Shown: positions 1 to 64,000 of the stretch, piece after piece
Numbering within the stretch: the first letter of the stretch is position 1
How the letters are laid out: each line of letters starts with the position of its first letter
Assembly (NCBI GenBank): GCA_037447655.1
Contig: JBBHKE010003573.1
Span: 35,281 to 99,280 of the forward strand
Direction: 5' to 3'
From: Zygnema cylindricum
Lineage: Eukaryota; Streptophyta; Zygnematophyceae; Zygnematales; Zygnemataceae
Length of the DNA: 64,000 nt
Notes under the pieces: model-generated
The model's input: the letters and a program-made list of their open reading frames with translations, nothing else
Database searches by the model: none
Told to the model about the DNA's origin: nothing
Translations under genes and position numbers: made by a program

Positions 1-398
1 CGGCACGCGTTAGACTTAGACCAAGCAGGCAAGCTGACGTAGGAACCGCCGGCAACTACTCGCAAAATGATATCAAGACCAACGCAAATTTGAACGCGCA
101 TCAACGGCCGCCAAGGATGCAGTCGAACGGACGAACCAGATTCAGACTGCGCACGGCGACGCGATTGGTCCATTTTAAGTCGCGGACCCTTGGAAGTCTC
201 ACGCATTCACATGTAGTGTAGAAAGGCTTTTTATCTATAGGCTGTAGATTTTGAACGCAAGGCATACGATTTTGGTCGCCTATTCACCAGAATCGACACT
301 AGGCGCAGACAACTACATGGGACACATGTATGTACAATAGGTTAGACGCTCAGCTGTAGACTTTGTACTCAGTGAATTTTAGGCGAAATTCTGTGCTC

Positions 399-961
399 AC
401 AATTTCAAGAGCACAAGAATACTTTCTCTCTCTTTTGGAAGATTTGACCTTTGCTTTCAATATTTTCATGTGAAATTGTCAAGATAGTTTTAATGACTAT
501 TTTTCTTGTCATTAAGAGTTCTGCTGCCTAGCTGGCACTCACCTTTCCTTGTAATCTGCCTTGCAATTTAATCTGCGCGGCTCACGCCGAGGCCTAACTG
601 GTTTCCCTTCACTTCTTCTCTCGTCCTATCAAGTGGATTGTTGCTCAACCTTCTTTCTCAAGCTGTTGCTAAACCTTAGATTCTTAGGCTGTTGCTGAAC
701 CTTAGATTGTGATTGGATAGTTTTGGGTTTGCTTGTGTGGTTTACTGGGTGATAGTGGATTAGGGTTGGCTTTTCTTATGTGTTTTGTGTGTGGCTAAAT
801 TTGGTTATCTCAGATTTGCTCCCAGTTTACTACATTTTCAGTTTATGTGTTGTGATAATTAGGTTATATCTTTATTTATTGAACTCCTGTAAGGAATATA
901 AACTGACCAAGGAGCCTAGTGGCTATCTGTTGGCTTAATATTCCTGTGCTCTTGAAATTGT
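399..961. repeat. 563-bp unit bounded by 22-bp inverted repeats
   Basis: The arms at 399-420 and 940-961 are reverse complements at 21 of 22 positions and include AATTTCAAGAGCAC. About 519 bp without coding potential lies between them. Terminal inverted repeats of this size fit a MITE or fold-back element, but no flanking target duplication was found. The right arm coincides with the end of the dispersed repeat at 651-967. The second copy of that repeat ends with a similar sequence near 14020-14041 but lacks the left arm. Confidence 0.4.
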
Positions 962-967
962 ATGTTT
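651..967 (+). repeat. Dispersed repeat R1, copy 1
   Basis: About 310 bp are repeated near 13727-14042 with roughly nine in ten bases identical by eye. Shared landmarks are CTGTTGCTAAACCTTAGATT at the left and GTGCTCTTGAAATT at the right. There is no coding potential. It could be part of an LTR or a short non-autonomous element. The second copy sits inside a copia gag gene, so the unit is or was mobile. Confidence 0.6.
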
Positions 968-1175
968 TCCTATTTTTCTGCAATTTGAAATTGTCTGCAA
1001 TTTTTTATTTCGTGCAATTTGACATTGCCAGTCTTGCTCTATTTTCTGCGATTTTACATTGTCAGTGTGGTTCTATTTTGTGCAATTTTACATTGACAAT
1101 TTTTCTATATTATCTGCAATTTCAAATTGTCAATTTTTCTCTATTTCCTTCGATTTAAATTTGATGTTTTTTTTT
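968..1175 (+). repeat. Irregular AT-rich tandem repeat
   Basis: About six diverged units of roughly 33-40 bp, each containing a variant of TGCAATTTNANATTGTCA followed by a T-rich tract. CAATTTGAAATTG-like words are near-palindromic. The unit length drifts, so this looks like an old minisatellite. Open frames across it are by-products of low complexity. Confidence 0.55.
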
Positions 1176-2020
1176 GTGTGTTTGTGCGATTTGATAATAG
1201 ATCCATGCATTTTTGAATATTTTTCTAAGTTGTACTTGTTTGTTTGAAAAAAAATAAACCAAAGAAAGAAAAAACAAAATACATTATATATATACATAAA
1301 TAGCTTTTCATTTTTAATTACTGTTTGCTTGTTACTTTACATTATTATCTCTTTGGCCAATTTTCGGCCAAAAAAATACTACACTAACTTAGGTACTTGG
1401 TTTTTGTTTCCTTGTCTAGCACTTTGTTAATCAGAGGCATCAACTTTTCACATCTGACATACCTCATCAAAGAGTGGAGATAAAAAACAATCGCAGTTCA
1501 CCTTTGGCAATCACCAGATTGCCAAGAGTGGTTTGTAAGTTTGCGGGTGCAGGCGCGTGTCAGGATAGTTGTTGATTGCTTAGAGGGTACGTGAGTGGAT
1601 TGGGTCCAATCAGACCTAATTGTATTGAGCATCTGCATTGACACGCTTTCTATGCTTGCCATCTGGTCGTGAGTGGCATTATGTTTTTCTCGTTGTTTGT
1701 TTGGCGTGGAATGTTTTGGTTAGATCTGGCCGTCGGTGGCTTTTAATAGAAAATTTTTCTTCTTGTGGAGCTTAAGATCTGCGCCTCGGAGTGCTTGTTT
1801 AGCAATTTTCTGCCTTTATTGATCTGGCTTTTCGGCCTTGCCCACTTGTTTGCAAGGTAAAGGTTTCGGTAAAAGCAACTTCTTGACTAGATTTGGCCAT
1901 CGTGGCATTGTAATAGACTTTTTGAGATTGTTGGTTACGTGTGTGGTATGGTTTGGCATTTACTGCACCTCGTAAAGGGGGTATCCATTACGGGATTAGT
2001 TTTTTATCTCAGTCATTTTT

Positions 2021-2960
2021 ATGCCCACTGATTGGGATAATCTTGACTACTCATACGGATCTACACGTAGTGGTGGAACTTTCCGTTTAACAAATTTTGA
2101 TCAATCAAATTTATCAAATTCGGTTCCTTTGACGTTAAATCCTTTATTTGAATCTAAAGGGTACTCTACTCTTTCACATTTAACCACCGTGTCATCTTTG
2201 TCATCCATTCTATCCACGCTATATGTGGAAGAGGTTGATAACGAAAGGGAACCCGATTCATATTTCCTTTCTTTTTGGTCTTCGTTAGCACCGATTCAGG
2301 CTTTGAATTCGGCTAACTCATCTCTTTCGATGGCCTCCACATCGGAGGGCACTCCCGTAAAGCTTCAATTATGTTTTTTTATGAATGAAAGATACTATGA
2401 GTTTATCTCATTTTGGAATGTTATTCAATACTGAAATGCGAGATCTAGCTTTCCGTTATCAAGATAGATTTGACACGCGGGTCGCTTTTTCCCTTCTTGC
2501 GCGTTACCTTCGCGGTTCCGCTCTCACCTTATATTCCCGCAAATATGATGACATACTTGCGATGACCGAATATTATCCACAGTTTGTTGGTATGCTTGAG
2601 GTCATAGGTCAAGCAGAAATTCCTTTTCAAGCTGTTATTCCGGAGGTCTTAAATGCACACGACAATGTTCTTTGTCCTGCTGTTGCAAAGGTTCCCTATC
2701 AATATGCCATTGTAGCACAAGCCGCTGTTCCAACTCGTCCTGGGATGATTGTACCATTAGGAGATCCTCTCACTGTAATGTTTAATTTGTTACAAGAGGA
2801 GTATCGCATGCAAAATCCTGACCAAGTAAGAGAATTAATGAATTTTGAGCGTAAACCGTGCGAAACTGCCCCCGCTTTACGAACCCGCATGGAGACCTTG
2901 CGGGAACCGTTACCCGATCTAATACTAGATGCTGAAGCTTTCCAGAAGTTTGTTGGATAG
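2021..2960 (+). pseudogene. Gag, N-terminal and capsid-like part (frameshifted)
   Basis: The frame opening at 2021 runs to 2434 and the coding signal continues in another frame from about 2385 to 2960. The first part is Ser/Thr/Asn-rich. The second includes RYQDRFDTRVAFSLLARYL and a stretch ending MFNLLQEEYRMQNPDQVREL, resembling the helical Gag of gypsy elements. Similarity to a named Gag family cannot be shown by eye. The call rests on position directly before zinc knuckles and a protease. The second element copy lacks this part. Confidence 0.55.
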
Positions 2961-3609
2961 TTTCCTTTCTACTCAAAGAAATTATTCAAAGCCATCTTAC
3001 CCAAACATACGGTCTCAAATTTACTTTCGACCAAGTAGCTCAATACGTCGTAGAATACGAGATGACGAATTGTTGGTGGGAGGCCCACGATCGACCAAAA
3101 GCCCCTAAAAAAAAACCTAACCCTTTCAATTCACCAAATCCTCGTAACTTGGGGCCAAATAATCGGCCACCAAGGGTCCTAGCCATGGGAACCCCACCAA
3201 ATCAACCATCCAATCGGATTTGTTTCTGATGTGGCAAGACCGGGCATGATGATCGGATGTGTCCGGATAAATTTGCAACCTGTACACACTGCAAACAGAC
3301 CGGCCACTTTGTGTATCGTTGTCACATCAAAAACCTTGAATTTTCATATCAAAATCAGATTCGAAATGGTGGAATACCGGCTAGATCTGCCAAAGTAGTC
3401 CAACCGGTTAAAGAGCCAGAAAAACATTCTCCACCTAAAGTGTCTTGGAGAGAAAAAGAGAGAGAGGAAATGCAAACTCAAATGGCCGCTATGATGAAAG
3501 ACGAGTTTGCAGCCCTTATGGCTCAAATGAAACCGCCAACTCACCTAACTGGTATTGCTCGTACAGCTGTCCACTTTCTTACGCTAGCTGGTCGAGTTTT
3601 ACAAGATTG
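2961..3609 (+). pseudogene. Gag nucleocapsid with two zinc knuckles
   Basis: In the nucleocapsid of a retroelement, CX2CX4HX4C knuckles bind the RNA genome. The second knuckle is intact near 3281-3325 (CTHCKQTGHFVYRC). The first, just upstream near 3220-3260, has an in-frame TGA between its first two cysteines (ICF, stop, CGKTGHDDRMC). Copy 2 has the same TGA at the same place. A Lys/Glu-rich stretch follows (SWREKEREEMQTQMAAMM), probably a coiled coil. The frame ends at 3608, just before an inserted block. Confidence 0.7.
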
Positions 3610-3625
3610 AACCATCCAAAACCGA

Positions 3626-4288
3626 GAAACTGTTGTTTTTAGAAAGCTTTAGTCCTCTTTATGCCTCAGCTGTGAGAGTGAGCTGTTCAGGACTTAAGCT
3701 ATTTTTGGTTGAGTTCGGTTCAGTACTTACCGAAATTAGTGTGACCGTGAAGTTGGGAGTTCACGGTTCATTCACACTTGGGACACGTGTCGTCACTTGG
3801 GAGAATGCGTGAGTATGTCCTCCGTGGACGTACGGAAATTCGGCAGGACCACTGGACTTCGTGAAGTCAATTCTACGGTGCCAAATCCTCTAATCAGACC
3901 GCTGACAGCCGCTGCCAACAAATAGTGACGAGGCGTGACTAAATCATTATCACTTTACGTTGTCTGAACATCAGCGTAAATATTTGTGATAGAATGTTAG
4001 ATGTATGGCTGGAATGCCTCCGTACAGCCTAGTGTAGTTTCGGTGTATAAAAGTAGGACTTAGTGAATTTGATTTTTAGGAACAATTGATATGAAAACTG
4101 TACACTCAATTTTATGTAATTTCATTTCTACATATCTCACAGATTTATGAGAGGCATTGATTGAAAATTAGTGTGTGTGTTCCTTTGTATGTTATCTACA
4201 GTGTGGCAAATATTCAAGACGTTTAGAGCGTTTTTCTGAAAGTTATAGTCTGTCAAAGTTGCTGTTCAGCCATCGGTATTTGTGGAAG
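3626..4288 (+). mobile_element. LTR-like insertion flanked by a ~90-bp direct repeat of the host element
   Basis: This block interrupts the element between nucleocapsid and protease; copy 2 has no such block. Host sequence 3536-3625 is repeated at 4289-4381 with about 7 differences, so the flanks are a long direct duplication, not a 4-6 bp target site. The block resembles family D LTRs: GTGTATAAAAGTAGGACTTAG at 4046-4066 parallels the TATA and GGACTTAG region of the LTRs at 11388-12269 and 15093-16395, and the tail near 4257-4285 resembles the D LTR end. A likely origin is a solo LTR followed by recombination or template switching. Confidence 0.5.
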
Positions 4289-4975
4289 CCAACTCACCTA
4301 ATTGGTATTGCTCGTACAACTGTCCACTTTCCCACGCTAGCTGGTCGAGTTTTACAAGATTCAACCATCCAAAACCGAGAAACCACGTTTGGAAAGGGGA
4401 CAGTAGATCACAATCGCGAGGGTAAACAGTTTAACACGCGTCTCCCATTATCATTTTCCAAAGAAACTGTAACCAATTTGCCCGAAACAGCTTCCACCAT
4501 CATGGCTGAAGCACTCACAATTCTTGACCGCTCTATCCAAGACAGTCATAGGATTAGGGAAATATTGTGCGTTTTATCCACCATAATTTCGACTCTCCTA
4601 AACCTAAATTTACCGTCTCATCCATCCCATTCGCAACATTTCAATCTTTGCAAATGAACCGTAATTTGGAAGCTTTTAGGCCTATCTCTACCAAAGAGCG
4701 TAGTTCACTCGACCCACACATCAATTTTTTCGAACATTGGAAGGATGCATTTTCAATCAATGGTGTCACACCGTCATTACCACTTATGGTCACCGGTGCA
4801 AAACCAATTATTTTGGGGTCATCTTTTGCACTAAAACTAGGTCTGACAACTGATAAACCTATGTCCACCAACACACGTTTACTCACCTCAGCGGGAACTA
4901 CCGAACCAATTTTCGGCATTACAAAGGATCCACTCTGTTTTAGGTTTCAAAATGGTACAAAATCTGATTTTGCGT
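4289..4975 (+). pseudogene. Retropepsin-like aspartic protease region, copy 1
   Basis: The protease normally cleaves the element polyprotein. The site region reads LMVTGAKPIILGSSF (from about 4783). Copy 2 has LMDTGAKPVILGSSF at 17476 onward. The catalytic Asp codon GAC of copy 2 is GTC (Val) at 4789-4791 here, so this protease should be inactive. The frame changes near 4567-4650. The region continues to the methyltransferase through a spacer with GQDVIF- and VGGDIDMYDQ-like sequence. Confidence 0.7.
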
Positions 4976-5067
4976 AAGTCCGTGCTCACGCATTGGTCAC
5001 CAAATGTAGTGATTACGAGTGTTTAGTGGGGCAAGATGTGATTTTCTGAGTAGGAGGCGATATTGAT

Positions 5068-5258
5068 ATGTACGATCAAACTTTTTCCTACAATCCTACC
5101 AATTATCCAGAAAAGAAAATCTGTCTCACTCTAATTTCAGCACGCCAACCCATACCGATTATGCTCACCCAACCCAATTTGTCCCCGCTATTCCGGAAAT
5201 TCAGAGGATTCAATTTCATTCTCTATCCGCAGAGGAAATTCTGCCCGACAGTCTTTCT
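5068..5258 (+). pseudogene. Polyprotein spacer between protease and methyltransferase
   Basis: The coding signal is weak and frame-shifted. Comparison with copy 2 (about 17760-17950) shows the same words, for example around 5068-5090 and 5220-5260, so it is part of the same polyprotein. Copy 2 has a TAC to TAA change next to the ATG at 17761. No domain is recognised. Confidence 0.45.
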
Positions 5259-6554
5259 TTGCTTGAACTTTTCGATAATCCAGGTTTTATTATTTATTCT
5301 CGCGAGTTTGATCACATCTACAAACACACAACTAAGATTCCATTATCGCGAGTTCTACCTCTTCCTCTCATTTCTGTAGATCCTTCCGGTTTTCTTCCCA
5401 TTAATTGGAAGCCAATTCAGGTCAAACCTCATCAAGATGGTCTGGTCATTTTAGACATATTCGCAGGCATAGGTACCTCTTTACTCTCATGCATTCGCAA
5501 CGGATTACTTATCAAGCACTACTACTCAGTTGACAATGACCCTTTAGCTCGGAAAGCCCAAACACATCAGTGTAATCTTTTACACGGACAATATCCACAT
5601 CTTTTCCCCAAATATGCCTTTGTTCACATGCACACAACCTTACCTAAAGATATTCGTTTGATATGCAATCAACACCTTCTCTTTGTGGAACCAATCGATC
5701 TTCTCTTTGCCGGTTGGGAGTGTCAAAGAATGTCAAGAACAGGCAAAGGTCTCGGCTTAGCTGATCCTTGCACTAAATTATTTTTTGAATTACTTCGTAT
5801 CATGCATTTCCTTCAATCATAAGATCGACCATTGGGATATATTTTGGAAAACGTGGCAGCCTATAACGATCTTTGACCTACAATGTTAGCTCATTACAAG
5901 CGGATAGAAGCATTAATTGGTCCTACTCTTATCAGTGATGCCGCTCGTCACGGGTCCTTAGCTCATCGGGTCCGATATAAATGGACCAACCTGATTGATA
6001 TTGTTCTCCTTAGAGAAGGAAATCTTTGTGTCAGACCCCCTTTTACAGATATTCAGACCGCACTTCTGCCTTTTCACAAAGTCCAAACATGTCTGCAGCC
6101 TGATCACCCGCCAAATAACAACATTAACGTTTCGGGTCAACCACTCAAAGTTCTCCCCTCTCTAGTGTCTTATCCACACTCACACGCTTTCTCTGGTGAT
6201 GGGCCCGGTCTGCTTAGAATCATTCACACAGGCGGCCTAGATGAACCTACAACCACAGAACGGGACCACCTTATGCATTTCCTTCCCAACACCATGGCCA
6301 CCCATGGTCTCACAAAACGGCAGCGCTGCATCATTTTAGGTCTTCTCATGGACCCTCAATCCCTCTCATTTGTCTTAGGCCTCAGATTTGCAACATGTCG
6401 TTACGCACAAACCCATCTGTCTCAACAAGCTAAGGGGGAGAATGCACTATCAATTTCTAAACACATACCTACACGATCTTTGTCAGCCTTAGTGGGACAC
6501 CTTCTAAATATTTCCTCTTTCCATCCCGTAAAAAACCTTTTCCAGATGATATAA
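5259..6554 (+). pseudogene. DNMT3-like C5-cytosine DNA methyltransferase domain, copy 1
   Basis: Enzymes of this family transfer a methyl group from S-adenosylmethionine to cytosine C5 in DNA. Motif I (ILDIFAGIGT, 5448-5477) is the AdoMet-binding loop. SVDNDPLARKA near 5530 resembles motif II. Motif IV is DLLFAGWECQRMS with the nucleophile Cys codon at 5721-5723; the usual Pro before it is Glu. GKGLGLADP and LFFELLRIMHFL follow, as in DNMT3. Motif VI is GYILENV with Glu at 5847-5849. SLAHRVRYKWTNL matches motif VIII. ERDHLMHF and LTKRQRCIILGLLMD look like motifs IX-X. In-frame stops occur at 5820 (TAA) and 5874 (TGA). The first is shared with copy 2; the second is CGA in copy 2. Motif order is unpermuted, so it is unlike plant DRM. 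The target-recognition part is about 150 residues. It is probably no longer functional. Confidence 0.83.
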
Positions 6555-6901
6555 TCTATGATTTTTTGAATCCTAGTAACATGTCATGGTCCATTCCAGT
6601 AAACACTGTTGCCCAATTTGTTCTTTCTAGTCATATTTCAACACCTCCTCACTTGACTTAGGCCCCTCTTACTCGTAGCTGGCACCATTAGATAAACTGC
6701 TTACAGAAAACACCGGTTATTAACTCATTAGGTCAATCACTTATCGCAGATGAACATCTAGCTTTTGCACACGCTATAGAAGGAATGACGATTAAAGGTT
6801 CGAAAACTCCTAAATGAAAATTTGGCTCTAATCTCTCTCAATCGGAACATAATCTACTAAACGAAGTGACTCTTTAGAATATCGACTCTTATGCTTTCTT
6901 T
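6555..6901 (+). pseudogene. Decayed polyprotein between methyltransferase and RT
   Basis: The stretch is broken by several stops and shifts. By position it should be the linker before RT. It contains no recognisable motif. Copy 2 is truncated before this point, so there is nothing to compare within the window. Confidence 0.4.
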
Positions 6902-7350
6902 ATGAATGATCTTGGTCGCCATACCACCTATAAAATGTCTGTAGATCTCGAAGACGGTTGTCCCATTTTCAAGCCAAAACACAGCTTATCCGAAACGAAA
7001 TGGGAATTAGTGGACCAACGTTGCGCTGAATTGGAGGAAGCTGGCCTCATTTATCGGTCGAACTCTACTTTTGCAGCACCCACTGTCATGCCCTGGAAAA
7101 AAGATGTCGAAAGAAACTTTACCGATTGCCGGATGTGCGGCGATTACAGTGAACTCAATGCTAGAACTATACAAGATCAAATCTAATGCCATTGGCCGAA
7201 GAAATATTTGATCATTTAGGAGGCGCTAAATATTTGAGTATTCTTGATATACGACAAGGTTTAAACCAGATTGAAATAGAGGAGAAACATAGGCATGAAA
7301 CCGCCTTTTGGGGTAGTGATGGTCGTTGGGAATGGTGTGTGATGCCTTTT
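6902..7350 (+). pseudogene. Ty3/gypsy reverse transcriptase, N-terminal half only
   Basis: RT copies the RNA genome into DNA. Visible are FKPKHSLSETKWELVDQRC, LEEAGLIYRSNSTFAAPTV and MPWKKDVERNF, followed by CGDYSELNARTIQDQ. After a frameshift at about 7185 come LAEEIFDHLGGAKYLSILDI (the Asp of ILDI is the first catalytic Asp) and ETAFWGSDGRWEWCVMPF. The match stops at about 7350, just after MPF. The second catalytic motif (Y-X-D-D), RNase H and integrase are absent because reverse-strand copia sequence starts there. Confidence 0.8.
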
Positions 7351-7660
7351 CATCCGGTAAGTAACTCATTTTTATCACTCTTGCAAGCACATTTTCTCTC
7401 ACAAAGTGTAGTCTGACATCCATATGTTTGCTTTTAAAATGATGACTAGGGTTAGAGGCAATGGCAATTGCTACCTGGTTGTCACACCAGATAACCTGAG
7501 GACTGGTTAGCATATATCCAAGTTCCTGCAAAGTGGCCTTATCCCATAAGAGTTCATAGAGGGCAGAACAAGCTGCCATATATTTCGACTCCAATCGTGG
7601 ACTGAGCCGTGACCTTCTGTAATTTGCTGCTCCAACAGCAAGTTCCATTCCCAATTTTCA
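7351..7660 (-). pseudogene. Copia RNase H, family D
   Basis: RNase H removes RNA from the RNA:DNA hybrid. On the minus strand the sequence includes KYMAACSALYELLWDKATLQ, VIWCDNQVAIAIASNPSHHF and KSKHMDVRLHFVREN, typical of copia RNase H, where the Asp of CDN is an active-site residue. Homology stops after ARVIKMSYLPDE. The open frame running on to about 7226 is chance read-through into antisense gypsy sequence. The DVMTKP tail normally found at the end is missing. Confidence 0.78.
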
Positions 7661-8700
7661 AAACGAAACCAGTTGTTGATTTACGGTAGCAGCAAAGTTC
7701 CATTCCCCATTTTCAAAACGAAACCGGTTGTTGATTTACAGCTTGGCATATCTCCATAGCTGGCATCACTCGAAGTCTGTTATTTTACCTCTCCTCCTCC
7801 GAGTATAAGCTTGAGGTTTCACGTACCTGCCAAGGATCTGAGAACCCTCTTTGCTGCTTCCCAATCTGCTCTTTCAAAATTATGAAGACTCCTTCTTAGG
7901 ACTCCCGCAGCTGCAGCGATATCAGGTCTCGTACAGTTCATAAAATAAATAAGACTCCCCACTACGTGTCTTTATGGCTTGGTAGCTATAAACTCTTCCT
8001 CCCCTGACTCTAAGCTTTCACTAACCGTTATGCCCGAGTTTGATTCACTCCCCTCCAGCTTCTGTCTAAATTCCAATGGAGTAACAGATCCCTTCACATC
8101 CTTCGTCTCAAATTTTTCCAGCATGTTCCCTTTAGCTTCTTTCTGAGTTAGCATAATCAATCTATTATTTTTATCCCTTTCAGCTTATATGCCCAAGATA
8201 TATTTGGCCTCACCTAGGTCTTTCATTTCAAACTTAGACCTCAAAGCTGCTTTAATACAGTTTATTTCATTTATGGATTTATTTATTAGTAAAAGATACT
8301 CCACTTATACAACGATATAAAGAATCCCATCCTCCCCTTGTAAGACATACACTGAATGGTCCGTACTAATTCTTTTGAATCTTAGACTAGTCAGAAATTC
8401 ATCTAACTTCAGATTCCATGGCAGCTAAACTCAACCAAATTGTGACAGTAGGAAATTTGACGACAGGGGAGAAGGTTTCCTCAAAGTCAATACCTTCTTT
8501 CTGGTTTTACCCTTTGGCCACAAGTCTGGCCTTATACATTTTAATAGTGTTGTCCCAATTTAGTTTGACTTTGAAGACCCACTTGCTCCCAATGGCTTTC
8601 CTCCCCGGGGGCGGGTCCACCAGCTCCCATGTCTGTTCCTCCATAATCGACTTCATCTCGTCGTTGACCCCCTCAATCTAGTGGTTTCTCTCCGGTGATG
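7661..8700 (-). pseudogene. Copia reverse transcriptase, family D (deleted and mutated)
   Basis: The N-terminal part is visible on the minus strand from 8700 (WELVDPPPG, SKWVFKVKLNWDNT, EGIDFEETFSPVVKFPT). At about 8415 the sequence jumps from the LSLAAME region to KLDEFLTSLRF, so roughly 250 bp holding the first catalytic Asp segment and KQAPRQW are missing compared with the intact elements at 41-53 kb. The YVDD position (around 8310) reads stop-V-E-Y. LTQKEAKGNMLEKF follows at about 8110-8160. The enzyme is clearly dead. Confidence 0.72.
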
Positions 8701-9990
8701 AGAAGGCCTCTTTGATGGTCATAGGCTCCCCTGATGCTGTAGAAAAAGCAAAGTGAGAACCGGTTTGTAGAGGACTGCTAGATCTTCTTCCCCCGAGAAT
8801 TCTCAGGCTGAAATGGTGTGCAATCTCCGATTTTGTGATGCTGAAACCGTTGCAGGATCCGAAGGTGTAACATTCTGTTCCTTCTGAGTTTGATGCAGTT
8901 GAGAAGCATCCGTAGCAAGAACAAGCGGTGTAGTAGCAGAAGGTGTACTTATGGTAAGGGATGGCACCGGAAAATACACTTGTTGTTGGTGGTGAAAAAT
9001 GACATACTCATAATTTTGGTTTTCTGTTGGCGTATCTGTTGCTTTGAACAGATCAACCGAATCGTGTTTATCTTTAATCTAGATATTTCGAGACGCAAAA
9101 TCTTTTGTTTATCTAAGACATACACTCTATATCCCTTTGCATTATCATCATAACCCAAGAGAATTCTTGCTAAGCCTTTGGCTTCATTTTCCACTTATCT
9201 TGTGAGTTAACCAAAATAAAGCACTTACTTCCAAAAACTTTAAAGAGACTAACATCTGGGACTTTCCCTGTCCATAACTCATAAGGTGTAGAGCTTACAG
9301 ATCTTGATGCAACTCTATTTTTTATATAGACTGCACAGTTAAGTGCTTCAGGCTCAGAATTTCAGATTTATACCGTTGTCTGCAAGCATGGACCTAGCAA
9401 TCTCTGTGAATGTCCTGTTTAGTCTTTCCGAAACTCCATTTTTCTCAAGGGCATATGGAACTGTCAGATTGTGAATTATACCCTCATCAAGTAGAAATTG
9501 CTTAAATTCGTTAGAGGTGTATTCACCTTCATTATCCGATCTGAATGCCAAGATCGGAACTCCGTGTAGTTTCTCCGCCAAGACCTTGTAGTGCTTAAAG
9601 TGAGTGAATACTTCACTTTTATTCTTTATAAATTAAACTTTCGTGTACCTAGAGAAATCATCAGTGAATGTGACCATATACTAAACTCCTCCAGCCGATG
9701 TCACTTGGGATGGTCCGAGGACATCCGAATGAATGAGCTAGAGGACTTTTGTGGATCAAGTTTCGGTCTCTTGTGGAAATGGCAATTTATGAATCTTGGC
9801 TAGTGAGCAACGATCACATGTTTTCCCAGATTGTGATGTGAGAGAAACACCTTTAACTTTCCTAGCATTCACCATCTTTTTCAGACTTTCATGATTAATA
9901 TGTCCTAACCTCTTATGCTATAATTCATTCTCAGATGACACACTGAAATACAAAACATCTTTTTCTTTGCATTCAGCCATGTCCATCCTG
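8701..9990 (-). pseudogene. Copia integrase, family D
   Basis: Integrase inserts the cDNA into the host genome. The catalytic core is seen at 9354-9581 (FRSDNEGEYTSNEF, then KNGVSERLNRTFTE), carrying the second Asp and the Glu of the DDE triad. The C-terminal GYDDNAKGYRVYVLDK lies at about 9095-9155. The zinc-binding N-terminus is decayed at 9780-9990. A Ser/Thr/Pro-rich linker to RT occupies 8750-8950, and the satellite-embedded fragment at 25 kb matches this stretch. Confidence 0.7.
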
Positions 9991-10031
9991 TACATCTTAC
10001 AGGCATCTCTAGTTCCTGTTACTGCTATTTT

Positions 10032-10364
10032 TCATAGCTTACTAACAACCTGTCTCCCCCCTTTAAGGGTGACCTCGAAACCCTTACTCTCTACCAAAGA
10101 AGTAAAAAATAGATTCTTTTTAAAATCTGGAACATGTAAAACATTGTGAAAGGTCCTTTCTACAGACTTTCCCCCCACATCTACCATTAGAGATACATCA
10201 CCCTGTGGTGAGGACTGGACACTCATGCCACAGGCATAGTAGATATATTTCGGATGAGTTTGCTTTAAATTTGTAAAAATTGCCTTTTCCCAACACATGT
10301 GGGCCGATGCTCCGGTGTCCATGATCCATCCGCCATCTTTGGGACCCTCCATTGCTGCCGCCAT
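10032..10364 (-). pseudogene. Copia aspartic protease and pre-integrase region, family D
   Basis: GWIMDTGASAHMCWEKAIF contains the DTGA active site of retropepsins. It is followed by VLHVPDFKKNLFFTSLVESK, a hallmark of the copia protease / Gag-pre-integrase stretch. The frame closes at 10032 by mutation. It lies directly downstream (minus strand) of gag. Confidence 0.8.
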
Positions 10365-10544
10365 AACAAATAACTCCGCATTCTCTTCATCATTGAAGCT
10401 CAGAGTCGAATCTGCATCACTTGTAACAGTTGAAAAAATTGCATTTCCTCGTGAGGGATTGCCAGAAAAGCCTTGATGAAACTGGCTTTGTTGCCATCCA
10501 GGCCAGTATAAAGCAATTTCATTCCTCTTTTTGAACTTTGGACA

Positions 10545-11348
10545 CTACTTGTAACCTTGCCTTTTTTCAGAACAAGAAAAACAAGCATTAGAAGACTGCC
10601 TATTTTGCCTCTGACTACCTTGATTAAACTGGTTTTCATTCTGGTTAAACTGGTTTCTGTTTTGATTAAACTGATTTCTCCTCTCAAAATTTGTATTGAA
10701 AGATTCTACTTTCTTTTCACCATCAAGAACCTTACTTGTAGACTCTTCTTCTAATACAAGATTGTAAGCTAACTGAAAAGTCCAGCTAGACTTATTATGC
10801 CCTTTTAAAGCTGCAGACACTCCCTTCCTATGACTATGGAGACCTCTAATAAGCAAAGCAGCTTGCTGAAACTCTAGAAAAGTTCCACGAGCCAAAGAGT
10901 GTGCATCAATAAGTTCCCGGAATTTATCGCAATACTCGGCCATTAATCCCCCCGAGTATTTGTAGTCCCAGATCCGACCAGCCACCAAGAGCTCCTCTTG
11001 GACGTTTGCCTTTTCATAGGAACTTTCTAGCAGAGTCCAAATCTCGCTCGCCTTTTTCATCTTGAGCCGAGACATAACCAGACTTTCTGCAATGCAAAGA
11101 ATCAAGTTGCTACTGGCGAGGGAGTTCTTCTTCGCCCAGCTAGGATCTGTTTCAGCAAGAGATCCATCCAAGACTCCTAACAAGTCTGCAGTTTCAAAAG
11201 ATGATTCAACCATAGCTGCCCAGTACGCATACTTCTGGCCATTGAAGACATGAATTTTGGACAAAAGGCCCATAACTTGTTGTTCTACAACCAAAGTTGC
11301 AGGTGGAGGACCACCAGTAATAGTAGATAAAGACATAGACTTCAGCAA
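10545..11348 (-). CDS. Copia Gag, family D
   Basis: Gag forms the virus-like particle. The frame of 267 residues opens at 11348 just inside the 5' LTR. It has the UBN2-type Gag core (KIHVFNGQKYAYWAAMVES, ILCIAESLVMSRLKMKKASE, WTLLESSYEKANVQEELLV). Near residues 225-250 is a three-fold Asn/Gln-rich repeat (RNQFNQN, RNQFNQN, ENQFNQG) before a zinc-knuckle start (CFSCSEK), which is incomplete as the frame is lost at about 10545. The knuckle remainder and linker to protease lie in a shifted frame at 10365-10545. Confidence 0.75.
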   Translation of the reverse strand: MLKSMSLSTITGGPPPATLVVEQQVMGLLSKIHVFNGQKYAYWAAMVESSFETADLLGVLDGSLAETDPSWAKKNSLASSNLILCIAESLVMSRLKMKKASEIWTLLESSYEKANVQEELLVAGRIWDYKYSGGLMAEYCDKFRELIDAHSLARGTFLEFQQAALLIRGLHSHRKGVSAALKGHNKSSWTFQLAYNLVLEEESTSKVLDGEKKVESFNTNFERRNQFNQNRNQFNQNENQFNQGSQRQNRQSSNACFSCSEKRQGYK

Positions 11349-11387
11349 AAGCTACCATAAAACATATCAAACAGCCAACTTTGATAT

Positions 11388-12269
11388 AACACAAAAATCA
11401 CTTGAGCTGTTCAAATAACACCAAACTCCACAATAATACAATATCATATATAGTCTGTCAATTCCCAAAATTGTAGCCCAATTGAACTAGTAAACTATAA
11501 GATGTAATACTTGGAAGTTTCCCAAAAATTGTCCCTTAGAGAGTTAGATCTCAATACTGGATAGTTACAATTTTGGCTAAGTCCTATCTTTATACTCACA
11601 GAGAGTATCTACTGAAAACTAACTAATTAGATGTCTACACCTGGAACAACAGTACTGTACCACTCTACGACAAGGTACCAAATCAGTACGCTATTTGTAT
11701 TGTGAGTAAGTCTAAACCCTATTTGACTACTAGACAAAAATATACTTAGTGGAACACTACATTCTAATCCGCTAAGCAAAAATTACTGTGTTTCAGATAT
11801 GCGAATAGATTGTTGTAAAGTAGTGTTCAAGGTGCTTAGTCAGCAGTGGATGCTAGCGTCCAGCCGATTGTTGATCAAGTGCTCCAAGTCACCTGAGGTC
11901 GTTCAAAGTGATGAGTCATTTTGTGGTTCCACGTGAATCTCGTTCGTTCACTCGATTCACATCCACGGTCGTCGTTGAATGTTGTACCACTATTCTCGGA
12001 GACAATTGGTTAAGTCTCCGTCCATCTGATTCTTCAACAGTATTCATTCGAGGTGTGACATGTGGTAAAGTGTGTCGGCTCCTTTCCGTAAAACCCGTAT
12101 GATGTTCATTTTCTGACTCGTGTCCTTGTAGAAGTACAATATACTGAAACGTACTACTCCTACTGTCACACTAAATCAGGTAAGAACTTACCTAGACCAA
12201 AAAATATTCTAAGTACTTGGTCTTTCCTCACAGCTCTGTTTACTGAGTATTAAGATTTTTGTTTCAACA
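11388..12269 (-). mobile_element. 5' LTR of family D copia element
   Basis: On the minus strand the LTR opens with TGTTGAAAC at 12269. The TATA region GAGTATAAAGATAGGACTTAG lies at about 11575-11595. The block around 12060-12150 (TGTACTTCTACAAGGACACG on the minus strand) recurs in the LTR at 15093-16395. The inner boundary is not certain (11350-11400). ATATCAAA and TTTGATAT at 11364-11387 form an 8-bp inverted repeat near it. No 3' partner survives for dating. Confidence 0.6.
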
Positions 12270-12326
12270 ACTTACACAAACTGTTAGCGCTAATTGGAAT
12301 TGTTACCTAATTTACACAAACTGTTG
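12270..12326 (-). repeat. Satellite remnant beside an assembly gap
   Basis: About 1.4 units of the 40-bp satellite in minus orientation. The core reads GTTAGCGCTAATTGGAAT and flanking words are TTACACAAACTGTTG. It is directly followed by the run of Ns. It shows that satellite once occupied this position and probably fills the gap. Confidence 0.85.
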
Positions 12327-12336
12327 NNNNNNNNNN
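12327..12336. other. Assembly gap (10 N)
   Basis: Ten undetermined bases. The left flank is 40-bp satellite, the right flank a short non-satellite sequence (12337-12380) before a copia LTR. Ten N is probably a placeholder, so the true missing length may be large. Confidence 0.95.
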
Positions 12337-12429
12337 TTTTGGTTAATAAAGTACAATTTTGCGCGTTCAGACATCGACCGTGTTGAAAAGAAGTAATTAA
12401 TATTCACTTCTTAATTTAGACTCTAGAGT

Positions 12430-12432
<3 letters not shown>

Positions 12433-12470
<38 letters not shown>

Positions 12471-12472
12471 GT
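12433..12472 (+). repeat. GA microsatellite in LTR
   Basis: A nearly perfect (GA)n run with one GGG interruption. Related LTRs have only a few GA units here (for example 47457-47468), so this copy has expanded. GA runs in plant promoters can bind GAGA-type factors; any effect here is inferred. Confidence 0.85.
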
Positions 12473-13096
12473 CACCATGGATGCCGCCATAGTCAGAAAG
12501 AAATAGGCAAACAGGCAGACAGATTGATAAATTACCAAAATGTTGCCCTAAACAAGATTTGAACCTTGGTCTATAGAGTATTATGTGCCTTAACCATTTA
12601 GGCGTTAGCTAAACGATACACATATGTTGTTAGGTAATTAATTAAAGTGTTACGCAAAACGTCACTTCCACTTAAACATACTAAAACTGACGAAACGTCA
12701 TCTATAATCAAACGACGCTCGCCGACGCGAATCTAACTGTGTAAAATACATTATGGGACGAAAAAGGATCACATCATTGGACGTGGAAAAGGATGGGAGG
12801 AGGAACGATGGCTCTCAAGTTGACAAGTGTCAACTAGAAGGCCATGTTGTACAAACGTCGTATAAGAAGTACAATCGGCCACTAGACCTTCTTGTACTAT
12901 ACACTCTTTTAATTCGCCTAGGGTAGTGTAGTAGGGAGTTGTGAGTAGGAGTTAAGAGACTTAGCGTGTTTGAGGCTCCTCTCTCCAGATGACCTTTTGT
13001 ATTTAAATGCCATCCATAACTAAGTAAGTTATGGCTGGTTTGGCCAGCCATAACTTACTGTTCACGGGAGCAAATTCAGTGAATCTTTTTGCATTT

Positions 13097-13130
13097 GACT
13101 CAGGGGAGTCTTGTCCTCACAAGGGTGAGG
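13097..13130 (+). promoter_or_regulatory. Tandem hairpins in LTR, family F
   Basis: Hairpin 1 is GACTC-AGGG-GAGTC (13097-13110). After a 4-base spacer, hairpin 2 is CCTCAC-AAGG-GTGAGG (13115-13130). Both stems are perfect. The same pair recurs in other LTRs with different, still complementary stem bases. The position about 130-160 bases before the LTR end implies presence in the RNA leader. Confidence 0.65.
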
Positions 13131-13235
13131 GTGGTCAGAGTTTTTGTGTGCCTGGGCGGCACCTATTTAGTGAAAAAGTGGAATGGGCAAATATTATCCT
13201 AGAGGCTTTGCATAGGCTGCTCATTCTGTGGGAAA

Positions 13236-13430
13236 ATGGAGACCATAGAATTTCAGGTTATGGGCCCACCCTCTAGGGTGCCCGTATTTAATGAATCAAA
13301 CTTTCTTTATTGGAAAATGATGATGGAGGGAGAACTTTTTGAGAAGCACCTATGGGGCATAGTGTCCGGGCAAATTCGTTGCCTACCTCCACCTGGGTTT
13401 GGAGGAACACGTTTTTCTGGCACTTCGCCA
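13236..13430 (+). pseudogene. Copia Gag N-terminus, family F (interrupted)
   Basis: The frame begins with ATG inside the LTR and reads METIEFQVMGPPSRVPVFNE, crossing the primer-binding site without a stop. It continues NFLYWKMMMEGELFEKHLWG and GIVSGQIR, parallel to the Gag of the element at 48273. After PPPGFGGTRF the sequence changes to unrelated DNA at about 13430. The rest of gag resumes at about 14043. Confidence 0.75.
13256..13270 (+). other. Primer-binding site (initiator tRNA-Met anticodon arm)
   Basis: GGTTATGGGCCCACC directly follows the LTR end. It is complementary to the anticodon stem-loop of plant initiator tRNA-Met (GGTGGGCCCATAACC), not to the tRNA 3' end. Such half-tRNA priming is known for Drosophila copia. 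Identical sites occur at 45509-45523, 49314-49328 and 62353-62367. Confidence 0.85.
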
Positions 13431-13439
13431 ATCTTTTCG

Positions 13440-13682
13440 TTACTCCGAGGTGGAATCACGTAGCTGCCGAGGACTATCTCCCACTCCCACATTCCAGGTT
13501 GCGGACATAAAGGTCCGAGCGTGGTGAGCCTTATGAGATTCCATATCCCTACCCATAACATCATCATCATCTCCACCCGTCGTGGATTCCTGTTCAAGCT
13601 CCGCTAGCTTTTGCAATAGCTTCTGTTTCTTCTTTTGAAGTTTCTGAGCTGACGTCAGAGCAAGGGTTCGGGAGGAGGATCA
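13440..13682 (-). CDS. Fragmentary open frame with Lys-rich coiled coil
   Basis: About 80 codons on the minus strand, ending at TAA 13440-13442 and entering from a stop near 13683, so it has no start codon of its own. It contains SAQKLQKKKQKLLQKLAELE, a likely coiled coil, then an acidic GGDDDD run and HARTFMSATWNVG. I do not recognise the family. It may be a captured exon or a fragment of another element's Gag. Its use as a protein is unsupported. Confidence 0.3.
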
Positions 13683-13726
13683 TTGACGTAGGTTAGCAAA
13701 TTCCATGGTCAACCTGGCCGAAGCTA

Positions 13727-14042
13727 ATTCTTTCTCAGGCTGTTGCTAAACCTTAGATTCTCAGGCTGTTGCTGAACCTTGGATTGTGATTAGATAGTTT
13801 TGGGTTTGCTTATGTTGTTTACTGGGTTATAGTGGATTAGGGTTGGCTTTTCTTATGTGTTTTGTGTGTGGCTAAATCTGGTTATCTCAGATTTGCTTGC
13901 AGTTTACTACATTTTCAGTTTATGTATTGTGATAATTAGGTTAGATCTTTATTTATAGAACTCTTGTAAGGAATATAAATTGACCAATGAGCCTAGTGGC
14001 TATCTGTTAGCTTAATATTCTGGTGCTCTTGAAATTTTATGT
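13727..14042 (+). repeat. Dispersed repeat R1, copy 2
   Basis: Matches 651-967 along its length with scattered substitutions. Here it lies inside a copia gag gene, its right end flush with the resumption of gag. The left inverted arm seen at 399-420 is not present. Confidence 0.6.
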
Positions 14043-15092
14043 TTACAACTGTTGTTAAAACATCAACCACCATCACGAACGATGACGAGGAAAGGGAGGA
14101 AATAAACATGGAAGGAGAAAAAGGAGGAGTTGCTTTTCGAGGGATTCATTGTCAAGGACGATACCGGCAGCAACATCACATGCAATGGTGACAAGAGGCA
14201 GACCGATCAGTCAGAATATGAAAATTGGAACTATAAGAACAAGGTGGCTAAGCTCTTAATTCTCAAAAGTGTAGTGAAGGGTATTGCCATTCCTCTTATG
14301 CATGTTAGATCTTCCTCTCAAATTTGCGTATCTTTAGTAAAGAAGTATAAGAGTGGGTCATTGCAGCAACAACAGTTGGTAGAAAATAAGATTTCATCTT
14401 ATGCTTACAAGGGAGGAAGTATGAATGATTATTGCAATGAATTAGGAGCATTATTTGGAGAACTAGAGAGCGCAAGTAACTCATGGTCTGAGAGACAAAG
14501 AGTAAATAAACCATAGTGAAACTACCGAAGAATATGAGAATATCATTAATCGGTTGCAGGATCTAGATGATAGCAATTGGAATTGGGATGATACAGTGGG
14601 GATGATTTTAGTGAAAGAGAGTACCATAGAACTTAGGAGAGGAAGTCCAAGTGTTCAAGCATTGGCTACAAGATCTGATTGGCGGAAGCGTGATGAGGAA
14701 AAGGGAAAGGATCCCTATCGAAACTTTGGAGGAAAAAAACAAAGAGGTGGCAAGTTTGATCGACATGGGAGAGGAGCTCCTCGAGGTGGATTATGTCACT
14801 TGTGCAAGAAACCGGGACATTATATGGCATATTGTGTCAAGCTTGCGAATCTTCGACTGAAAGATGGACAAGGTTCCTCAAAAAATGGAGGAAAAAAAAA
14901 GGTTTTTCTCACTCAAGTTCATGACGAGGAAGAAGATGATGTAACCGAGTCAGAAGAGGAGCTTGAGGAGCTTCTTGTTAAACCAAAAAACCACTGAGAA
15001 GCATGCAGACATTCTACGGAGACAAAAGTGTGCCTTCGGAGGTAAGTGGGATCCACTTGAGAATGGGTGGATCATAGACTCAGGGGCCTCAC
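14043..15092 (+). pseudogene. Copia Gag (C-terminal part) and start of protease, family F
   Basis: Gag resumes with YENWNYKNKVAKLLILKSVV and YKSGSLQQQQLVENKISSYA. A stop near 14515 breaks the frame, which reopens at 14554 (LDDSNWNWDDTVGMILVKES). The zinc knuckle CHLCKKPGHYMAYC (CX2CX4HX4C) lies near 14793-14835, followed by an acidic tail. After a stop at 14995 the protease begins (GWIIDSGAS, about 15066-15090) and is cut immediately after the active-site triad by the LTR at 15093. Confidence 0.75.
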
Positions 15093-16395
15093 TGTAGAAA
15101 ATAATGGTTTTTATTAGTATTTTCTAGGTCTGAAAAGAAATTTTAGGAAGCATGATGTAATACTTACCATATATAGTATGATAGTAGCAGAAGTAGTCTT
15201 CAGTATGTTGTACTTCTACAAGGACACGTGTCGGTAGTCGAAGACTATACAGGTTTTACGGAAAAGTCCCGACGACCATTTACACACGTCCTACATCGGA
15301 CAAATGGATTCGCATAATCGGACGGACATAATTTGAATTTCATTTAAAGGAAATATATGGTACGGTCTACCGTAATGACCCTTGATTCAAATCGTGTCGA
15401 GGGACACCATTCACGTGGGACCACAAGTGACAAAGCACGCAGTACGCACTCAGGTGCTTCGTACCACATGACTACACTCGGTTGGACTTTTGTGACCTAT
15501 GCTGACACACGCGACAAAAACGAACGGCTGATACGAATCGAGTCGACGGACTCGATTCGAAGTAGGACCACATAGGGACAAAGTTACTCGACGCGTGTCA
15601 TCCATTGATAAGAATTACTCTACATCTAACGGCGATTCGCAAATTCGAAGTTGACTTGTACGGACACTTATAGACGTATGGACGGATTCACTAATTGCTG
15701 ACTAAGCAAGTTGCACAATTCATGTAGTGCTCGTATTTGTAAATATCTGAAACAACTCTAATTTGTACGTAGTGAATTAGTTTTTAGTGTTACAATAAAG
15801 AAATTAGATAAAAGTCATAATATTAGGGTTTGGACGTACCTCAGCTACAGTAGACGTACCGTGGACGTACATTGTGTGTATTTAGTACAGTACTTAATTA
15901 CACGTGTAGCTATTTTATTAGATTATGTCTCGGTAGATTACTTTGTGAGTATAAACTTGTAGGACTTAGTTTTATTTCATCATCAGCTAGGTTTATCAAA
16001 GTAATGGCAGATTGTTTTTTTGCATCTTTGACCTGTCAGTGCGATCACTCTGATTGAGATCTTGTTATGAAACTTTGATGTTATATGATATAGAAACTAT
16101 ATGTGTGTGTAGTTTCATTCTGTTCTGATGTTTCTCTAGAAATTTGTCAGAAGTTTACTTGGTTAGTTTGATAAGCTGTCAACTGTTTTTGGGAATTTTT
16201 GGAGCTCATATCTTTTGGATTCATTTTTGGATCAAACTGTAACTTTGGGAGGTTATAGTGTCGAGTACATAATACATACTGGTGCAGTTTGAGGTGTTTT
16301 TGTAAATTGTGGGGTAATCTGTGTTGTCTGAAACACAACTGTTTTGGGGTAGTCTGTGGGTGTTTTCCGTGAGTAATCCATGGCTGAAAGAGGCT
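15093..16395 (+). mobile_element. D-like copia LTR joined to methyltransferase element copy 2
   Basis: The 5' end TGTAGAAAATAATGG... TATTTTCTAGGTCTG is the start seen in other copia LTRs of the window. From about 15190 the sequence matches the D LTR (TTGTACTTCTACAAGGACAC) and has the TATA region GAGTATAAACTTGTAGGACT near 15945. It interrupts the protease of element F. The right edge is uncertain: sequence related to the gypsy gag begins at about 16400. No target duplication of the left flank was found there, so this is a rearranged junction and not a clean solo LTR. Further GTAC-rich words lie at 15836-15872. Confidence 0.5.
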
Positions 16396-16401
16396 ATGGA
16401 C

Positions 16402-16960
16402 AAAATTTCCTTTCTAGTCAAAGAAATTATTCAAAGCCATCTTACCGAAACATACGGTCTAAAATTTACTTTCGACCAAGTAGCTCAATACGTCGTAGAA
16501 TACGAGATGACGAATTGTTGGTGGGAGGCCCACGATCGACCAAAAGCCCCTTAAAAAACACCTAACCCTTTCAATTCACCAAATCCTCGTAACTTGGGGC
16601 CAAATAATCGGCCACCAAGGGTCCTAGCCATGGGAACCCCACCAAATCAATCATCTAATTGGATTTGTTTCTGATGTGGCAAGACCGGGCATGATGATCG
16701 GATGTGTCTGGATAAATTTGCAACCTGTACACACTGCTTTTAGACCGACTTCTTTGTGTATCATTGTCACATCAAAAACTTTGAATTTTCATATCAAAAT
16801 CAGATTCGAAATGGTGGAATACCGGCTAGATCTTTTAAAGTAGTCCAACCGGTTAAAGAGCCAGAAAAACATTCTCCACCTAAACTGTCTTAGAGAGAAA
16901 AAGAGAGAGAGGAAATGCAAACTCAAATGGCAGCTATGATCAAAGACTAGTTTGCATCCC
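16402..16960 (+). pseudogene. Gag nucleocapsid region, copy 2
   Basis: Includes the FDQVAQYVVEYEMTNCWWEA segment and both zinc-knuckle positions. The first knuckle carries the same TGA as copy 1 (near 16671-16673). The second knuckle is damaged: CTHC became CTHCF and the following Lys codon became a stop. More stops lie at 16552 and in the coiled-coil region near 16894. Confidence 0.68.
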
Positions 16961-16962
16961 TT

Positions 16963-17670
16963 ATGGCTCAAATGAAACCGCCAACTCACCTAACTGGTAT
17001 TGCTCGTACATTTGTCCACTTTCCCACGCTAGCTGGTCAAGTTTTACAAGATTCAACCATCCAAAACCGAGAAACCATGTTTGAAAAAGGGAATGTAGAT
17101 CACAAGCGCGAGGGTAAACAATTTAACACTCGTCTCCCATTATCATTTTCCAAAGAAACTGTAACCAATTTGCCCGAAATAGCTTCCACCATCATGGCTG
17201 AAGCACTCACAATTCTTGACCGCTCTATCCAAGACAGTCATAGGATTAGGGAAAGATTGTGCATTTTATCCACTATGATTGCCGACTCTCCCGAGCCTAA
17301 ATTTACCGTCTCATCCATCCCATTCGCAGCATTTCAAGCTTTGCAAATGAACCGTAATTTGGAAACTTTTAGGCCTATCTCTGCCGAAGAGCGTAGTTCA
17401 CTCGACCCACAAATCAGTTTTTTGGAACATTGGAAGGATGTATTTTTAGTCAATGGTGTCACACTGTCAATACCACTTATGGACACCGGTGCGAAGCCAG
17501 TTATTTTGGGGTCATCTTTTAAACCAAAACTACGTGTGACACGTGATAAACCTATGTCCACCAACACACGTATACTCACCTCAGCACGAACTACCGAACC
17601 AATTTTGGGCATTACAAAGGATCCACTCTCTTTTAGGTTTCAAAATGGTACAGAATCTTATTTTTCGTAA
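16963..17670 (+). pseudogene. Retropepsin-like protease region, copy 2
   Basis: An open frame of 235 residues. The active site LMDTGAKPVILGSS keeps the catalytic Asp (GAC at 17482-17484), which copy 1 has lost. The N-terminal half (FNTRLPLSFSKETVTNLPEI, ILDRSIQDSHRIRERL) is continuous here, while it is shifted in copy 1. The frame ends at TAA 17668-17670 before the methyltransferase spacer. Confidence 0.75.
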
Positions 17671-17949
17671 GTCCGTGCTCACGCATTGGTCACCAAATGC
17701 AGTGATTACGAGTGTTTAGTGGGGCAAGATGTGATTTTCAGAGTAGGAGGCGACATTGATATGTAAGATCAAAATTTTTCCTACAGTAGTACCAATTATC
17801 TGGAAAAGAAAATGTGTCTCCCTCTAATTTCAGTACGCCAACCCATACCGATTATGGCTCACGCAGCCCAATCTGTCCCTGCTTATTCTGGATATTCGGT
17901 AGGATTCGAAATTTTCCATTCTCTATCCGCAGATGAAATCCTGCCCGAC

Positions 17950-18712
17950 AGTCCCTCTTAGTTTGAACTTTTTGATAATCCCGGTTTTATTGTTGTTTCC
18001 TGCGAGTTTGATCACATTTACAAACACACACTTTAGATTCCCTTATCGCGAGTTCCACCTCTTCCTCTCATTTCCGTAGATCCTTCAAGTTTTCTTCCCA
18101 TTAATTGGAAACCAATTTAGGTCAAACCTCATCAAGATGGTATGGTTATTTTAGACCTATTCGCAGGCATAGGTACCTCTCTACTCTCATGCTTTCGTAA
18201 CGGATTACTTTTCAAACACTATTACTCAGTTGACACTGACCCTTTAGCTCGGAAAGCCCAAACACATCACTGTAATCTTTTATATGGACAATGTCCACAT
18301 CTTTTCCCCAAATATGCCTTTATTCACATGCACACAACCTTACCTCAAGATATTCGTTTGATAGGCAATCAACACCTTCTCGATGTGGAACCAATCGATC
18401 TTCTTTTTGCCGATTGGGAGTGTAAAAAAATGTCACGAGCAGGCAAAGGTCTCGGCTTAGCTGATCCTCGCACTAAATTATTCTTTGAATTACTTCGTAT
18501 CATGCATTTCCTTCAATCTTAAAATCGACCATTCGGATATATTTTAGAAAACGTGGAAGTTTACAATGATCTTCGAACTACAATGTTAGCTGACTACAAG
18601 CGGATAAAAGAATTAATTGGTCCTACTCTTATCAGTGATGCCGCTAGTCACGATTCTAAGCTCATCTGGTCCGATCTAAATGGACCAACTTGAGTGATAT
18701 TGGTCGCCTTAG
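17950..18712 (+). pseudogene. DNMT3-like cytosine methyltransferase domain, copy 2 (truncated)
   Basis: Motif I is ILDLFAGIGT (18151-18180), followed by SVDTDPLARKA. Motif IV region is DLLFADWECKKMS with the nucleophile Cys codon TGT at 18421-18423. GKGLGLADPRTKLFFELLRI follows; the Arg here is Cys in copy 1 (CGC versus TGC). A TAA stop at 18520-18522 is shared with copy 1. GYILENV lies beyond it (Glu 18547-18549), then YNDLRTTMLADYKRI without the second stop of copy 1. Sequence ends near the motif VIII region at the satellite junction. Upstream, PLSRVPPLPLISVD-like sequence is present with stops. Confidence 0.82.
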
Positions 18713-20797
18713 ATAACAATTTTTGTTAGCGCTAACAGTTTGTGTAAGTTAGGTAACAATTCTTGTTAACGCTAATAGTTTATGTAATTTAGATAACAAT
18801 TCTTGTTAGCGTTAACAATTTGTGTAAGTTAGGTAACAGTTCCTGTTAGCACTAACAGTTTGTGTAAGTAAGGAAACAATTCCTGTTAGCGCTAACAGTT
18901 TGTGTAAGTTAGGTAACAATTCTTGTTAGCACTAACAATTTTCTATAATTTTGATAACAATTATTGTTAGTTTTAAAACTTTGTGTAAGTTAGGTAGCAA
19001 TTCTTGTTAACGCTAACAGTTTGTGTAAGTTAGGTAACAATTCTTGTTAGTGTTAACATTTTGTGTAATTTTGATAACAATTCCTTTTAGCGCTAACAGT
19101 TTGTGTAAGTTAGATAATAATTCATGTTAGCGCTAATAGTTTGTGTAATTTAGATAACAATTCCTGTTAGCGCAAACAGTGTTTGTTATTTAGATAACAA
19201 TTCTTGTTAGCGCTAACAGTTTGTGTAAATTAGGTGACAATACCCAAAAAGCACTAACAGTTTGTGTAATTTAGATAACAATTTTTGTTAGCGCTAACAG
19301 TTTGTGTAAGTTAGGTAACAATTCCTGTTAGCGCTAACAATTTGTGTAAGTTAGGTAACAATTCCTGTTAGCGCTAACAGTTTGTGTAATTTAGATAACA
19401 ATTCCTGTTAGCGCTAACAGTTTGTGTAAGTTAGGTAACAATTCCTGTTAGCGCTAATAGTTTGTGTAATTTAGATAACAATTCTTGTTAGCCCTAACAG
19501 TTTGTGTAAGTTAGGTAACAATTCCTGTTAGCGCTTACCGTTTGTGTAATTTAGGTAACAATTCTAGTTAGCGCTATTAGTTTATGTAAGTTAGGTAACA
19601 ATTTTTGTTAGCGCTAACAGTTTGTGTAATTTAGATAACAATTCTTGTTAACGCTAAAATTTTGTGTAATTTAGATAACAGTTCATGTTAGCGCTAACAG
19701 TTTGTGTAAATTAGGTAACAATTCCTGTTAACGCTAACAATTTGTGTAATTTAAATAACAATTCCTGTTAGCGCTAACATTTTGTGTAATTTAGATAACA
19801 GTTCCTGTTAGCGCTAACAGTTTGTGTAAGTTGGGTAACAATTATTGTTAGTGCTTACAGTTTGTGTAATTTAGATAACAATTCTTGTTAGCGCTAATAG
19901 TTTGTGTAAGTTAGGTAACAATTCATGTTAAAGCTTACAGTTTGTGTAATTTAGATAATAATTCCTGTTAGCGCTTACAGTTTGTGTAATTTAGATAACA
20001 ATTCTTGTTAGCGTTAATAATTTGTATAAGTTAGGTAACAATTTATGTTAACGCTTACAGTTTTTGTAATTTAGATAACAATTCTTGTTCGAGCTAACGA
20101 TTTGGGTAAGTTAGTTAACCATTCATGCTAGCACAAACAGTTTATGTAATTTAGATAACAATTCCAGTTAGCGCTAACAGTTTGTGTAAGTTAGGTAAAA
20201 ATTCTAGTAAACGCTAATAGTTTGTGTAATTTAGATAACAATTCCAGCTAGCGCTACCTATTTGTGTATTTTAGATAACATTTATTGTTAGCGCTAACAC
20301 TTTGTGTAATTTAGGTAACAATTCCTGTTAGAGCTAATAGTTTGTGTAATTTAGATAACAATTTTTGTTAGCGCTAAGAGTTTGTGTAAGTTAGGTAACA
20401 ATTCTTGTTAGCGCTAACGGTTTGTGTAAGTAAGGTAACATTTCCTATTAGCGCTAACAGTTTGTGTTATTTAGATAACAATTCTTATTTGCGCTAACAG
20501 TTTGTGTTAATAAGGTAACAATTCCTGTAAGCACTAACAGTTTGTGTAATTTAGATAACTATTCTTGTTAGTGCTAAGAGTTTGTGTACGTTAGATAACT
20601 ATTCGTGTTAGCGCTACCAGTTTGTGTAATTTAGAAAACAATTCTTTTTAGCGCTACAGTTTTTGTAGGTTAGGTAAGAATTCCTGTTAGCGCTAGCAGT
20701 TTGTGTAATTTAGATAACAGTTTTTGTTAGCGCTAACAGTTTGTGTAAGTTAGGTAATAATTCTTCTTAGCGCTAACAGTTTGTGTAATTTAGATAA
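18713..20797 (+). repeat. 40-bp satellite, block 1 (plus orientation)
   Basis: About 52 head-to-tail units of 40 bp. Each unit has the 14-bp palindrome TGTTAGCGCTAACA and a second dyad AACAATTCTTGTT overlapping it. Units come in two linked forms, GTAAGTTAGGT and GTAATTTAGAT, mixed along the block. Few indels, so register is kept over long distances. No coding potential. Confidence 0.95.
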
Positions 20798-23700
20798 CGG
20801 TTAGCGATAACAAATTGTGACCTAAATTAAACAAACAATTAGAGATAACAAAAATTGTTACCTAAATTAACCAAACAGTTAGTGATAACAAGAAATGTTA
20901 CCTAAATTACACAAACTGTTAGCGATAACAAGAATTTTTATCTTAATTACAGAAACTGTTAGGGACAACAAAAATTGTAACCTAAATTAACTAAACTGTT
21001 AGTGATAACAAGAATTGTTACCTAAATTACAAAAACTATTAGCAATAACAAAAATTGTTACCTAAGTTACACAAACTGTTAGCGATAACAAGAATTATTA
21101 CAAAAATTACAAAAATTGTTAGCGATAACAAAAATTGTTACCTAAATTACACACACAGTTAGCGCTAAAAAGAATTGTTACCTAAATTACAAAAACTTTT
21201 AGCGATAACAAGAATAGTTACCTAAATAACACAAACAGTTAGCGATAACAAAAATTGTTACCTAAATTACAAAAACAATTAGCGATAACAAAAATTGTTA
21301 CCCAAATTATAAAAACTGTTAGCGATAATGAGAATTGTTACTTAAACTACACAAATTGTTAGCGATAACAAGAATTGTAACCTAAAGTACACAAATTATT
21401 AGAAATAACAAGAATTGTTACCTAATTTAAACAAACTGTTATCTATAACTAGAATGGATACCTAAATTACACAAACTGTTAGCGATAACAAGAATTGTTA
21501 CCTAAATTACATTAAAAGTTATCGATAACAAGAATTATGACCTAAATTACAGAAACTATTAGCGATAACAAGAAATGTTACCTATATTACAAAAATTGTT
21601 AGCGATAACAAGAATTGTTTCCTAAATTACACAAACTGTTAGTGATAACAAGAATTGTTACCTAAATTAACCATACAGTTAACGATAACAGGAATTGTTA
21701 TCTAAATAACACAAACTGTTTGCGCTTACAGGAATTGTTACCTAATTTACACAAACTGTTAGCGAGAACAAGAATTGTTACCTAACTTACACAAATTGTT
21801 AGCGATTACAAGAATTGTTACCTAAAATAAAAAAATTGTTAGCGATAACAAGAATTGTTACCAAAATTTCACAAACAATTAGCGATAACATTAATTATTT
21901 CCTAAAGTACACAAACTATTAGCGATAACAAGAATTGTTACTTAAACTACAAAAATTGTTAGGGATAACAAGAATTGTTACCTAAATTACACAAACAGTT
22001 AGCGATAACAATAATATTTACCTAAATTAACCAAAAAGTTAGCGATAACAGGAATTGTTATTTAAATTACAAAAATTGTTTGCGCTTATAGGAAATGTTT
22101 CCTAACTTACAAAAACAGTTAGCAATAACAAGAATTGTGACCTAATCTACACAAACTTTTAGCATTAACAATAATTGTTACCTTAATTACAAAAACTGTT
22201 AGCGATAACAAGAATTGTTACCTAAATTACATAAACTCTTAGCGATAACAAGAATTGTTACCTAGATTACACAAAGTGTCAGCGAGAACAAGAATTGTTA
22301 CCTAAATTACACAAATTGTTAGTGTTAACAAGAATTGTAACCTAAATTACAAAAACTATTAGCGATAACAAGAATTATTACCTAAATTACACAAACAGTT
22401 AGCGATAACAACAATTGTTTCCTATATTACAGAAACGGTTAGCGATAACAAAAATAATTACCTAAATTAACCAAACAGTTAGCGATAACAATAATTATTA
22501 CCTAAATTACACAAACTGTTAGCGATAACAAGAATTCTCACCTAAATTAACGAAATAGTTAGCGAAAACAGGAACCATTATCTAAATTACACAAACTGTT
22601 TGCGCTTACAGGAAATGTTACCTAACTTACACAAACTGTTAGCGATAACAAGAATTGTTACCTAAATTACAAAAACTGTTAGCGATAACAAGAATTGTTA
22701 CCTAAATTACACAAACTAATATCGATAACAGGAATTATTACCTAAATTACAAAAATTGTTTGCGATAACAAGAATTTTTACCTAAATGACACAAACTATT
22801 AGCGATAACAAGAATTGTTACGTTACTTACACAAATTGTTAGCGTTAACAAGAATTGTAACCTATATTACAAAAACTGTTAGCGATAACAAGAATTGTCA
22901 CCTAAAATACACAAACGGTTAGCGATTAGAAGAATTGTTACCTAAATTACACAAACTGTTAGCGATAACAAAAATTGTTACCTAAATTACAAAAACTAAT
23001 AGCGATAACAAGAATTGTTACCTAACTTACACAAACTGTTAGCGTTAACAAAAATTGTAACCTAAATTACAGAAACAGTTAGCGATAATAAGAATAATTA
23101 CCTAAATTAACCAAACAGTTAGCGATAACAATAATTTTTACGTAAATTACACAAACTGTTAACGATAACAAGAATTCTTACCTAAATTAACGAAATAGTT
23201 AGCGAAAACAGGAACTATTATCTAAATTACACAAACTGTTTGCGCTTACAGGAATTGTTACCTAACTTACACAAACTGTTAGCGATAACAAGAATTGTTA
23301 CCTAAATTACAAAAACTGTTAGAGATAACAAGAATTGTTACCTAAATTACACAAACTAATATCGATAACAAGAATTGATACCTAAATTACCAAAATTGTT
23401 AGCGATAACAAGAATATTTACCTAAATTACACAAATAGCTAGCAATAACAAGAATTGATTCCTAAATGACACAAACTATTAGCGATAACAAGAATTGTTA
23501 CCTAAATTAACCAAACAGTTAGGGATAACAGGAATTGTTATCTAAATTACACAAACTGTTTACGCTTACAAGAATTGTGACCTAAATTACACAAACTGTT
23601 AGCGATAACAATAATTGTTACGTAAATTACAAAAATTGTTAGCGATAACAAGAATTGTTACCTAAATTACACAAACTGTTAGCGATAACAGGAGTTGTTA

Positions 23701-24672
23701 CCTAAATTACACAAACTGTTAGCGATAAGAAGAATTGTTACCTAAATTCAGAAACTGTGAGCGATAACAAGAATTGTGACCTAAATTACACAAACTGTTA
23801 GCGATAACAAGAATTGTTACGTAAATTACAAAAACTGTTAGCGATAACAAAAATTGTTACCTAAATTACACAAACTGTAAGCCATTAGAAGAATTGTTAC
23901 CTAAATTACACAAACAGTTAGCGGTAACAAGAATTGTGACCTAAATTACACAAAGTGTTAGCGATAACAAGAATTGTTACCTAAACTACAAAAACTGTTT
24001 GCGATAACAAGAATTATTACCTAAATTACAAAAACTATTAGCTAAACAAGAATTGTGACCTAAATTACAAAAATTGTTAGCGATAACAAAAATTGTTACC
24101 TAAATTACACAAACTGTTAGCGATAACAAGAATTATTACGTAAATTACAAAAACTGTTAGCGATAACAAAAATTGTTACCTAAATTACACAAACTGTTAG
24201 CGATAACAAGAATTGTTACCTAAATTACACAAACAGTTAGCGATAACAAGAATTGTTACGTAAATTACAAAAACTGTTAGCGATAACAAAAATTGTTACC
24301 TAAATTACACAAATAGTTAGCGATAAGAAAAATTGTTATCTAAATTACACAAACTTTTAGCGATAACAAAAATTGTTACCTAAATTACAAAAACAGTTAG
24401 CAATAACAAGAATTGTGACCTAAAGTACACAAACTGTTAGCTATAACAAGAATTGTTACCTAAATTACACAAACTATTGACGATAACAAGAATTGTGACC
24501 TAAATTACACAAACTGTTAGCGATAACAACAATTGTTACCTAAATTACAAAAACAGTTAGCGATAAAAAAAATTGTAGCCTTAATAACACAAACGATTAG
24601 CGATAACAAGAATTGTTACCTAAATTAACCAAACAGTTAGCGATACCAAAAATTGTTACCTAAATTACACAT
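20798..24672 (-). repeat. 40-bp satellite, block 2 (inverted, broken palindrome)
   Basis: About 97 units of the same 40-bp repeat read on the minus strand. On the plus strand the core is TTAGCGATAACA instead of TTAGCGCTAACA, so the palindrome is interrupted in almost every unit. The neighbouring position reads CCTAAATTAC, that is GTAATTTAGG on the minus strand, a combination uncommon in the plus blocks. The block is therefore a separate subfamily and not a simple inversion of block 1. Confidence 0.95.
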
Positions 24673-25090
24673 TTTGATAGTTAGTGATTTGTTGACAGCT
24701 CACAAGTGTATATATAGCTATGAGCTTTGTTAGCGAAATCATCAATGTTGGTTAGTAAAGTGGGGACCAAAGATGTAGTATTTTAGGGTTGTCGATTAGG
24801 TCATGCACTTTGAATGATATAATGATTATTTGATTATACTTTGATTATACTTTTGTTTATGTGTGATGCATTTGTTTGTTATTATTTATTTATGTTATTT
24901 TATATATGTTTGATATGTATTGTTTATGCATTTGTCCTAGTGTTTGTTTATGTTGATTATTCCATCAAACCTTAGTTATTGTATGTTAAATGGAGGATGC
25001 ATTATAAATGAATATTCATTGGCCTAGCTTCGCTTAGCTTTTTGCATGATAGTTTGGGTGGCTTCTGCGGTCTATTTTAGACCAAAGAAC
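24673..25090. other. Non-satellite AT-rich island
   Basis: About 420 bp without repeat units and without coding potential, rich in TTTGTTTATG-like words. It lies between the inverted satellite block and a copia fragment. Nothing else in the window matches it. It may be flanking DNA carried with the copia fragment. Confidence 0.5.
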
Positions 25091-25645
25091 AACATGGGTT
25101 TCCTCCCCGGGGGTAGGTCCACCAGCTCCCATGTCTGTTCCTTCATAATCGACTTCATCTCGTCGTTGACCGCCTCAATCAAGTGGTTTCTCTCTTGTGA
25201 TGAGAAGGCCTCTTTCATGGTTATAGGCTCCCCTGATGCTGTAGAAAAAGCAAAGTGAGAACCGGTTTGAAGACGACTACTATATCTTCTTCCCCTAAGA
25301 AATTATGAGACTGAAATGGTCTGCAATCTCCGATTTCATGATGCTGAAACTGTTGCAGTATTCGAAGGTGTAGCAGTCTGTTCCTCTGGAGTTTGATGCA
25401 GTGGAGAAGCATCCGTAGCAAGAACAGACGGTGTAGTAGCATAAAGTGTATTTATGGGAAGAGATGGCACCGAAAAATACAACTGTTGTTGGTGGTGTAA
25501 AATGACATACTCATGTTTCTGGTTTTCTGTTGGCGTATCTGTTGCTTTGAACAGATCAACCGAATCCTGTTCATCGTTAATCTGGATATTCCTAGACACA
25601 AAAATGTTTTGTTTATCTAAGATGTACACTCTATATCCCTTTGCT
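25091..25645 (-). pseudogene. Copia family D fragment inside the satellite
   Basis: Matches 8590-9150 of the family D element in the same orientation: the RT N-terminus, the Ser/Thr/Pro-rich linker and the integrase end (KGYRVYILDKQN on the minus strand). Both ends are abrupt; the right end CTATATCCCTTTGC passes directly into satellite TAACTGTTTGTG. It is a small piece without LTRs, left by deletion or rearrangement. Confidence 0.8.
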
Positions 25646-28600
25646 AACTGTTTGTGTAAGTTGGGTAACAATACTTGTTAACGGTAACAATTTGTGTAAG
25701 TTAGGTAACAATTCCTTTTAGCGTTAACATTTTGTGTAATTTTGATAACAATTGTGTAAGCGTTAACAGTTTGTGTAATATAGATAACTATTCCTTTTAG
25801 CGTTAACAGTTTGTGTAAGTTAGATAATAATTCTTGTTAGCGCTAATAGTTTGTGTAATTTAGATAACAATTCTTGTTAACGCTAACAGTTTGTGTAAGT
25901 TAGGTTACAATACCTGTTAGCGCTAACAGTTTGTGTAAGTAAGGAAACAATTCCTGTTAGCGCTAACAGTTTGTGTAATTTAGATTACAATTCTTCTCAG
26001 CGCTAACAATTTGTGTAAATTAGGTGACAATACCAAAAAAACACTAACAGTTTGTGTAATTTAGATAACAATTATTGTTAGCGCTAAGAGTTTGTGTAAG
26101 TTAGGTAACAATTCTTGTTAGCGCTAACTGTTTTTGTAATTTTGATAACAATTATTGTTAGCTTTAAAACTTTGTGTAAGTAAGGTAACAATTCCAATTA
26201 GCGCTAACAGTTTGTGTAAGTTAGGTAACAATTCTGTTAACGCTAATTGTTTGTGTAAGATGGTAACAATTCTTGTTAACGCTAATAGTTTGTGTAAGTT
26301 AGGTGACAATTCTTTTTAGCGTTAACATTTTGTGTAATTTTGATAACAATTCTGTAAGCGTTAACAGTTCATGTAATTTAGATAACTATTCCTTTTAGAG
26401 CTAACAGTTTGTGTAAGTTCGATAATAATTCCTGTTAGCGCTAATAGTTTGTGTAATTTAGATAAAAACTCTTGTTTGCGTTAACAGTTTGTGTAAGTTA
26501 GGTAACAATTCCTGTTAGCGCTTATAGTTTGTGTAATTTAGATAACAATCTTGTTAGCGCTAGCAGTTTGTGTAAGTTAGGTCACAATTCTTGTTAGAGG
26601 CTAACAGTGGTTGTAATTTAGAATACTATTTTTGTTAGTGCTAACAGTTTGTATAATTTAGATAACAATTCTTGTTAGCGCTAAAAATTGGTGTAATTTA
26701 GGTAACAATTCTTGTTTGCGCTAACAGTTTGTGTAATTTAGATATCAATTCTAGTTAGCGCTAACAATTTGTGTAAGTTAGGTGACAATTCATGTTAGCG
26801 CTAATAGTTTGTGTAATTTAGATAACAGTTCTTGTTAGCCCTAGCAGTTTGTGTAAGTTAGGAAACAATTCTTGTTAGCACTTACAGTTTGTGTAATTAA
26901 GGTAACAATTCCAGTTAGCGCTAACATTTTGTGTAAGTTAGGTAACAAATTTTGTTAGCGCTAACAGTTTGTGTAATTTAGAAAACAATTCTTGTTAGCG
27001 CTAACATTTTGTGTAATTTAGATAACAATTCATGTTGGCGCTAACAGTACGTGTAGGTTAGGTAACAATTCCTGTTAAAGCTAAGAGTTTGTGTAATTTA
27101 GATAACAATTTTTGTTAGCGCTAACAATTTGTGTAATTTAGATGACAATTGCTGTGAGCGCTAACAGTTTGTGTAATTTAGATAGCAATTCTTGTTAGCG
27201 TTAACAGATTGTGTAAGTTGGGTAACAATTCATATTAGCGCTAACATTTTGTGTAAGTTATATAACAGTTCATGTTAACGCTAACAGTTTGTGTAATTTA
27301 GATAAAAATTCATGTTAGCGCTATCAATTTGTGTAATTTAGATAACAATTCTTGTTAGCACTAACAGTCTTTGTAATTTAGATAACAACTCTTATTAACG
27401 CTAACAGTTTGTGTAATTTAGATAACAATTTTTGTTCGAGCTAACGATTTGGTTATTAGGTTACAATTCACGTTAGTACAAATAGTTTGTGTAATTTAGA
27501 TAACAACTCCAATTAGCTAACAGTTTTGTAAGTTAGTAAAATTCGTGTAAGCACTAACAATTTGTGGAAGTTAGATAACATTTATTGTTAGCACTAATAG
27601 TTTGTGTAATTTAGATAACAATTTTTGTGAGCGCTAAGAGTTTGTGTAATTTAGGTAACCATTCTTGTTAGCGTTACCAGTTTGTGTAAGTGAGGTAAGA
27701 ATTCGTGTTAGCATTAACGGTTTGTGTAAGTAAGGTAACATTTCCTGTTAGCCCTAACAGTTTGTGTAATTTAGATATCAATTCTAGTTTGCGCTAACAG
27801 TTTGTGTAAGTTAGGTAACAATTCCTGTAAGCGCTAATAGTTTGTGTAATTTAGATAACAATTCTTGTTAGCGCTAACAGTTTGTGTAAGTTAGAAAACA
27901 ATTCCTGTTAGCACTTACAGCTTGTGTAATTTAGGTAACAATTCTCGTTAGCGCTAACAGTTTGTGTAAGTTAGGTAACAATTTTTGTTAGCGCTAACAG
28001 TTTGTGTAATTTAGATAACAATTCTTGTTAGTGCTAACAGTTTGTATAAGTTAGGTAACAATTTTTCTTAGCGCTAACAGTTTGTGTAAGTTAGGTAACA
28101 ATTGTTCTTAGCGCTAACAGTTTGTGTAAGATAGGTAACAATGCTTGTAAGCGCTAACAGTTTTTGTAATTTAGATAACCATTCTCCTTAGCGCTAACAT
28201 TTTGTGTAAGTTAGGTAACAATTGTTGTTAGCGTTAACAATTTGTGAAAGTTAGATAACAATTCTTGTTATCGCTAACAATTTGAGTAATAAAGATAAAA
28301 ATTATTGTTATCGCTAACAGTTTGTGTAATTTAGATAACAATTCTTGTTAGCGCCAATAGTTTGTATTAGTTAGGTAACAATTTTTGTTAGCCCTAACAA
28401 TTTGTGTAATTTTAGATAACAATTCTTGTTAACGCTAACAGTTTGTATATGTAGGTAATAATTATTGTTAGCGCTATCAGTTTCTGTAAGTTAGGTCACA
28501 ATACTTGTTAGCACTAACAATTTGTGTAAGTTAGGTAACAATTGTTCTTAGCTCTAACAGTTAGTGTAAGATAGGTAACAATACTTGTAAGCGCTAACAG

Positions 28601-31600
28601 TTTGTCAATTTTATATAACAATTTTTGTTAGCGCTTACAGTTTGTGTAAAATAGAAAACAATTATTGTCAGTGATAATAGTTTGTGTAAGTTAGGAGACA
28701 ATTCTTGTTAGCAATAACAGTTTGTGTAAGTTAGGTAAAATATCTTGTTTGCGCTAACAATTTGTGTAATTTAGATAACAATATCTGTTAGCGCTAACAG
28801 TTTGTGTAATTTATATTACAATTCTTGTTAGCACTAGCAGTTTGTGTAATTAAGATAACAATTCTTGTTAGCGCTAACAGTTTGTGTAAATTAGGTAACA
28901 ATTTTTGTTTGCGCTAACAATTTGTTTAATTTAGATAACAATATCTGTTAGTGCTAACAGTTTGTGTAATTTATATTACACTTCTTGTTAGCACTATCTG
29001 TTTGTGTAATTAAGATAACAATTCTTGTTAGCGCTAACAATTTGTATAAGTTAGGTAATAATTTTTGTTTGCGCTAATAGTTTGTGTAATTTAGATAAAA
29101 ATTATTGTTAGCGCTAACAGTTTGTGTAATTTAGATAACAATACTTGTGAACTCTAACAATTTGTGTAAATTAGGTGACAATTCTTGTTAGCGGTAAGAG
29201 TTTGTGTAAGTTAGGTTACAATTATTGTTAGCACTAACAGTTTTTGTAATTTAGATAGCAATACTTGTGAGCTATAACAATTTGTGTAAATTAGGTGACA
29301 ATTCTTGTTAGTGGTAACAGTTTGTGTAAGATAGGTAACAATACTTGTAAGCGCTAACAGTTTGTGTATTTTGGATAATAATTTTTGTTAGCACTAACAG
29401 TTTGTGTACATTAGATAATAATTTTTGTCAGCGAAAAAAGTTTGTGTAAGTTAGGAGACAATTCTTGTTAGCAGTAACAAGAATGTGTAAGTTAGGTAAC
29501 AATTCTTGTTTGCACAAACAATTTGTGTAATTTAGATAACAATTTCTGTTAGCGCTAACATTTGTGTTATTTAGTTTACAATTCTTGTTAGCGCTAACAA
29601 TTTGTGTAAGTTAGGTAACAATTCTTATTAACGCTAACAGTTTGTGTAAGTTAGGTAAAAATTGTTATTAGCTCTAACAATTTGTGTAAATTAGAAGACA
29701 ATTCTTGTTAGCGCTAAAAGTTTATATAAGTTAGGTAACAATTCTTGTTAGGGCTAATAGTTTGTGTAATTTAGATAACACTTCTTGTTTGCGCTAACAA
29801 TTTGTGTGAGTTAGGTGACAATTTTTCTTAGCGGTAACAGTCTGTGTAAGTTAGGTAATAATTCTTGTTAGAGCTAACTGTTTGTGAAATTTAGATAACA
29901 ATTTTTTTTAACCCTAAGAGTTTGTGTAAGATAGGTAACAATACTTGTAAGCGATAACAGTGTGTGTATTTTAGATAAGAATTCTTGATAGCGCTAACAG
30001 TTTGTGTAAGTTAGGTAACAATTCTTGTTAGCATTAACAATATGTGAAAGTTAGATGACAATTCTTGTTAGCGCTAACAATTTGTGTAAGTTAGATAACA
30101 CTTCCTGTTAGCGCAAACAATATGTGTAATTTAGAAAACAATTTTTGTTACCCCTAACAGTTTGTGTAATTTAGATAATAATTATTGTTAGCGCTAACGG
30201 TTTGTGTAAGTTAGGCAACAATTCTTGTTAGCGCTTACAATTTGTGTAAGTTAGGTAACAATACTTGTAAATGCTAACAGTTTGTGTAATTTAGAAAACA
30301 ATTATTGTTAGCGCTAACAATTTGTGTTAGTAAGAAAATAATTCTTGTTAGGTCTAATAGATTGTGTACTTTAGATAACAACTTTTGTTAGCGCTTACAA
30401 TTTGTGTAATTTAGATTACAATTCTTGTAAGCATTAGCAGTTTGTGTAATTAAGATAACAATTATTGTTAGCGGTAATAGTTTGTGTAAGTTAGGTAACA
30501 ATTTTTGTTTGCGCAAACAATTTGTGTAATTTAGACAACAATTTTTGTTAGCGCTAACAGTTTGTGTAAGATAGGTAACAATACTTGTAAGCGCTAACAG
30601 TTTGTGTAAGTTAGGAGACAATTCTTGTTAGCAGTAACACTTTGTGTAAGTTAGGTAACAATTCTTGTTTGCACAAACAATTTGTGTAATTTAGATAACA
30701 ACTTCTATTAGCGCTAACATTTGTGTAATTTAGTTTACAATTCTTGTTTGCGCTAACAATTTGTTTAATTTAGACAACAATTTTTGTTAGCGCTAACTAT
30801 TTGTGCAATTTAGATATAAATTTTTGTTAGCGCCCAGTTTGTAAATTAGATAACCCTTTGTTGGCTGGTGGGAATACAAAAGGTAACAGTTTGTGTGGTA
30901 AGATATCAATACTTTTTAGCGCTGATAGTTTATTAATAGTTTAGATAACAATTTTGTTAGGCTAATGGTTGTATTTAGATATTAATTATTGATAGCTCTA
31001 ACTGTTTGTGTAAGTTAGGTAACAATTCTTATTAGTGCTAACAGTTTGTGTAAGTTAGGCAATAGTTTTTGTTAGCGCTAACAATCTGTGTAATTTAGAG
31101 GACAATTCTTGTTAGCGCTAAAAGTTTGTATAAGTTAGGTAACAATTCATGTTAGCGCTAATAGTTTGTGTAAGTTAGGTAACAATTCTAGATAGTGCTA
31201 ACAATCTGTGTAATTTAGATTACACTTATTTATAGCAATAGTATGTATGAGTTAGGCAACAATTTTTGTAAGCGCTAAAAGTTTGTATAAGTTAGGTTAC
31301 AATTCTTGTTAGCGCAAATAGTTTGTGTAAGTTAGGTAACAATTCCTGTTAGCGCTAACAATTTTTGTAATTTAGATTACACTTCTTGTTAGCGCTAACA
31401 ATTTGTGTAGATTTGGTGACAATTTTTGTTAGCGGTAACAGTTTGTGTAAGTTAGGTAACAATTATTGTTAGAGCTAACAGTTTGTGTAATTTAGATAAC
31501 AATTTTTGTTAACCCTAACACTTTGTATAAGATAGGTAACAATACTTGTAAGCGATAACAGTTTGTGTATTATAGATAAAAATTCTTTATAGCGCTAACA

Positions 31601-34600
31601 GTTTGTGTAAGTTAGGTAACAATTCTTGTTAGCATTAACAATTTGTGAAAGTTAGATAACAATTCTTGTTAGCGCTAACAGTTTGTGTAAGTTAGGTAAC
31701 AATTCCTGTTTGCGCAAACAATATGTGTAATTTTGAAAACAATTTTTGTTAGCGCTAACAGTTTGTGTAATTTAGAAAACAATTTTTGTTAGCGCTAACA
31801 ATTTGTGTAAATTAGGTGACATTCTTGTTAGCGGTAACAGTTTGTGTAATTTAGATATCAATACTTATTAGCACCAATAGTTTGTGTAAGTTAGGTAACA
31901 ATACCCGTTAGCGCTAACAATTTGTGCAATTTAGATTACAATTATTGTTAGCGTTAACAATTTGTGTAAGTTTAAATAATAATTTTTGTTAGCGCTAATA
32001 GTTTGTGTAATTTAGATTACAATTATTGTTAGCACTAGCACTTTGTGTAATTAAGATAACAATTCTTGTTAGCGGTAACAGTTTGTGTAAGTTAGGTAAC
32101 AATTCTTATTTGCGCTAACAATTAAATTAATTTAGATAACAATTTTTGTTAGCGCTAAAAGTTTGTGTAATTTAGATTTTAGTTTTACTAAGCGATAACA
32201 GTTTGTGTAAGTTAGGAGACAATTCTTGTTAGCGGTAACTGTTTGTGTAAGTTAGGAAACAATTCTTGTTTGCACAAACAATTTGTGTAATTTAAATAAC
32301 AATTTATGTTAGCGCTAACTTTTGAGTAATTTAGTTTACAATTCTTGATAGCGCTAACAGTTTGTGTAAGTTAGGTAACAATTATTGTTTGCGCTAACAA
32401 TTTGTTTAATTTAAATAACAATATTTGTTAGCGCTGACAGTTTGTGTAATTTAGATAACAATTTTTGTTAGCAATAACAATTTGTGTAAATTAGGTGACA
32501 ATTCTTGTTAGCGCTAACATGTTGTGTAAGTTAGGTAACAATTCTTGTTAGCGCTAACAGGTTGTGTAGTTTAGATAACAATTTTTGTTAACGCTAAGAG
32601 TTTGTGTAAGATAGGTAAGAATACTTGTAACCGCTAACAGTTTGTGTATTTTAGAAAACAATTCTTCCTAGCGATAACAGTTTGTGTAAGTTAGGTAAAA
32701 ATTCTAGATAGCACTAATAGTTTGTGTATGTTAGGTAACAATACCTGTTAGCCCAAACAATTTGTGTAATTTAGAAATCAATTTTTGTTAGCGCTAACAT
32801 TTTGTGTAAGTTAGGTAACAAATTATCGTTACGGTAACCGCTTGTGTATTTAGATATCAATTCTGTTAGCGCTAATTGTTTGTGTGTTAGGTAACACCCG
32901 CTAGCATAACAGCTTTGTATAATTAACAAGAATTCTTTTAGCTAACAGTTTAAGTGCAATTTTGTTAATGTTAACGTTTTGTAAGATAGGTAACAATTTT
33001 GTTAGCCTTAATAGCTGTAGAAAGTTGATAAAATTCTTGTTAGCCCTAATAATTTGTAAGCAAGGTAACGATTCCGTGGCCAAACAATTTGGTAATTTAG
33101 AAAACAATTTTTGTTGGGCTAATATTTTGTAAGTTAGGTGGGAATTTTGTTTACCAACTCTGTGTAATTTAGATATCAACGTCATTAGCCTAATAGTTTG
33201 TGCAAGTAAGGTAACACTCGCTAGCGCCAAAATTTCTTGTGTAATTTAGATACAAATCTTGCTACGCTAATAGTTCGTGTAAGTTAGGTAACACTATTCT
33301 GTTAGCTACTTCTCTGTATTTTAGAATAATTATTGTAGCTAACAATTGTGTTAAGGTCATATTCTTGTTAGCCAATAGTTAGGGTACTTAAGATAACACT
33401 CCTGTTAAAGTACTTGTGCACTTTAGATTACACTTTTGTAAAGACTAAAGCAGTTTGTGTTAAGATAACAATTTGTTAGCCAATACTTTGCAAGTTAGGT
33501 AATTGCCTGGTTATGCTAACAGCTTGTGTTATTTTAGATAACATTATTGTTAGCCTACAGTTCAGGTCATTAAGATATAACCTTCTGCCGCCAATAGTTG
33601 TGTAATTTAGATAACAATTTTGCTAGCGTAAAAGTTGTGTAATTTAGATAAAATACTGGATTTAAAGTTTGTGTAAATTAGGTAAAAATTCCTCATGAAG
33701 CAATACTTGTGTAATTTAGATTACATTCTTAGCTAACTGCTCATGTGGGTTAGGTAACAATACTTGTTAGATAACGCTTGTGTATTTTAATAACAATTAT
33801 TGTTTACGCTTCATTTTGTAAGTAAGGTAATAATTCTTATATCGCCTAACAGTTTTTGTAAGTTAGGTAACACATCCTGTTAGCGCTAAGAGTTTCTGTA
33901 AGTTAGGCAACACTTCTTGTTAGCACTAGCAATTTGTGTAATTAAGATAACAATTCTTGTATGCGCTAACAATTTTTGTTATTTAGATAACAATTCTTGT
34001 TAACGCTAACTATTTGTGTAATTTAGATATAAATTCTTCTAAGCGCTAACAGTTTATGTAATTTAGATAACAATTCTTGTTAGCGGTAACAGTTTGTGTA
34101 ATTTAGATAAGAATACTTGTGAGCGTTAACAGTTTGTGTAATTAAGATGTCAATACTTCATAGCGCTAATAGTTTGTGTAAGTTAGGTAACAATTCCCGT
34201 TAGCGCTAATAATTTGTGTAATTTAGATTACAATTCTTGTTAGTGCTAAAGTTTGTGTAAGTTAGGTAACAATACTTGTTAGCGCTAACACTTTGTGTAT
34301 TTTAGATAACAATTATTGTTAACACTAACAATTTGAGTAAGGTAATACTTCTTGTTAGCCCTAACAGTTTGTGTTAGTTAGGTAACAATTATTGTTTGCT
34401 CTAAAAGTTTGTGTAATTTAGATAACAATTTTTGTTAGCGCTAATAGTTTGTGTAATTTAGATAACAATTCTTGTTAGCGCTAACAGTTTGTGTAAGATA
34501 GTTAACAATTCCTATTGGCGCAAACAATATAGATAAGAGTTTTTGTAAGCGCTAACAGTTTGTGTAATTAAGATAACAATACTTGTGAGCTCTAAATGTT

Positions 34601-37345
34601 TCTAAAAGTTAGGTAAAAATTCTTGTTAGCGCTAACAGTTTGTGTAATTTAGGTAACAATTATTGTTAGCGCTAACAGTTTGAGTAAGTAAGGTAACACT
34701 TTGTGTTAGCGCTAACAGTTTGTGTAAGATAGGCAACAATTCTTGTTAGCGCTAACAATTTGTGTAAATTAGGTGACAATTCTTGTTAGCGGTAAGAGTT
34801 TCTGTAAGTTAGGTAATAATACTTGTTAGCGCTAAAAGTTTGTGTAATTTACGTAATAATTATTGTTAGCGCTAACGGTTTGGGTAAATAAGATAACAAT
34901 TCTTGTTAGCGCTAACAGTTTGTGTAAGTCAGGTAACAATAATCGTTAGCGCTAACAGTTTGGGTAATTAAGATAACAATTCTTGTTAGCGCTAACAGTT
35001 TGTGTAAGTTCTGTAACAAATCTTGTAGCGGTAACAGTTTGTGTAAGTTAGGAGACAATTTCTATTAGCGCTAACAGTATGTGTAATTTAGATAACCATT
35101 CTTGTAAGCGCTAACAATTTGTGTAAGTTAGGTATCAATCCTTGTTAGCGCTTACTGTTTGTGTAAGATAGGTAACAATTCCTGTTAGCGCAAACAATTT
35201 GTGTAATTTAGAAAACAATCCTTGTTAGCGCTAAGAGTTTGTATAAGTTAGGTAACAATTCTTGTTAGCGCTAACAGTTTGTGTAATTTAGATAACAAGT
35301 CCTGTTAGCGCTAACAGTTTGTGTAATTAAGATAACAATACGTGTGAGCGCTAAAATTTTTTGTAAGTTAGGTAAAAATTCTTGTTAGCGCTAACAATTT
35401 GTGTAATTTAGGTAACAATTATTATTAGCGCTAACAGTTTGTGTAATTTAGATAACAATACTTGTAAGCGCTAACAGTTTGTGTAAGTTAGGAAACACTT
35501 TCTGTTAGCGCTAGCAATTTGTGTAAGCTAGTCAACAATTTTTTTTAGCGCTAACAATTTGTGTAAATTAGGTGACAATTCTTGTTACCGGTAACAGTTT
35601 GTATAAGTTAGGTAACAATTCGCGTAAGCGCTAACAGTTTGTGTAAGTTAGGTAACAATACTAGTTAGCGCTAACAATTTGTGTAATTAAGATAACAATT
35701 CTTGTTAGCGCTAATAGTTTGTGTAAGTTTTGTAACAAATTTTGTTAGCGATAACAGTTTGTGTAAGTCAGGTAACAATTCCTATTAGCGCAAACAATTT
35801 GTGTATTTTAGAAAAAAATCTTTGTTAGCGCTAACAGTTTGTATAAGTTAGGAAACAATTCTTGTAAGCGCTAACAGCTTGTGTAATTTAGATAACAGTT
35901 CTTGTTAGCGCTAACAGTTTATGTTATTAAGAAATCAATACTTGTGAGCGCTAAAAGTTTCTGAAAGTTAGGTAAAAATTCTTGTTAGCGCTAACAGTTT
36001 GTGTAATTTAGGTAACAATTATTGTTAGCGCTAACAGTTTGTGTAAGTTAGGTAACACTTTCTATTAGCGCTAACAATTTGTGTAAATTAGGTGACAATT
36101 CCTGTTAGCGGTAACAGTTTGTGTAAGTTAGGTAACAATTCCCATTAGCGCTAACACTTTGTGTAAGTGAGGTAACAATACTTGTTAGCGCTAACAGTTT
36201 GTGTAATTTAGATAATAAATATTGTTAGCGCTAACAACTTGGGTAATTAAGATAGCATTTCTTATTAGCGCTAACAGTTTGTGTAAGTTCTGTAACACTT
36301 CTTGATAGCGGTAACAGTTTGTGTAATTTAGGAGAAAATTCCTAATAACGCAAATAGTATGTGTTATTTAGATAATATTTTTTGTTAGCGCTAACAGTTT
36401 ATGTAAGTAAGGTAAAAATAATTGTTAGCGGTAACAGTTTGTGTAATTTAGATAACAATTTTTGTAAGCGCTAACAGTTTGTGTAATTTAGATAACAATT
36501 TTTGTCAGCGCTACCAGTTTGTGTAATTTAGATAACAATTTTTGTCAGCGCTACCAGTTTGTGTAATTTAGATTACAACACTTGTAAGGGCTAACAATTT
36601 GTGTAAGTTAGGTAACACTTTCTTTTAGCTTTAGCAGTTTGTGTAAGCTAGTTAACATTTCTTGTTTGCGTTAACAATTTGTGTAAATTAGGTGACAATT
36701 CTTGTTATAGGTAACAGTTTGTGTAAGTTAGGTAACAATTCCCGTTAGCTCTAACAGTTTATGTAAGTCACGTAACAATACTAGTTAGCACTAACAGTTT
36801 GTGTAATTTAGATAACAATTATTGTTAGCGCTAACAGTTTGGGTAATTAAGATAACAATTCTTCTTAGCACTAATAGTTTGTATAAGTTCTGTATCAAAT
36901 CTTGTTAGCGGTAACAGTTTGTGTAAGTTAGGAGACAATTTCTTCTAGCCCTAACAGTATGTATAATTTAGATAACATTTTTTGTTAGCGCTAAGAGATT
37001 ATGTAAGTTAGGTAAAAATAATTATTAGCGCTAATTGTTTGTGTAAGTTAGGTAACACTTTCTATTAGCGCTAACAGTTTGTGTAAGCTATGCAACAATT
37101 CTTGTTAGGGCTAATAGTTTGTGTACAAGAGATAACAATTTTTGTTAGCGCTAATAGTTTGTGTAGTTTAGATTATAATTTTTGTTAGCACTAGCAGTTT
37201 GGGTAATTAAGATAACAATTCTTGTTAGTGCTAACAGTTTGTGTAAGTTTTGTAACAATTCTTGTCAGCGGTACCAGTTTGTGTAAGTTAGGATAAAATT
37301 CCTATTAGCGCTAACAGTATATGTAATTTAGTTAACATTTTTTGT
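25646..37345 (+). repeat. 40-bp satellite, block 3 (plus orientation)
   Basis: About 290 units. The core palindrome GTTAGCGCTAAC and the two linked forms (GTAAG..GGT, GTAAT..GAT) are as in block 1. Variants with GCGGTAACAG and TTAGGAGACAATT recur in groups, especially at 34-37 kb, suggesting local amplification. Short open frames across it are accidental; they exist because 40 is not a multiple of three and stops cycle through frames. The block ends at about 37345 against a solo LTR. Confidence 0.95.
30830..33850 (+). repeat. Degenerate sector of satellite block 3
   Basis: Within this sector, most of all 30830-30970 and 32830-33800, units are 30-39 bp, carry many deletions and have lost register. 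The flanking units keep 40 bp. GCGC cores are often shortened to GTTAGCC or GCTAGC. Satellites homogenise by unequal exchange, so a decayed sector inside a well-kept array marks an older, isolated part or a region of base-calling or assembly trouble. Confidence 0.7.
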
Positions 37346-37349
37346 AAGT

Positions 37350-38368
37350 TTTGAAATTCATAGATTTCTATAGTATTTTCTAGGTTTAAATATGTTAGGA
37401 AAAAAGAAAAAGGACAGGCAGCCTGCCTCCACCTCCTTTCTCTAGCCCCCATACTTGTTGTAGTCATTGAAGGATAGAGAAGGTGGTTGATCCATGGCTG
37501 CCTTAGTTCAACAGGCAGTTATTTTTAGTTTACTAAAAATAGTCTCGACGGACCCGGGATTTGAACCCGGAACCTGCGGTTCGTCAAAGTTGGCCGATAG
37601 CGGTCAGCTTTATCCTACTATACTAGGACCAATGCTAAGTGCTATAGGGTATGATACATATATATACATTTAGGAAGTAAGAAATCCATTTAACTAAAAC
37701 TAGATACGGCGTGCATAGATACAGTTTTAGTACGACATCATTTTCAGAATGAATACCTCGCATTTGTTTGACAGCGAAAAAATATCTCGCAAGTAGTTAT
37801 AACGGTTAAGATTACGTCTCATTACGAATCCGACGGCGCACGTCATCGCCGAAATTCCGGAGTGGTCACCTTGGCGTTTTGTGACGTGGCATGACATGGA
37901 GCCACGTGGAGAGATGACATTCGGTCCAAGGAATTCCGAGGAATGTACGGACAAGTAAAAGCAGACACGCGTCCACTTAATAGTCTTGTCGTACATAGGC
38001 CGTACAAAAGGTACACCGGCAGCAGTACTTTTTGGTACGGTACAGTAATTTTATTGGTCCGTACTTCAGTAGATAGAAGTTATTAAGAGGAATCAGGACT
38101 TAGAAAAATATTGGTAGGTAGTCACCTCTCCCTTTGAGAGTTTGTACAAATTGGCATTTTTAGTGCCTCATAACTTATCGGTTGGTTGGCCGTTTTCAGT
38201 GATTCTTTTTGCTACGGACTCAGGGGAGTCCAAGCTGCACAGGGGTGGAGTCAAATTGTCAGTTTGCCTTCTTGGACAGCAGTGGTCGTGGCTTAAAGTG
38301 GGTTAGTTAAATACTATCTAGAGGCTTCCTGTATTCTGTAGTCCAATGGAGGACACAGAATTGCACCT
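37350..38368 (+). mobile_element. Solo copia LTR at the satellite edge
   Basis: Starts near 37350 with a TATTTTCTAGGTTT block and ends GGACACAGAATTGCA at 38368, like the C-family LTRs at 55840 and 62368. It contains the tRNA-like hairpin (37547-37585), G-box dyads (37880-37910), a GTAC dyad (about 37984-38040) and paired hairpins (38216-38250). The first bases are degraded (TGAAATT instead of TGTTGAA). No internal sequence follows. Confidence 0.7.
37547..37585 (-). promoter_or_regulatory. tRNA-like acceptor/T-arm module in LTR
   Basis: Outer stem GACGGAC (37547-37553) with GTTCGTC (37579-37585), inner stem CCGGG/CCCGG, loop ATTTGAA of 7 bases and a bulge of 7-8 bases. On the minus strand the inner part reads GGTTCCGGGTTCAAATCC, close to the pol III B box (GGTTCGANTCC). 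7+5 base pairs with a 7-base loop is the geometry of the tRNA top half. Confidence 0.6.
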
Positions 38369-38790
38369 GTTACAGTATGTCTCGGAGATTCCGCTATCCA
38401 TTGTAATGTTGCCACGTGTCACCCGGCATGGCTGGGCCGCAAACTGCCAAATTGTCCTTTCTGCGATGGCGACTTCTTTCTACGCCGTCCGATTGATATC
38501 GGCCCTAATTTATAGCCGTTAAAATACAAGCATTACTTTTAGATGTGATTCTGTCTAACTTTATCTATGTGATTGTGGTTCGTTCGTCAATTAAATGAAC
38601 TTTCCTATTTGTACTTCTTTAAGTAGTTATCGTACCCTATACACCTCGACACGGGTGCTAGGTTACATGGTAACGACGCTGGTCTATTCAGACGGACAGT
38701 AGGTACAAGGATAAATACCTGGGTCCGTTAACCTATTTGGTAAGTTTAACAAAGGACAACCTTCTGACTCTAAGAGAAGCATAGGCAGCC
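38369..38790 (-). mobile_element. Reverse copia LTR (family E), left piece
   Basis: Reads on the minus strand as LTR: the CTCCGAGACATAC region, the G-box area near 38405-38440 and the tRNA-like module near 38690-38740. It continues after a solo LTR at 39964-40120. Its own 3' end is cut by the LTR ending at 38368. Confidence 0.6.
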
Positions 38791-38975
38791 TGTTGATATT
38801 TGAGTATTTTCTGGGTCTTTATAGAAAAAGAGCAAAGGCAGTCTGTCCCTCACTCCCTTCTCCAAGCCCCCAGACTTGTTGTAGTCACTGAAGGCTTAAT
38901 AGGGAGCTAGAGCCATGGCTGCCTAAGCTCAATAGAGAAAACATGGGGTGGATTAGGTAGATTTATGAAAAGGTA

Positions 38976-39020
38976 CTTGACGGACCCAGGAATTGATCCT
39001 GGTACCTTCCGTCCGTCAAG
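38976..39020 (-). promoter_or_regulatory. tRNA-like acceptor/T-arm module with perfect stems
   Basis: Outer arms CTTGACGGAC (38976-38985) and GTCCGTCAAG (39011-39020) pair over 10 bp. Inner arms CCAGG and CCTGG pair over 5 bp around loop AATTGAT. Compared with the copy at 63159-63199 (GACGAAC/GTTCGTC and CCGGG/CCCGG), both strands changed together. On the minus strand an A-box-like TAACGGTTAAAGC lies upstream at about 39036-39050. Confidence 0.65.
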
Positions 39021-39430
39021 TTTCCGTAGCCGTTAGCTTTAACCGTTAAGTCTAGGACTAATATTACGATATATTGGGTTTGATAAATATATAAATTGTT
39101 ACACGTAAACTAATTCGTTTAACGGAGAATAGATACTTAGTGCATAGATACAGTTTGATTTAGTACGGAGTACGGTATGGGGACGGAACGGATTTCGCGG
39201 ATTTGTTTCGATAGCAAAACAAATACCGCGCGTCGAATTTCAGCGGCTAGGATTATAGCCGGTTTTGATCGGACGGCCGCGATAGGCGGCGCGATCACGG
39301 AAGAAGTACTTTTGGCGTTTTACGGACTTTGCCACGTCAGATGACACGTGGCATGATAACATTGGATTACGGGAACTCCGAAGATTACGGGAACAAATCC
39401 TGATTTAACACGTGTCGACATTTTGGCCAT

Positions 39431-39484
39431 GTTGTACAATGGCCCTACATAATGTACACCGGCACCTGTACTTTTTTGTACAAC
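39431..39484. promoter_or_regulatory. GTAC dyad in LTR
   Basis: Perfect 9-bp arms GTTGTACAA (39431-39439) and TTGTACAAC (39476-39484) with an inner pair GTACA/TGTAC. Other LTRs have the same design with arms CCGTAC/GTACGG or GTCGTAC/GTACGAC. Located upstream of the TATA-like region, so probably a DNA protein-binding site or cruciform. Confidence 0.5.
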
Positions 39485-39963
39485 AAAGTAATTTGATTGG
39501 TGGTGTACTTCAGTAGATAGAGTTTTAGAGGGGGAATGGGACTTAGAAAGTTTTGGGTAGGTAGCTGCCTCTCCTAGAGAGCACCTTGTATAAATGGCAA
39601 ACTTTGGCCAGCCATAACTCTCAATTTACCTTACCATTTTCAGTGATTCTATTTGCTGCAAACTCAGGGGAGTCTACGCTACACAAAAGTGTAGTCGGTC
39701 AGAGTTTTTGTCTGCTAGGGTGGCAGTATTTCTAAGGGAAAGTCAAAGTGGGTGAATGTGTCCAAATCTCATATTCTAACATTGCATTCTATGGTGGAAC
39801 TGAGTACACACAAAGTGTTATTTCACAGGGGTGAAGCTCTATTGGGTTTTTGATTGTTAAGGGGTCAGTCATTTGGGTTTATATCAAGTGGGAGTCGGCA
39901 CTATCTTGATTAGCTTTTTTTGGATCTGCAATTTTTGTGGGCAATAGAGCACACAGAGTTTCA

Positions 39964-40120
39964 CAACCATGGCTCTAACTTCTTCTACAGCCTCCAGTGA
40001 CAATGACAAGTATGGGGCTATAAAGAGATGTTAGAAGCAGGCTGCCTTTGCTTTTCCTTTCTCATCTTAGATTACTTAAGAAACGTAGAAAATACATAAG
40101 AAAACCTTTTAATTTCAACA
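39964..40120 (-). mobile_element. Reverse copia LTR (family E), right piece with LTR start
   Basis: On the minus strand it opens TGTTGAAATTAAAAGG at 40120 and continues TATTTTCTACG, AGGCAGCCTGC and GAGCCATGG. It joins 38790 after the solo LTR is removed. It abuts a copia pol fragment at 40121. Confidence 0.65.
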
Positions 40121-40212
40121 AGGAGGACGAGTCCTCTAAGGAGGAGGATGGGGAGCTCTTTCTTGACGAGAATCTCGAGAAAAGGAGATCCCTTGGAAAC
40201 ATAAGTGTGCTT
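40121..40212 (+). pseudogene. Copia pol fragment H, left part
   Basis: Encodes an acidic stretch (SSKEEDGELFLDENLE) that in the related element at 60.5-61.4 kb sits just before the protease. It stops at the TGCTT target site at 40208-40212 and resumes at 46573. Confidence 0.7.
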
Positions 40213-41265
40213 TGAAACTCAAAGACCTCCATAAGTCCTCAGAGTGGACAGCTTCGAAGAAGCCTCTAGGATAATCCTGACCCCTTTGTATTTCAGCAAA
40301 AATAACTGCCACCGTGGCAGACAAAATCTCTGACCACCTGCTCCCTTGTGAAGGCAAGACTCCCCTGAGTCGATAGCAAAAAGAATCTCTGAATTTGCTC
40401 TCCTGAGCAGTAAGTTATGGAGGGTCAAAGTTGACCTTTTGTACAAAAGCTCTCTAGGAGAGAGGGTCCTATCTCCTAATTTTTCTAAGTCCTATCTCTC
40501 TCACAGACTCTATCTACTAATGTACGGAACCAATCAGAATACAGTTCCGTACGCAAAAGTACAGCTGCCGATGTACTTTATGTACGGACATTGTACGACA
40601 TGGCCTTAATGTCGACACATGTCATATCCGGATTCGGTGCCATAATCTCCGGAGATTCCACGATCCAATGTAATTTCGCCACGCGTCATCCGATGTGGCG
40701 ATGGCCACAAACCGCCGAAATCTTCTTTCGCGATCTCGGCGCTAATTCCGACAGTCCGATTAGATTCGAATTTAATCGTAGCCGTAATAAACATGCGCGG
40801 TATTCGTTTCACTTAAGAAATAAATGCGCGGTATTGATTTCTTGCCCGTACCGTATTCCGTACTTATACATTACCGGATCTATGTATACCGTAAACAATT
40901 ACAGTTAAATGATTTATCCTACGTTTACGTGTTTAAATAAATATCAAACTATATACTACGTAATGTTAGTCATAGAGTTAACGGCTAAGGCTACCGGCTA
41001 CTTCCTGTCTGCCGGTCGGTAGGTACAAGGATCAATTCCTGTCGCCGGCAGATTCCTTTTTAATAAATAAACCCTAAATAATATAAATTTCATGTAAACC
41101 TCTGGATAGCCTAGGTAGCCATGGCTCTAGCTCCCTCTCCAATTTCTCAGTGACTGCGACAAGTTTGAGAGTTGGAGAGAGAAGTTAGAGGTAGATTGCC
41201 TCAGCTTCTTTCTATATTTCTATTTAGACCTAGAAAATACTAAAAATGGACCATTAATTTCTACA
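40213..41265 (-). mobile_element. 3' LTR of A2
   Basis: 1053 bp. Contains a GTAC dyad (40546-40588), the palindrome AATCTCCGGAGATT (around 40647), the tRNA-like module (41009-41051, outer CTGCCGG/CCGGCAG) and the hairpin GACTC-AGGG-GAGTC on the minus strand near 40357-40370; the second hairpin is degraded. Confidence 0.9.
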
Positions 41266-41278
41266 CTCCCCTTATTTT

Positions 41279-43234
41279 CTAGTCAATCTTTAATTTCAGA
41301 CCGCACTTCTCCGTGAAGAAAATTAGCTTAGGGGAAGGCACAGGTTTGGTCATCATATCTGCTACCATCTCACTATCTGGTCTGTACTCTAAACTGATTA
41401 TTTTGTTTTCTACTTTCTCTCTAACAAAACTGAGTCTGATGTCCATGTGTTTGGCTTTAAAATGATGTTTAGGATTGGCAGAAATAGCGATTGCTGCTTG
41501 ATTATCACAAAATATTTTTTGCACACCACTCTTAAGGTGACCAAGCTCACCAAGCAAAGACTTGACCCACATCAATTCTTTTACAGCAGAGCAAGAGGCC
41601 ATATACTCAGCCTCCATGGTGGACTGAGCAATAACCTTTTGTTGTTTGCTACTCCAACAGCAAGCCCCATCACCCATATATAATACATATCCAGAAGTGC
41701 ATCTCCTCATCGGAGCATCACCATAACTGGCATCACTCCAAGTAGTGATGTCAGTATTCTCCCCACCCAAATGCAACCATAGATCCCTAGTTCCTATGAA
41801 ATATCTAAGGACTCTCTTAGCTGCCTCCCAATCCTTCTTAGTGGGAGCATTTAGACTTCTACTCAGCACTCCTACAGCTGCAGCTAAATCCGGCCGGGTA
41901 CAATTCATAAAATAGATTAGACTTCCCACTTCTTGCCTGTAAGGAATAGTCTGCATGAACTTCTGTTCTTCAGGAGATAATTCCTCGTCTAAGACTATGA
42001 CTCCTTCTTCGTCACTCCCCTCACTTCCCTTCTTCAACTCCATTGGAGTTGTACAACTATTAGCTTTATCCATTTGAAATTTTTCAAGCATGTTCCCTAT
42101 TGCTTCCTTTTGAGTCAGTCTTATAATTTTCCTTTTTCGGTCTCTCTCTACTTGAATTCCCAAAATATATTTTGCTTCTCCCATATCTTTCATTTCAAAT
42201 CTCCCCTTAAGATCGGTTTTCAGTTTATTAATTTTTTCCATTGATTTACTTAATACAAGCAAATCATCAACATAAATTGCAATAAATATAAAACCTTCCT
42301 CATCTTCGAAAACATAGATTGAGTGATCTGAGCTGATCCGAATATATCTCAGACCGGTAAGAAACTCATCAAGCTTCTTATTCCATTGTCGAGGCGCCTG
42401 TTTCAAACCATAAAGAGATTTAATCAGCCGGCATACCCTACTCTCCTCTCCTTCCTCCACAAAACCTTTGGGTTGTCGCATGAAGATCTCCTCTTCCAAT
42501 TCTCCATGCAAAAAGGCTTTCTTGATGTCCATCTGGTGCACTTCCATGTCTTCCGCTGCTGCTAAACTAAGAAGTATGCGGACGGAGGGAAATTTGACCA
42601 CCGGGGCAAAGGTTTCCTCGTAGTCAATTCCCTCCTTTTGTGTAAATCCCTTTGCCACTAATCTGGCCTTGTAGCGCTCGATTGTGTTATCTGGGTTCAG
42701 TTTTAATTTGAAAACCCAGTTACAACCGATTGGTTTTTGGTTAGGTGGACAATCCACCAGCTCCCAAGTATCGGCTGCCATGATTGAGGCCATCTCCTCA
42801 TTGATGGCTGTCTTCCACCGGTTTCTTTCTGGACAAGTCATCGCCTCTCCATAAGTTTGAGGTTCATCTTGATGAGATAGTTTAGTTACCTTGTTATTAA
42901 CCTGTTTTTCTTGCAGTCTTTTGCTACTTCTCCTCCCCCCCTCAAAATCTGAGGCCGGAATAGATGGTTCTCGTGGATTCTTTCGAACAAACTCGGCTTC
43001 TCCCCTATCCCTTGATTCCGAATCACTTTCCACCACGTCTTCCACTTCGAGTAGAGTTGTCACTGGAGTTTCCACAGCCGAGTCCTTTTCGGTCTGATTT
43101 GTTCCTGCAAGAATGTCATCTTCTCTAAAACCTGGATAGTTAGGAAGCTCAAAGTTATCGGAATTTTCTGACTCAAATCTGATTTTTACTGACTTCGTAT
43201 ATTTGAAGGGATCCACAGACTTTCCTTCATCCAT
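41279..43234 (-). CDS. Copia reverse transcriptase - RNase H (A2)
   Basis: 651 residues without a stop. After a Ser/Glu-rich linker come [60 protein letters not shown] (first catalytic Asp in VHQMDIK) and SLYGLKQAPRQWNKKLDEFL. The catalytic YVDDLLVLS follows, so the active site is complete. RNase H shows TWSDASYGDAP, STMEAEYMASCSA and FCDNQAAIAISANPKHHFKA, and the end VADMMTKPVPSP. The start Met is only the first ATG after a TGA at about 43289; the frame is really the 3' part of a polyprotein. This domain pair could be functional if supplied in trans. Confidence 0.92.
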   Translation of the reverse strand: MDEGKSVDPFKYTKSVKIRFESENSDNFELPNYPGFREDDILAGTNQTEKDSAVETPVTTLLEVEDVVESDSESRDRGEAEFVRKNPREPSIPASDFEGGRRSSKRLQEKQVNNKVTKLSHQDEPQTYGEAMTCPERNRWKTAINEEMASIMAADTWELVDCPPNQKPIGCNWVFKLKLNPDNTIERYKARLVAKGFTQKEGIDYEETFAPVVKFPSVRILLSLAAAEDMEVHQMDIKKAFLHGELEEEIFMRQPKGFVEEGEESRVCRLIKSLYGLKQAPRQWNKKLDEFLTGLRYIRISSDHSIYVFEDEEGFIFIAIYVDDLLVLSKSMEKINKLKTDLKGRFEMKDMGEAKYILGIQVERDRKRKIIRLTQKEAIGNMLEKFQMDKANSCTTPMELKKGSEGSDEEGVIVLDEELSPEEQKFMQTIPYRQEVGSLIYFMNCTRPDLAAAVGVLSRSLNAPTKKDWEAAKRVLRYFIGTRDLWLHLGGENTDITTWSDASYGDAPMRRCTSGYVLYMGDGACCWSSKQQKVIAQSTMEAEYMASCSAVKELMWVKSLLGELGHLKSGVQKIFCDNQAAIAISANPKHHFKAKHMDIRLSFVREKVENKIISLEYRPDSEMVADMMTKPVPSPKLIFFTEKCGLKLKID

Positions 43235-43291
43235 AACTACTAGATGCTTTACTAAGATTATATCTTCCCTTTTTAGATCATAAACTCTATA

Positions 43292-44506
43292 TCATTTAAC
43301 ATCTTCATCATATCCTAATAAGTATCCCGGTTTTCCTTTAGGATCTAGCTTCCAATTGGACCGATCAGTATCTAGACTGAACACTTGACTGCCGAAAACC
43401 TTTAAGTGAGTTATGTCTGGTTTCCGGCCTGTCCATCTCTCATAAGGTGTTTGATCTTTTATAGCTGAAGTAAGAACTCTATTCTTGAGGTAATTAACAC
43501 AGTTCATTGCTTCTGCCCAAAACCTTTTTCCTATCTTTTTATCTGACAACATACTTCTAGCACTATCACTTAGTGTTCTATTTAACCTTTCAGCTACCCC
43601 ATTCTGTTCCGGATTTTCAGGAACTGTCTTTTGGTGTTGGACCCCATCTTCCCTCAAAAAATCCTCAAACTGGTTAGAAGTATACTCTCCACCATTGTCA
43701 CTCCTTAGTCTCTTGATTGGAGTTTCATGGAGTTTTTTGCTCCAAGCTTTATATTGTCTAAAACAATCCTGAGCTTCTGACTTGTTTTTCAAAAAATACA
43801 CCTGGGAATACCGAGACCAATCATCACTTATAGTCATCATAAATCTCATCCCCCCCGGTGAGGGCACTTTAGCCGGTCCCCAAATATCTGTGTGTACTAG
43901 ATCTAGAATTTTTTCTCCCTTATAGGTGGCTGATTTAGGAAAGGGTAATCTGTGTGCTTTACCTTGAGCATATCCACTACAATCACTTATATCATCACTC
44001 TCACTGAACTGAATCCCTTCCACCACTCCCATCTTTTTCATCTCTCTTAACTTATCTAGATTCACATGCCCAAGCCTCTTATGCCACATCATAATATCAT
44101 GAACACCAGCATAATAAAGTTTCTTCGTTTCATTACTTAAGATCAACCTAAACATTCCATGGCTACCTTTCTCAACAATGAAATAGACATCCTCCTCAAA
44201 ACTAGCAGTAAAGACTCCTTCCCTAGTGCTACTGAAAAAACCCTTATCATCTAATACAGATGTAGAGATAAGGTTTTTGTTCAGCTCCGGAATAAACAAT
44301 ACATCGGAGAATGTTAATATCGATGTCTTTCCTTCTACTAACACTTTCAGATCTACCGATCCTACAAGAGTAGTGGTGACTATCCTCCCATCCCCGTACT
44401 CTATCTCTACGGTGGGAATCTTTCTTATCTTAGTGAACAGGTGCCTATCCTTACACATGTGCATGGAGGCAGCTGAATCTATAATCCAGCCTGCTTCACC
44501 TTTCAA
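43292..44506 (-). pseudogene. Copia protease - integrase (A2)
   Basis: 404 residues. GWIIDSAASMHMCKDRHLFT holds the protease site, where DSGA has become DSAA (Gly to Ala), probably harmful. MWHKRLGHVNLDKLREMKK and DCSGYAQGKAHRLPF form the HHCC zinc region, but one Cys is now Tyr. The core has LVHTDIWGP, RLRSDNGGEYTSNQF and ENPEQNGVAERLNRT (DDE). It ends GYLLGYDEDVK at a TGA where A1 has GGA. A TAA lies just upstream at about 44519. Confidence 0.88.
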
Positions 44507-44521
44507 TCCACCGTAAGCACA

Positions 44522-45543
44522 TTAATGCCTTCGTGGAATTTCGACCTCATTTTTCGCCTCCAACTCCTCATCCAAAAGGAGCTCATCGTCCTCGTCCTCG
44601 AATTCCGCCTCAAGTACCTGTGTGAAAAGGTCCTTTTTCTTTCCTCTCGAGGTACCACCGGTCTGCCCCTCCTTTAACTGAAGCTCGGTTAGCTTAGTGC
44701 ACTTTGCCATATAGTGCCCCAATTTCTTACAAAAATGACATAAACCTTTGGGAGCCCTTGGTTCGAACTCGTCGGCCTGTTTTTTCTGCTCCCTACCCCC
44801 ATAGTTTCCGACCAGTTTTCGGGAATCCTTGTTCCTCCAATCAGTCGCTGTTGCCAAGGCTTGGCCACTCTTTCCTCCCCTTCGGATCTCAATTGTATTC
44901 TCTCAAACGAGAATCATCCCTACCACTGAGTTCCATATCCACCTTGAGTCCGGCAAGTCCTGCACACGGTTGACTATGTTCTCGAACTCATCAGGTAACT
45001 TCATCAGTAAACAATTAACCTTTTCTTTTTCACTAAAATCTTTTCCCGCACTCTCTAGCTCCATGAAGAGTGTAGCAAGCTCATTGCAAAAATCCAACAT
45101 ATTTCCCCCTTTGTATACATACTTTTTCACTTTCTAATCAGCCAACTGTTGTTGCTGAATCGTACCACTTCGGTACATCTCTATAAGAGCCATCCAAAGA
45201 TCAAATGCCCTTTCTACCTGCAAATGAGGACATGCAAGTCCTTGAGTGAGATGGCGTAGGATGAAGTGCTTTGCCGCCATATTGTTGAAGTCCCAGGTTT
45301 CAGTATCATTCTCCTCGTTCCTCGGAATAGGTGACATGAATGCCGAACTAGTTGCTATTGGTGTGGTCGTCTCCTTCTCCTTTCATTTGTCCACCACCTC
45401 TCCTTCTTTTGTTTCCTCCGTTGAAGGTGGATCCTCTTTCCTGATGAATCTGCTTCCTCCAAACCCTGGAGGAATTCAAGACTTGATGGAAAGATTGGTA
45501 CCCTAGAGGGTGGGCCCATAACCTGAAACTCTGAGACCTCCAT
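44522..45543 (-). pseudogene. Copia Gag (A2)
   Basis: Starts in the LTR with MEVSEFQVMGPPSRVPIF across the primer site. About 100 bp present in A1 after this point are deleted (NGTGFIYW to SGRLG). A TAG at 45131-45133 and a TGA near 44900 break the frame where A1 has Gln codons. The zinc knuckle CHFCKKLGHYMAKC and acidic tail (EDEDDELLLDEELE) remain in 44522-44857. Confidence 0.85.
45509..45523 (-). other. Primer-binding site of A2
   Basis: GGTTATGGGCCCACC on the minus strand directly after the 5' LTR, a 15-base match to the plant initiator tRNA-Met anticodon arm. The ATG inside it is in frame with Gag. Confidence 0.88.
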
Positions 45544-46572
45544 AAGTCCTCAGAGTGGACAGCTTTGAAGAAGCCTCTAGGATAATCCTGACCCCTTTGT
45601 GTTTCAGCATAAATAACTGCCACCCTGGCAGACAAAAACTCTGACCACCTGCACCTCGTGAAGTGAAGACTCCCTTGAATCGATAGCAAAAAGAATCTCT
45701 GAATTTGCTCTCGTGCGCAATAAGTTATGGAGGGTCAAAGTTGACCTTTTGTACAGAAGCTCTCTGGGAGAGAGGGTCCTATCTCCTAATGTTTCTAAGT
45801 CCTATCTCTCTCACAAACTCTATCTACTGATGTACGGAACCAATCAAAATACATTTCCGTACGCAAAAGTACAGCTGCCGGTGTACTTTATGTACGGACA
45901 TTGTACGACATGGCCTTAATGTCGACACATGTCATATCCGGATTCGGTGCCATAATCTCCGGAGATTCCACGATCCAATGTAATTTCGCCACGCGTCATC
46001 CGATGTGGCGATGGCCACAAACCGCCGAAATCTTCTTCCGCGATCTCGGCGCTAATTCCGGCCGTCCGATTAGATTCGAATTTAATCGTAGCCGTAATAA
46101 ATACATGCGCGGTATTCGTTTCACTTAAGAAATAAATGCGCGGTATTGATTTCTTGCCCGTACCGTATTCCGTACTTATACATTACCGGATCTATGTATC
46201 CTGTAATCTGTTACAGTTAAATGATTTATCGTACGTATACATATTTAAATAATTATCAAACTATATACTACGTAACATTAATCCTAGACTTAACGGCTAA
46301 GGCTACCGGCTGTTAGCTGCCTGCCGGCCGGTAGGTGCAAGGATCAAATTTTGTGGACCGGCATGATCCTTTTATATAAATAAACCCCTAACAAATATAA
46401 ATTTCCTGTAAACCTCTCGATAGCCTAGGTAGCCATGGCTCTAGCTCCCTCTCCAATTTCTCAGTGACTGCGACAAGTTTGAGAGTTTGGAGAGAGAAGT
46501 TAGAGGTAGACTGCATCGGCTTCTTTCTATTTAGACCTAGAAAATACTAAAAATGTACCATTAATTTCTACA
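45524..46572 (-). mobile_element. 5' LTR of A2
   Basis: 1049 bp, TGTAGAAATTAATGG to GAGTTTCA on the minus strand. Contains the same modules as the 3' LTR: GTAC dyad near 45863-45905, palindrome AATCTCCGGAGATT at about 45955, and tRNA-like module with outer TGCCGG/CCGGCA (46322-46327, 46358-46363). Hairpin 1 has GATTC-AAGG-GAGTC with a wobble pair. Confidence 0.9.
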
Positions 46573-47328
46573 TGCTTTTGGAGCCATTCGGGAAGCCCTA
46601 TAGGAAGGATGGATCATCGATTCAGGTGCATCTATGCATATGTGTCGTGATAGTCACCTCTTTACAAAGCTAAGAAAAATCCCTACTATAGAGATAGAGT
46701 ATGGGGATGGGAGAGTAGTTACTAGAGATCAAGTGGGCTCAGTAGAGCTGAAAGTCTTAGTGGAGGGTAAGACTTCTATACTCACTTTCTCAGATGTACT
46801 CTACATCTATCAGCTGAGTAAAAATCTTGTATCTACGTCTGAATTAGATGATAAGGAATTTGATACCTTCACTAGAAAGGGAGTTTTTAAAGCTAAGTAT
46901 AGGGATGAAGTCTACTTCACAGCAGATAAAGGTAGCCAAGGAATGTTTAGGCTTAACCTGAGTAATAAAAAGAAGAGTGTTTACTATGTAGGTGTCCCAA
47001 ACTTTGGCATAAGCGGTTGGGACATGTCTATTTTGATAGGCTGAGGGAAATGAAGAAGCTTGGTGTAGTACAAGGGAATCAATTTGGGGATAATGAAATG
47101 ATGGATGATTATTGTGGCTGTGCCGAAGGTAATGCTCATAGACTCCCCTTTCCTAAAACTTCCGCATATAGAGGTGAGAAAGTACTAAATCTGGTCCACA
47201 CAGATATTTAGGGACTGGCAAGAGTACCTTCAATCCGAGTAAAAAGGTATATGTTGACAATTATTGATGACTGGTCTAGATACTTTAGAGTCTTCTTCTT
47301 AAAAACAAAGTCTAAAACACCAACTTAC
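46573..47328 (+). pseudogene. Copia pol fragment H, right part (protease - integrase start)
   Basis: Continues the frame cut at 40212. It shows IDSGASMHMCRDSHLF-like sequence, ILTFSDVLYIYQLSKNLVST and MFRLNLSNKKK; a frameshift near 47000 follows, then DYCGCAEGNAHRLPFPK. LVHTDI is followed by a TAG (47209-47211; Trp in relatives). It ends in integrase after LKTKSKTPTY at 47328, where an LTR begins. Closest to the element C pol at 60.5-61.4 kb. Confidence 0.8.
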
Positions 47329-48272
47329 AGTAGAAATTAATGCTTCTTTTTAGTATTTTCTAGGTCTAAATTATTTGCAGAAAGGAAGCCGAGGCAGTCT
47401 GCCTCTAACTCCTCTCTTCAGCACCCACACTTGTCGCTGGCACTGAAGGTTGAAGAGGGAGAGAGAGCCATGGCTGCCTATGCTATCCAGAGGGAGACAG
47501 ACTGTAGATTGGTAGATTTACCAAAATGGTACTTGACGGAATCAGGATTTGAACCTAGTACTTCCCGTCAGTCAAAGCCGCCGGTAGCTGGTAGCTTTAT
47601 CCAATTAGTCTAAACTTAGGTTAAGTGATATAAGGTTTGAAAGATATTTAAACTGTGACGCGTGAACAAAATCATTTAACTGAAACTATAAACGTCGCGC
47701 ATGGATACAGTTTTGTAAAGTACGAAGTACGGTACGACTATGAAACGGATACCGCGCATTTTGTTTCGACAGCAAACCAAATATCGCGCATCGATTCATG
47801 ACGGCTACGATTAAAATCCCGTTTCGATCGAACGACCACGAAGGTTGCAGAGATCGCGGAATAGGACTTTGGCGATTTTCGGTCACCGCCGCATTGACTG
47901 ACACGTGGCATGAAAACATTAGATTAGGGCATCTCTGGGGATTACATAAAATGAATCCTGATATGACATTTGTCGACTGGTTGGCCTTGTCATACAATGG
48001 CCGTATAGAAAGTATACTGGCACTTGTACCTTTCTGACTGATACAGTATTTTGATTGGTGCCGTACTTCAGTAGATAGAGTTTTAGAGAGAGATAGGACT
48101 TAGGAAAATTTGATAGATATGACCCTCTCTCCCATAGTTCATTTGTACAAAAGGTAAACTTTGACCCTCCATAACCCACTGCTTAGGGGAGCAAATTCAG
48201 AGATTCTTTTTGCTATCGACTCAAGGGAGTCTTGCCTTATCAGAGTTTTTTTCTACCATGGTGGCAGTTATT
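47329..48272 (+). mobile_element. Copia LTR B, left piece (split by A1)
   Basis: Starts AGTAGAAATTAATGC (first base mutated from TG) with TATTTTCTAGGTCT. Contains a tRNA-like module (47535-47570, TGACGG/CCGTCA), a GA run, and GACTC-AAGG-GAGTC (48218-48231). It breaks at the TTATT target site 48268-48272 and continues at 54714. Confidence 0.8.
48268..48272 (+). repeat. Target-site duplication of A1 (left)
   Basis: TTATT, repeated directly after the element at 54709-54713. Five base pairs is the usual size for copia-type integrase. Confidence 0.92.
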
Positions 48273-48484
48273 TGTAGAAACTAATGGATTTATTAGTATT
48301 TTCTAGGTCTAAATAGAAATAGAAAGAAGCCGAGGCAGTCTATCTCTAACTTCTCTCTCCAACTCTCAAACTTGTTGCAGTCACTGAGAAGTTGAAGAGG
48401 AAGCTAGAGCCATGGCTACCTTGGCTATCCTGAAGTTTACGGGAATTTAATCCTAGGGTTTATTTATTTAATTAAAAGTTAAGC

Positions 48485-48523
48485 GCCGGCGGCAGGATTT
48501 GATCTCTGTACCTACCGGCCGGC
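48485..48523 (-). promoter_or_regulatory. tRNA-like module in A1 LTR
   Basis: Outer stem GCCGGC (48485-48490) with GCCGGC (48518-48523); inner stem weak. On the minus strand AGAGATCAAATCC stands at the B-box position and CTAACGGCTAAGGC at the A-box position (about 48550-48563). It is a more decayed version of the module at 38976 and 63159. Confidence 0.5.
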
Positions 48524-48938
48524 AGATAGGGATTAGCCGGTAGCCTTAGCCGTTAGGTCTAGCTATCGTGATATGTACTATATAGTTTGATAATGATTTA
48601 AAGATGTATACGTACGATAAATTCATTTAACTGTTACGGGTTACGGGATACATAGATCCGGTACGGATGCCGGTACGGATTACGAATCAATACCGCGCAT
48701 TTGTTTCGGAAGTGAAATAAATACCGCGCATGTATTTATTACGGCTACGATTAAATCTTAATTTAATCGGACGGCCGGAATTAGCGCCGAGATCGCGGAG
48801 GAAGATTTCGGCGGTTTGTGGCCATCGCCACATCGGATGACGCGTGGCGAAATTCCGTTGGATTGTAGAATCTCCGGAGATTATGGCACCGAATCCGGAT
48901 TTGACATGTGTCGACATTTAGGCCATGTCGTACAATGT

Positions 48939-48979
48939 CCGTACTAAAAGTACACCGGCGGCTGTACTTTTACGTACGG
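48939..48979. promoter_or_regulatory. GTAC dyad in A1 LTR
   Basis: Left arm CCGTACTAAAAGTACA, 8-base spacer CCGGCGGC, right arm TGTACTTTTACGTACGG. The arms pair over nearly their whole length. In the 3' LTR the single LTR difference falls inside this dyad. Confidence 0.6.
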
Positions 48980-49154
48980 AACTCAATTCTGATTGGTTCC
49001 GTACATCAGTAGATAGAGTCTGTGAGAGAGATAGGACTTAGAAAAATTAGAAGATAGGACCCTCTCTCCCAGAGAGCTTCTGTACAAAAGGTCAACTTTG
49101 ACCCTCCATAACTTACTGCTCAGGGGAGCAAATTCAGAGATTCTTTTTGCTATC

Positions 49155-49188
49155 GACTCAGGGGAGTCTTGTCTTCACAGGGGTGAAG
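49155..49188 (+). promoter_or_regulatory. Tandem hairpins in A1 LTR
   Basis: GACTC-AGGG-GAGTC (49155-49168), spacer TTGT, CTTCAC-AGGG-GTGAAG (49173-49188). Compared with family F (CCTCAC/GTGAGG) and the solo LTRs (CTACAC/GTGTAG), second-hairpin stem pairs differ but stay complementary. Confidence 0.68.
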
Positions 49189-49293
49189 TTGGTCAGAGTT
49201 TTTGCCTGCCAGGGTGGCAGTTATTTTTGCTTAAACACAAAGGGGTCAGGATTATCCTAGAGGCTTCTTGGAAGCTGTCCACTCTGAGGACTT

Positions 49294-52008
49294 ATGGAGG
49301 TCTCAGAGTTTCAGGTTATGGGCCCACCCTCTAGGGTACCAATCTTTAATGGAACTGGCTTCATATACTGGGAAAGTATGATGATAGGAGCTCTATGCGA
49401 AAAAAGGTTTTGGGGAATAGTGAGTGGACGATTGGGGCGTCCATCAAGTCTTGGAATTCCTCCAGGGTTTGGAGGAAGTAGATTCACCAGGAAAGAGGAT
49501 TCACCTTCCACGGAGGAAACAAAGGAAGGAGAGGTGGTGGACAAAGGAAAGGAGAAGGAGGCGACCACACCAATAGCAACTGGTTTAGCATTCATGTCAC
49601 CTATTCCGAGGAACGAGGAGAATGATACTGAAACCTGGGACTTCAACAATATGGCGGCAAAGCACTTCATCCTACGCCATCTCACTCAAGGACTTGCATG
49701 TCCTCATTTGCAGGTAGAAAGGGCATCCGATCTTTGGATGGCTCTCATAGAGATGTACCGAAGTGGTACGATTCAGCAACAACAGTTGGCTGATCAGAAA
49801 GTTAAGGAGTATGTATACAAAGGGGGAAATATGTTGGATTTTTGCAATGAGCTTGCTACACTCTTCATGGAGCTAGAGAGTGCGGGAAAAGATTTTAGTG
49901 AAAAAGAAAAGGTTAACTGTTTACTGATGAAGTTACCTGATGAGTTCGTGAACATAGTTTACCGTGTGCAGGACTTGCCTGACTCAAGGTGGATATGGAA
50001 CTCAGTGGTAGGGATGATTCTCGTTCAAGAGAATACAATTGAGATCCGAAGGGGAGGAAAGAGTGGCCAAGCCTTGGCAACAGCGACTGATTGGAGGAAC
50101 AAGGATTCCCGAAAACCGGTCGGAAACTATGGGGGTAGGGAGCAGAAAAAACAGGCCGACGAGTTCGAACCAAGGGCTCCCAAAGGTTTATGTCATTTTT
50201 GTAAGAAACCGGGGCACTATATGGCAGAGTGCACTAAGCTAACCGAGCTTCGGTTAAAGGAGGGGCAGACCGGTGGTACCCCGAGAGGAAAGAAAAAGGC
50301 CCTTGTCACACAGGTACTTGAGGCGGAATACGAGGACGAGGACGATGAGCTCCTTTTGGATGAGGAGTTGGAGGCGAAAAATGAGGTCGAAATTCCACGA
50401 AGGCAGAAATGTGCTTACGGTGGATTGAAAGGTGAAGCAGGCTGGATTGTAGATTCAGGTGCCTCCATGCACATGTGTAAGGATAGACACCTGTTCACTA
50501 AGATAAGAAAGATTCCCACCGTAGAGATAGAGTACGGGGATGGGAGGATAGTCACCACTACTCTTGTAGGATCGGTAGATTTGAAAGTGTTAGTAAAAGG
50601 AAAGACATCCATATTAACATTCTCCGATGTATTGTTTATTCCGGAGCTGAACAAAAACCTTATCTCTACATCAGTATTAGATGATAAGGGTTTTTTCACT
50701 AGCACTAGGGAAGGAGTCTTTACTGCTAGTTTTGAGGAGGATGTCTATTTTATTGCTGAGAAAGGTAGCCATGGGATGTTTAGGCTGATCTTAAGTAATG
50801 AAAAGAAGAAACTTTATTATGCTGGTGTTCATGATATTACAATGTGGCATAAGAGGCTTGGGCATGTGAATCTAGATAAGTTAAGAGAGATGAAAAAGAT
50901 GGGAGTGGTGGAAGGGATTCAGTTCAGTGAAAGTGATGATATAAGTGATTGTAGTGGATGTGCTCAAGGTAAAGCACACAGATTACCCTTTCCTAAATCA
51001 GCCACCTATAAGGGAGAAAAACTTCTAGATCTAGTACACACAGATATTTGGGGACCGGCTAAAGTGCCCTCACCGGGGGGGAAGAGATTTATGATGACTA
51101 TAACTGATGATTGGTCTCGGTATTCCCGGGTATATTTTTTGAAAAACAAGTCCGAAGCTGAGGATTGTTTTAGACAATATAAAGCATGGAGCGAAAAACT
51201 CCATGAAACTCCAATCAAGAGAGTAAGGAGTGACAATGGTGGAGAGTATACTTCTAACCAGTTTGAGGATTTTCTGAGGGAAGATGGGGTCCAACACCAA
51301 AAGACAGTTCCAGAAAATCCTGAACAGAATGGGGTAGCTGAAAGGTTAAATAGAACACTAAGTGATAGTGCTAGAAGTATGTTGTCGGATAAAAAGATAG
51401 GAAAAAGGTTTTGGGCGGAAGCAATGAACTGTGCTAATTACCTCAAGAATAGAGTTCTTACTTCAGCTATAAAAGATCAAACACCTTATGAGAGATGGAC
51501 AGGCCGGAAACCAGACATATCTCACTTAAAGGTTTTCGGCAGTCAAGTATTCAGTCTAGATACTGATCGGTCCAATTGGAAGCTAGATCCTAAAGGAAAA
51601 CCGGGATACTTATTAGGATATGATGAGGATGTTAAAGGATATAGAGTTTATGATCTAAAAAGGGAAGATATAATCTTAGTAAAGCATCTAGTAGTTATGG
51701 ATGAAGGAAAATCTGTGGATCCCTTCAAATATACGAAGCCAGTAAAAATCAGATTTGAGTCAGAAAATTCCGATGACTTTGAGCTTCCTAACTATCCAGG
51801 TTTTAGAGAAGATGACATTCTTGCAGGAACAAATCAGACCGAAAAGGACTCGGCTGTGGAAACTCCAGTGACAACTCTACTCGAAGCGGAAGACGTGGTG
51901 GAAATTGATTCGGGATCAAGGGATAGGGGAGAAGACGAGTTTGTTCGAAAGAATCCACGAGAACCATCTATTCCGGCCTCAGATTTTGAGGGGGGGGAGG
52001 AGAAGTAG
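49294..52008 (+). CDS. Copia Gag - protease - integrase polyprotein (A1)
   Basis: 904 residues. The first ATG lies in the LTR, 20 bases before its end; the second (residue 9) is inside the primer-binding site. Gag core is about residues 100-270 (TWDFNNMAAKHFILRHLTQG, SGTIQQQQLADQKVKEYVYK). Zinc knuckle CHFCKKPGHYMAEC is at 300-313. An acidic linker precedes the protease (IVDSGASMHMC, catalytic Asp 387). Pre-integrase and HHCC zinc region start near His 519 (HKRLGHVN, CSGCAQGKAH). The integrase triad is D584 (HTDIWGP), D647 (RSDNGGEY) and E683 (GVAER); the last two are separated by 35 residues. GYLLGYDEDVKGYRVYD follows. The frame ends at TAG 52006-52008 because of the 8-G run just upstream; in A2 it continues toward RT. 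Confidence 0.95.
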   Translation: MEVSEFQVMGPPSRVPIFNGTGFIYWESMMIGALCEKRFWGIVSGRLGRPSSLGIPPGFGGSRFTRKEDSPSTEETKEGEVVDKGKEKEATTPIATGLAFMSPIPRNEENDTETWDFNNMAAKHFILRHLTQGLACPHLQVERASDLWMALIEMYRSGTIQQQQLADQKVKEYVYKGGNMLDFCNELATLFMELESAGKDFSEKEKVNCLLMKLPDEFVNIVYRVQDLPDSRWIWNSVVGMILVQENTIEIRRGGKSGQALATATDWRNKDSRKPVGNYGGREQKKQADEFEPRAPKGLCHFCKKPGHYMAECTKLTELRLKEGQTGGTPRGKKKALVTQVLEAEYEDEDDELLLDEELEAKNEVEIPRRQKCAYGGLKGEAGWIVDSGASMHMCKDRHLFTKIRKIPTVEIEYGDGRIVTTTLVGSVDLKVLVKGKTSILTFSDVLFIPELNKNLISTSVLDDKGFFTSTREGVFTASFEEDVYFIAEKGSHGMFRLILSNEKKKLYYAGVHDITMWHKRLGHVNLDKLREMKKMGVVEGIQFSESDDISDCSGCAQGKAHRLPFPKSATYKGEKLLDLVHTDIWGPAKVPSPGGKRFMMTITDDWSRYSRVYFLKNKSEAEDCFRQYKAWSEKLHETPIKRVRSDNGGEYTSNQFEDFLREDGVQHQKTVPENPEQNGVAERLNRTLSDSARSMLSDKKIGKRFWAEAMNCANYLKNRVLTSAIKDQTPYERWTGRKPDISHLKVFGSQVFSLDTDRSNWKLDPKGKPGYLLGYDEDVKGYRVYDLKREDIILVKHLVVMDEGKSVDPFKYTKPVKIRFESENSDDFELPNYPGFREDDILAGTNQTEKDSAVETPVTTLLEAEDVVEIDSGSRDRGEDEFVRKNPREPSIPASDFEGGEEK
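49314..49328 (+). other. Primer-binding site of A1
   Basis: GGTTATGGGCCCACC, perfect to the plant initiator tRNA-Met anticodon arm. ATG at 49318-49320 pairs with the CAU anticodon and is codon 9 of the Gag frame. Confidence 0.9.
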
Positions 52009-52726
52009 CAAAAGACTGCAAGAAAAACAGGTTAACAACAAGGTAACTAAACTATCTCATCAAGATGAACCTCAATCTTATAGAGAGGCGATGACTTGTC
52101 CAGAAAGAAACCGGTGGAAGACAGCCATCAATGAGGAGATGGCTTCAATCATGGCAGCCGATACTTGGGAGCTGGTGGACTGTCCACCTAACCGAAAACC
52201 AATTGGTTGTAAGTGGGTCTTCAAATTAAAACTGAACCCAGATAACACAATCGAACGCTACAAGGCCAGATTAGTGGCAAAGGGATTTACACAAAAGGAA
52301 GGAATTGACTACGAGGAAACCTTTGCCCCGGTGGTCAGATTTCCCTCCGTCCGCATACTTCTCAGTTTAGCAGCGGCGGAAGACATGGAAGTGCATCAGA
52401 TGGACATCAAGACAGCCTTTCTGCATGGAGAATTGGAAGAGGAGATCTTCATGCGACAACCCGAAGGTTTTGTGGAGGAAGGAGAGGAGAGTAAGGTATG
52501 CCGGCTGATTAAATCTCTTTATGGTTTGAAACAGGCACCTCGACAATGGAATAAGAAGCTTGATGAGTTTCTTACCGGTCTGGGATATATTCGGATCAGC
52601 TCAGATCACTCAATCTATGTTTTTGAAGATGAGGAAGGTTTGATATTTATTGCAATTTATGTTGATGATTTGCTTGTATTAAGTAAATCAATGGAAAAAA
52701 ATCAACAAACTGAAAACCGATCTTAA
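51990..52726 (+). CDS. Copia reverse transcriptase, N-terminal and catalytic part (A1)
   Basis: The RT frame follows the G run. It contains [60 protein letters not shown] and YGLKQAPRQWNKKLDEFL, with YVDDLL catalytic Asp codons at 52664-52669. It leaves the frame at the 7-A run after SKSMEK and stops at 52724-52726. Residues before about 51990 in the same open frame are antiphase to the true polyprotein and are not coding. Confidence 0.92.
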
Positions 52727-52739
52727 GGGGAGATTTGAA

Positions 52740-53654
52740 ATGAAGGATATGGGAGAAGCAAGATATATTTTGGGAATTCAAGTAGAGAGAGACCGGAAAA
52801 GGAAAATTATAAAACTGACTCAAAAGGAAGCAATAGGGAACATGCTTGAAAAATTTCAAATGGATAAAGCTAATAGTTGTACAACTCCAATGGAGTTGAA
52901 GAAGGGAAGTGAGGGGAGTGAGGAAGAAGGAGTCATAGTTTTAGACGAGGAATTATCTCCTGATGAACAGAAGTTCATGCAGACTATTCCTTACAGGCAA
53001 GTAGTGGGAAGTCTAATCTATTTTATGAATTGTACCCGGCCGGATTTAGCTGCAGCTGTAGGAGTGCTGAGTAGAAGTCTAAATGCTCCCACTAAAAGGG
53101 ATTGGGAGGCAGCTAAGAGAGTCCTTAGATATTTGGTAGGAACTAGAGATCTATGGTTGCATTTGGGTGGGGAGAATACTGACATCACTACTTGGAGTGA
53201 TGCCAGTTATGGTGATGCTCCGATGAGGAGATGTACTTCTGGATATGTATTATATGTGGGTGATGGGGCTTGCTGTTGGAGTAGCAAACAGCAAAAGGTT
53301 ATTGCTCAGTCCACCATGGAGGCTGAGTATATGGCCTCTTGCTCTGCTGTAAAAGAATTGATGTGGGTCAAGTCTTTGCTTGGTGAGCTTGGTCACCTTA
53401 AGAGTGGTGTGCAGAAAATATTTTGTGATAATCAGGCAGCAATCGCTATTTCTGCCAATCCTAAACACCATTTTAAAGCCAAACACATGGACATCAGACT
53501 CAGCTTTGTTAGAGAGAAAGTAGAAAACAAAATAATCAGTTTAGAGTATAGACCAGATAGTGAGATGGTAGCAGATATGATGACCAAACCTGTGCCTTCC
53601 CCTAAGCTAATTTTTTGCAGGGAGAAGTGTGGTCTGAAATTAAAGATTGACTAG
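52740..53654 (+). CDS. Copia RT C-terminus and RNase H (A1)
   Basis: 304 residues. MKDMGEARYILGIQVERD and LTQKEAIGNMLEKFQM are the RT thumb/connection. IPYRQVVGSLIYFMNCTRPD and LNAPTKRDWEAAKRVLRYLV follow. RNase H has WSDASYGDAP, STMEAEYMASCSAVKELMW and FCDNQAAIAI, and the terminal MVADMMTKP. Stop TAG is directly before the polypurine tract. Confidence 0.93.
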   Translation: MKDMGEARYILGIQVERDRKRKIIKLTQKEAIGNMLEKFQMDKANSCTTPMELKKGSEGSEEEGVIVLDEELSPDEQKFMQTIPYRQVVGSLIYFMNCTRPDLAAAVGVLSRSLNAPTKRDWEAAKRVLRYLVGTRDLWLHLGGENTDITTWSDASYGDAPMRRCTSGYVLYVGDGACCWSSKQQKVIAQSTMEAEYMASCSAVKELMWVKSLLGELGHLKSGVQKIFCDNQAAIAISANPKHHFKAKHMDIRLSFVREKVENKIISLEYRPDSEMVADMMTKPVPSPKLIFCREKCGLKLKID

Positions 53655-53667
53655 AAAATAAGGGGAG
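53655..53667 (+). other. Polypurine tract of A1
   Basis: AAAATAAGGGGAG directly before the 3' LTR start, the expected plus-strand primer. The same tract precedes the 3' LTR of A2 (41266-41278 reversed) and in a variant form that of element C (56864-56876). Confidence 0.88.
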
Positions 53668-54708
53668 TGTAGAAACTAATGGATTTATTAGTATTTTCTA
53701 GGTCTAAATAGAAATAGAAAGAAGCCGAGGCAGTCTATCTCTAACTTCTCTCTCCAACTCTCAAACTTGTTGCAGTCACTGAGAAGTTGAAGAGGAAGCT
53801 AGAGCCATGGCTACCTTGGCTATCCTGAAGTTTACGGGAATTTAATCCTAGGGTTTATTTATTTAATTAAAAGTTAAGCGCCGGCGGCAGGATTTGATCT
53901 CTGTACCTACCGGCCGGCAGATAGGGATTAGCCGGTAGCCTTAGCCGTTAGGTCTAGCTATCGTGATATGTACTATATAGTTTGATAATGATTTAAAGAT
54001 GTATACGTACGATAAATTCATTTAACTGTTACGGGTTACGGGATACATAGATCCGGTACGGATGCCGGTACGGATTACGAATCAATACCGCGCATTTGTT
54101 TCGGAAGTGAAATAAATACCGCGCATGTATTTATTACGGCTACGATTAAATCTTAATTTAATCGGACGGCCGGAATTAGCGCCGAGATCGCGGAGGAAGA
54201 TTTCGGCGGTTTGTGGCCATCGCCACATCGGATGACGCGTGGCGAAATTCCGTTGGATTGTAGAATCTCCGGAGATTATGGCACCGAATCCGGATTTGAC
54301 ATGTGTCGACATTTAGGCCATGTCGTACAATGTCCGTACTGAAAGTACACCGGCGGCTGTACTTTTACGTACGGAACTCAATTCTGATTGGTTCCGTACA
54401 TCAGTAGATAGAGTCTGTGAGAGAGATAGGACTTAGAAAAATTAGAAGATAGGACCCTCTCTCCCAGAGAGCTTCTGTACAAAAGGTCAACTTTGACCCT
54501 CCATAACTTACTGCTCAGGGGAGCAAATTCAGAGATTCTTTTTGCTATCGACTCAGGGGAGTCTTGTCTTCACAGGGGTGAAGTTGGTCAGAGTTTTTGC
54601 CTGCCAGGGTGGCAGTTATTTTTGCTTAAACACAAAGGGGTCAGGATTATCCTAGAGGCTTCTTGGAAGCTGTCCACTCTGAGGACTTATGGAGGTCTCA
54701 GAGTTTCA
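53668..54708 (+). mobile_element. 3' LTR of A1
   Basis: 1041 bp, same modules as the 5' LTR at a fixed offset of 5395 bp (tandem hairpins at 54550-54583). One substitution seen (54341). Confidence 0.95.
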
Positions 54709-54801
54709 TTATTCTTCTTGAAACACAAAGGGGTCAAAGTTATCGTAAAGGCTTCGTGTGAGCTGCTTACTTTGAGGGCTAATGGAGGTCTCATATTTGC
54801 A
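54709..54801 (+). mobile_element. Target duplication of A1 and right piece of LTR B
   Basis: TTATT (54709-54713) repeats the site at 48268. The remaining bases complete LTR B up to CATATTTGCA at 54801. Following 54802-54816 is GGTTATAAACCCACC, a decayed primer site with GGG changed to AAA. Confidence 0.85.
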
Positions 54802-55839
54802 GGTTATAAACCCACCCTCTAGGGTGCCCATCTTCAATGGAACTGGCTTTATATACTAGGAAAGTATGATGATAGAAGCTCTTTGTGAGAAACCATTTTG
54901 GGGAATAGTGAGGGGACGGGTGAGGCGTCCATCCAGTCTTGGAATCCCGCCAGGGTTTACAAGAAGCAGATTCACCACAGATGCAGATCCATCTCCAACG
55001 GAGGAGATGAAGGAACGGGAGGTGGTGGACAAAGGAAAGGAGAAAGAGACGATCACAGCGATAGCAACCGGTTCGGCATTCATGTCACCAATTCCGAGGA
55101 ACGAGGAGAATGATGCCGATACCTGGGACTACAACAATATGGGACTACAACAAAGCACTTCATCCTCCGCCATCTTACTCAAGGCCTTGCATCTCCTCAT
55201 TTGCAGGTAGAGAGGGCATCCGATCTTTGGGTGTCTCTCATAGAGATGTACCAAAGTGGTACGATTCAGTAACAGCACTTGGCTCATCAGAAAATTAACG
55301 TCTTTGTATACAAAGGAGGGAAGATGTTGGATTTTTGTAATGAGCTCGCAACACTTTTCATGGAGCTAGAGAGTGCTGGACAGTTTGAAACTGAAAAGAT
55401 GAAGGTTAACTGCTTGCTTATGAAGTTACCAGATGAGTTCGAGAACATAGTCAACCTTGTGCAGGACTTGCCAGACTCAAGGTGGATATGGAATTCAGTG
55501 GTAGGGATGATTCTCATTCGGGAGAACATGCTTGAGATCCGAAGGGGAAGAAAGAGTGGGCAAGCCTTAGCAACTGGGACCGATTGGAGGAACAACGATT
55601 CTAGGAAACTGGTTGGAAATTATGGGGGGGGGGGAACACAAAAAATAAATCGAGGAGTTTGGATCAAGGGCTCCCAAGGGTTTGTGTCATTTTTGTAAGA
55701 AACTAGGGCACTATATGGCGGAGTGCACTAAGCTAACCGAACTTCGGTTAAAAGAGGGGCGGATTGGTGGAACTCCAAGAGGAAAGAAAAAGGCTCTTGT
55801 TACTCAGGTACACGAGGAGGAATCCAAGGACGAGGACGG
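54782..55839 (+). pseudogene. Copia Gag of the LTR B element
   Basis: Starts in the LTR (MEVSYLQV...) and crosses the decayed primer site. A TAG follows TGFIY (about 54855). Gag core pieces are at 54866-55210 and 55279-55698 (MLDFCNELATLFMELESAGQ, NIVNLVQDLPDSRWIWNSVV), with a frameshift at an 8-G run (about 55624-55632). Zinc knuckle CHFCKKLGHYMAEC lies near 55685-55726. The gene is cut at 55839 by element C. Confidence 0.83.
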
Positions 55840-56863
55840 TGCAATTCTGTGTCCTCCATTGGATCACAGAATACAAGAAGCCTCTAGATAGTATTTAACT
55901 AACCCACTTTAAGCCACAACTACTGCTGTCCAGGAAGGCAAAATGACAGTTTGACTGCACCCTTGTGTAGCCTGGACTCCCCTGAGTGCGTAGGAAAAAG
56001 AATCACTGAAAACGGCCAACCAGCCGATAAGTTATGAGGCAGTAAAAATGCCAATTTGTACAAACTCTTAAAGGGAGAGTTGACTGCATACCAAAATTTT
56101 CTAAGTCCTGATTCCCTCTAATAACTTCTATCTTCTAAAGTACCGACAAATCAGATTACTATACCGTACCAAAAAGTACTATTGTATGTGTACCTTTTGT
56201 ATAGCCTATGTACGACAAGGCTATTAAGCGGAAGCGTGTTTGCTTTTCACTAGTCCGTACATTCCTCGGAATTCCCATGACGGAATGTAATCTCTCCACG
56301 TGGCTCCATGTCATGCCACGTCACAAAACGCCAAAGTGACCACTCCGAAATTTCGACGAGATGTGTGCCGTTGGATTTGCAGCGAGATGCAATCTTAGCG
56401 GTTATAAATACTTGCGCGATATTTGTTTTGTTGTCAAAACATAGTGCGTGGTATCTGTTTTGAAATAGAATCGTACTTCGTACTTTCATAAAACTATATC
56501 TATGCGTGCCGTATATAGTTTTAGTTAAATGGATTTTTTCTTCACTAAACATATATATATTTATCACATACTATAGCATTTAGCACTGGTCCTAGTTTTA
56601 TAGGATAAAGCTGACTGCTATTGGCCAACTTGACGAACCGAAGGTACCAGGATCAAATCCCGGGTCTGTCAGGTATATTTTTAGTAACCTACTAAAAATA
56701 ACTGCCTGTTGAACTAAGGCAGCCATGGATCAACCACCCTCTCTATCCTTCAGTTACTAGAACAAGTATGAGGGCTAGAGAGAGGAGGTGGAGGCAGGCT
56801 GCGCGTCCTTTTCACAAAAAATTTAAACCTAGAAAATACTTTAAAAATCTACTTAATTCAACA
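55840..56863 (-). mobile_element. 3' LTR of element C
   Basis: 1024 bp; minus strand runs TGTTGAATTAAGTAG to CACAGAATTGCA. tRNA-like module at 56632-56670 (GACGAAC/GTCTGTC, one mismatch and one wobble). Hairpins on the minus strand near 55955-55988 with CTACAC-AAGG-GTGCAG (one mismatch). Confidence 0.88.
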
Positions 56864-56876
56864 CTCCCTTTATTTT

Positions 56877-57810
56877 CTAGTCTAATTTTAACTTTTCTTT
56901 CAACCCGCATTTTTTCCGACAATGTTTTAATTTTGGAGAGGGCACAGGTTTGGTCATCATGTCAGCCACCATTTCTTCATCAAGTCTAAACACAAGATTT
57001 AAAACTTTATTTAAAACTTTTTCTTTTACGAAGTTTAATCTTACGTCCATATGTTTTGCTTTGAAATGGTGTTTTGGATTGGCTGCAATTGCGATTGCAG
57101 CTTGATTATCGCAAAAGATTTCATGCACTCCCTCTTTCATATATCCAAGTTGTTGCAACAATGACTTCACCCACATTAGTTCTTTCACAGCAGAACAAGA
57201 CGCCACATACTCAGCCTCCATAGTAGACTAAGCAACCACCTTTTGTTGCTTACTGCTCCCACAACAAGCACCTTCCCCCACATACAAAACATATCCAAAA
57301 GTGCATCTTCTCATAGGTGCATCCCCTTAAGTGGCATCACTCCAAGTGGTGATATCAGTGTGCTCCCCTCCCAAATGCAACCATAATTCTCTGGTTCCAA
57401 CCAGGTATCTCATGACTCTCTTGGCTGCCTCCCAGTCTCTCTTCCTAGGATCATTAAGACTCCTACTGAGTACTCCAACTGCTGCCGCTATGCCCGGCCT
57501 AGTACAGTTCATTAAATAGATTAAATTTCCTACAAACTGTCTATAAGGGATAGACTTCATAAACTCTCTCTCCTTTGGACTTGTCTGATCATCTAATATC
57601 ATCACTCCTCCTTCTACAGTCCCATCACTTACTTTTTTCAAGTCCATGGGAGTGGTACAACTGTTAGCATTTTCCATCTAGAATTTCTCAAGCATATTTC
57701 TTATTGCTTCTTTCTGAGTAACTCTTCCCCCTATCTCTCTCCATTTGGATCCCCAAAATATATTTTGCCTCCCCTAAATCCTTCAAATCAAATCTGCCCC
57801 TAAGATCTTT
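56877..57810 (-). pseudogene. Copia RNase H and RT C-terminus (element C)
   Basis: 56877-57221 contains MEAEYVASCSAVKELMWVKS, FCDNQAAIAIAANPKHHFKA and EMVADMMTKPVPSP. 57327-57677 has IPYRQFVGNLIYLMNCTRPG and WLHLGGEHTDITTWSDAT. Stops (57229, 57326, 57678) separate these pieces. It is highly similar in order to A1 and A2. Confidence 0.88.
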
Positions 57811-58500
57811 CTATAACTTGTTGATCTTCTCCAAAGACATATTTAACACAAGCAGATCATCCACATAAATTGCAATCAAAATGGCACCATTCTCATCTTC
57901 AAACATATAGATAGAATGGTCAGAACAGATACGGATATATCCCAGATCGGTGAGAAACTCATCTAATTTCTTATTCCACTGTCGGGGAGCCTGTTTCAGT
58001 CCATATAAGGACTTTATGAGCCTGCAAACTTTGCTCTCTTCTCCTTCTTCCACAAACCCCTCGGGTTACCTCATAAAAATTTCTTCCTGTAACTCACCAT
58101 TAAGAAAAGTAGTCTTAATGTCTATCTGTTGTATTTCCATGTCTTCCGCTGCTGCCAAACTGAGGAGAATCTATACTGATGGGAACCGAACAACTAGAGC
58201 AAAGTTCTCCTCATAATCAATCCCCTCTTTTTGAGTGAATCCCTTCGCTACCAATCGAGCCTTATATCTCTCAATTGTATTATCAGGGTTCAGTTTTAGT
58301 TTAAATACCCATTTACACCCAATAGGTTTTCTATCTGGAGGACAGTCTGCTATTTCCCAAGTATTTGCTTCCATGATAGAAGCCATCTCTAATTATTTAT
58401 GGCTCTAATCCATCTTTCTTTCTCTGGACTATTCACGGCCTCTGAGTAAGACTGAGGCTCATCAGGGTGAGATAGCTTAGTTACCTTATGAGCATATGTT
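57811..58500 (-). pseudogene. Copia reverse transcriptase (element C)
   Basis: 58171-58386 encodes [40 protein letters not shown] and [17 protein letters not shown]. 57811-58053 encodes SLYGLKQAPRQWNKKLDEFL and the catalytic YVDDLLVLN. A stop follows RPEGF-equivalent sequence near 58065, and shifts occur near 58390 and 57800. Confidence 0.85.
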
Positions 58501-59090
58501 TTCCTATATCCTTTTGCAGCTCCTCCTTCCTCCCTCAAACTCTGAAGCTGGAATGGATGGATGTCTTGGATTTTTTCTCACTGTCTCATCGGCTCCCCTG
58601 TCCATGGAAGCCGGTTCTTGTCCCGCTTCTTCTATCTCCTCGAAGTCCATAGGAGTATGTGAGGTTTTCGGTGAGTCTCCTTTATCTTGGATCTCCACTG
58701 AATCTTCAGTCACAGGTTACCTCATGTCTCTTTCGGGAACGACCGAGTTCTCCTCACTTTCACACTCAAACCTGATTCTTATCTTCTTTGTATATTTGAA
58801 GGGGTTAAATTACTTCCCTTCATCCATGACAACTAAGTGTTTGACTAGATTGATATCTTTCTTTGCCAAGTCATAGACTCTATATCCCTTAACATCCTCA
58901 TCATATTCCACAAAGTATCCAGGTTTTCCCTTAGCATCTAGTTTCCAGTTTTTCTTATCCGTGTCAAGACTGTAAACTTGGCTACCAAATACTTTAAGGT
59001 GTGAGATATGTGGTTTCCTTCCAACCCATCTCTCATAAGGTGTCACTCCCTTTACAGTTGAGGTAAGGACTCTATTTTTTATGTAGTTGG
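58501..59090 (-). pseudogene. Copia integrase C-terminus and linker (element C)
   Basis: 58810-59090 encodes NYIKNRVLTSTVKGVTPYER, HLKVFGSQVYSLDTDKKNW and DVKGYRVYDLAKKDI. A Pro/Ser/Glu-rich linker (58504-58713) leads to RT. The integrase is cut at 59090 by the solo LTR; the N-terminal part is at 60263-61100. Confidence 0.85.
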
Positions 59091-59360
59091 TGAAACTCTG
59101 GGACCTCCATTGGCCCTCAGAGTATGCAGATCCAAAAGAAGCTAATCTAGATAGTGTCGACTCCAAGTTGATATAAACCCAAGTGACTGACCCTTTGACA
59201 GTCAGAACCCCAATATGGATTCACCCCTGTGAAATAACACTTTCTGTGTGTTCAGTTCCACCACAGAATGCAAAGTTAGAATATGAGATTTGGACACATT
59301 CACCAACTTTAACTTTCCCTTAGAAATGAAGCCACCTTGGCAGATAAAAGCTCTAACCGA

Positions 59361-59376
59361 CTACACCCCAGTGTAG
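59361..59376 (-). promoter_or_regulatory. LTR hairpin 2 in the solo LTR
   Basis: CTACAC and GTGTAG pair perfectly around a 4-base loop. Hairpin 1 next to it has changed to GGAC...GTCC with a longer loop. Confidence 0.6.
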
Positions 59377-59545
59377 CTTGGACCGCCGTGAGTCCGCAGC
59401 AAAATGAATCACTGAAAATGGTCAATTAAATTGATAGTTATGGCTGGCCAAAGTTTGCCATTTATACAAGGTTCTCTCTGGGTCTAAGTCTTATTCCCCC
59501 TTTAAAACTCTATCTGCTGAAGTACGGCACCAATCAAATTACTGT

Positions 59546-59588
59546 GTCGTACAAAAAAGTACAGGTGCCGGTGTACTTTTTGTACGAC
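59546..59588. promoter_or_regulatory. GTAC dyad in the solo LTR
   Basis: GTCGTACAAAAAAGTACA (59546-59563), spacer GGTGCCGG, TGTACTTTTTGTACGAC (59572-59588). The arms are 17-18 bases and pair except for one extra A. Confidence 0.62.
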
Positions 59589-60008
59589 CATTGTACAACA
59601 TGGCCAAATTGTCGACACGTGTCATAGCCGGATTTGTTCCCGCAATCTCCGGAGTCGCCACAATCCAACATTGTCGCGCCACGTGTCACATGACGTGGCG
59701 ATGGCTGAAAGAGGCCAAAAGTACATGTTTTGTGATCGCGGCACCTATCGTGGCCGTTCGATCAAACCGGATACAATTGTAGTTGTTGAAAATACGCGCG
59801 CGATATTTGTTTCGCGTTCGAAACAAATGCGCGGTATCCGTTTCATAAAATACATTAAATCGTACTCCGTACTATACAAAACTGTATCTATACATTACGT
59901 ATCTATTTTCCATTATACGAACTAGTCTACGAGTCCAAATATAAATATCTTTCAAACCTAATGTACTCTAGCACTGGCTTTAGACATATTGGTTAAAGCT
60001 AACGACTA

Positions 60009-60055
60009 GTTTGACGTAAGGTAGGTACCACGATCGAATCCTGGGTGCGTCAAAC
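60009..60055 (+). promoter_or_regulatory. tRNA-like module in the solo LTR
   Basis: GTTTGACG (60009-60016) pairs with CGTCAAAC (60048-60055). Inner CCACG/CCTGG pairs 4 of 5 around loop ATCGAAT. Upstream at about 59979-59998 TAGACATATTGGTTAAAGC resembles a tRNA D-arm/A box, and GGTACCACGATCGAATCC a B box; both lie in the same orientation. Confidence 0.6.
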
Positions 60056-60262
60056 CTTGTAGATATCTCTATCAAGATTTGCCTTCCTGTCCTCTTTGGA
60101 CAGCCTAGGCAGCCATGGATCCAACTCCTCCTCAAGTCTTCAGTGACTACGACAAGTGTGGGAACTTGAGTGAAGAGTTAGAGGCAGGCTGTCAATGTCC
60201 CTTTTTTGCCTTTTATTTTAACAATCTCTAGACCTAGAAAATACTTAAATTTCAACAGTTGG

Positions 60263-61400
60263 CACAGTTCATTGCTTCTGCCCAACATCTCTTTCCTATT
60301 TTCTTGTCTGCCAACATATTGCATGCACTATCTCTTAGTGTTCGATTCATCCTCTCAGCTACCCCATTTTGTTCCGGGTTATATGGTACAGTTTTCTGGT
60401 GTTGTACTCCCTCATCACTCAGATATTTCTCAAACTGGTTAGAGGTATATTCCCCCCCATTATCACTCCTAATTCTCTTTATGGGGGATTCCTACAACTT
60501 CTCGCTCCAAGCTTTATATTCTTTGAAGTAAGTTGATGTTTCAGACTTTGTTTTTAGGATACACACTCTAGAGTATCTTGACCAGTCATCGGTTATTGTC
60601 ATCATAAACCTCTTTCCTCCAACCGAAGGTACTTTTGCTGGTCCCCAAATATCTGTGTGGACCAAGTCTAACACTTTCTCACCTCTATATATGGCGGCTT
60701 TGGGAAAGGGAAGTCTGTGAGCCTTACCATGAGCACAACCACTACAATCATCCATCATTTCATTATCCTCAAATTGAGTGCCTTCTACTACCCCAAGCTT
60801 TTTCATTTCCCTCAACCTATCAAAATGCATATGCCCCAACCGATTATGCCAGATCATCAACTTAGGAACACCAACATAAAAAGCATTCTTCTTTTCATTA
60901 CTCAGGTTAAGCCTAAACATTCCTTGGCTACCCTTATCTGCCGTGAAGTAAACTTCATCCCCATACTTAGCTATAAAGACTCCCTTTCTAGTGAAGGTAT
61001 CAAACTCCTTGTCATCTAGCACAGACGTAGAGACAAGATTTTTACTCAGCTGAGGAATGTAGAGTACATCTGAGAATGTATGTATGGAAGTCTTACCTTC
61101 CACTAATACTTTCAAATCTACTGATTCCACTAGATGTGTAGTAACCACTCTCCCATCCCCATACTCTACCTCTCCAGTAGGGATCTTTCTTAGCTTAGTG
61201 AAGAGTTTTTTATCACGACACATATGCATGGATGCACCTGAGTCGATGATCCATCCCTCCTGTGGATCTCCTCGAATTGCTCCAAGGGCACACTTCTGTC
61301 TCCGAGGGATCTCCTTCTCCTCCAAACTCTCGTCAAGAAGAAGCTCCCCATCCTCCTCAGAGGACTCATCCTCGATTTCTCCTATCACTTTTGTAACCAT
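60263..61400 (-). pseudogene. Copia protease - integrase (element C)
   Basis: 302 residues open at 60492-61400: acidic linker (EDESSEEDGELLLDESLEEK), protease GWIIDSGASMHMCRDKKLFT, YIPQLSKNLVSTSVL, zinc region MIWHNRLGHMHF and DCSGCAHGKAHRLPFPK, LVHTDIWGP and DDWSRYSRV. A stop near 60490 separates it from the DDE part (60263-60490), which includes the SDNGGEYTS and EQNGVAER equivalents. Confidence 0.87.
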
Positions 61401-62387
61401 AAGTGCCTTTTTCTTCCCTCCGGAGGAACCCCCTCCACGGTTCTCTTGGAGCTTCAGCTCCGACAGTTTGACACAATCTGCGATGAAGTGTCCCAGTTTT
61501 TTGCAAAACTGACAAAGACCCTTTGGGGGCCTTGGTCCCCCAGAATGATCTCTTTCCCCTTTGTAAGGTTTCTTCGGGTCCTTCCCCTATCGGTTCCCTC
61601 TTGCTGCTAGAGCTTGAATGCTCTTTCCTCCCCTCCTAATCTCCATTGTGTTTTCCTGCCCAAGTATCATCCTGACCACTGTGTTCCATTTCCAAGAATT
61701 ATCAGACATTTCTTGTACTCGGTACACTATGTTCTTGAAATCATCTGCCAACTTCATGATAAGAGTGTTAACTTTCATTTTCATTGTACCTGTCCACCCG
61801 GCACTTTCCATCTCCATATACAAACAAGAAAGATCATTACAGTAATCTAACATCTTTCCTCATTTGTAAGTGTAACTCACTAGTTTTTGCTCAGCCAACT
61901 GGAGCTCCTGAATAGTTCCAGCTCTATAAATCTCCACCAAACTCACTCACAACTCCTCGGCCTACTAAATGTGAAGATGAGGGGTGGCCAAAGCTTGAGT
62001 GAGGTGCCTCAGAATGAAGTTGTTGGCAGCCATGTTTACATCCTCCCACATTTGAGTATCGTTCTCCGCGGTCTTCACGGTCGTCGCTCAAGGTAGTGTG
62101 GCAATAGGAGTAAGGGGTGGCTCCATCCTTTTCCCCTTTTTGGACACATTGCTGTCCCCATCATGTGCCTCCTCTGCTGAGGCAATTGTTGCTGCAGGAA
62201 ACCTTACTCCTCTAAATCCTGGTGGAGTTCCCGAAGGTGGACGTTTCAATTATCTACTGACAATACCCCAGTATCGTTTTTTGCACAAAGCTCCCATCAT
62301 CATGGCTTCCCAACAAATGAACCCAGATCCATTGAATGTGGGCACCCTAGAGGGTGGGCCCATAACCTGCAATTCTGTGTCCTCCAT
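61401..62387 (-). pseudogene. Copia Gag (element C)
   Basis: ATG in the LTR (62387-62385), MEDTELQVMGPPSRVPTFNG across the primer site. Pieces follow with stops (TAG near 61955, TGA near 61855). 61587-61853 encodes MLDYCNDLSCLYMEMESAGW and IVYRVQEMSDNSWKWNTVV. The zinc knuckle (CQFCKKLGHFIADC) is near 61470-61515. Confidence 0.82.
62353..62367 (-). other. Primer-binding site of element C
   Basis: GGTTATGGGCCCACC on the minus strand, identical to those of A1, A2 and F. It is preserved although the surrounding gag is broken. Confidence 0.88.
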
Positions 62388-63262
62388 TGGATCACAGAAT
62401 AAAGGAAGCCTCTAGAGAGTATTTAACTAACCCACTTTAAGCCACAACCACTAATGTCCAAGAAGGCAAAATAACAGTTTGAGTGCACCCTTGTGCAGCT
62501 TGGACTCCCTTTAGTCTGTAAGAAGAAGAATCACTGAAAACGACCAACCAGCCGATAAGTTATGAGACGGTAAAAATGCCAATTTGTACCAACTCTTAAA
62601 GGGAGAGTTGATTGCCTACCAAAATTTTCTAAGTCTTGATTCCCTCTAATAACTTCTATCTACTAAAGTACGGATCAATCAGATTACTGTACCGTACCAA
62701 AATTACTATTGCCGGTGTACTCTTTGTACGGCCTATGTAGGACAAGGCTATTAAGCGGACGCGTGTCTACTTTTCACTCGTCCGTACATTCCTCGGAATT
62801 CCCATGACCGAATGTCATCTCTCCACGTGGCTCCATGTCATGCCACGTCACAAAACGCCAAAGTGACCACTCCGGAATTTCGGGGATGATGTGCGCCGTT
62901 GGATTTGCAGCGAGACGCAATCTTAACCGTTATAAATACTTGCGCGATATTTGTTTCGTTGTTGCAACAAAGTGCGTGTTATCCGTTTTGAAATAGAATC
63001 GTACTTCGTACTTTCATAAAATTGTATCTATGCGTGCCGTATACAGTTTTAGTTTAATGGATTTGTTCTTCTCTAAATATATATATATTTATCACATACT
63101 ATAGCATTTAGCACTGGTCCTAGTCTTATAAGATAAAGCTGACCGCTATCGGCCAACTTGACGAACCAAAGGTACCGGGATCAAATCCCGGGTTCGTCAG
63201 GTATATTTTTAGTAACCTACTTAAAATAACTGCTTGTTGAACCAAGGGAGCCATGGATCAAC
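62368..63262 (-). mobile_element. 5' LTR of element C (interrupted)
   Basis: Matches the 3' LTR from its inner end to the GAGCCATGGATCAAC region, where the LTR at 63263 interrupts it. The last about 120 bp of the LTR start are outside the window. tRNA-like module is at 63159-63199. Confidence 0.87.
63159..63199 (+). promoter_or_regulatory. tRNA-like acceptor/T-arm module, perfect stems
   Basis: TGACGAAC (63159-63166) pairs with GTTCGTCA (63192-63199). CCGGG/CCCGG pairs around loop ATCAAAT (63080-based positions 63180-63186). It is the best-preserved tRNA-like copy together with 38976-39020, and the two differ by paired changes. Confidence 0.65.
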
Positions 63263-64000
63263 TGTAGAAACTAATGGTTTTAAAGTATTTTCTAGGTCTG
63301 AAAAGAAATAAAGAAGCCGAGGCAGTCTATCTCTAACTTCTCTCTCAAACTCTCAAACTTGTTGCAGTCACTGAGAAATTGAAGAGGAAGCTAGAGCCAT
63401 GGCTACCTAGGCTATCCTGAGGTTTCCGGGAAATTTATATTAGTTAGGGTTTATTTATTTAAAAGGTGTGTGCCGGTGACAGGAATTGATCCTTGTACCT
63501 ACCAGCCGGCAGACAGGAAATAGCCGGTAGCCTTAGCCGTTAAGTCTAGGATTAGTGTTACGTAGTATATAGTTTGATAATTATTTAATTACGTATATGT
63601 ACGATAATTCATTTAACTATAATTGATTACGTGATACATAGATCCAGTACGGATTACGGTACAGATTACGAATCAATACCGCGCATTTGTTTCGTAAGTG
63701 AAACAAATACCGCGCATGTATTTATTACGGCTACGATTAAATTACATTCTAATCGGACGGCCGCAATTAGCGCCGAGATCGCGGAGGAAGATTTCGGCGG
63801 TTTGTGGCCATCGCCACATCGGATGACGCGTGGCGAAATTACATTGGATCGTGGAATCTCCGGAGATTATGGCACCGAATCCGGATATGACATGTGTCGA
63901 CATTTAGGGCATGTCGTACAATGTCCGTACCTAAAGTACACCGAGAGCTGTACTTTTGAGTACGGAACTCAATTCTGATTGGTTCCGTACATCAGTAGAT
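63263..64000 (+). mobile_element. Copia LTR, family A-like, entering the window edge
   Basis: Starts TGTAGAAACTAATGG and follows the A LTR order: tRNA-like module (63471-63511, TGCCGG/CCGGCA), palindrome AATCTCCGGAGATT near 63858 and a GTAC dyad near 63927-63967. It inserted into the 5' LTR of element C. Its remaining part and any internal region lie beyond the window. Confidence 0.85.

What the first reader, a model, noticed from the sequence alone, without database searches (positions are those of the whole stretch)
5259..6554. Retrotransposon polyprotein contains a DNMT3-like cytosine methyltransferase
Between protease and RT of a gypsy-type element lies a domain with AdoMet motif I (ILDIFAGIGT), a motif IV Cys, ENV, an HRxRxxWTNL-like motif VIII and C-terminal motifs in unpermuted order. 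Cytosine methyltransferases captured by retrotransposons are reported from charophytes and dinoflagellates; a land-plant or other streptophyte case would extend that. The element could methylate its own DNA copies, which is inference.
Basis: partly seen in the sequence, partly recalled or inferred. Interest (0 to 1): 0.88.

Follow-up and report, generated by a model that had tools for sequence, protein, structure and literature searches.

The report
Retrotransposons carrying a DNA-methylating enzyme
This stretch holds two worn-out copies of a jumping gene that carries its own DNA-methylation enzyme; the same genome holds well-preserved, recently moved copies, and relatives occur in liverworts, but one such element family was already described in a green alga.

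Summary
Confirmed. Window 5397-6419 encodes a C5-cytosine methyltransferase domain (PF00145) nearest to DNMT3A/3B among solved structures, between protease and reverse transcriptase remnants of a decayed Ty3/gypsy-type element. A second decayed copy lies at 16406-18726. The host genome (353 Mb, organism unidentified) holds many more: 86 places scored of 1,853 candidates. One copy has identical terminal repeats and a single 2,395-codon frame (gag, protease, DNMT, RT, RNase H, integrase, PHD finger), the A-coding-B-A-B repeat layout reported for KnitGypsy-Dnmt3 of Klebsormidium, and a 4-bp target duplication. DNMT sequence lies upstream of 29 of the 30 best RT matches; DNMT dN/dS between two copies is 0.175. 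So this is a variant of a published kind.

Not found in print in my limited searches: (1) gag-PR-DNMT proteins named as the liverworts Marchantia and Calypogeia, although a 2019 paper says land plants lack transposon methylases; (2) Glu instead of Pro before the catalytic Cys in 30 of 30 own-genome loci examined; (3) a C-terminal PHD finger; (4) two DNMT positions among relatives. Methylation of the element's own cDNA is inferred, not shown.

The parts
2385..2960 (+). gag remnant, open stretch of 191 codons
   Evidence: similar by eye to the gag of L012; no Pfam hit
3221..3322 (+). two CCHC zinc knuckles by pattern; the first is broken by a TGA shared with copy 2
   Evidence: sequence; intact pair in the 2,395-codon copy
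4612..5097 (+). aspartic protease remnant; the DTGA of copy 2 reads VTGA in copy 1
   Evidence: tblastn with P0029, P0018, P0031, P0002
5397..6419 (+). DNMT3-like C5-cytosine methyltransferase domain, two in-frame stops, Glu-Cys-Gln in motif IV
6818..7350 (+). reverse transcriptase remnant in two frames
   Evidence: tblastn with P0039 and P0008; RVT_1 weak, under its cut-off; tree
7389..11351 (-). copia-type remnant adjoining copy 1 just after its RT part; no more of the gypsy frame was found beyond it
16406..17075 (+). copy 2, gag part, 95.1% identical to 2961-3630
16980..18726 (+). copy 2, gag C-end, protease (DTGA) and N-terminal part of the DNMT, 90.7% identical to 4288-6029; cut off by a satellite array

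Best explanation
The window holds two dead copies of a Ty3/gypsy-type LTR retrotransposon family whose polyprotein carries a DNMT3-like methyltransferase between protease and RT. An intact member in the same genome encodes gag - protease - DNMT - RT - RNase H - integrase - PHD finger in one frame, flanked by split direct repeats (A-coding-B-A-B) inside a 4-bp target duplication (shown). Most likely mechanism (inferred): the DNMT is carried into the virus-like particle with RT as part of the polyprotein and methylates cytosines of the element's double-stranded cDNA before integration, so that new insertions arrive already marked. The PHD finger next to the integrase probably reads chromatin and steers insertion. 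I give about 0.98 to the identity, and about 0.6 to the whole including cDNA as the main substrate.
Confidence: 0.6

Rival explanations
1. The domain is kept for binding, not for DNA methylation: with Glu in motif IV it acts as a nucleic-acid-binding or packaging domain, or modifies RNA.
For: Glu replaces Pro before the Cys in 30 of 30 own-genome loci examined and in P0002 and P0003. KnitGypsy-Dnmt3 gave no methylation in yeast, called inconclusive by its authors (PMC5890265).
Against: The catalytic Cys is kept in 29 of those 30 loci and the EN of motif VI in 29 of 30 (EKV in L026). Sibling lineages keep Pro-Cys-Gln. The predicted fold is complete in a GWECQ relative.
Confidence: 0.22
2. The enzyme acts in trans on host chromatin or on related elements, shaping the host epigenome rather than marking its own cDNA.
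For: Many copies in the genome. PMC5890265 discusses this for Symbiodinium (Discussion).
Against: DNMT stays linked to RT in 29 of the 30 best RT matches, which favours a role inside the replication complex. No methylome is available here.
Confidence: 0.13
3. A host methyltransferase fragment landed in one gypsy copy by chance.
For: The window copy alone is broken and its protease and DNMT frames differ.
Against: Same order in copy 2, in many own-genome copies and in independent relatives.
Confidence: 0.01
4. The domain derives from DRM, CMT/DNMT1 or a bacterial methyltransferase rather than DNMT3.
Against: DNMT3A leads the PDB sequence ranking by about 13 orders of magnitude over DRM and HaeIII; the motif order is unpermuted, unlike DRM.
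Confidence: 0.04

Closest known systems
KnitGypsy-Dnmt3 of Klebsormidium nitens (PMC5890265; abstract, passages, sections 9 and 11 seen)
   Same: Unpermuted Dnmt3-related domain in the Pol ORF of a Gypsy element; DIRS-like repeat layout with gypsy domain content; DNMT under purifying selection.
   Different: Its sequences, exact domain order and motif IV could not be read here (figures and supplements not held), so position, PHD finger and the Glu substitution cannot be compared. A later paper (PMC12344493, passages) calls the LTR elements Copia rather than Gypsy.
Liverwort gag-PR-DNMT elements (Marchantia polymorpha P0029, P0031, P0032, P0034-P0037; Calypogeia fissa P0030)
   Same: PR-DNMT order in all eight, zinc-knuckle gag matched in P0029, P0034, P0036 and P0037, RT following in P0031 and P0035; DNMT 36% and 34% identical to the window for P0029 and P0030.
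   Different: Pro-Cys-Gln in motif IV in seven of eight; the pattern was not found in P0035. Separate clade, with unnamed P0027 and P0033, at 100/99. Named only as hypothetical, uncharacterized or unnamed proteins by their sources.
Element on contig CADCWO010000201.1 (L012)
   Same: gag-PR-DNMT then RT-RH-INT-PHD.
   Different: Motif IV Pro-Cys-Gln; a single in-frame TAG separates DNMT from RT.
Elements with order RT-RNase H-DNMT-integrase (P0006, P0041, P0042)
   Same: Related DNMT, RT and integrase; PHD finger in P0006 and P0042.
   Different: DNMT sits after RNase H; with P0043 their DNMTs form one clade, 97/97, with a long-branch warning for P0006.
SymbioDIRS-Dnmt3 of Symbiodinium (PMC5890265)
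   Same: Dnmt3 domain in a retrotransposon polyprotein; A-coding-B-A-B repeats.
   Different: Tyrosine recombinase instead of DDE integrase; another element class.

Membership tests
C5-cytosine methyltransferase (PF00145) | Profile match above the curated cut-off | tested here: met
   36 bits vs 22, E=7.1e-9
C5-cytosine methyltransferase (PF00145) | Catalytic Cys in motif IV | tested here: met
   Present in both window copies and in 29 of 30 own-genome loci, the window's among them
C5-cytosine methyltransferase (PF00145) | Pro before the catalytic Cys (usual Pro-Cys, recalled) | tested here: not met
   Glu in 30 of 30 loci and in P0002, P0003; hence DNMT3-like rather than a standard member
DNMT3 clade | Closest solved relatives by sequence are DNMT3, motifs unpermuted | tested here: met
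DNMT3 clade | Groups inside DNMT3 in a tree with host DNMT3, DRM and CMT | not tested
   Host-gene searches did not complete; only a human DNMT3A piece served as outgroup
Ty3/gypsy LTR retrotransposon | Ty3-like RT and order PR..RT-RNase H-integrase | tested here: met
   Ty3 is the best PDB match of L012's pol, 6.7e-100; order in the intact own copy. In the window itself only PR and RT remnants remain
Ty3/gypsy LTR retrotransposon | TG...CA ends, short target duplication, DDE (rve) integrase | tested here: met
   TTGG and CCAT exact in 2 of 3 copies where both ends were seen, the third 3 of 4 bases; rve E=6.6e-12
KnitGypsy-Dnmt3 type | A-coding-B-A-B repeats with gypsy domains | tested here: met
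   B-A-B in 4 of 5 copies; both A copies seen in 3 of 5; description in PMC5890265
KnitGypsy-Dnmt3 type | DNMT under purifying selection (Ka/Ks < 0.2) | tested here: met
   0.175 and 0.047; the second rests on nearly saturated dS
KnitGypsy-Dnmt3 type | Direct sequence relationship to the K. nitens copies | not testable with these tools
   No hit is named as K. nitens
DIRS retrotransposon | Tyrosine recombinase instead of DDE integrase | tested here: not met
   rve integrase present, no phage-integrase hit in either half of the intact ORF
Land-plant element (the window itself) | Host is an embryophyte | not testable with these tools
   18S search of the own genome did not complete (and 12 further tries, the last)

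The most novel reading that the evidence does not exclude
A gypsy lineage with a writer and a reader in one polyprotein: a DNMT3-like enzyme with a fixed Pro-to-Glu change in its catalytic loop, giving altered context or strand preference, marks the cDNA, and a PHD finger beside the integrase reads host chromatin and directs insertion. The wider family reaches liverworts, was recently active in the window's genome, and its DNMT either moved within the polyprotein or was captured more than once (PR-DNMT-RT and RNase H-DNMT-integrase orders).
Probability: 0.3. Interest if true: 0.82.

Novelty: new variant of a known kind. Interest (0 to 1): 0.62.

Why it matters
Cytosine methylation usually silences transposons, so elements that carry a de novo methyltransferase turn a host defence into part of their own cycle. 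Recently moved copies in a genome rich in the family make it testable in the living host whether cDNA is methylated before integration. Liverwort members put the phenomenon in land plants, including the model Marchantia polymorpha, against the statement in PMC6338049 that land-plant genomes lack transposon methylases. A natural Glu/Pro split in the catalytic loop offers a comparative handle on enzyme function.

Tried and rejected
Phage DNA similarity: no match. P0001 in viral contigs: none. Family alignment A2 in viral contigs gave 11 contigs with short matches of 27-43% identity, taken as ordinary viral methyltransferases and not pursued. P0007 and P0042 in viral contigs: none. Rfam on the window at gathering threshold: none. 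Alternative genetic code considered because three stops are shared by both window copies; rejected because a copia frame of 906 codons and the 2,395-codon element frame are open under the standard code. Chance host fragment in one element: rejected by the other copies. Literature: DNMT3+gypsy+KnitGypsy gave only PMC5890265; a six-term search gave nothing; Marchantia+DNMT3+retrotransposon gave 9 papers, of which PMC6453930, PMC10952607 and PMC12344493 were seen in passages only and the other 6 as listing; none of the passages describes liverwort DNMT elements. Two liverwort searches (1 and 10 papers) were seen as listings only. Only open-licence papers are searchable. Host identity: not obtained. 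My recall that some Closterium assemblies are near 360 Mb is no evidence.

Full report
Observation. Window 5067-6554 is one frame with two stops (TAA 5820-5822, TGA 5874-5876). It matches PF00145 at E=7.1e-9 over residues 128-264; the second ORF alone has no PF00145 hit. By sequence, the window protein finds DNMT3A, 3C and 3B first in the PDB (7e-8 to 9e-5) and HhaI only at 0.037. Five motifs stand in unpermuted order. Protease similarity lies upstream and RT similarity downstream. A second copy lies at 16406-18726, 91-95% identical, cut off by a satellite; there protease and DNMT share one frame. Both copies are dead. They share three in-frame stops (zinc knuckle TGA, protease TAA, DNMT TAA; by eye), so their common source was already defective or they are duplicates.

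Relatives. Three protein searches found 3, 1 and 35 proteins. Of the 35, 7 are named as Marchantia polymorpha (a liverwort, recalled) and 1 as Calypogeia fissa (a liverwort); most others carry no name or a generic one. Domain order by BLAST: PR-DNMT with gag before it is the common form; P0031, P0035, P0039 and P0040 continue from DNMT into RT; P0006, P0041 and P0042 have RT-RNase H-DNMT-integrase, with a PHD finger in P0006 and P0042. Contig L012, filed under a cyanobacterial MAG, encodes gag-PR-DNMT, a single in-frame TAG, then RT-RH-INT-PHD (its protease is under the Pfam cut-off); the context TAG CAA TCA fits the plant-virus readthrough pattern UAG CAR YYA (recalled). The 6 close homologues P0009-P0014 all end at the same place (SATK, SATQ or SATE); the more distant P0015-P0017 do not.

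Own genome. The assembly (352.8 Mb, 2,689 contigs) answered three of many searches. P0001: 86 matches scored of 1,853 first-look candidates, 11 of 86 without a stop inside the match. PF00145: 123 scored of 782. RT of the intact copy: 150 scored of 3,092. These are lower bounds. Five copies were fetched. E28 (C1344): the A repeats before and after the coding part are 931 bp at 100% identity, B repeats 99.6% identical flank the second A, the ends read TGTCATGC...GCACGACA with TTGG on both sides, and one stop-to-stop frame of 2,395 codons holds DNMT, RT, RNase H, H2C2 and rve integrase and PHD above Pfam cut-offs, plus two CCHC knuckles and a DTGA protease that are under cut-off but clear by pattern and BLAST. 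E27 has CCAT on both sides; E23 has TCAT against GCAT; the 5' end of E29 was not found. B-A-B is seen in E28, E29, E23 and E27, not in E33, where an A-like repeat (73%) was found upstream only. E28 and E29 are nearly identical in the domains compared.

Is DNMT a fixed part? Of the 30 best RT matches (of 150), 19 have a listed DNMT match upstream on the same strand (coordinates compared by eye; one, C1506, at about 2.5 kb). For the other 11, I fetched 1,500 bp upstream: 10 hold DNMT sequence, three of them only short parts, and 1 (C122) does not. So 29 of 30. The 120 weaker RT matches were not checked.

Motif census. In the 30 loci held of the 86 (the window's own among them), Glu stands at the Pro place in 30, the Cys in 29 (Phe in L040), EN of motif VI in 29 (EKV in L026).

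Selection and methylation traces. dN/dS E28/E33: gag 0.213, PR 0.376, DNMT 0.175, RT 0.022, RH 0.049, INT 0.229; E29/E33 is nearly the same pair; most other pairs have saturated dS. Window copy 1/copy 2: DNMT 0.44 and gag-PR 1.71; against simulated random change, DNMT has more silent change than expected (p 0.008) and gag-PR less (p 0.027). This is unexplained for a pair sharing stops and may be chance. CpG observed/expected: 0.85 and 0.83 in the window copies, 0.92 and 0.86 in the two halves of E28, 0.59-0.91 over the DNMT match of the 29 loci L014-L042 (E28's among them), 0.49 and 0.43 in two copia frames, 0.63-0.92 in three other window stretches. Part of the copia deficit is codon make-up: NCG share of four-fold S/P/T/A codons is 0.14, 0.09 and 0.11 in three copia frames and 0.16 in E28. 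In the DNMT alone that share is 12 of 93 in E28, 2 of 77 in window copy 1 (Fisher p 0.022) and 1 of 43 in copy 2. This fits CpG decay with age but also subfamily codon bias; it does not say who methylated.

A second DNMT lineage, with Pro-Cys-Gln in the six rows examined, occurs in the same genome and groups with P0039 (95/80). One copy (C1374) has DNMT-RT-RH-INT-PHD in an open frame of 1,520 codons; the protease query found nothing upstream; its A repeats are 96.9% identical over the 543 bp held, but its two B copies start about 4 kb apart.

Comparison with print. PMC5890265 (abstract, sections 9 and 11, passages) reports K. nitens Gypsy elements with unpermuted Dnmt3-related domains, DIRS-like repeats and purifying selection. 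The window family works like that and meets those three features; direct kinship was not testable. PMC12344493 (passages) mentions DNMT3 in 'LTR Copia and DIRS' elements with reference to the same work. PMC6338049 (passages) states that methylase transposons are not present in land-plant genomes; the liverwort proteins speak against this. In the searches I found no paper describing liverwort DNMT elements, the Glu motif or the PHD finger; for most listed papers I saw only the listing.

Verdict. The domain, its place and the family are shown. Catalysis, cDNA as substrate, PHD-guided insertion and any benefit are inferred. The host remains unidentified.

Noticed in passing
window 18730-37350: Large satellite array with a unit of about 40 bp, orientation reversed in part (about 20850-24680); it cuts off copy 2. 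No tandem-repeat program was run.
   Followed up: no
window 40213-45490, 49440-54708, 60492-61586: Several copia-type elements, two of them about 95% identical in opposite orientation and one with a 906-codon frame (49288-52008).
   Followed up: partly
window 3631-4287: 657-bp insertion in copy 1 with a 96-bp direct duplication of flanking sequence (3535-3630 and 4288-4383); absent from copy 2.
   Followed up: partly
window 651-967 and 13728-14044: 317-bp stretch repeated at 93.7% identity; about 50 bp of each resemble the A repeat of the intact copy.
   Followed up: no
L012 (CADCWO010000201.1): A retrotransposon contig filed in a Synechococcales MAG, probably eukaryotic contamination; its ends overlap by 127 bp, so it assembled as a circle. 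A single TAG with CAA TCA downstream separates DNMT from RT.
   Followed up: partly
own genome, L053-L055, L058, L060-L064: A second DNMT-bearing lineage in the same genome; Pro-Cys-Gln in the six of these nine loci put in the tree.
   Followed up: partly
P0042, P0006, L012, C1344 copy: PHD finger C-terminal to the integrase in elements of both domain orders.
   Followed up: partly
window 4600-5158 vs 5229-5951: Between the two window copies DNMT shows dN/dS 0.44 but gag-PR 1.71, although the copies share stops.
   Followed up: partly
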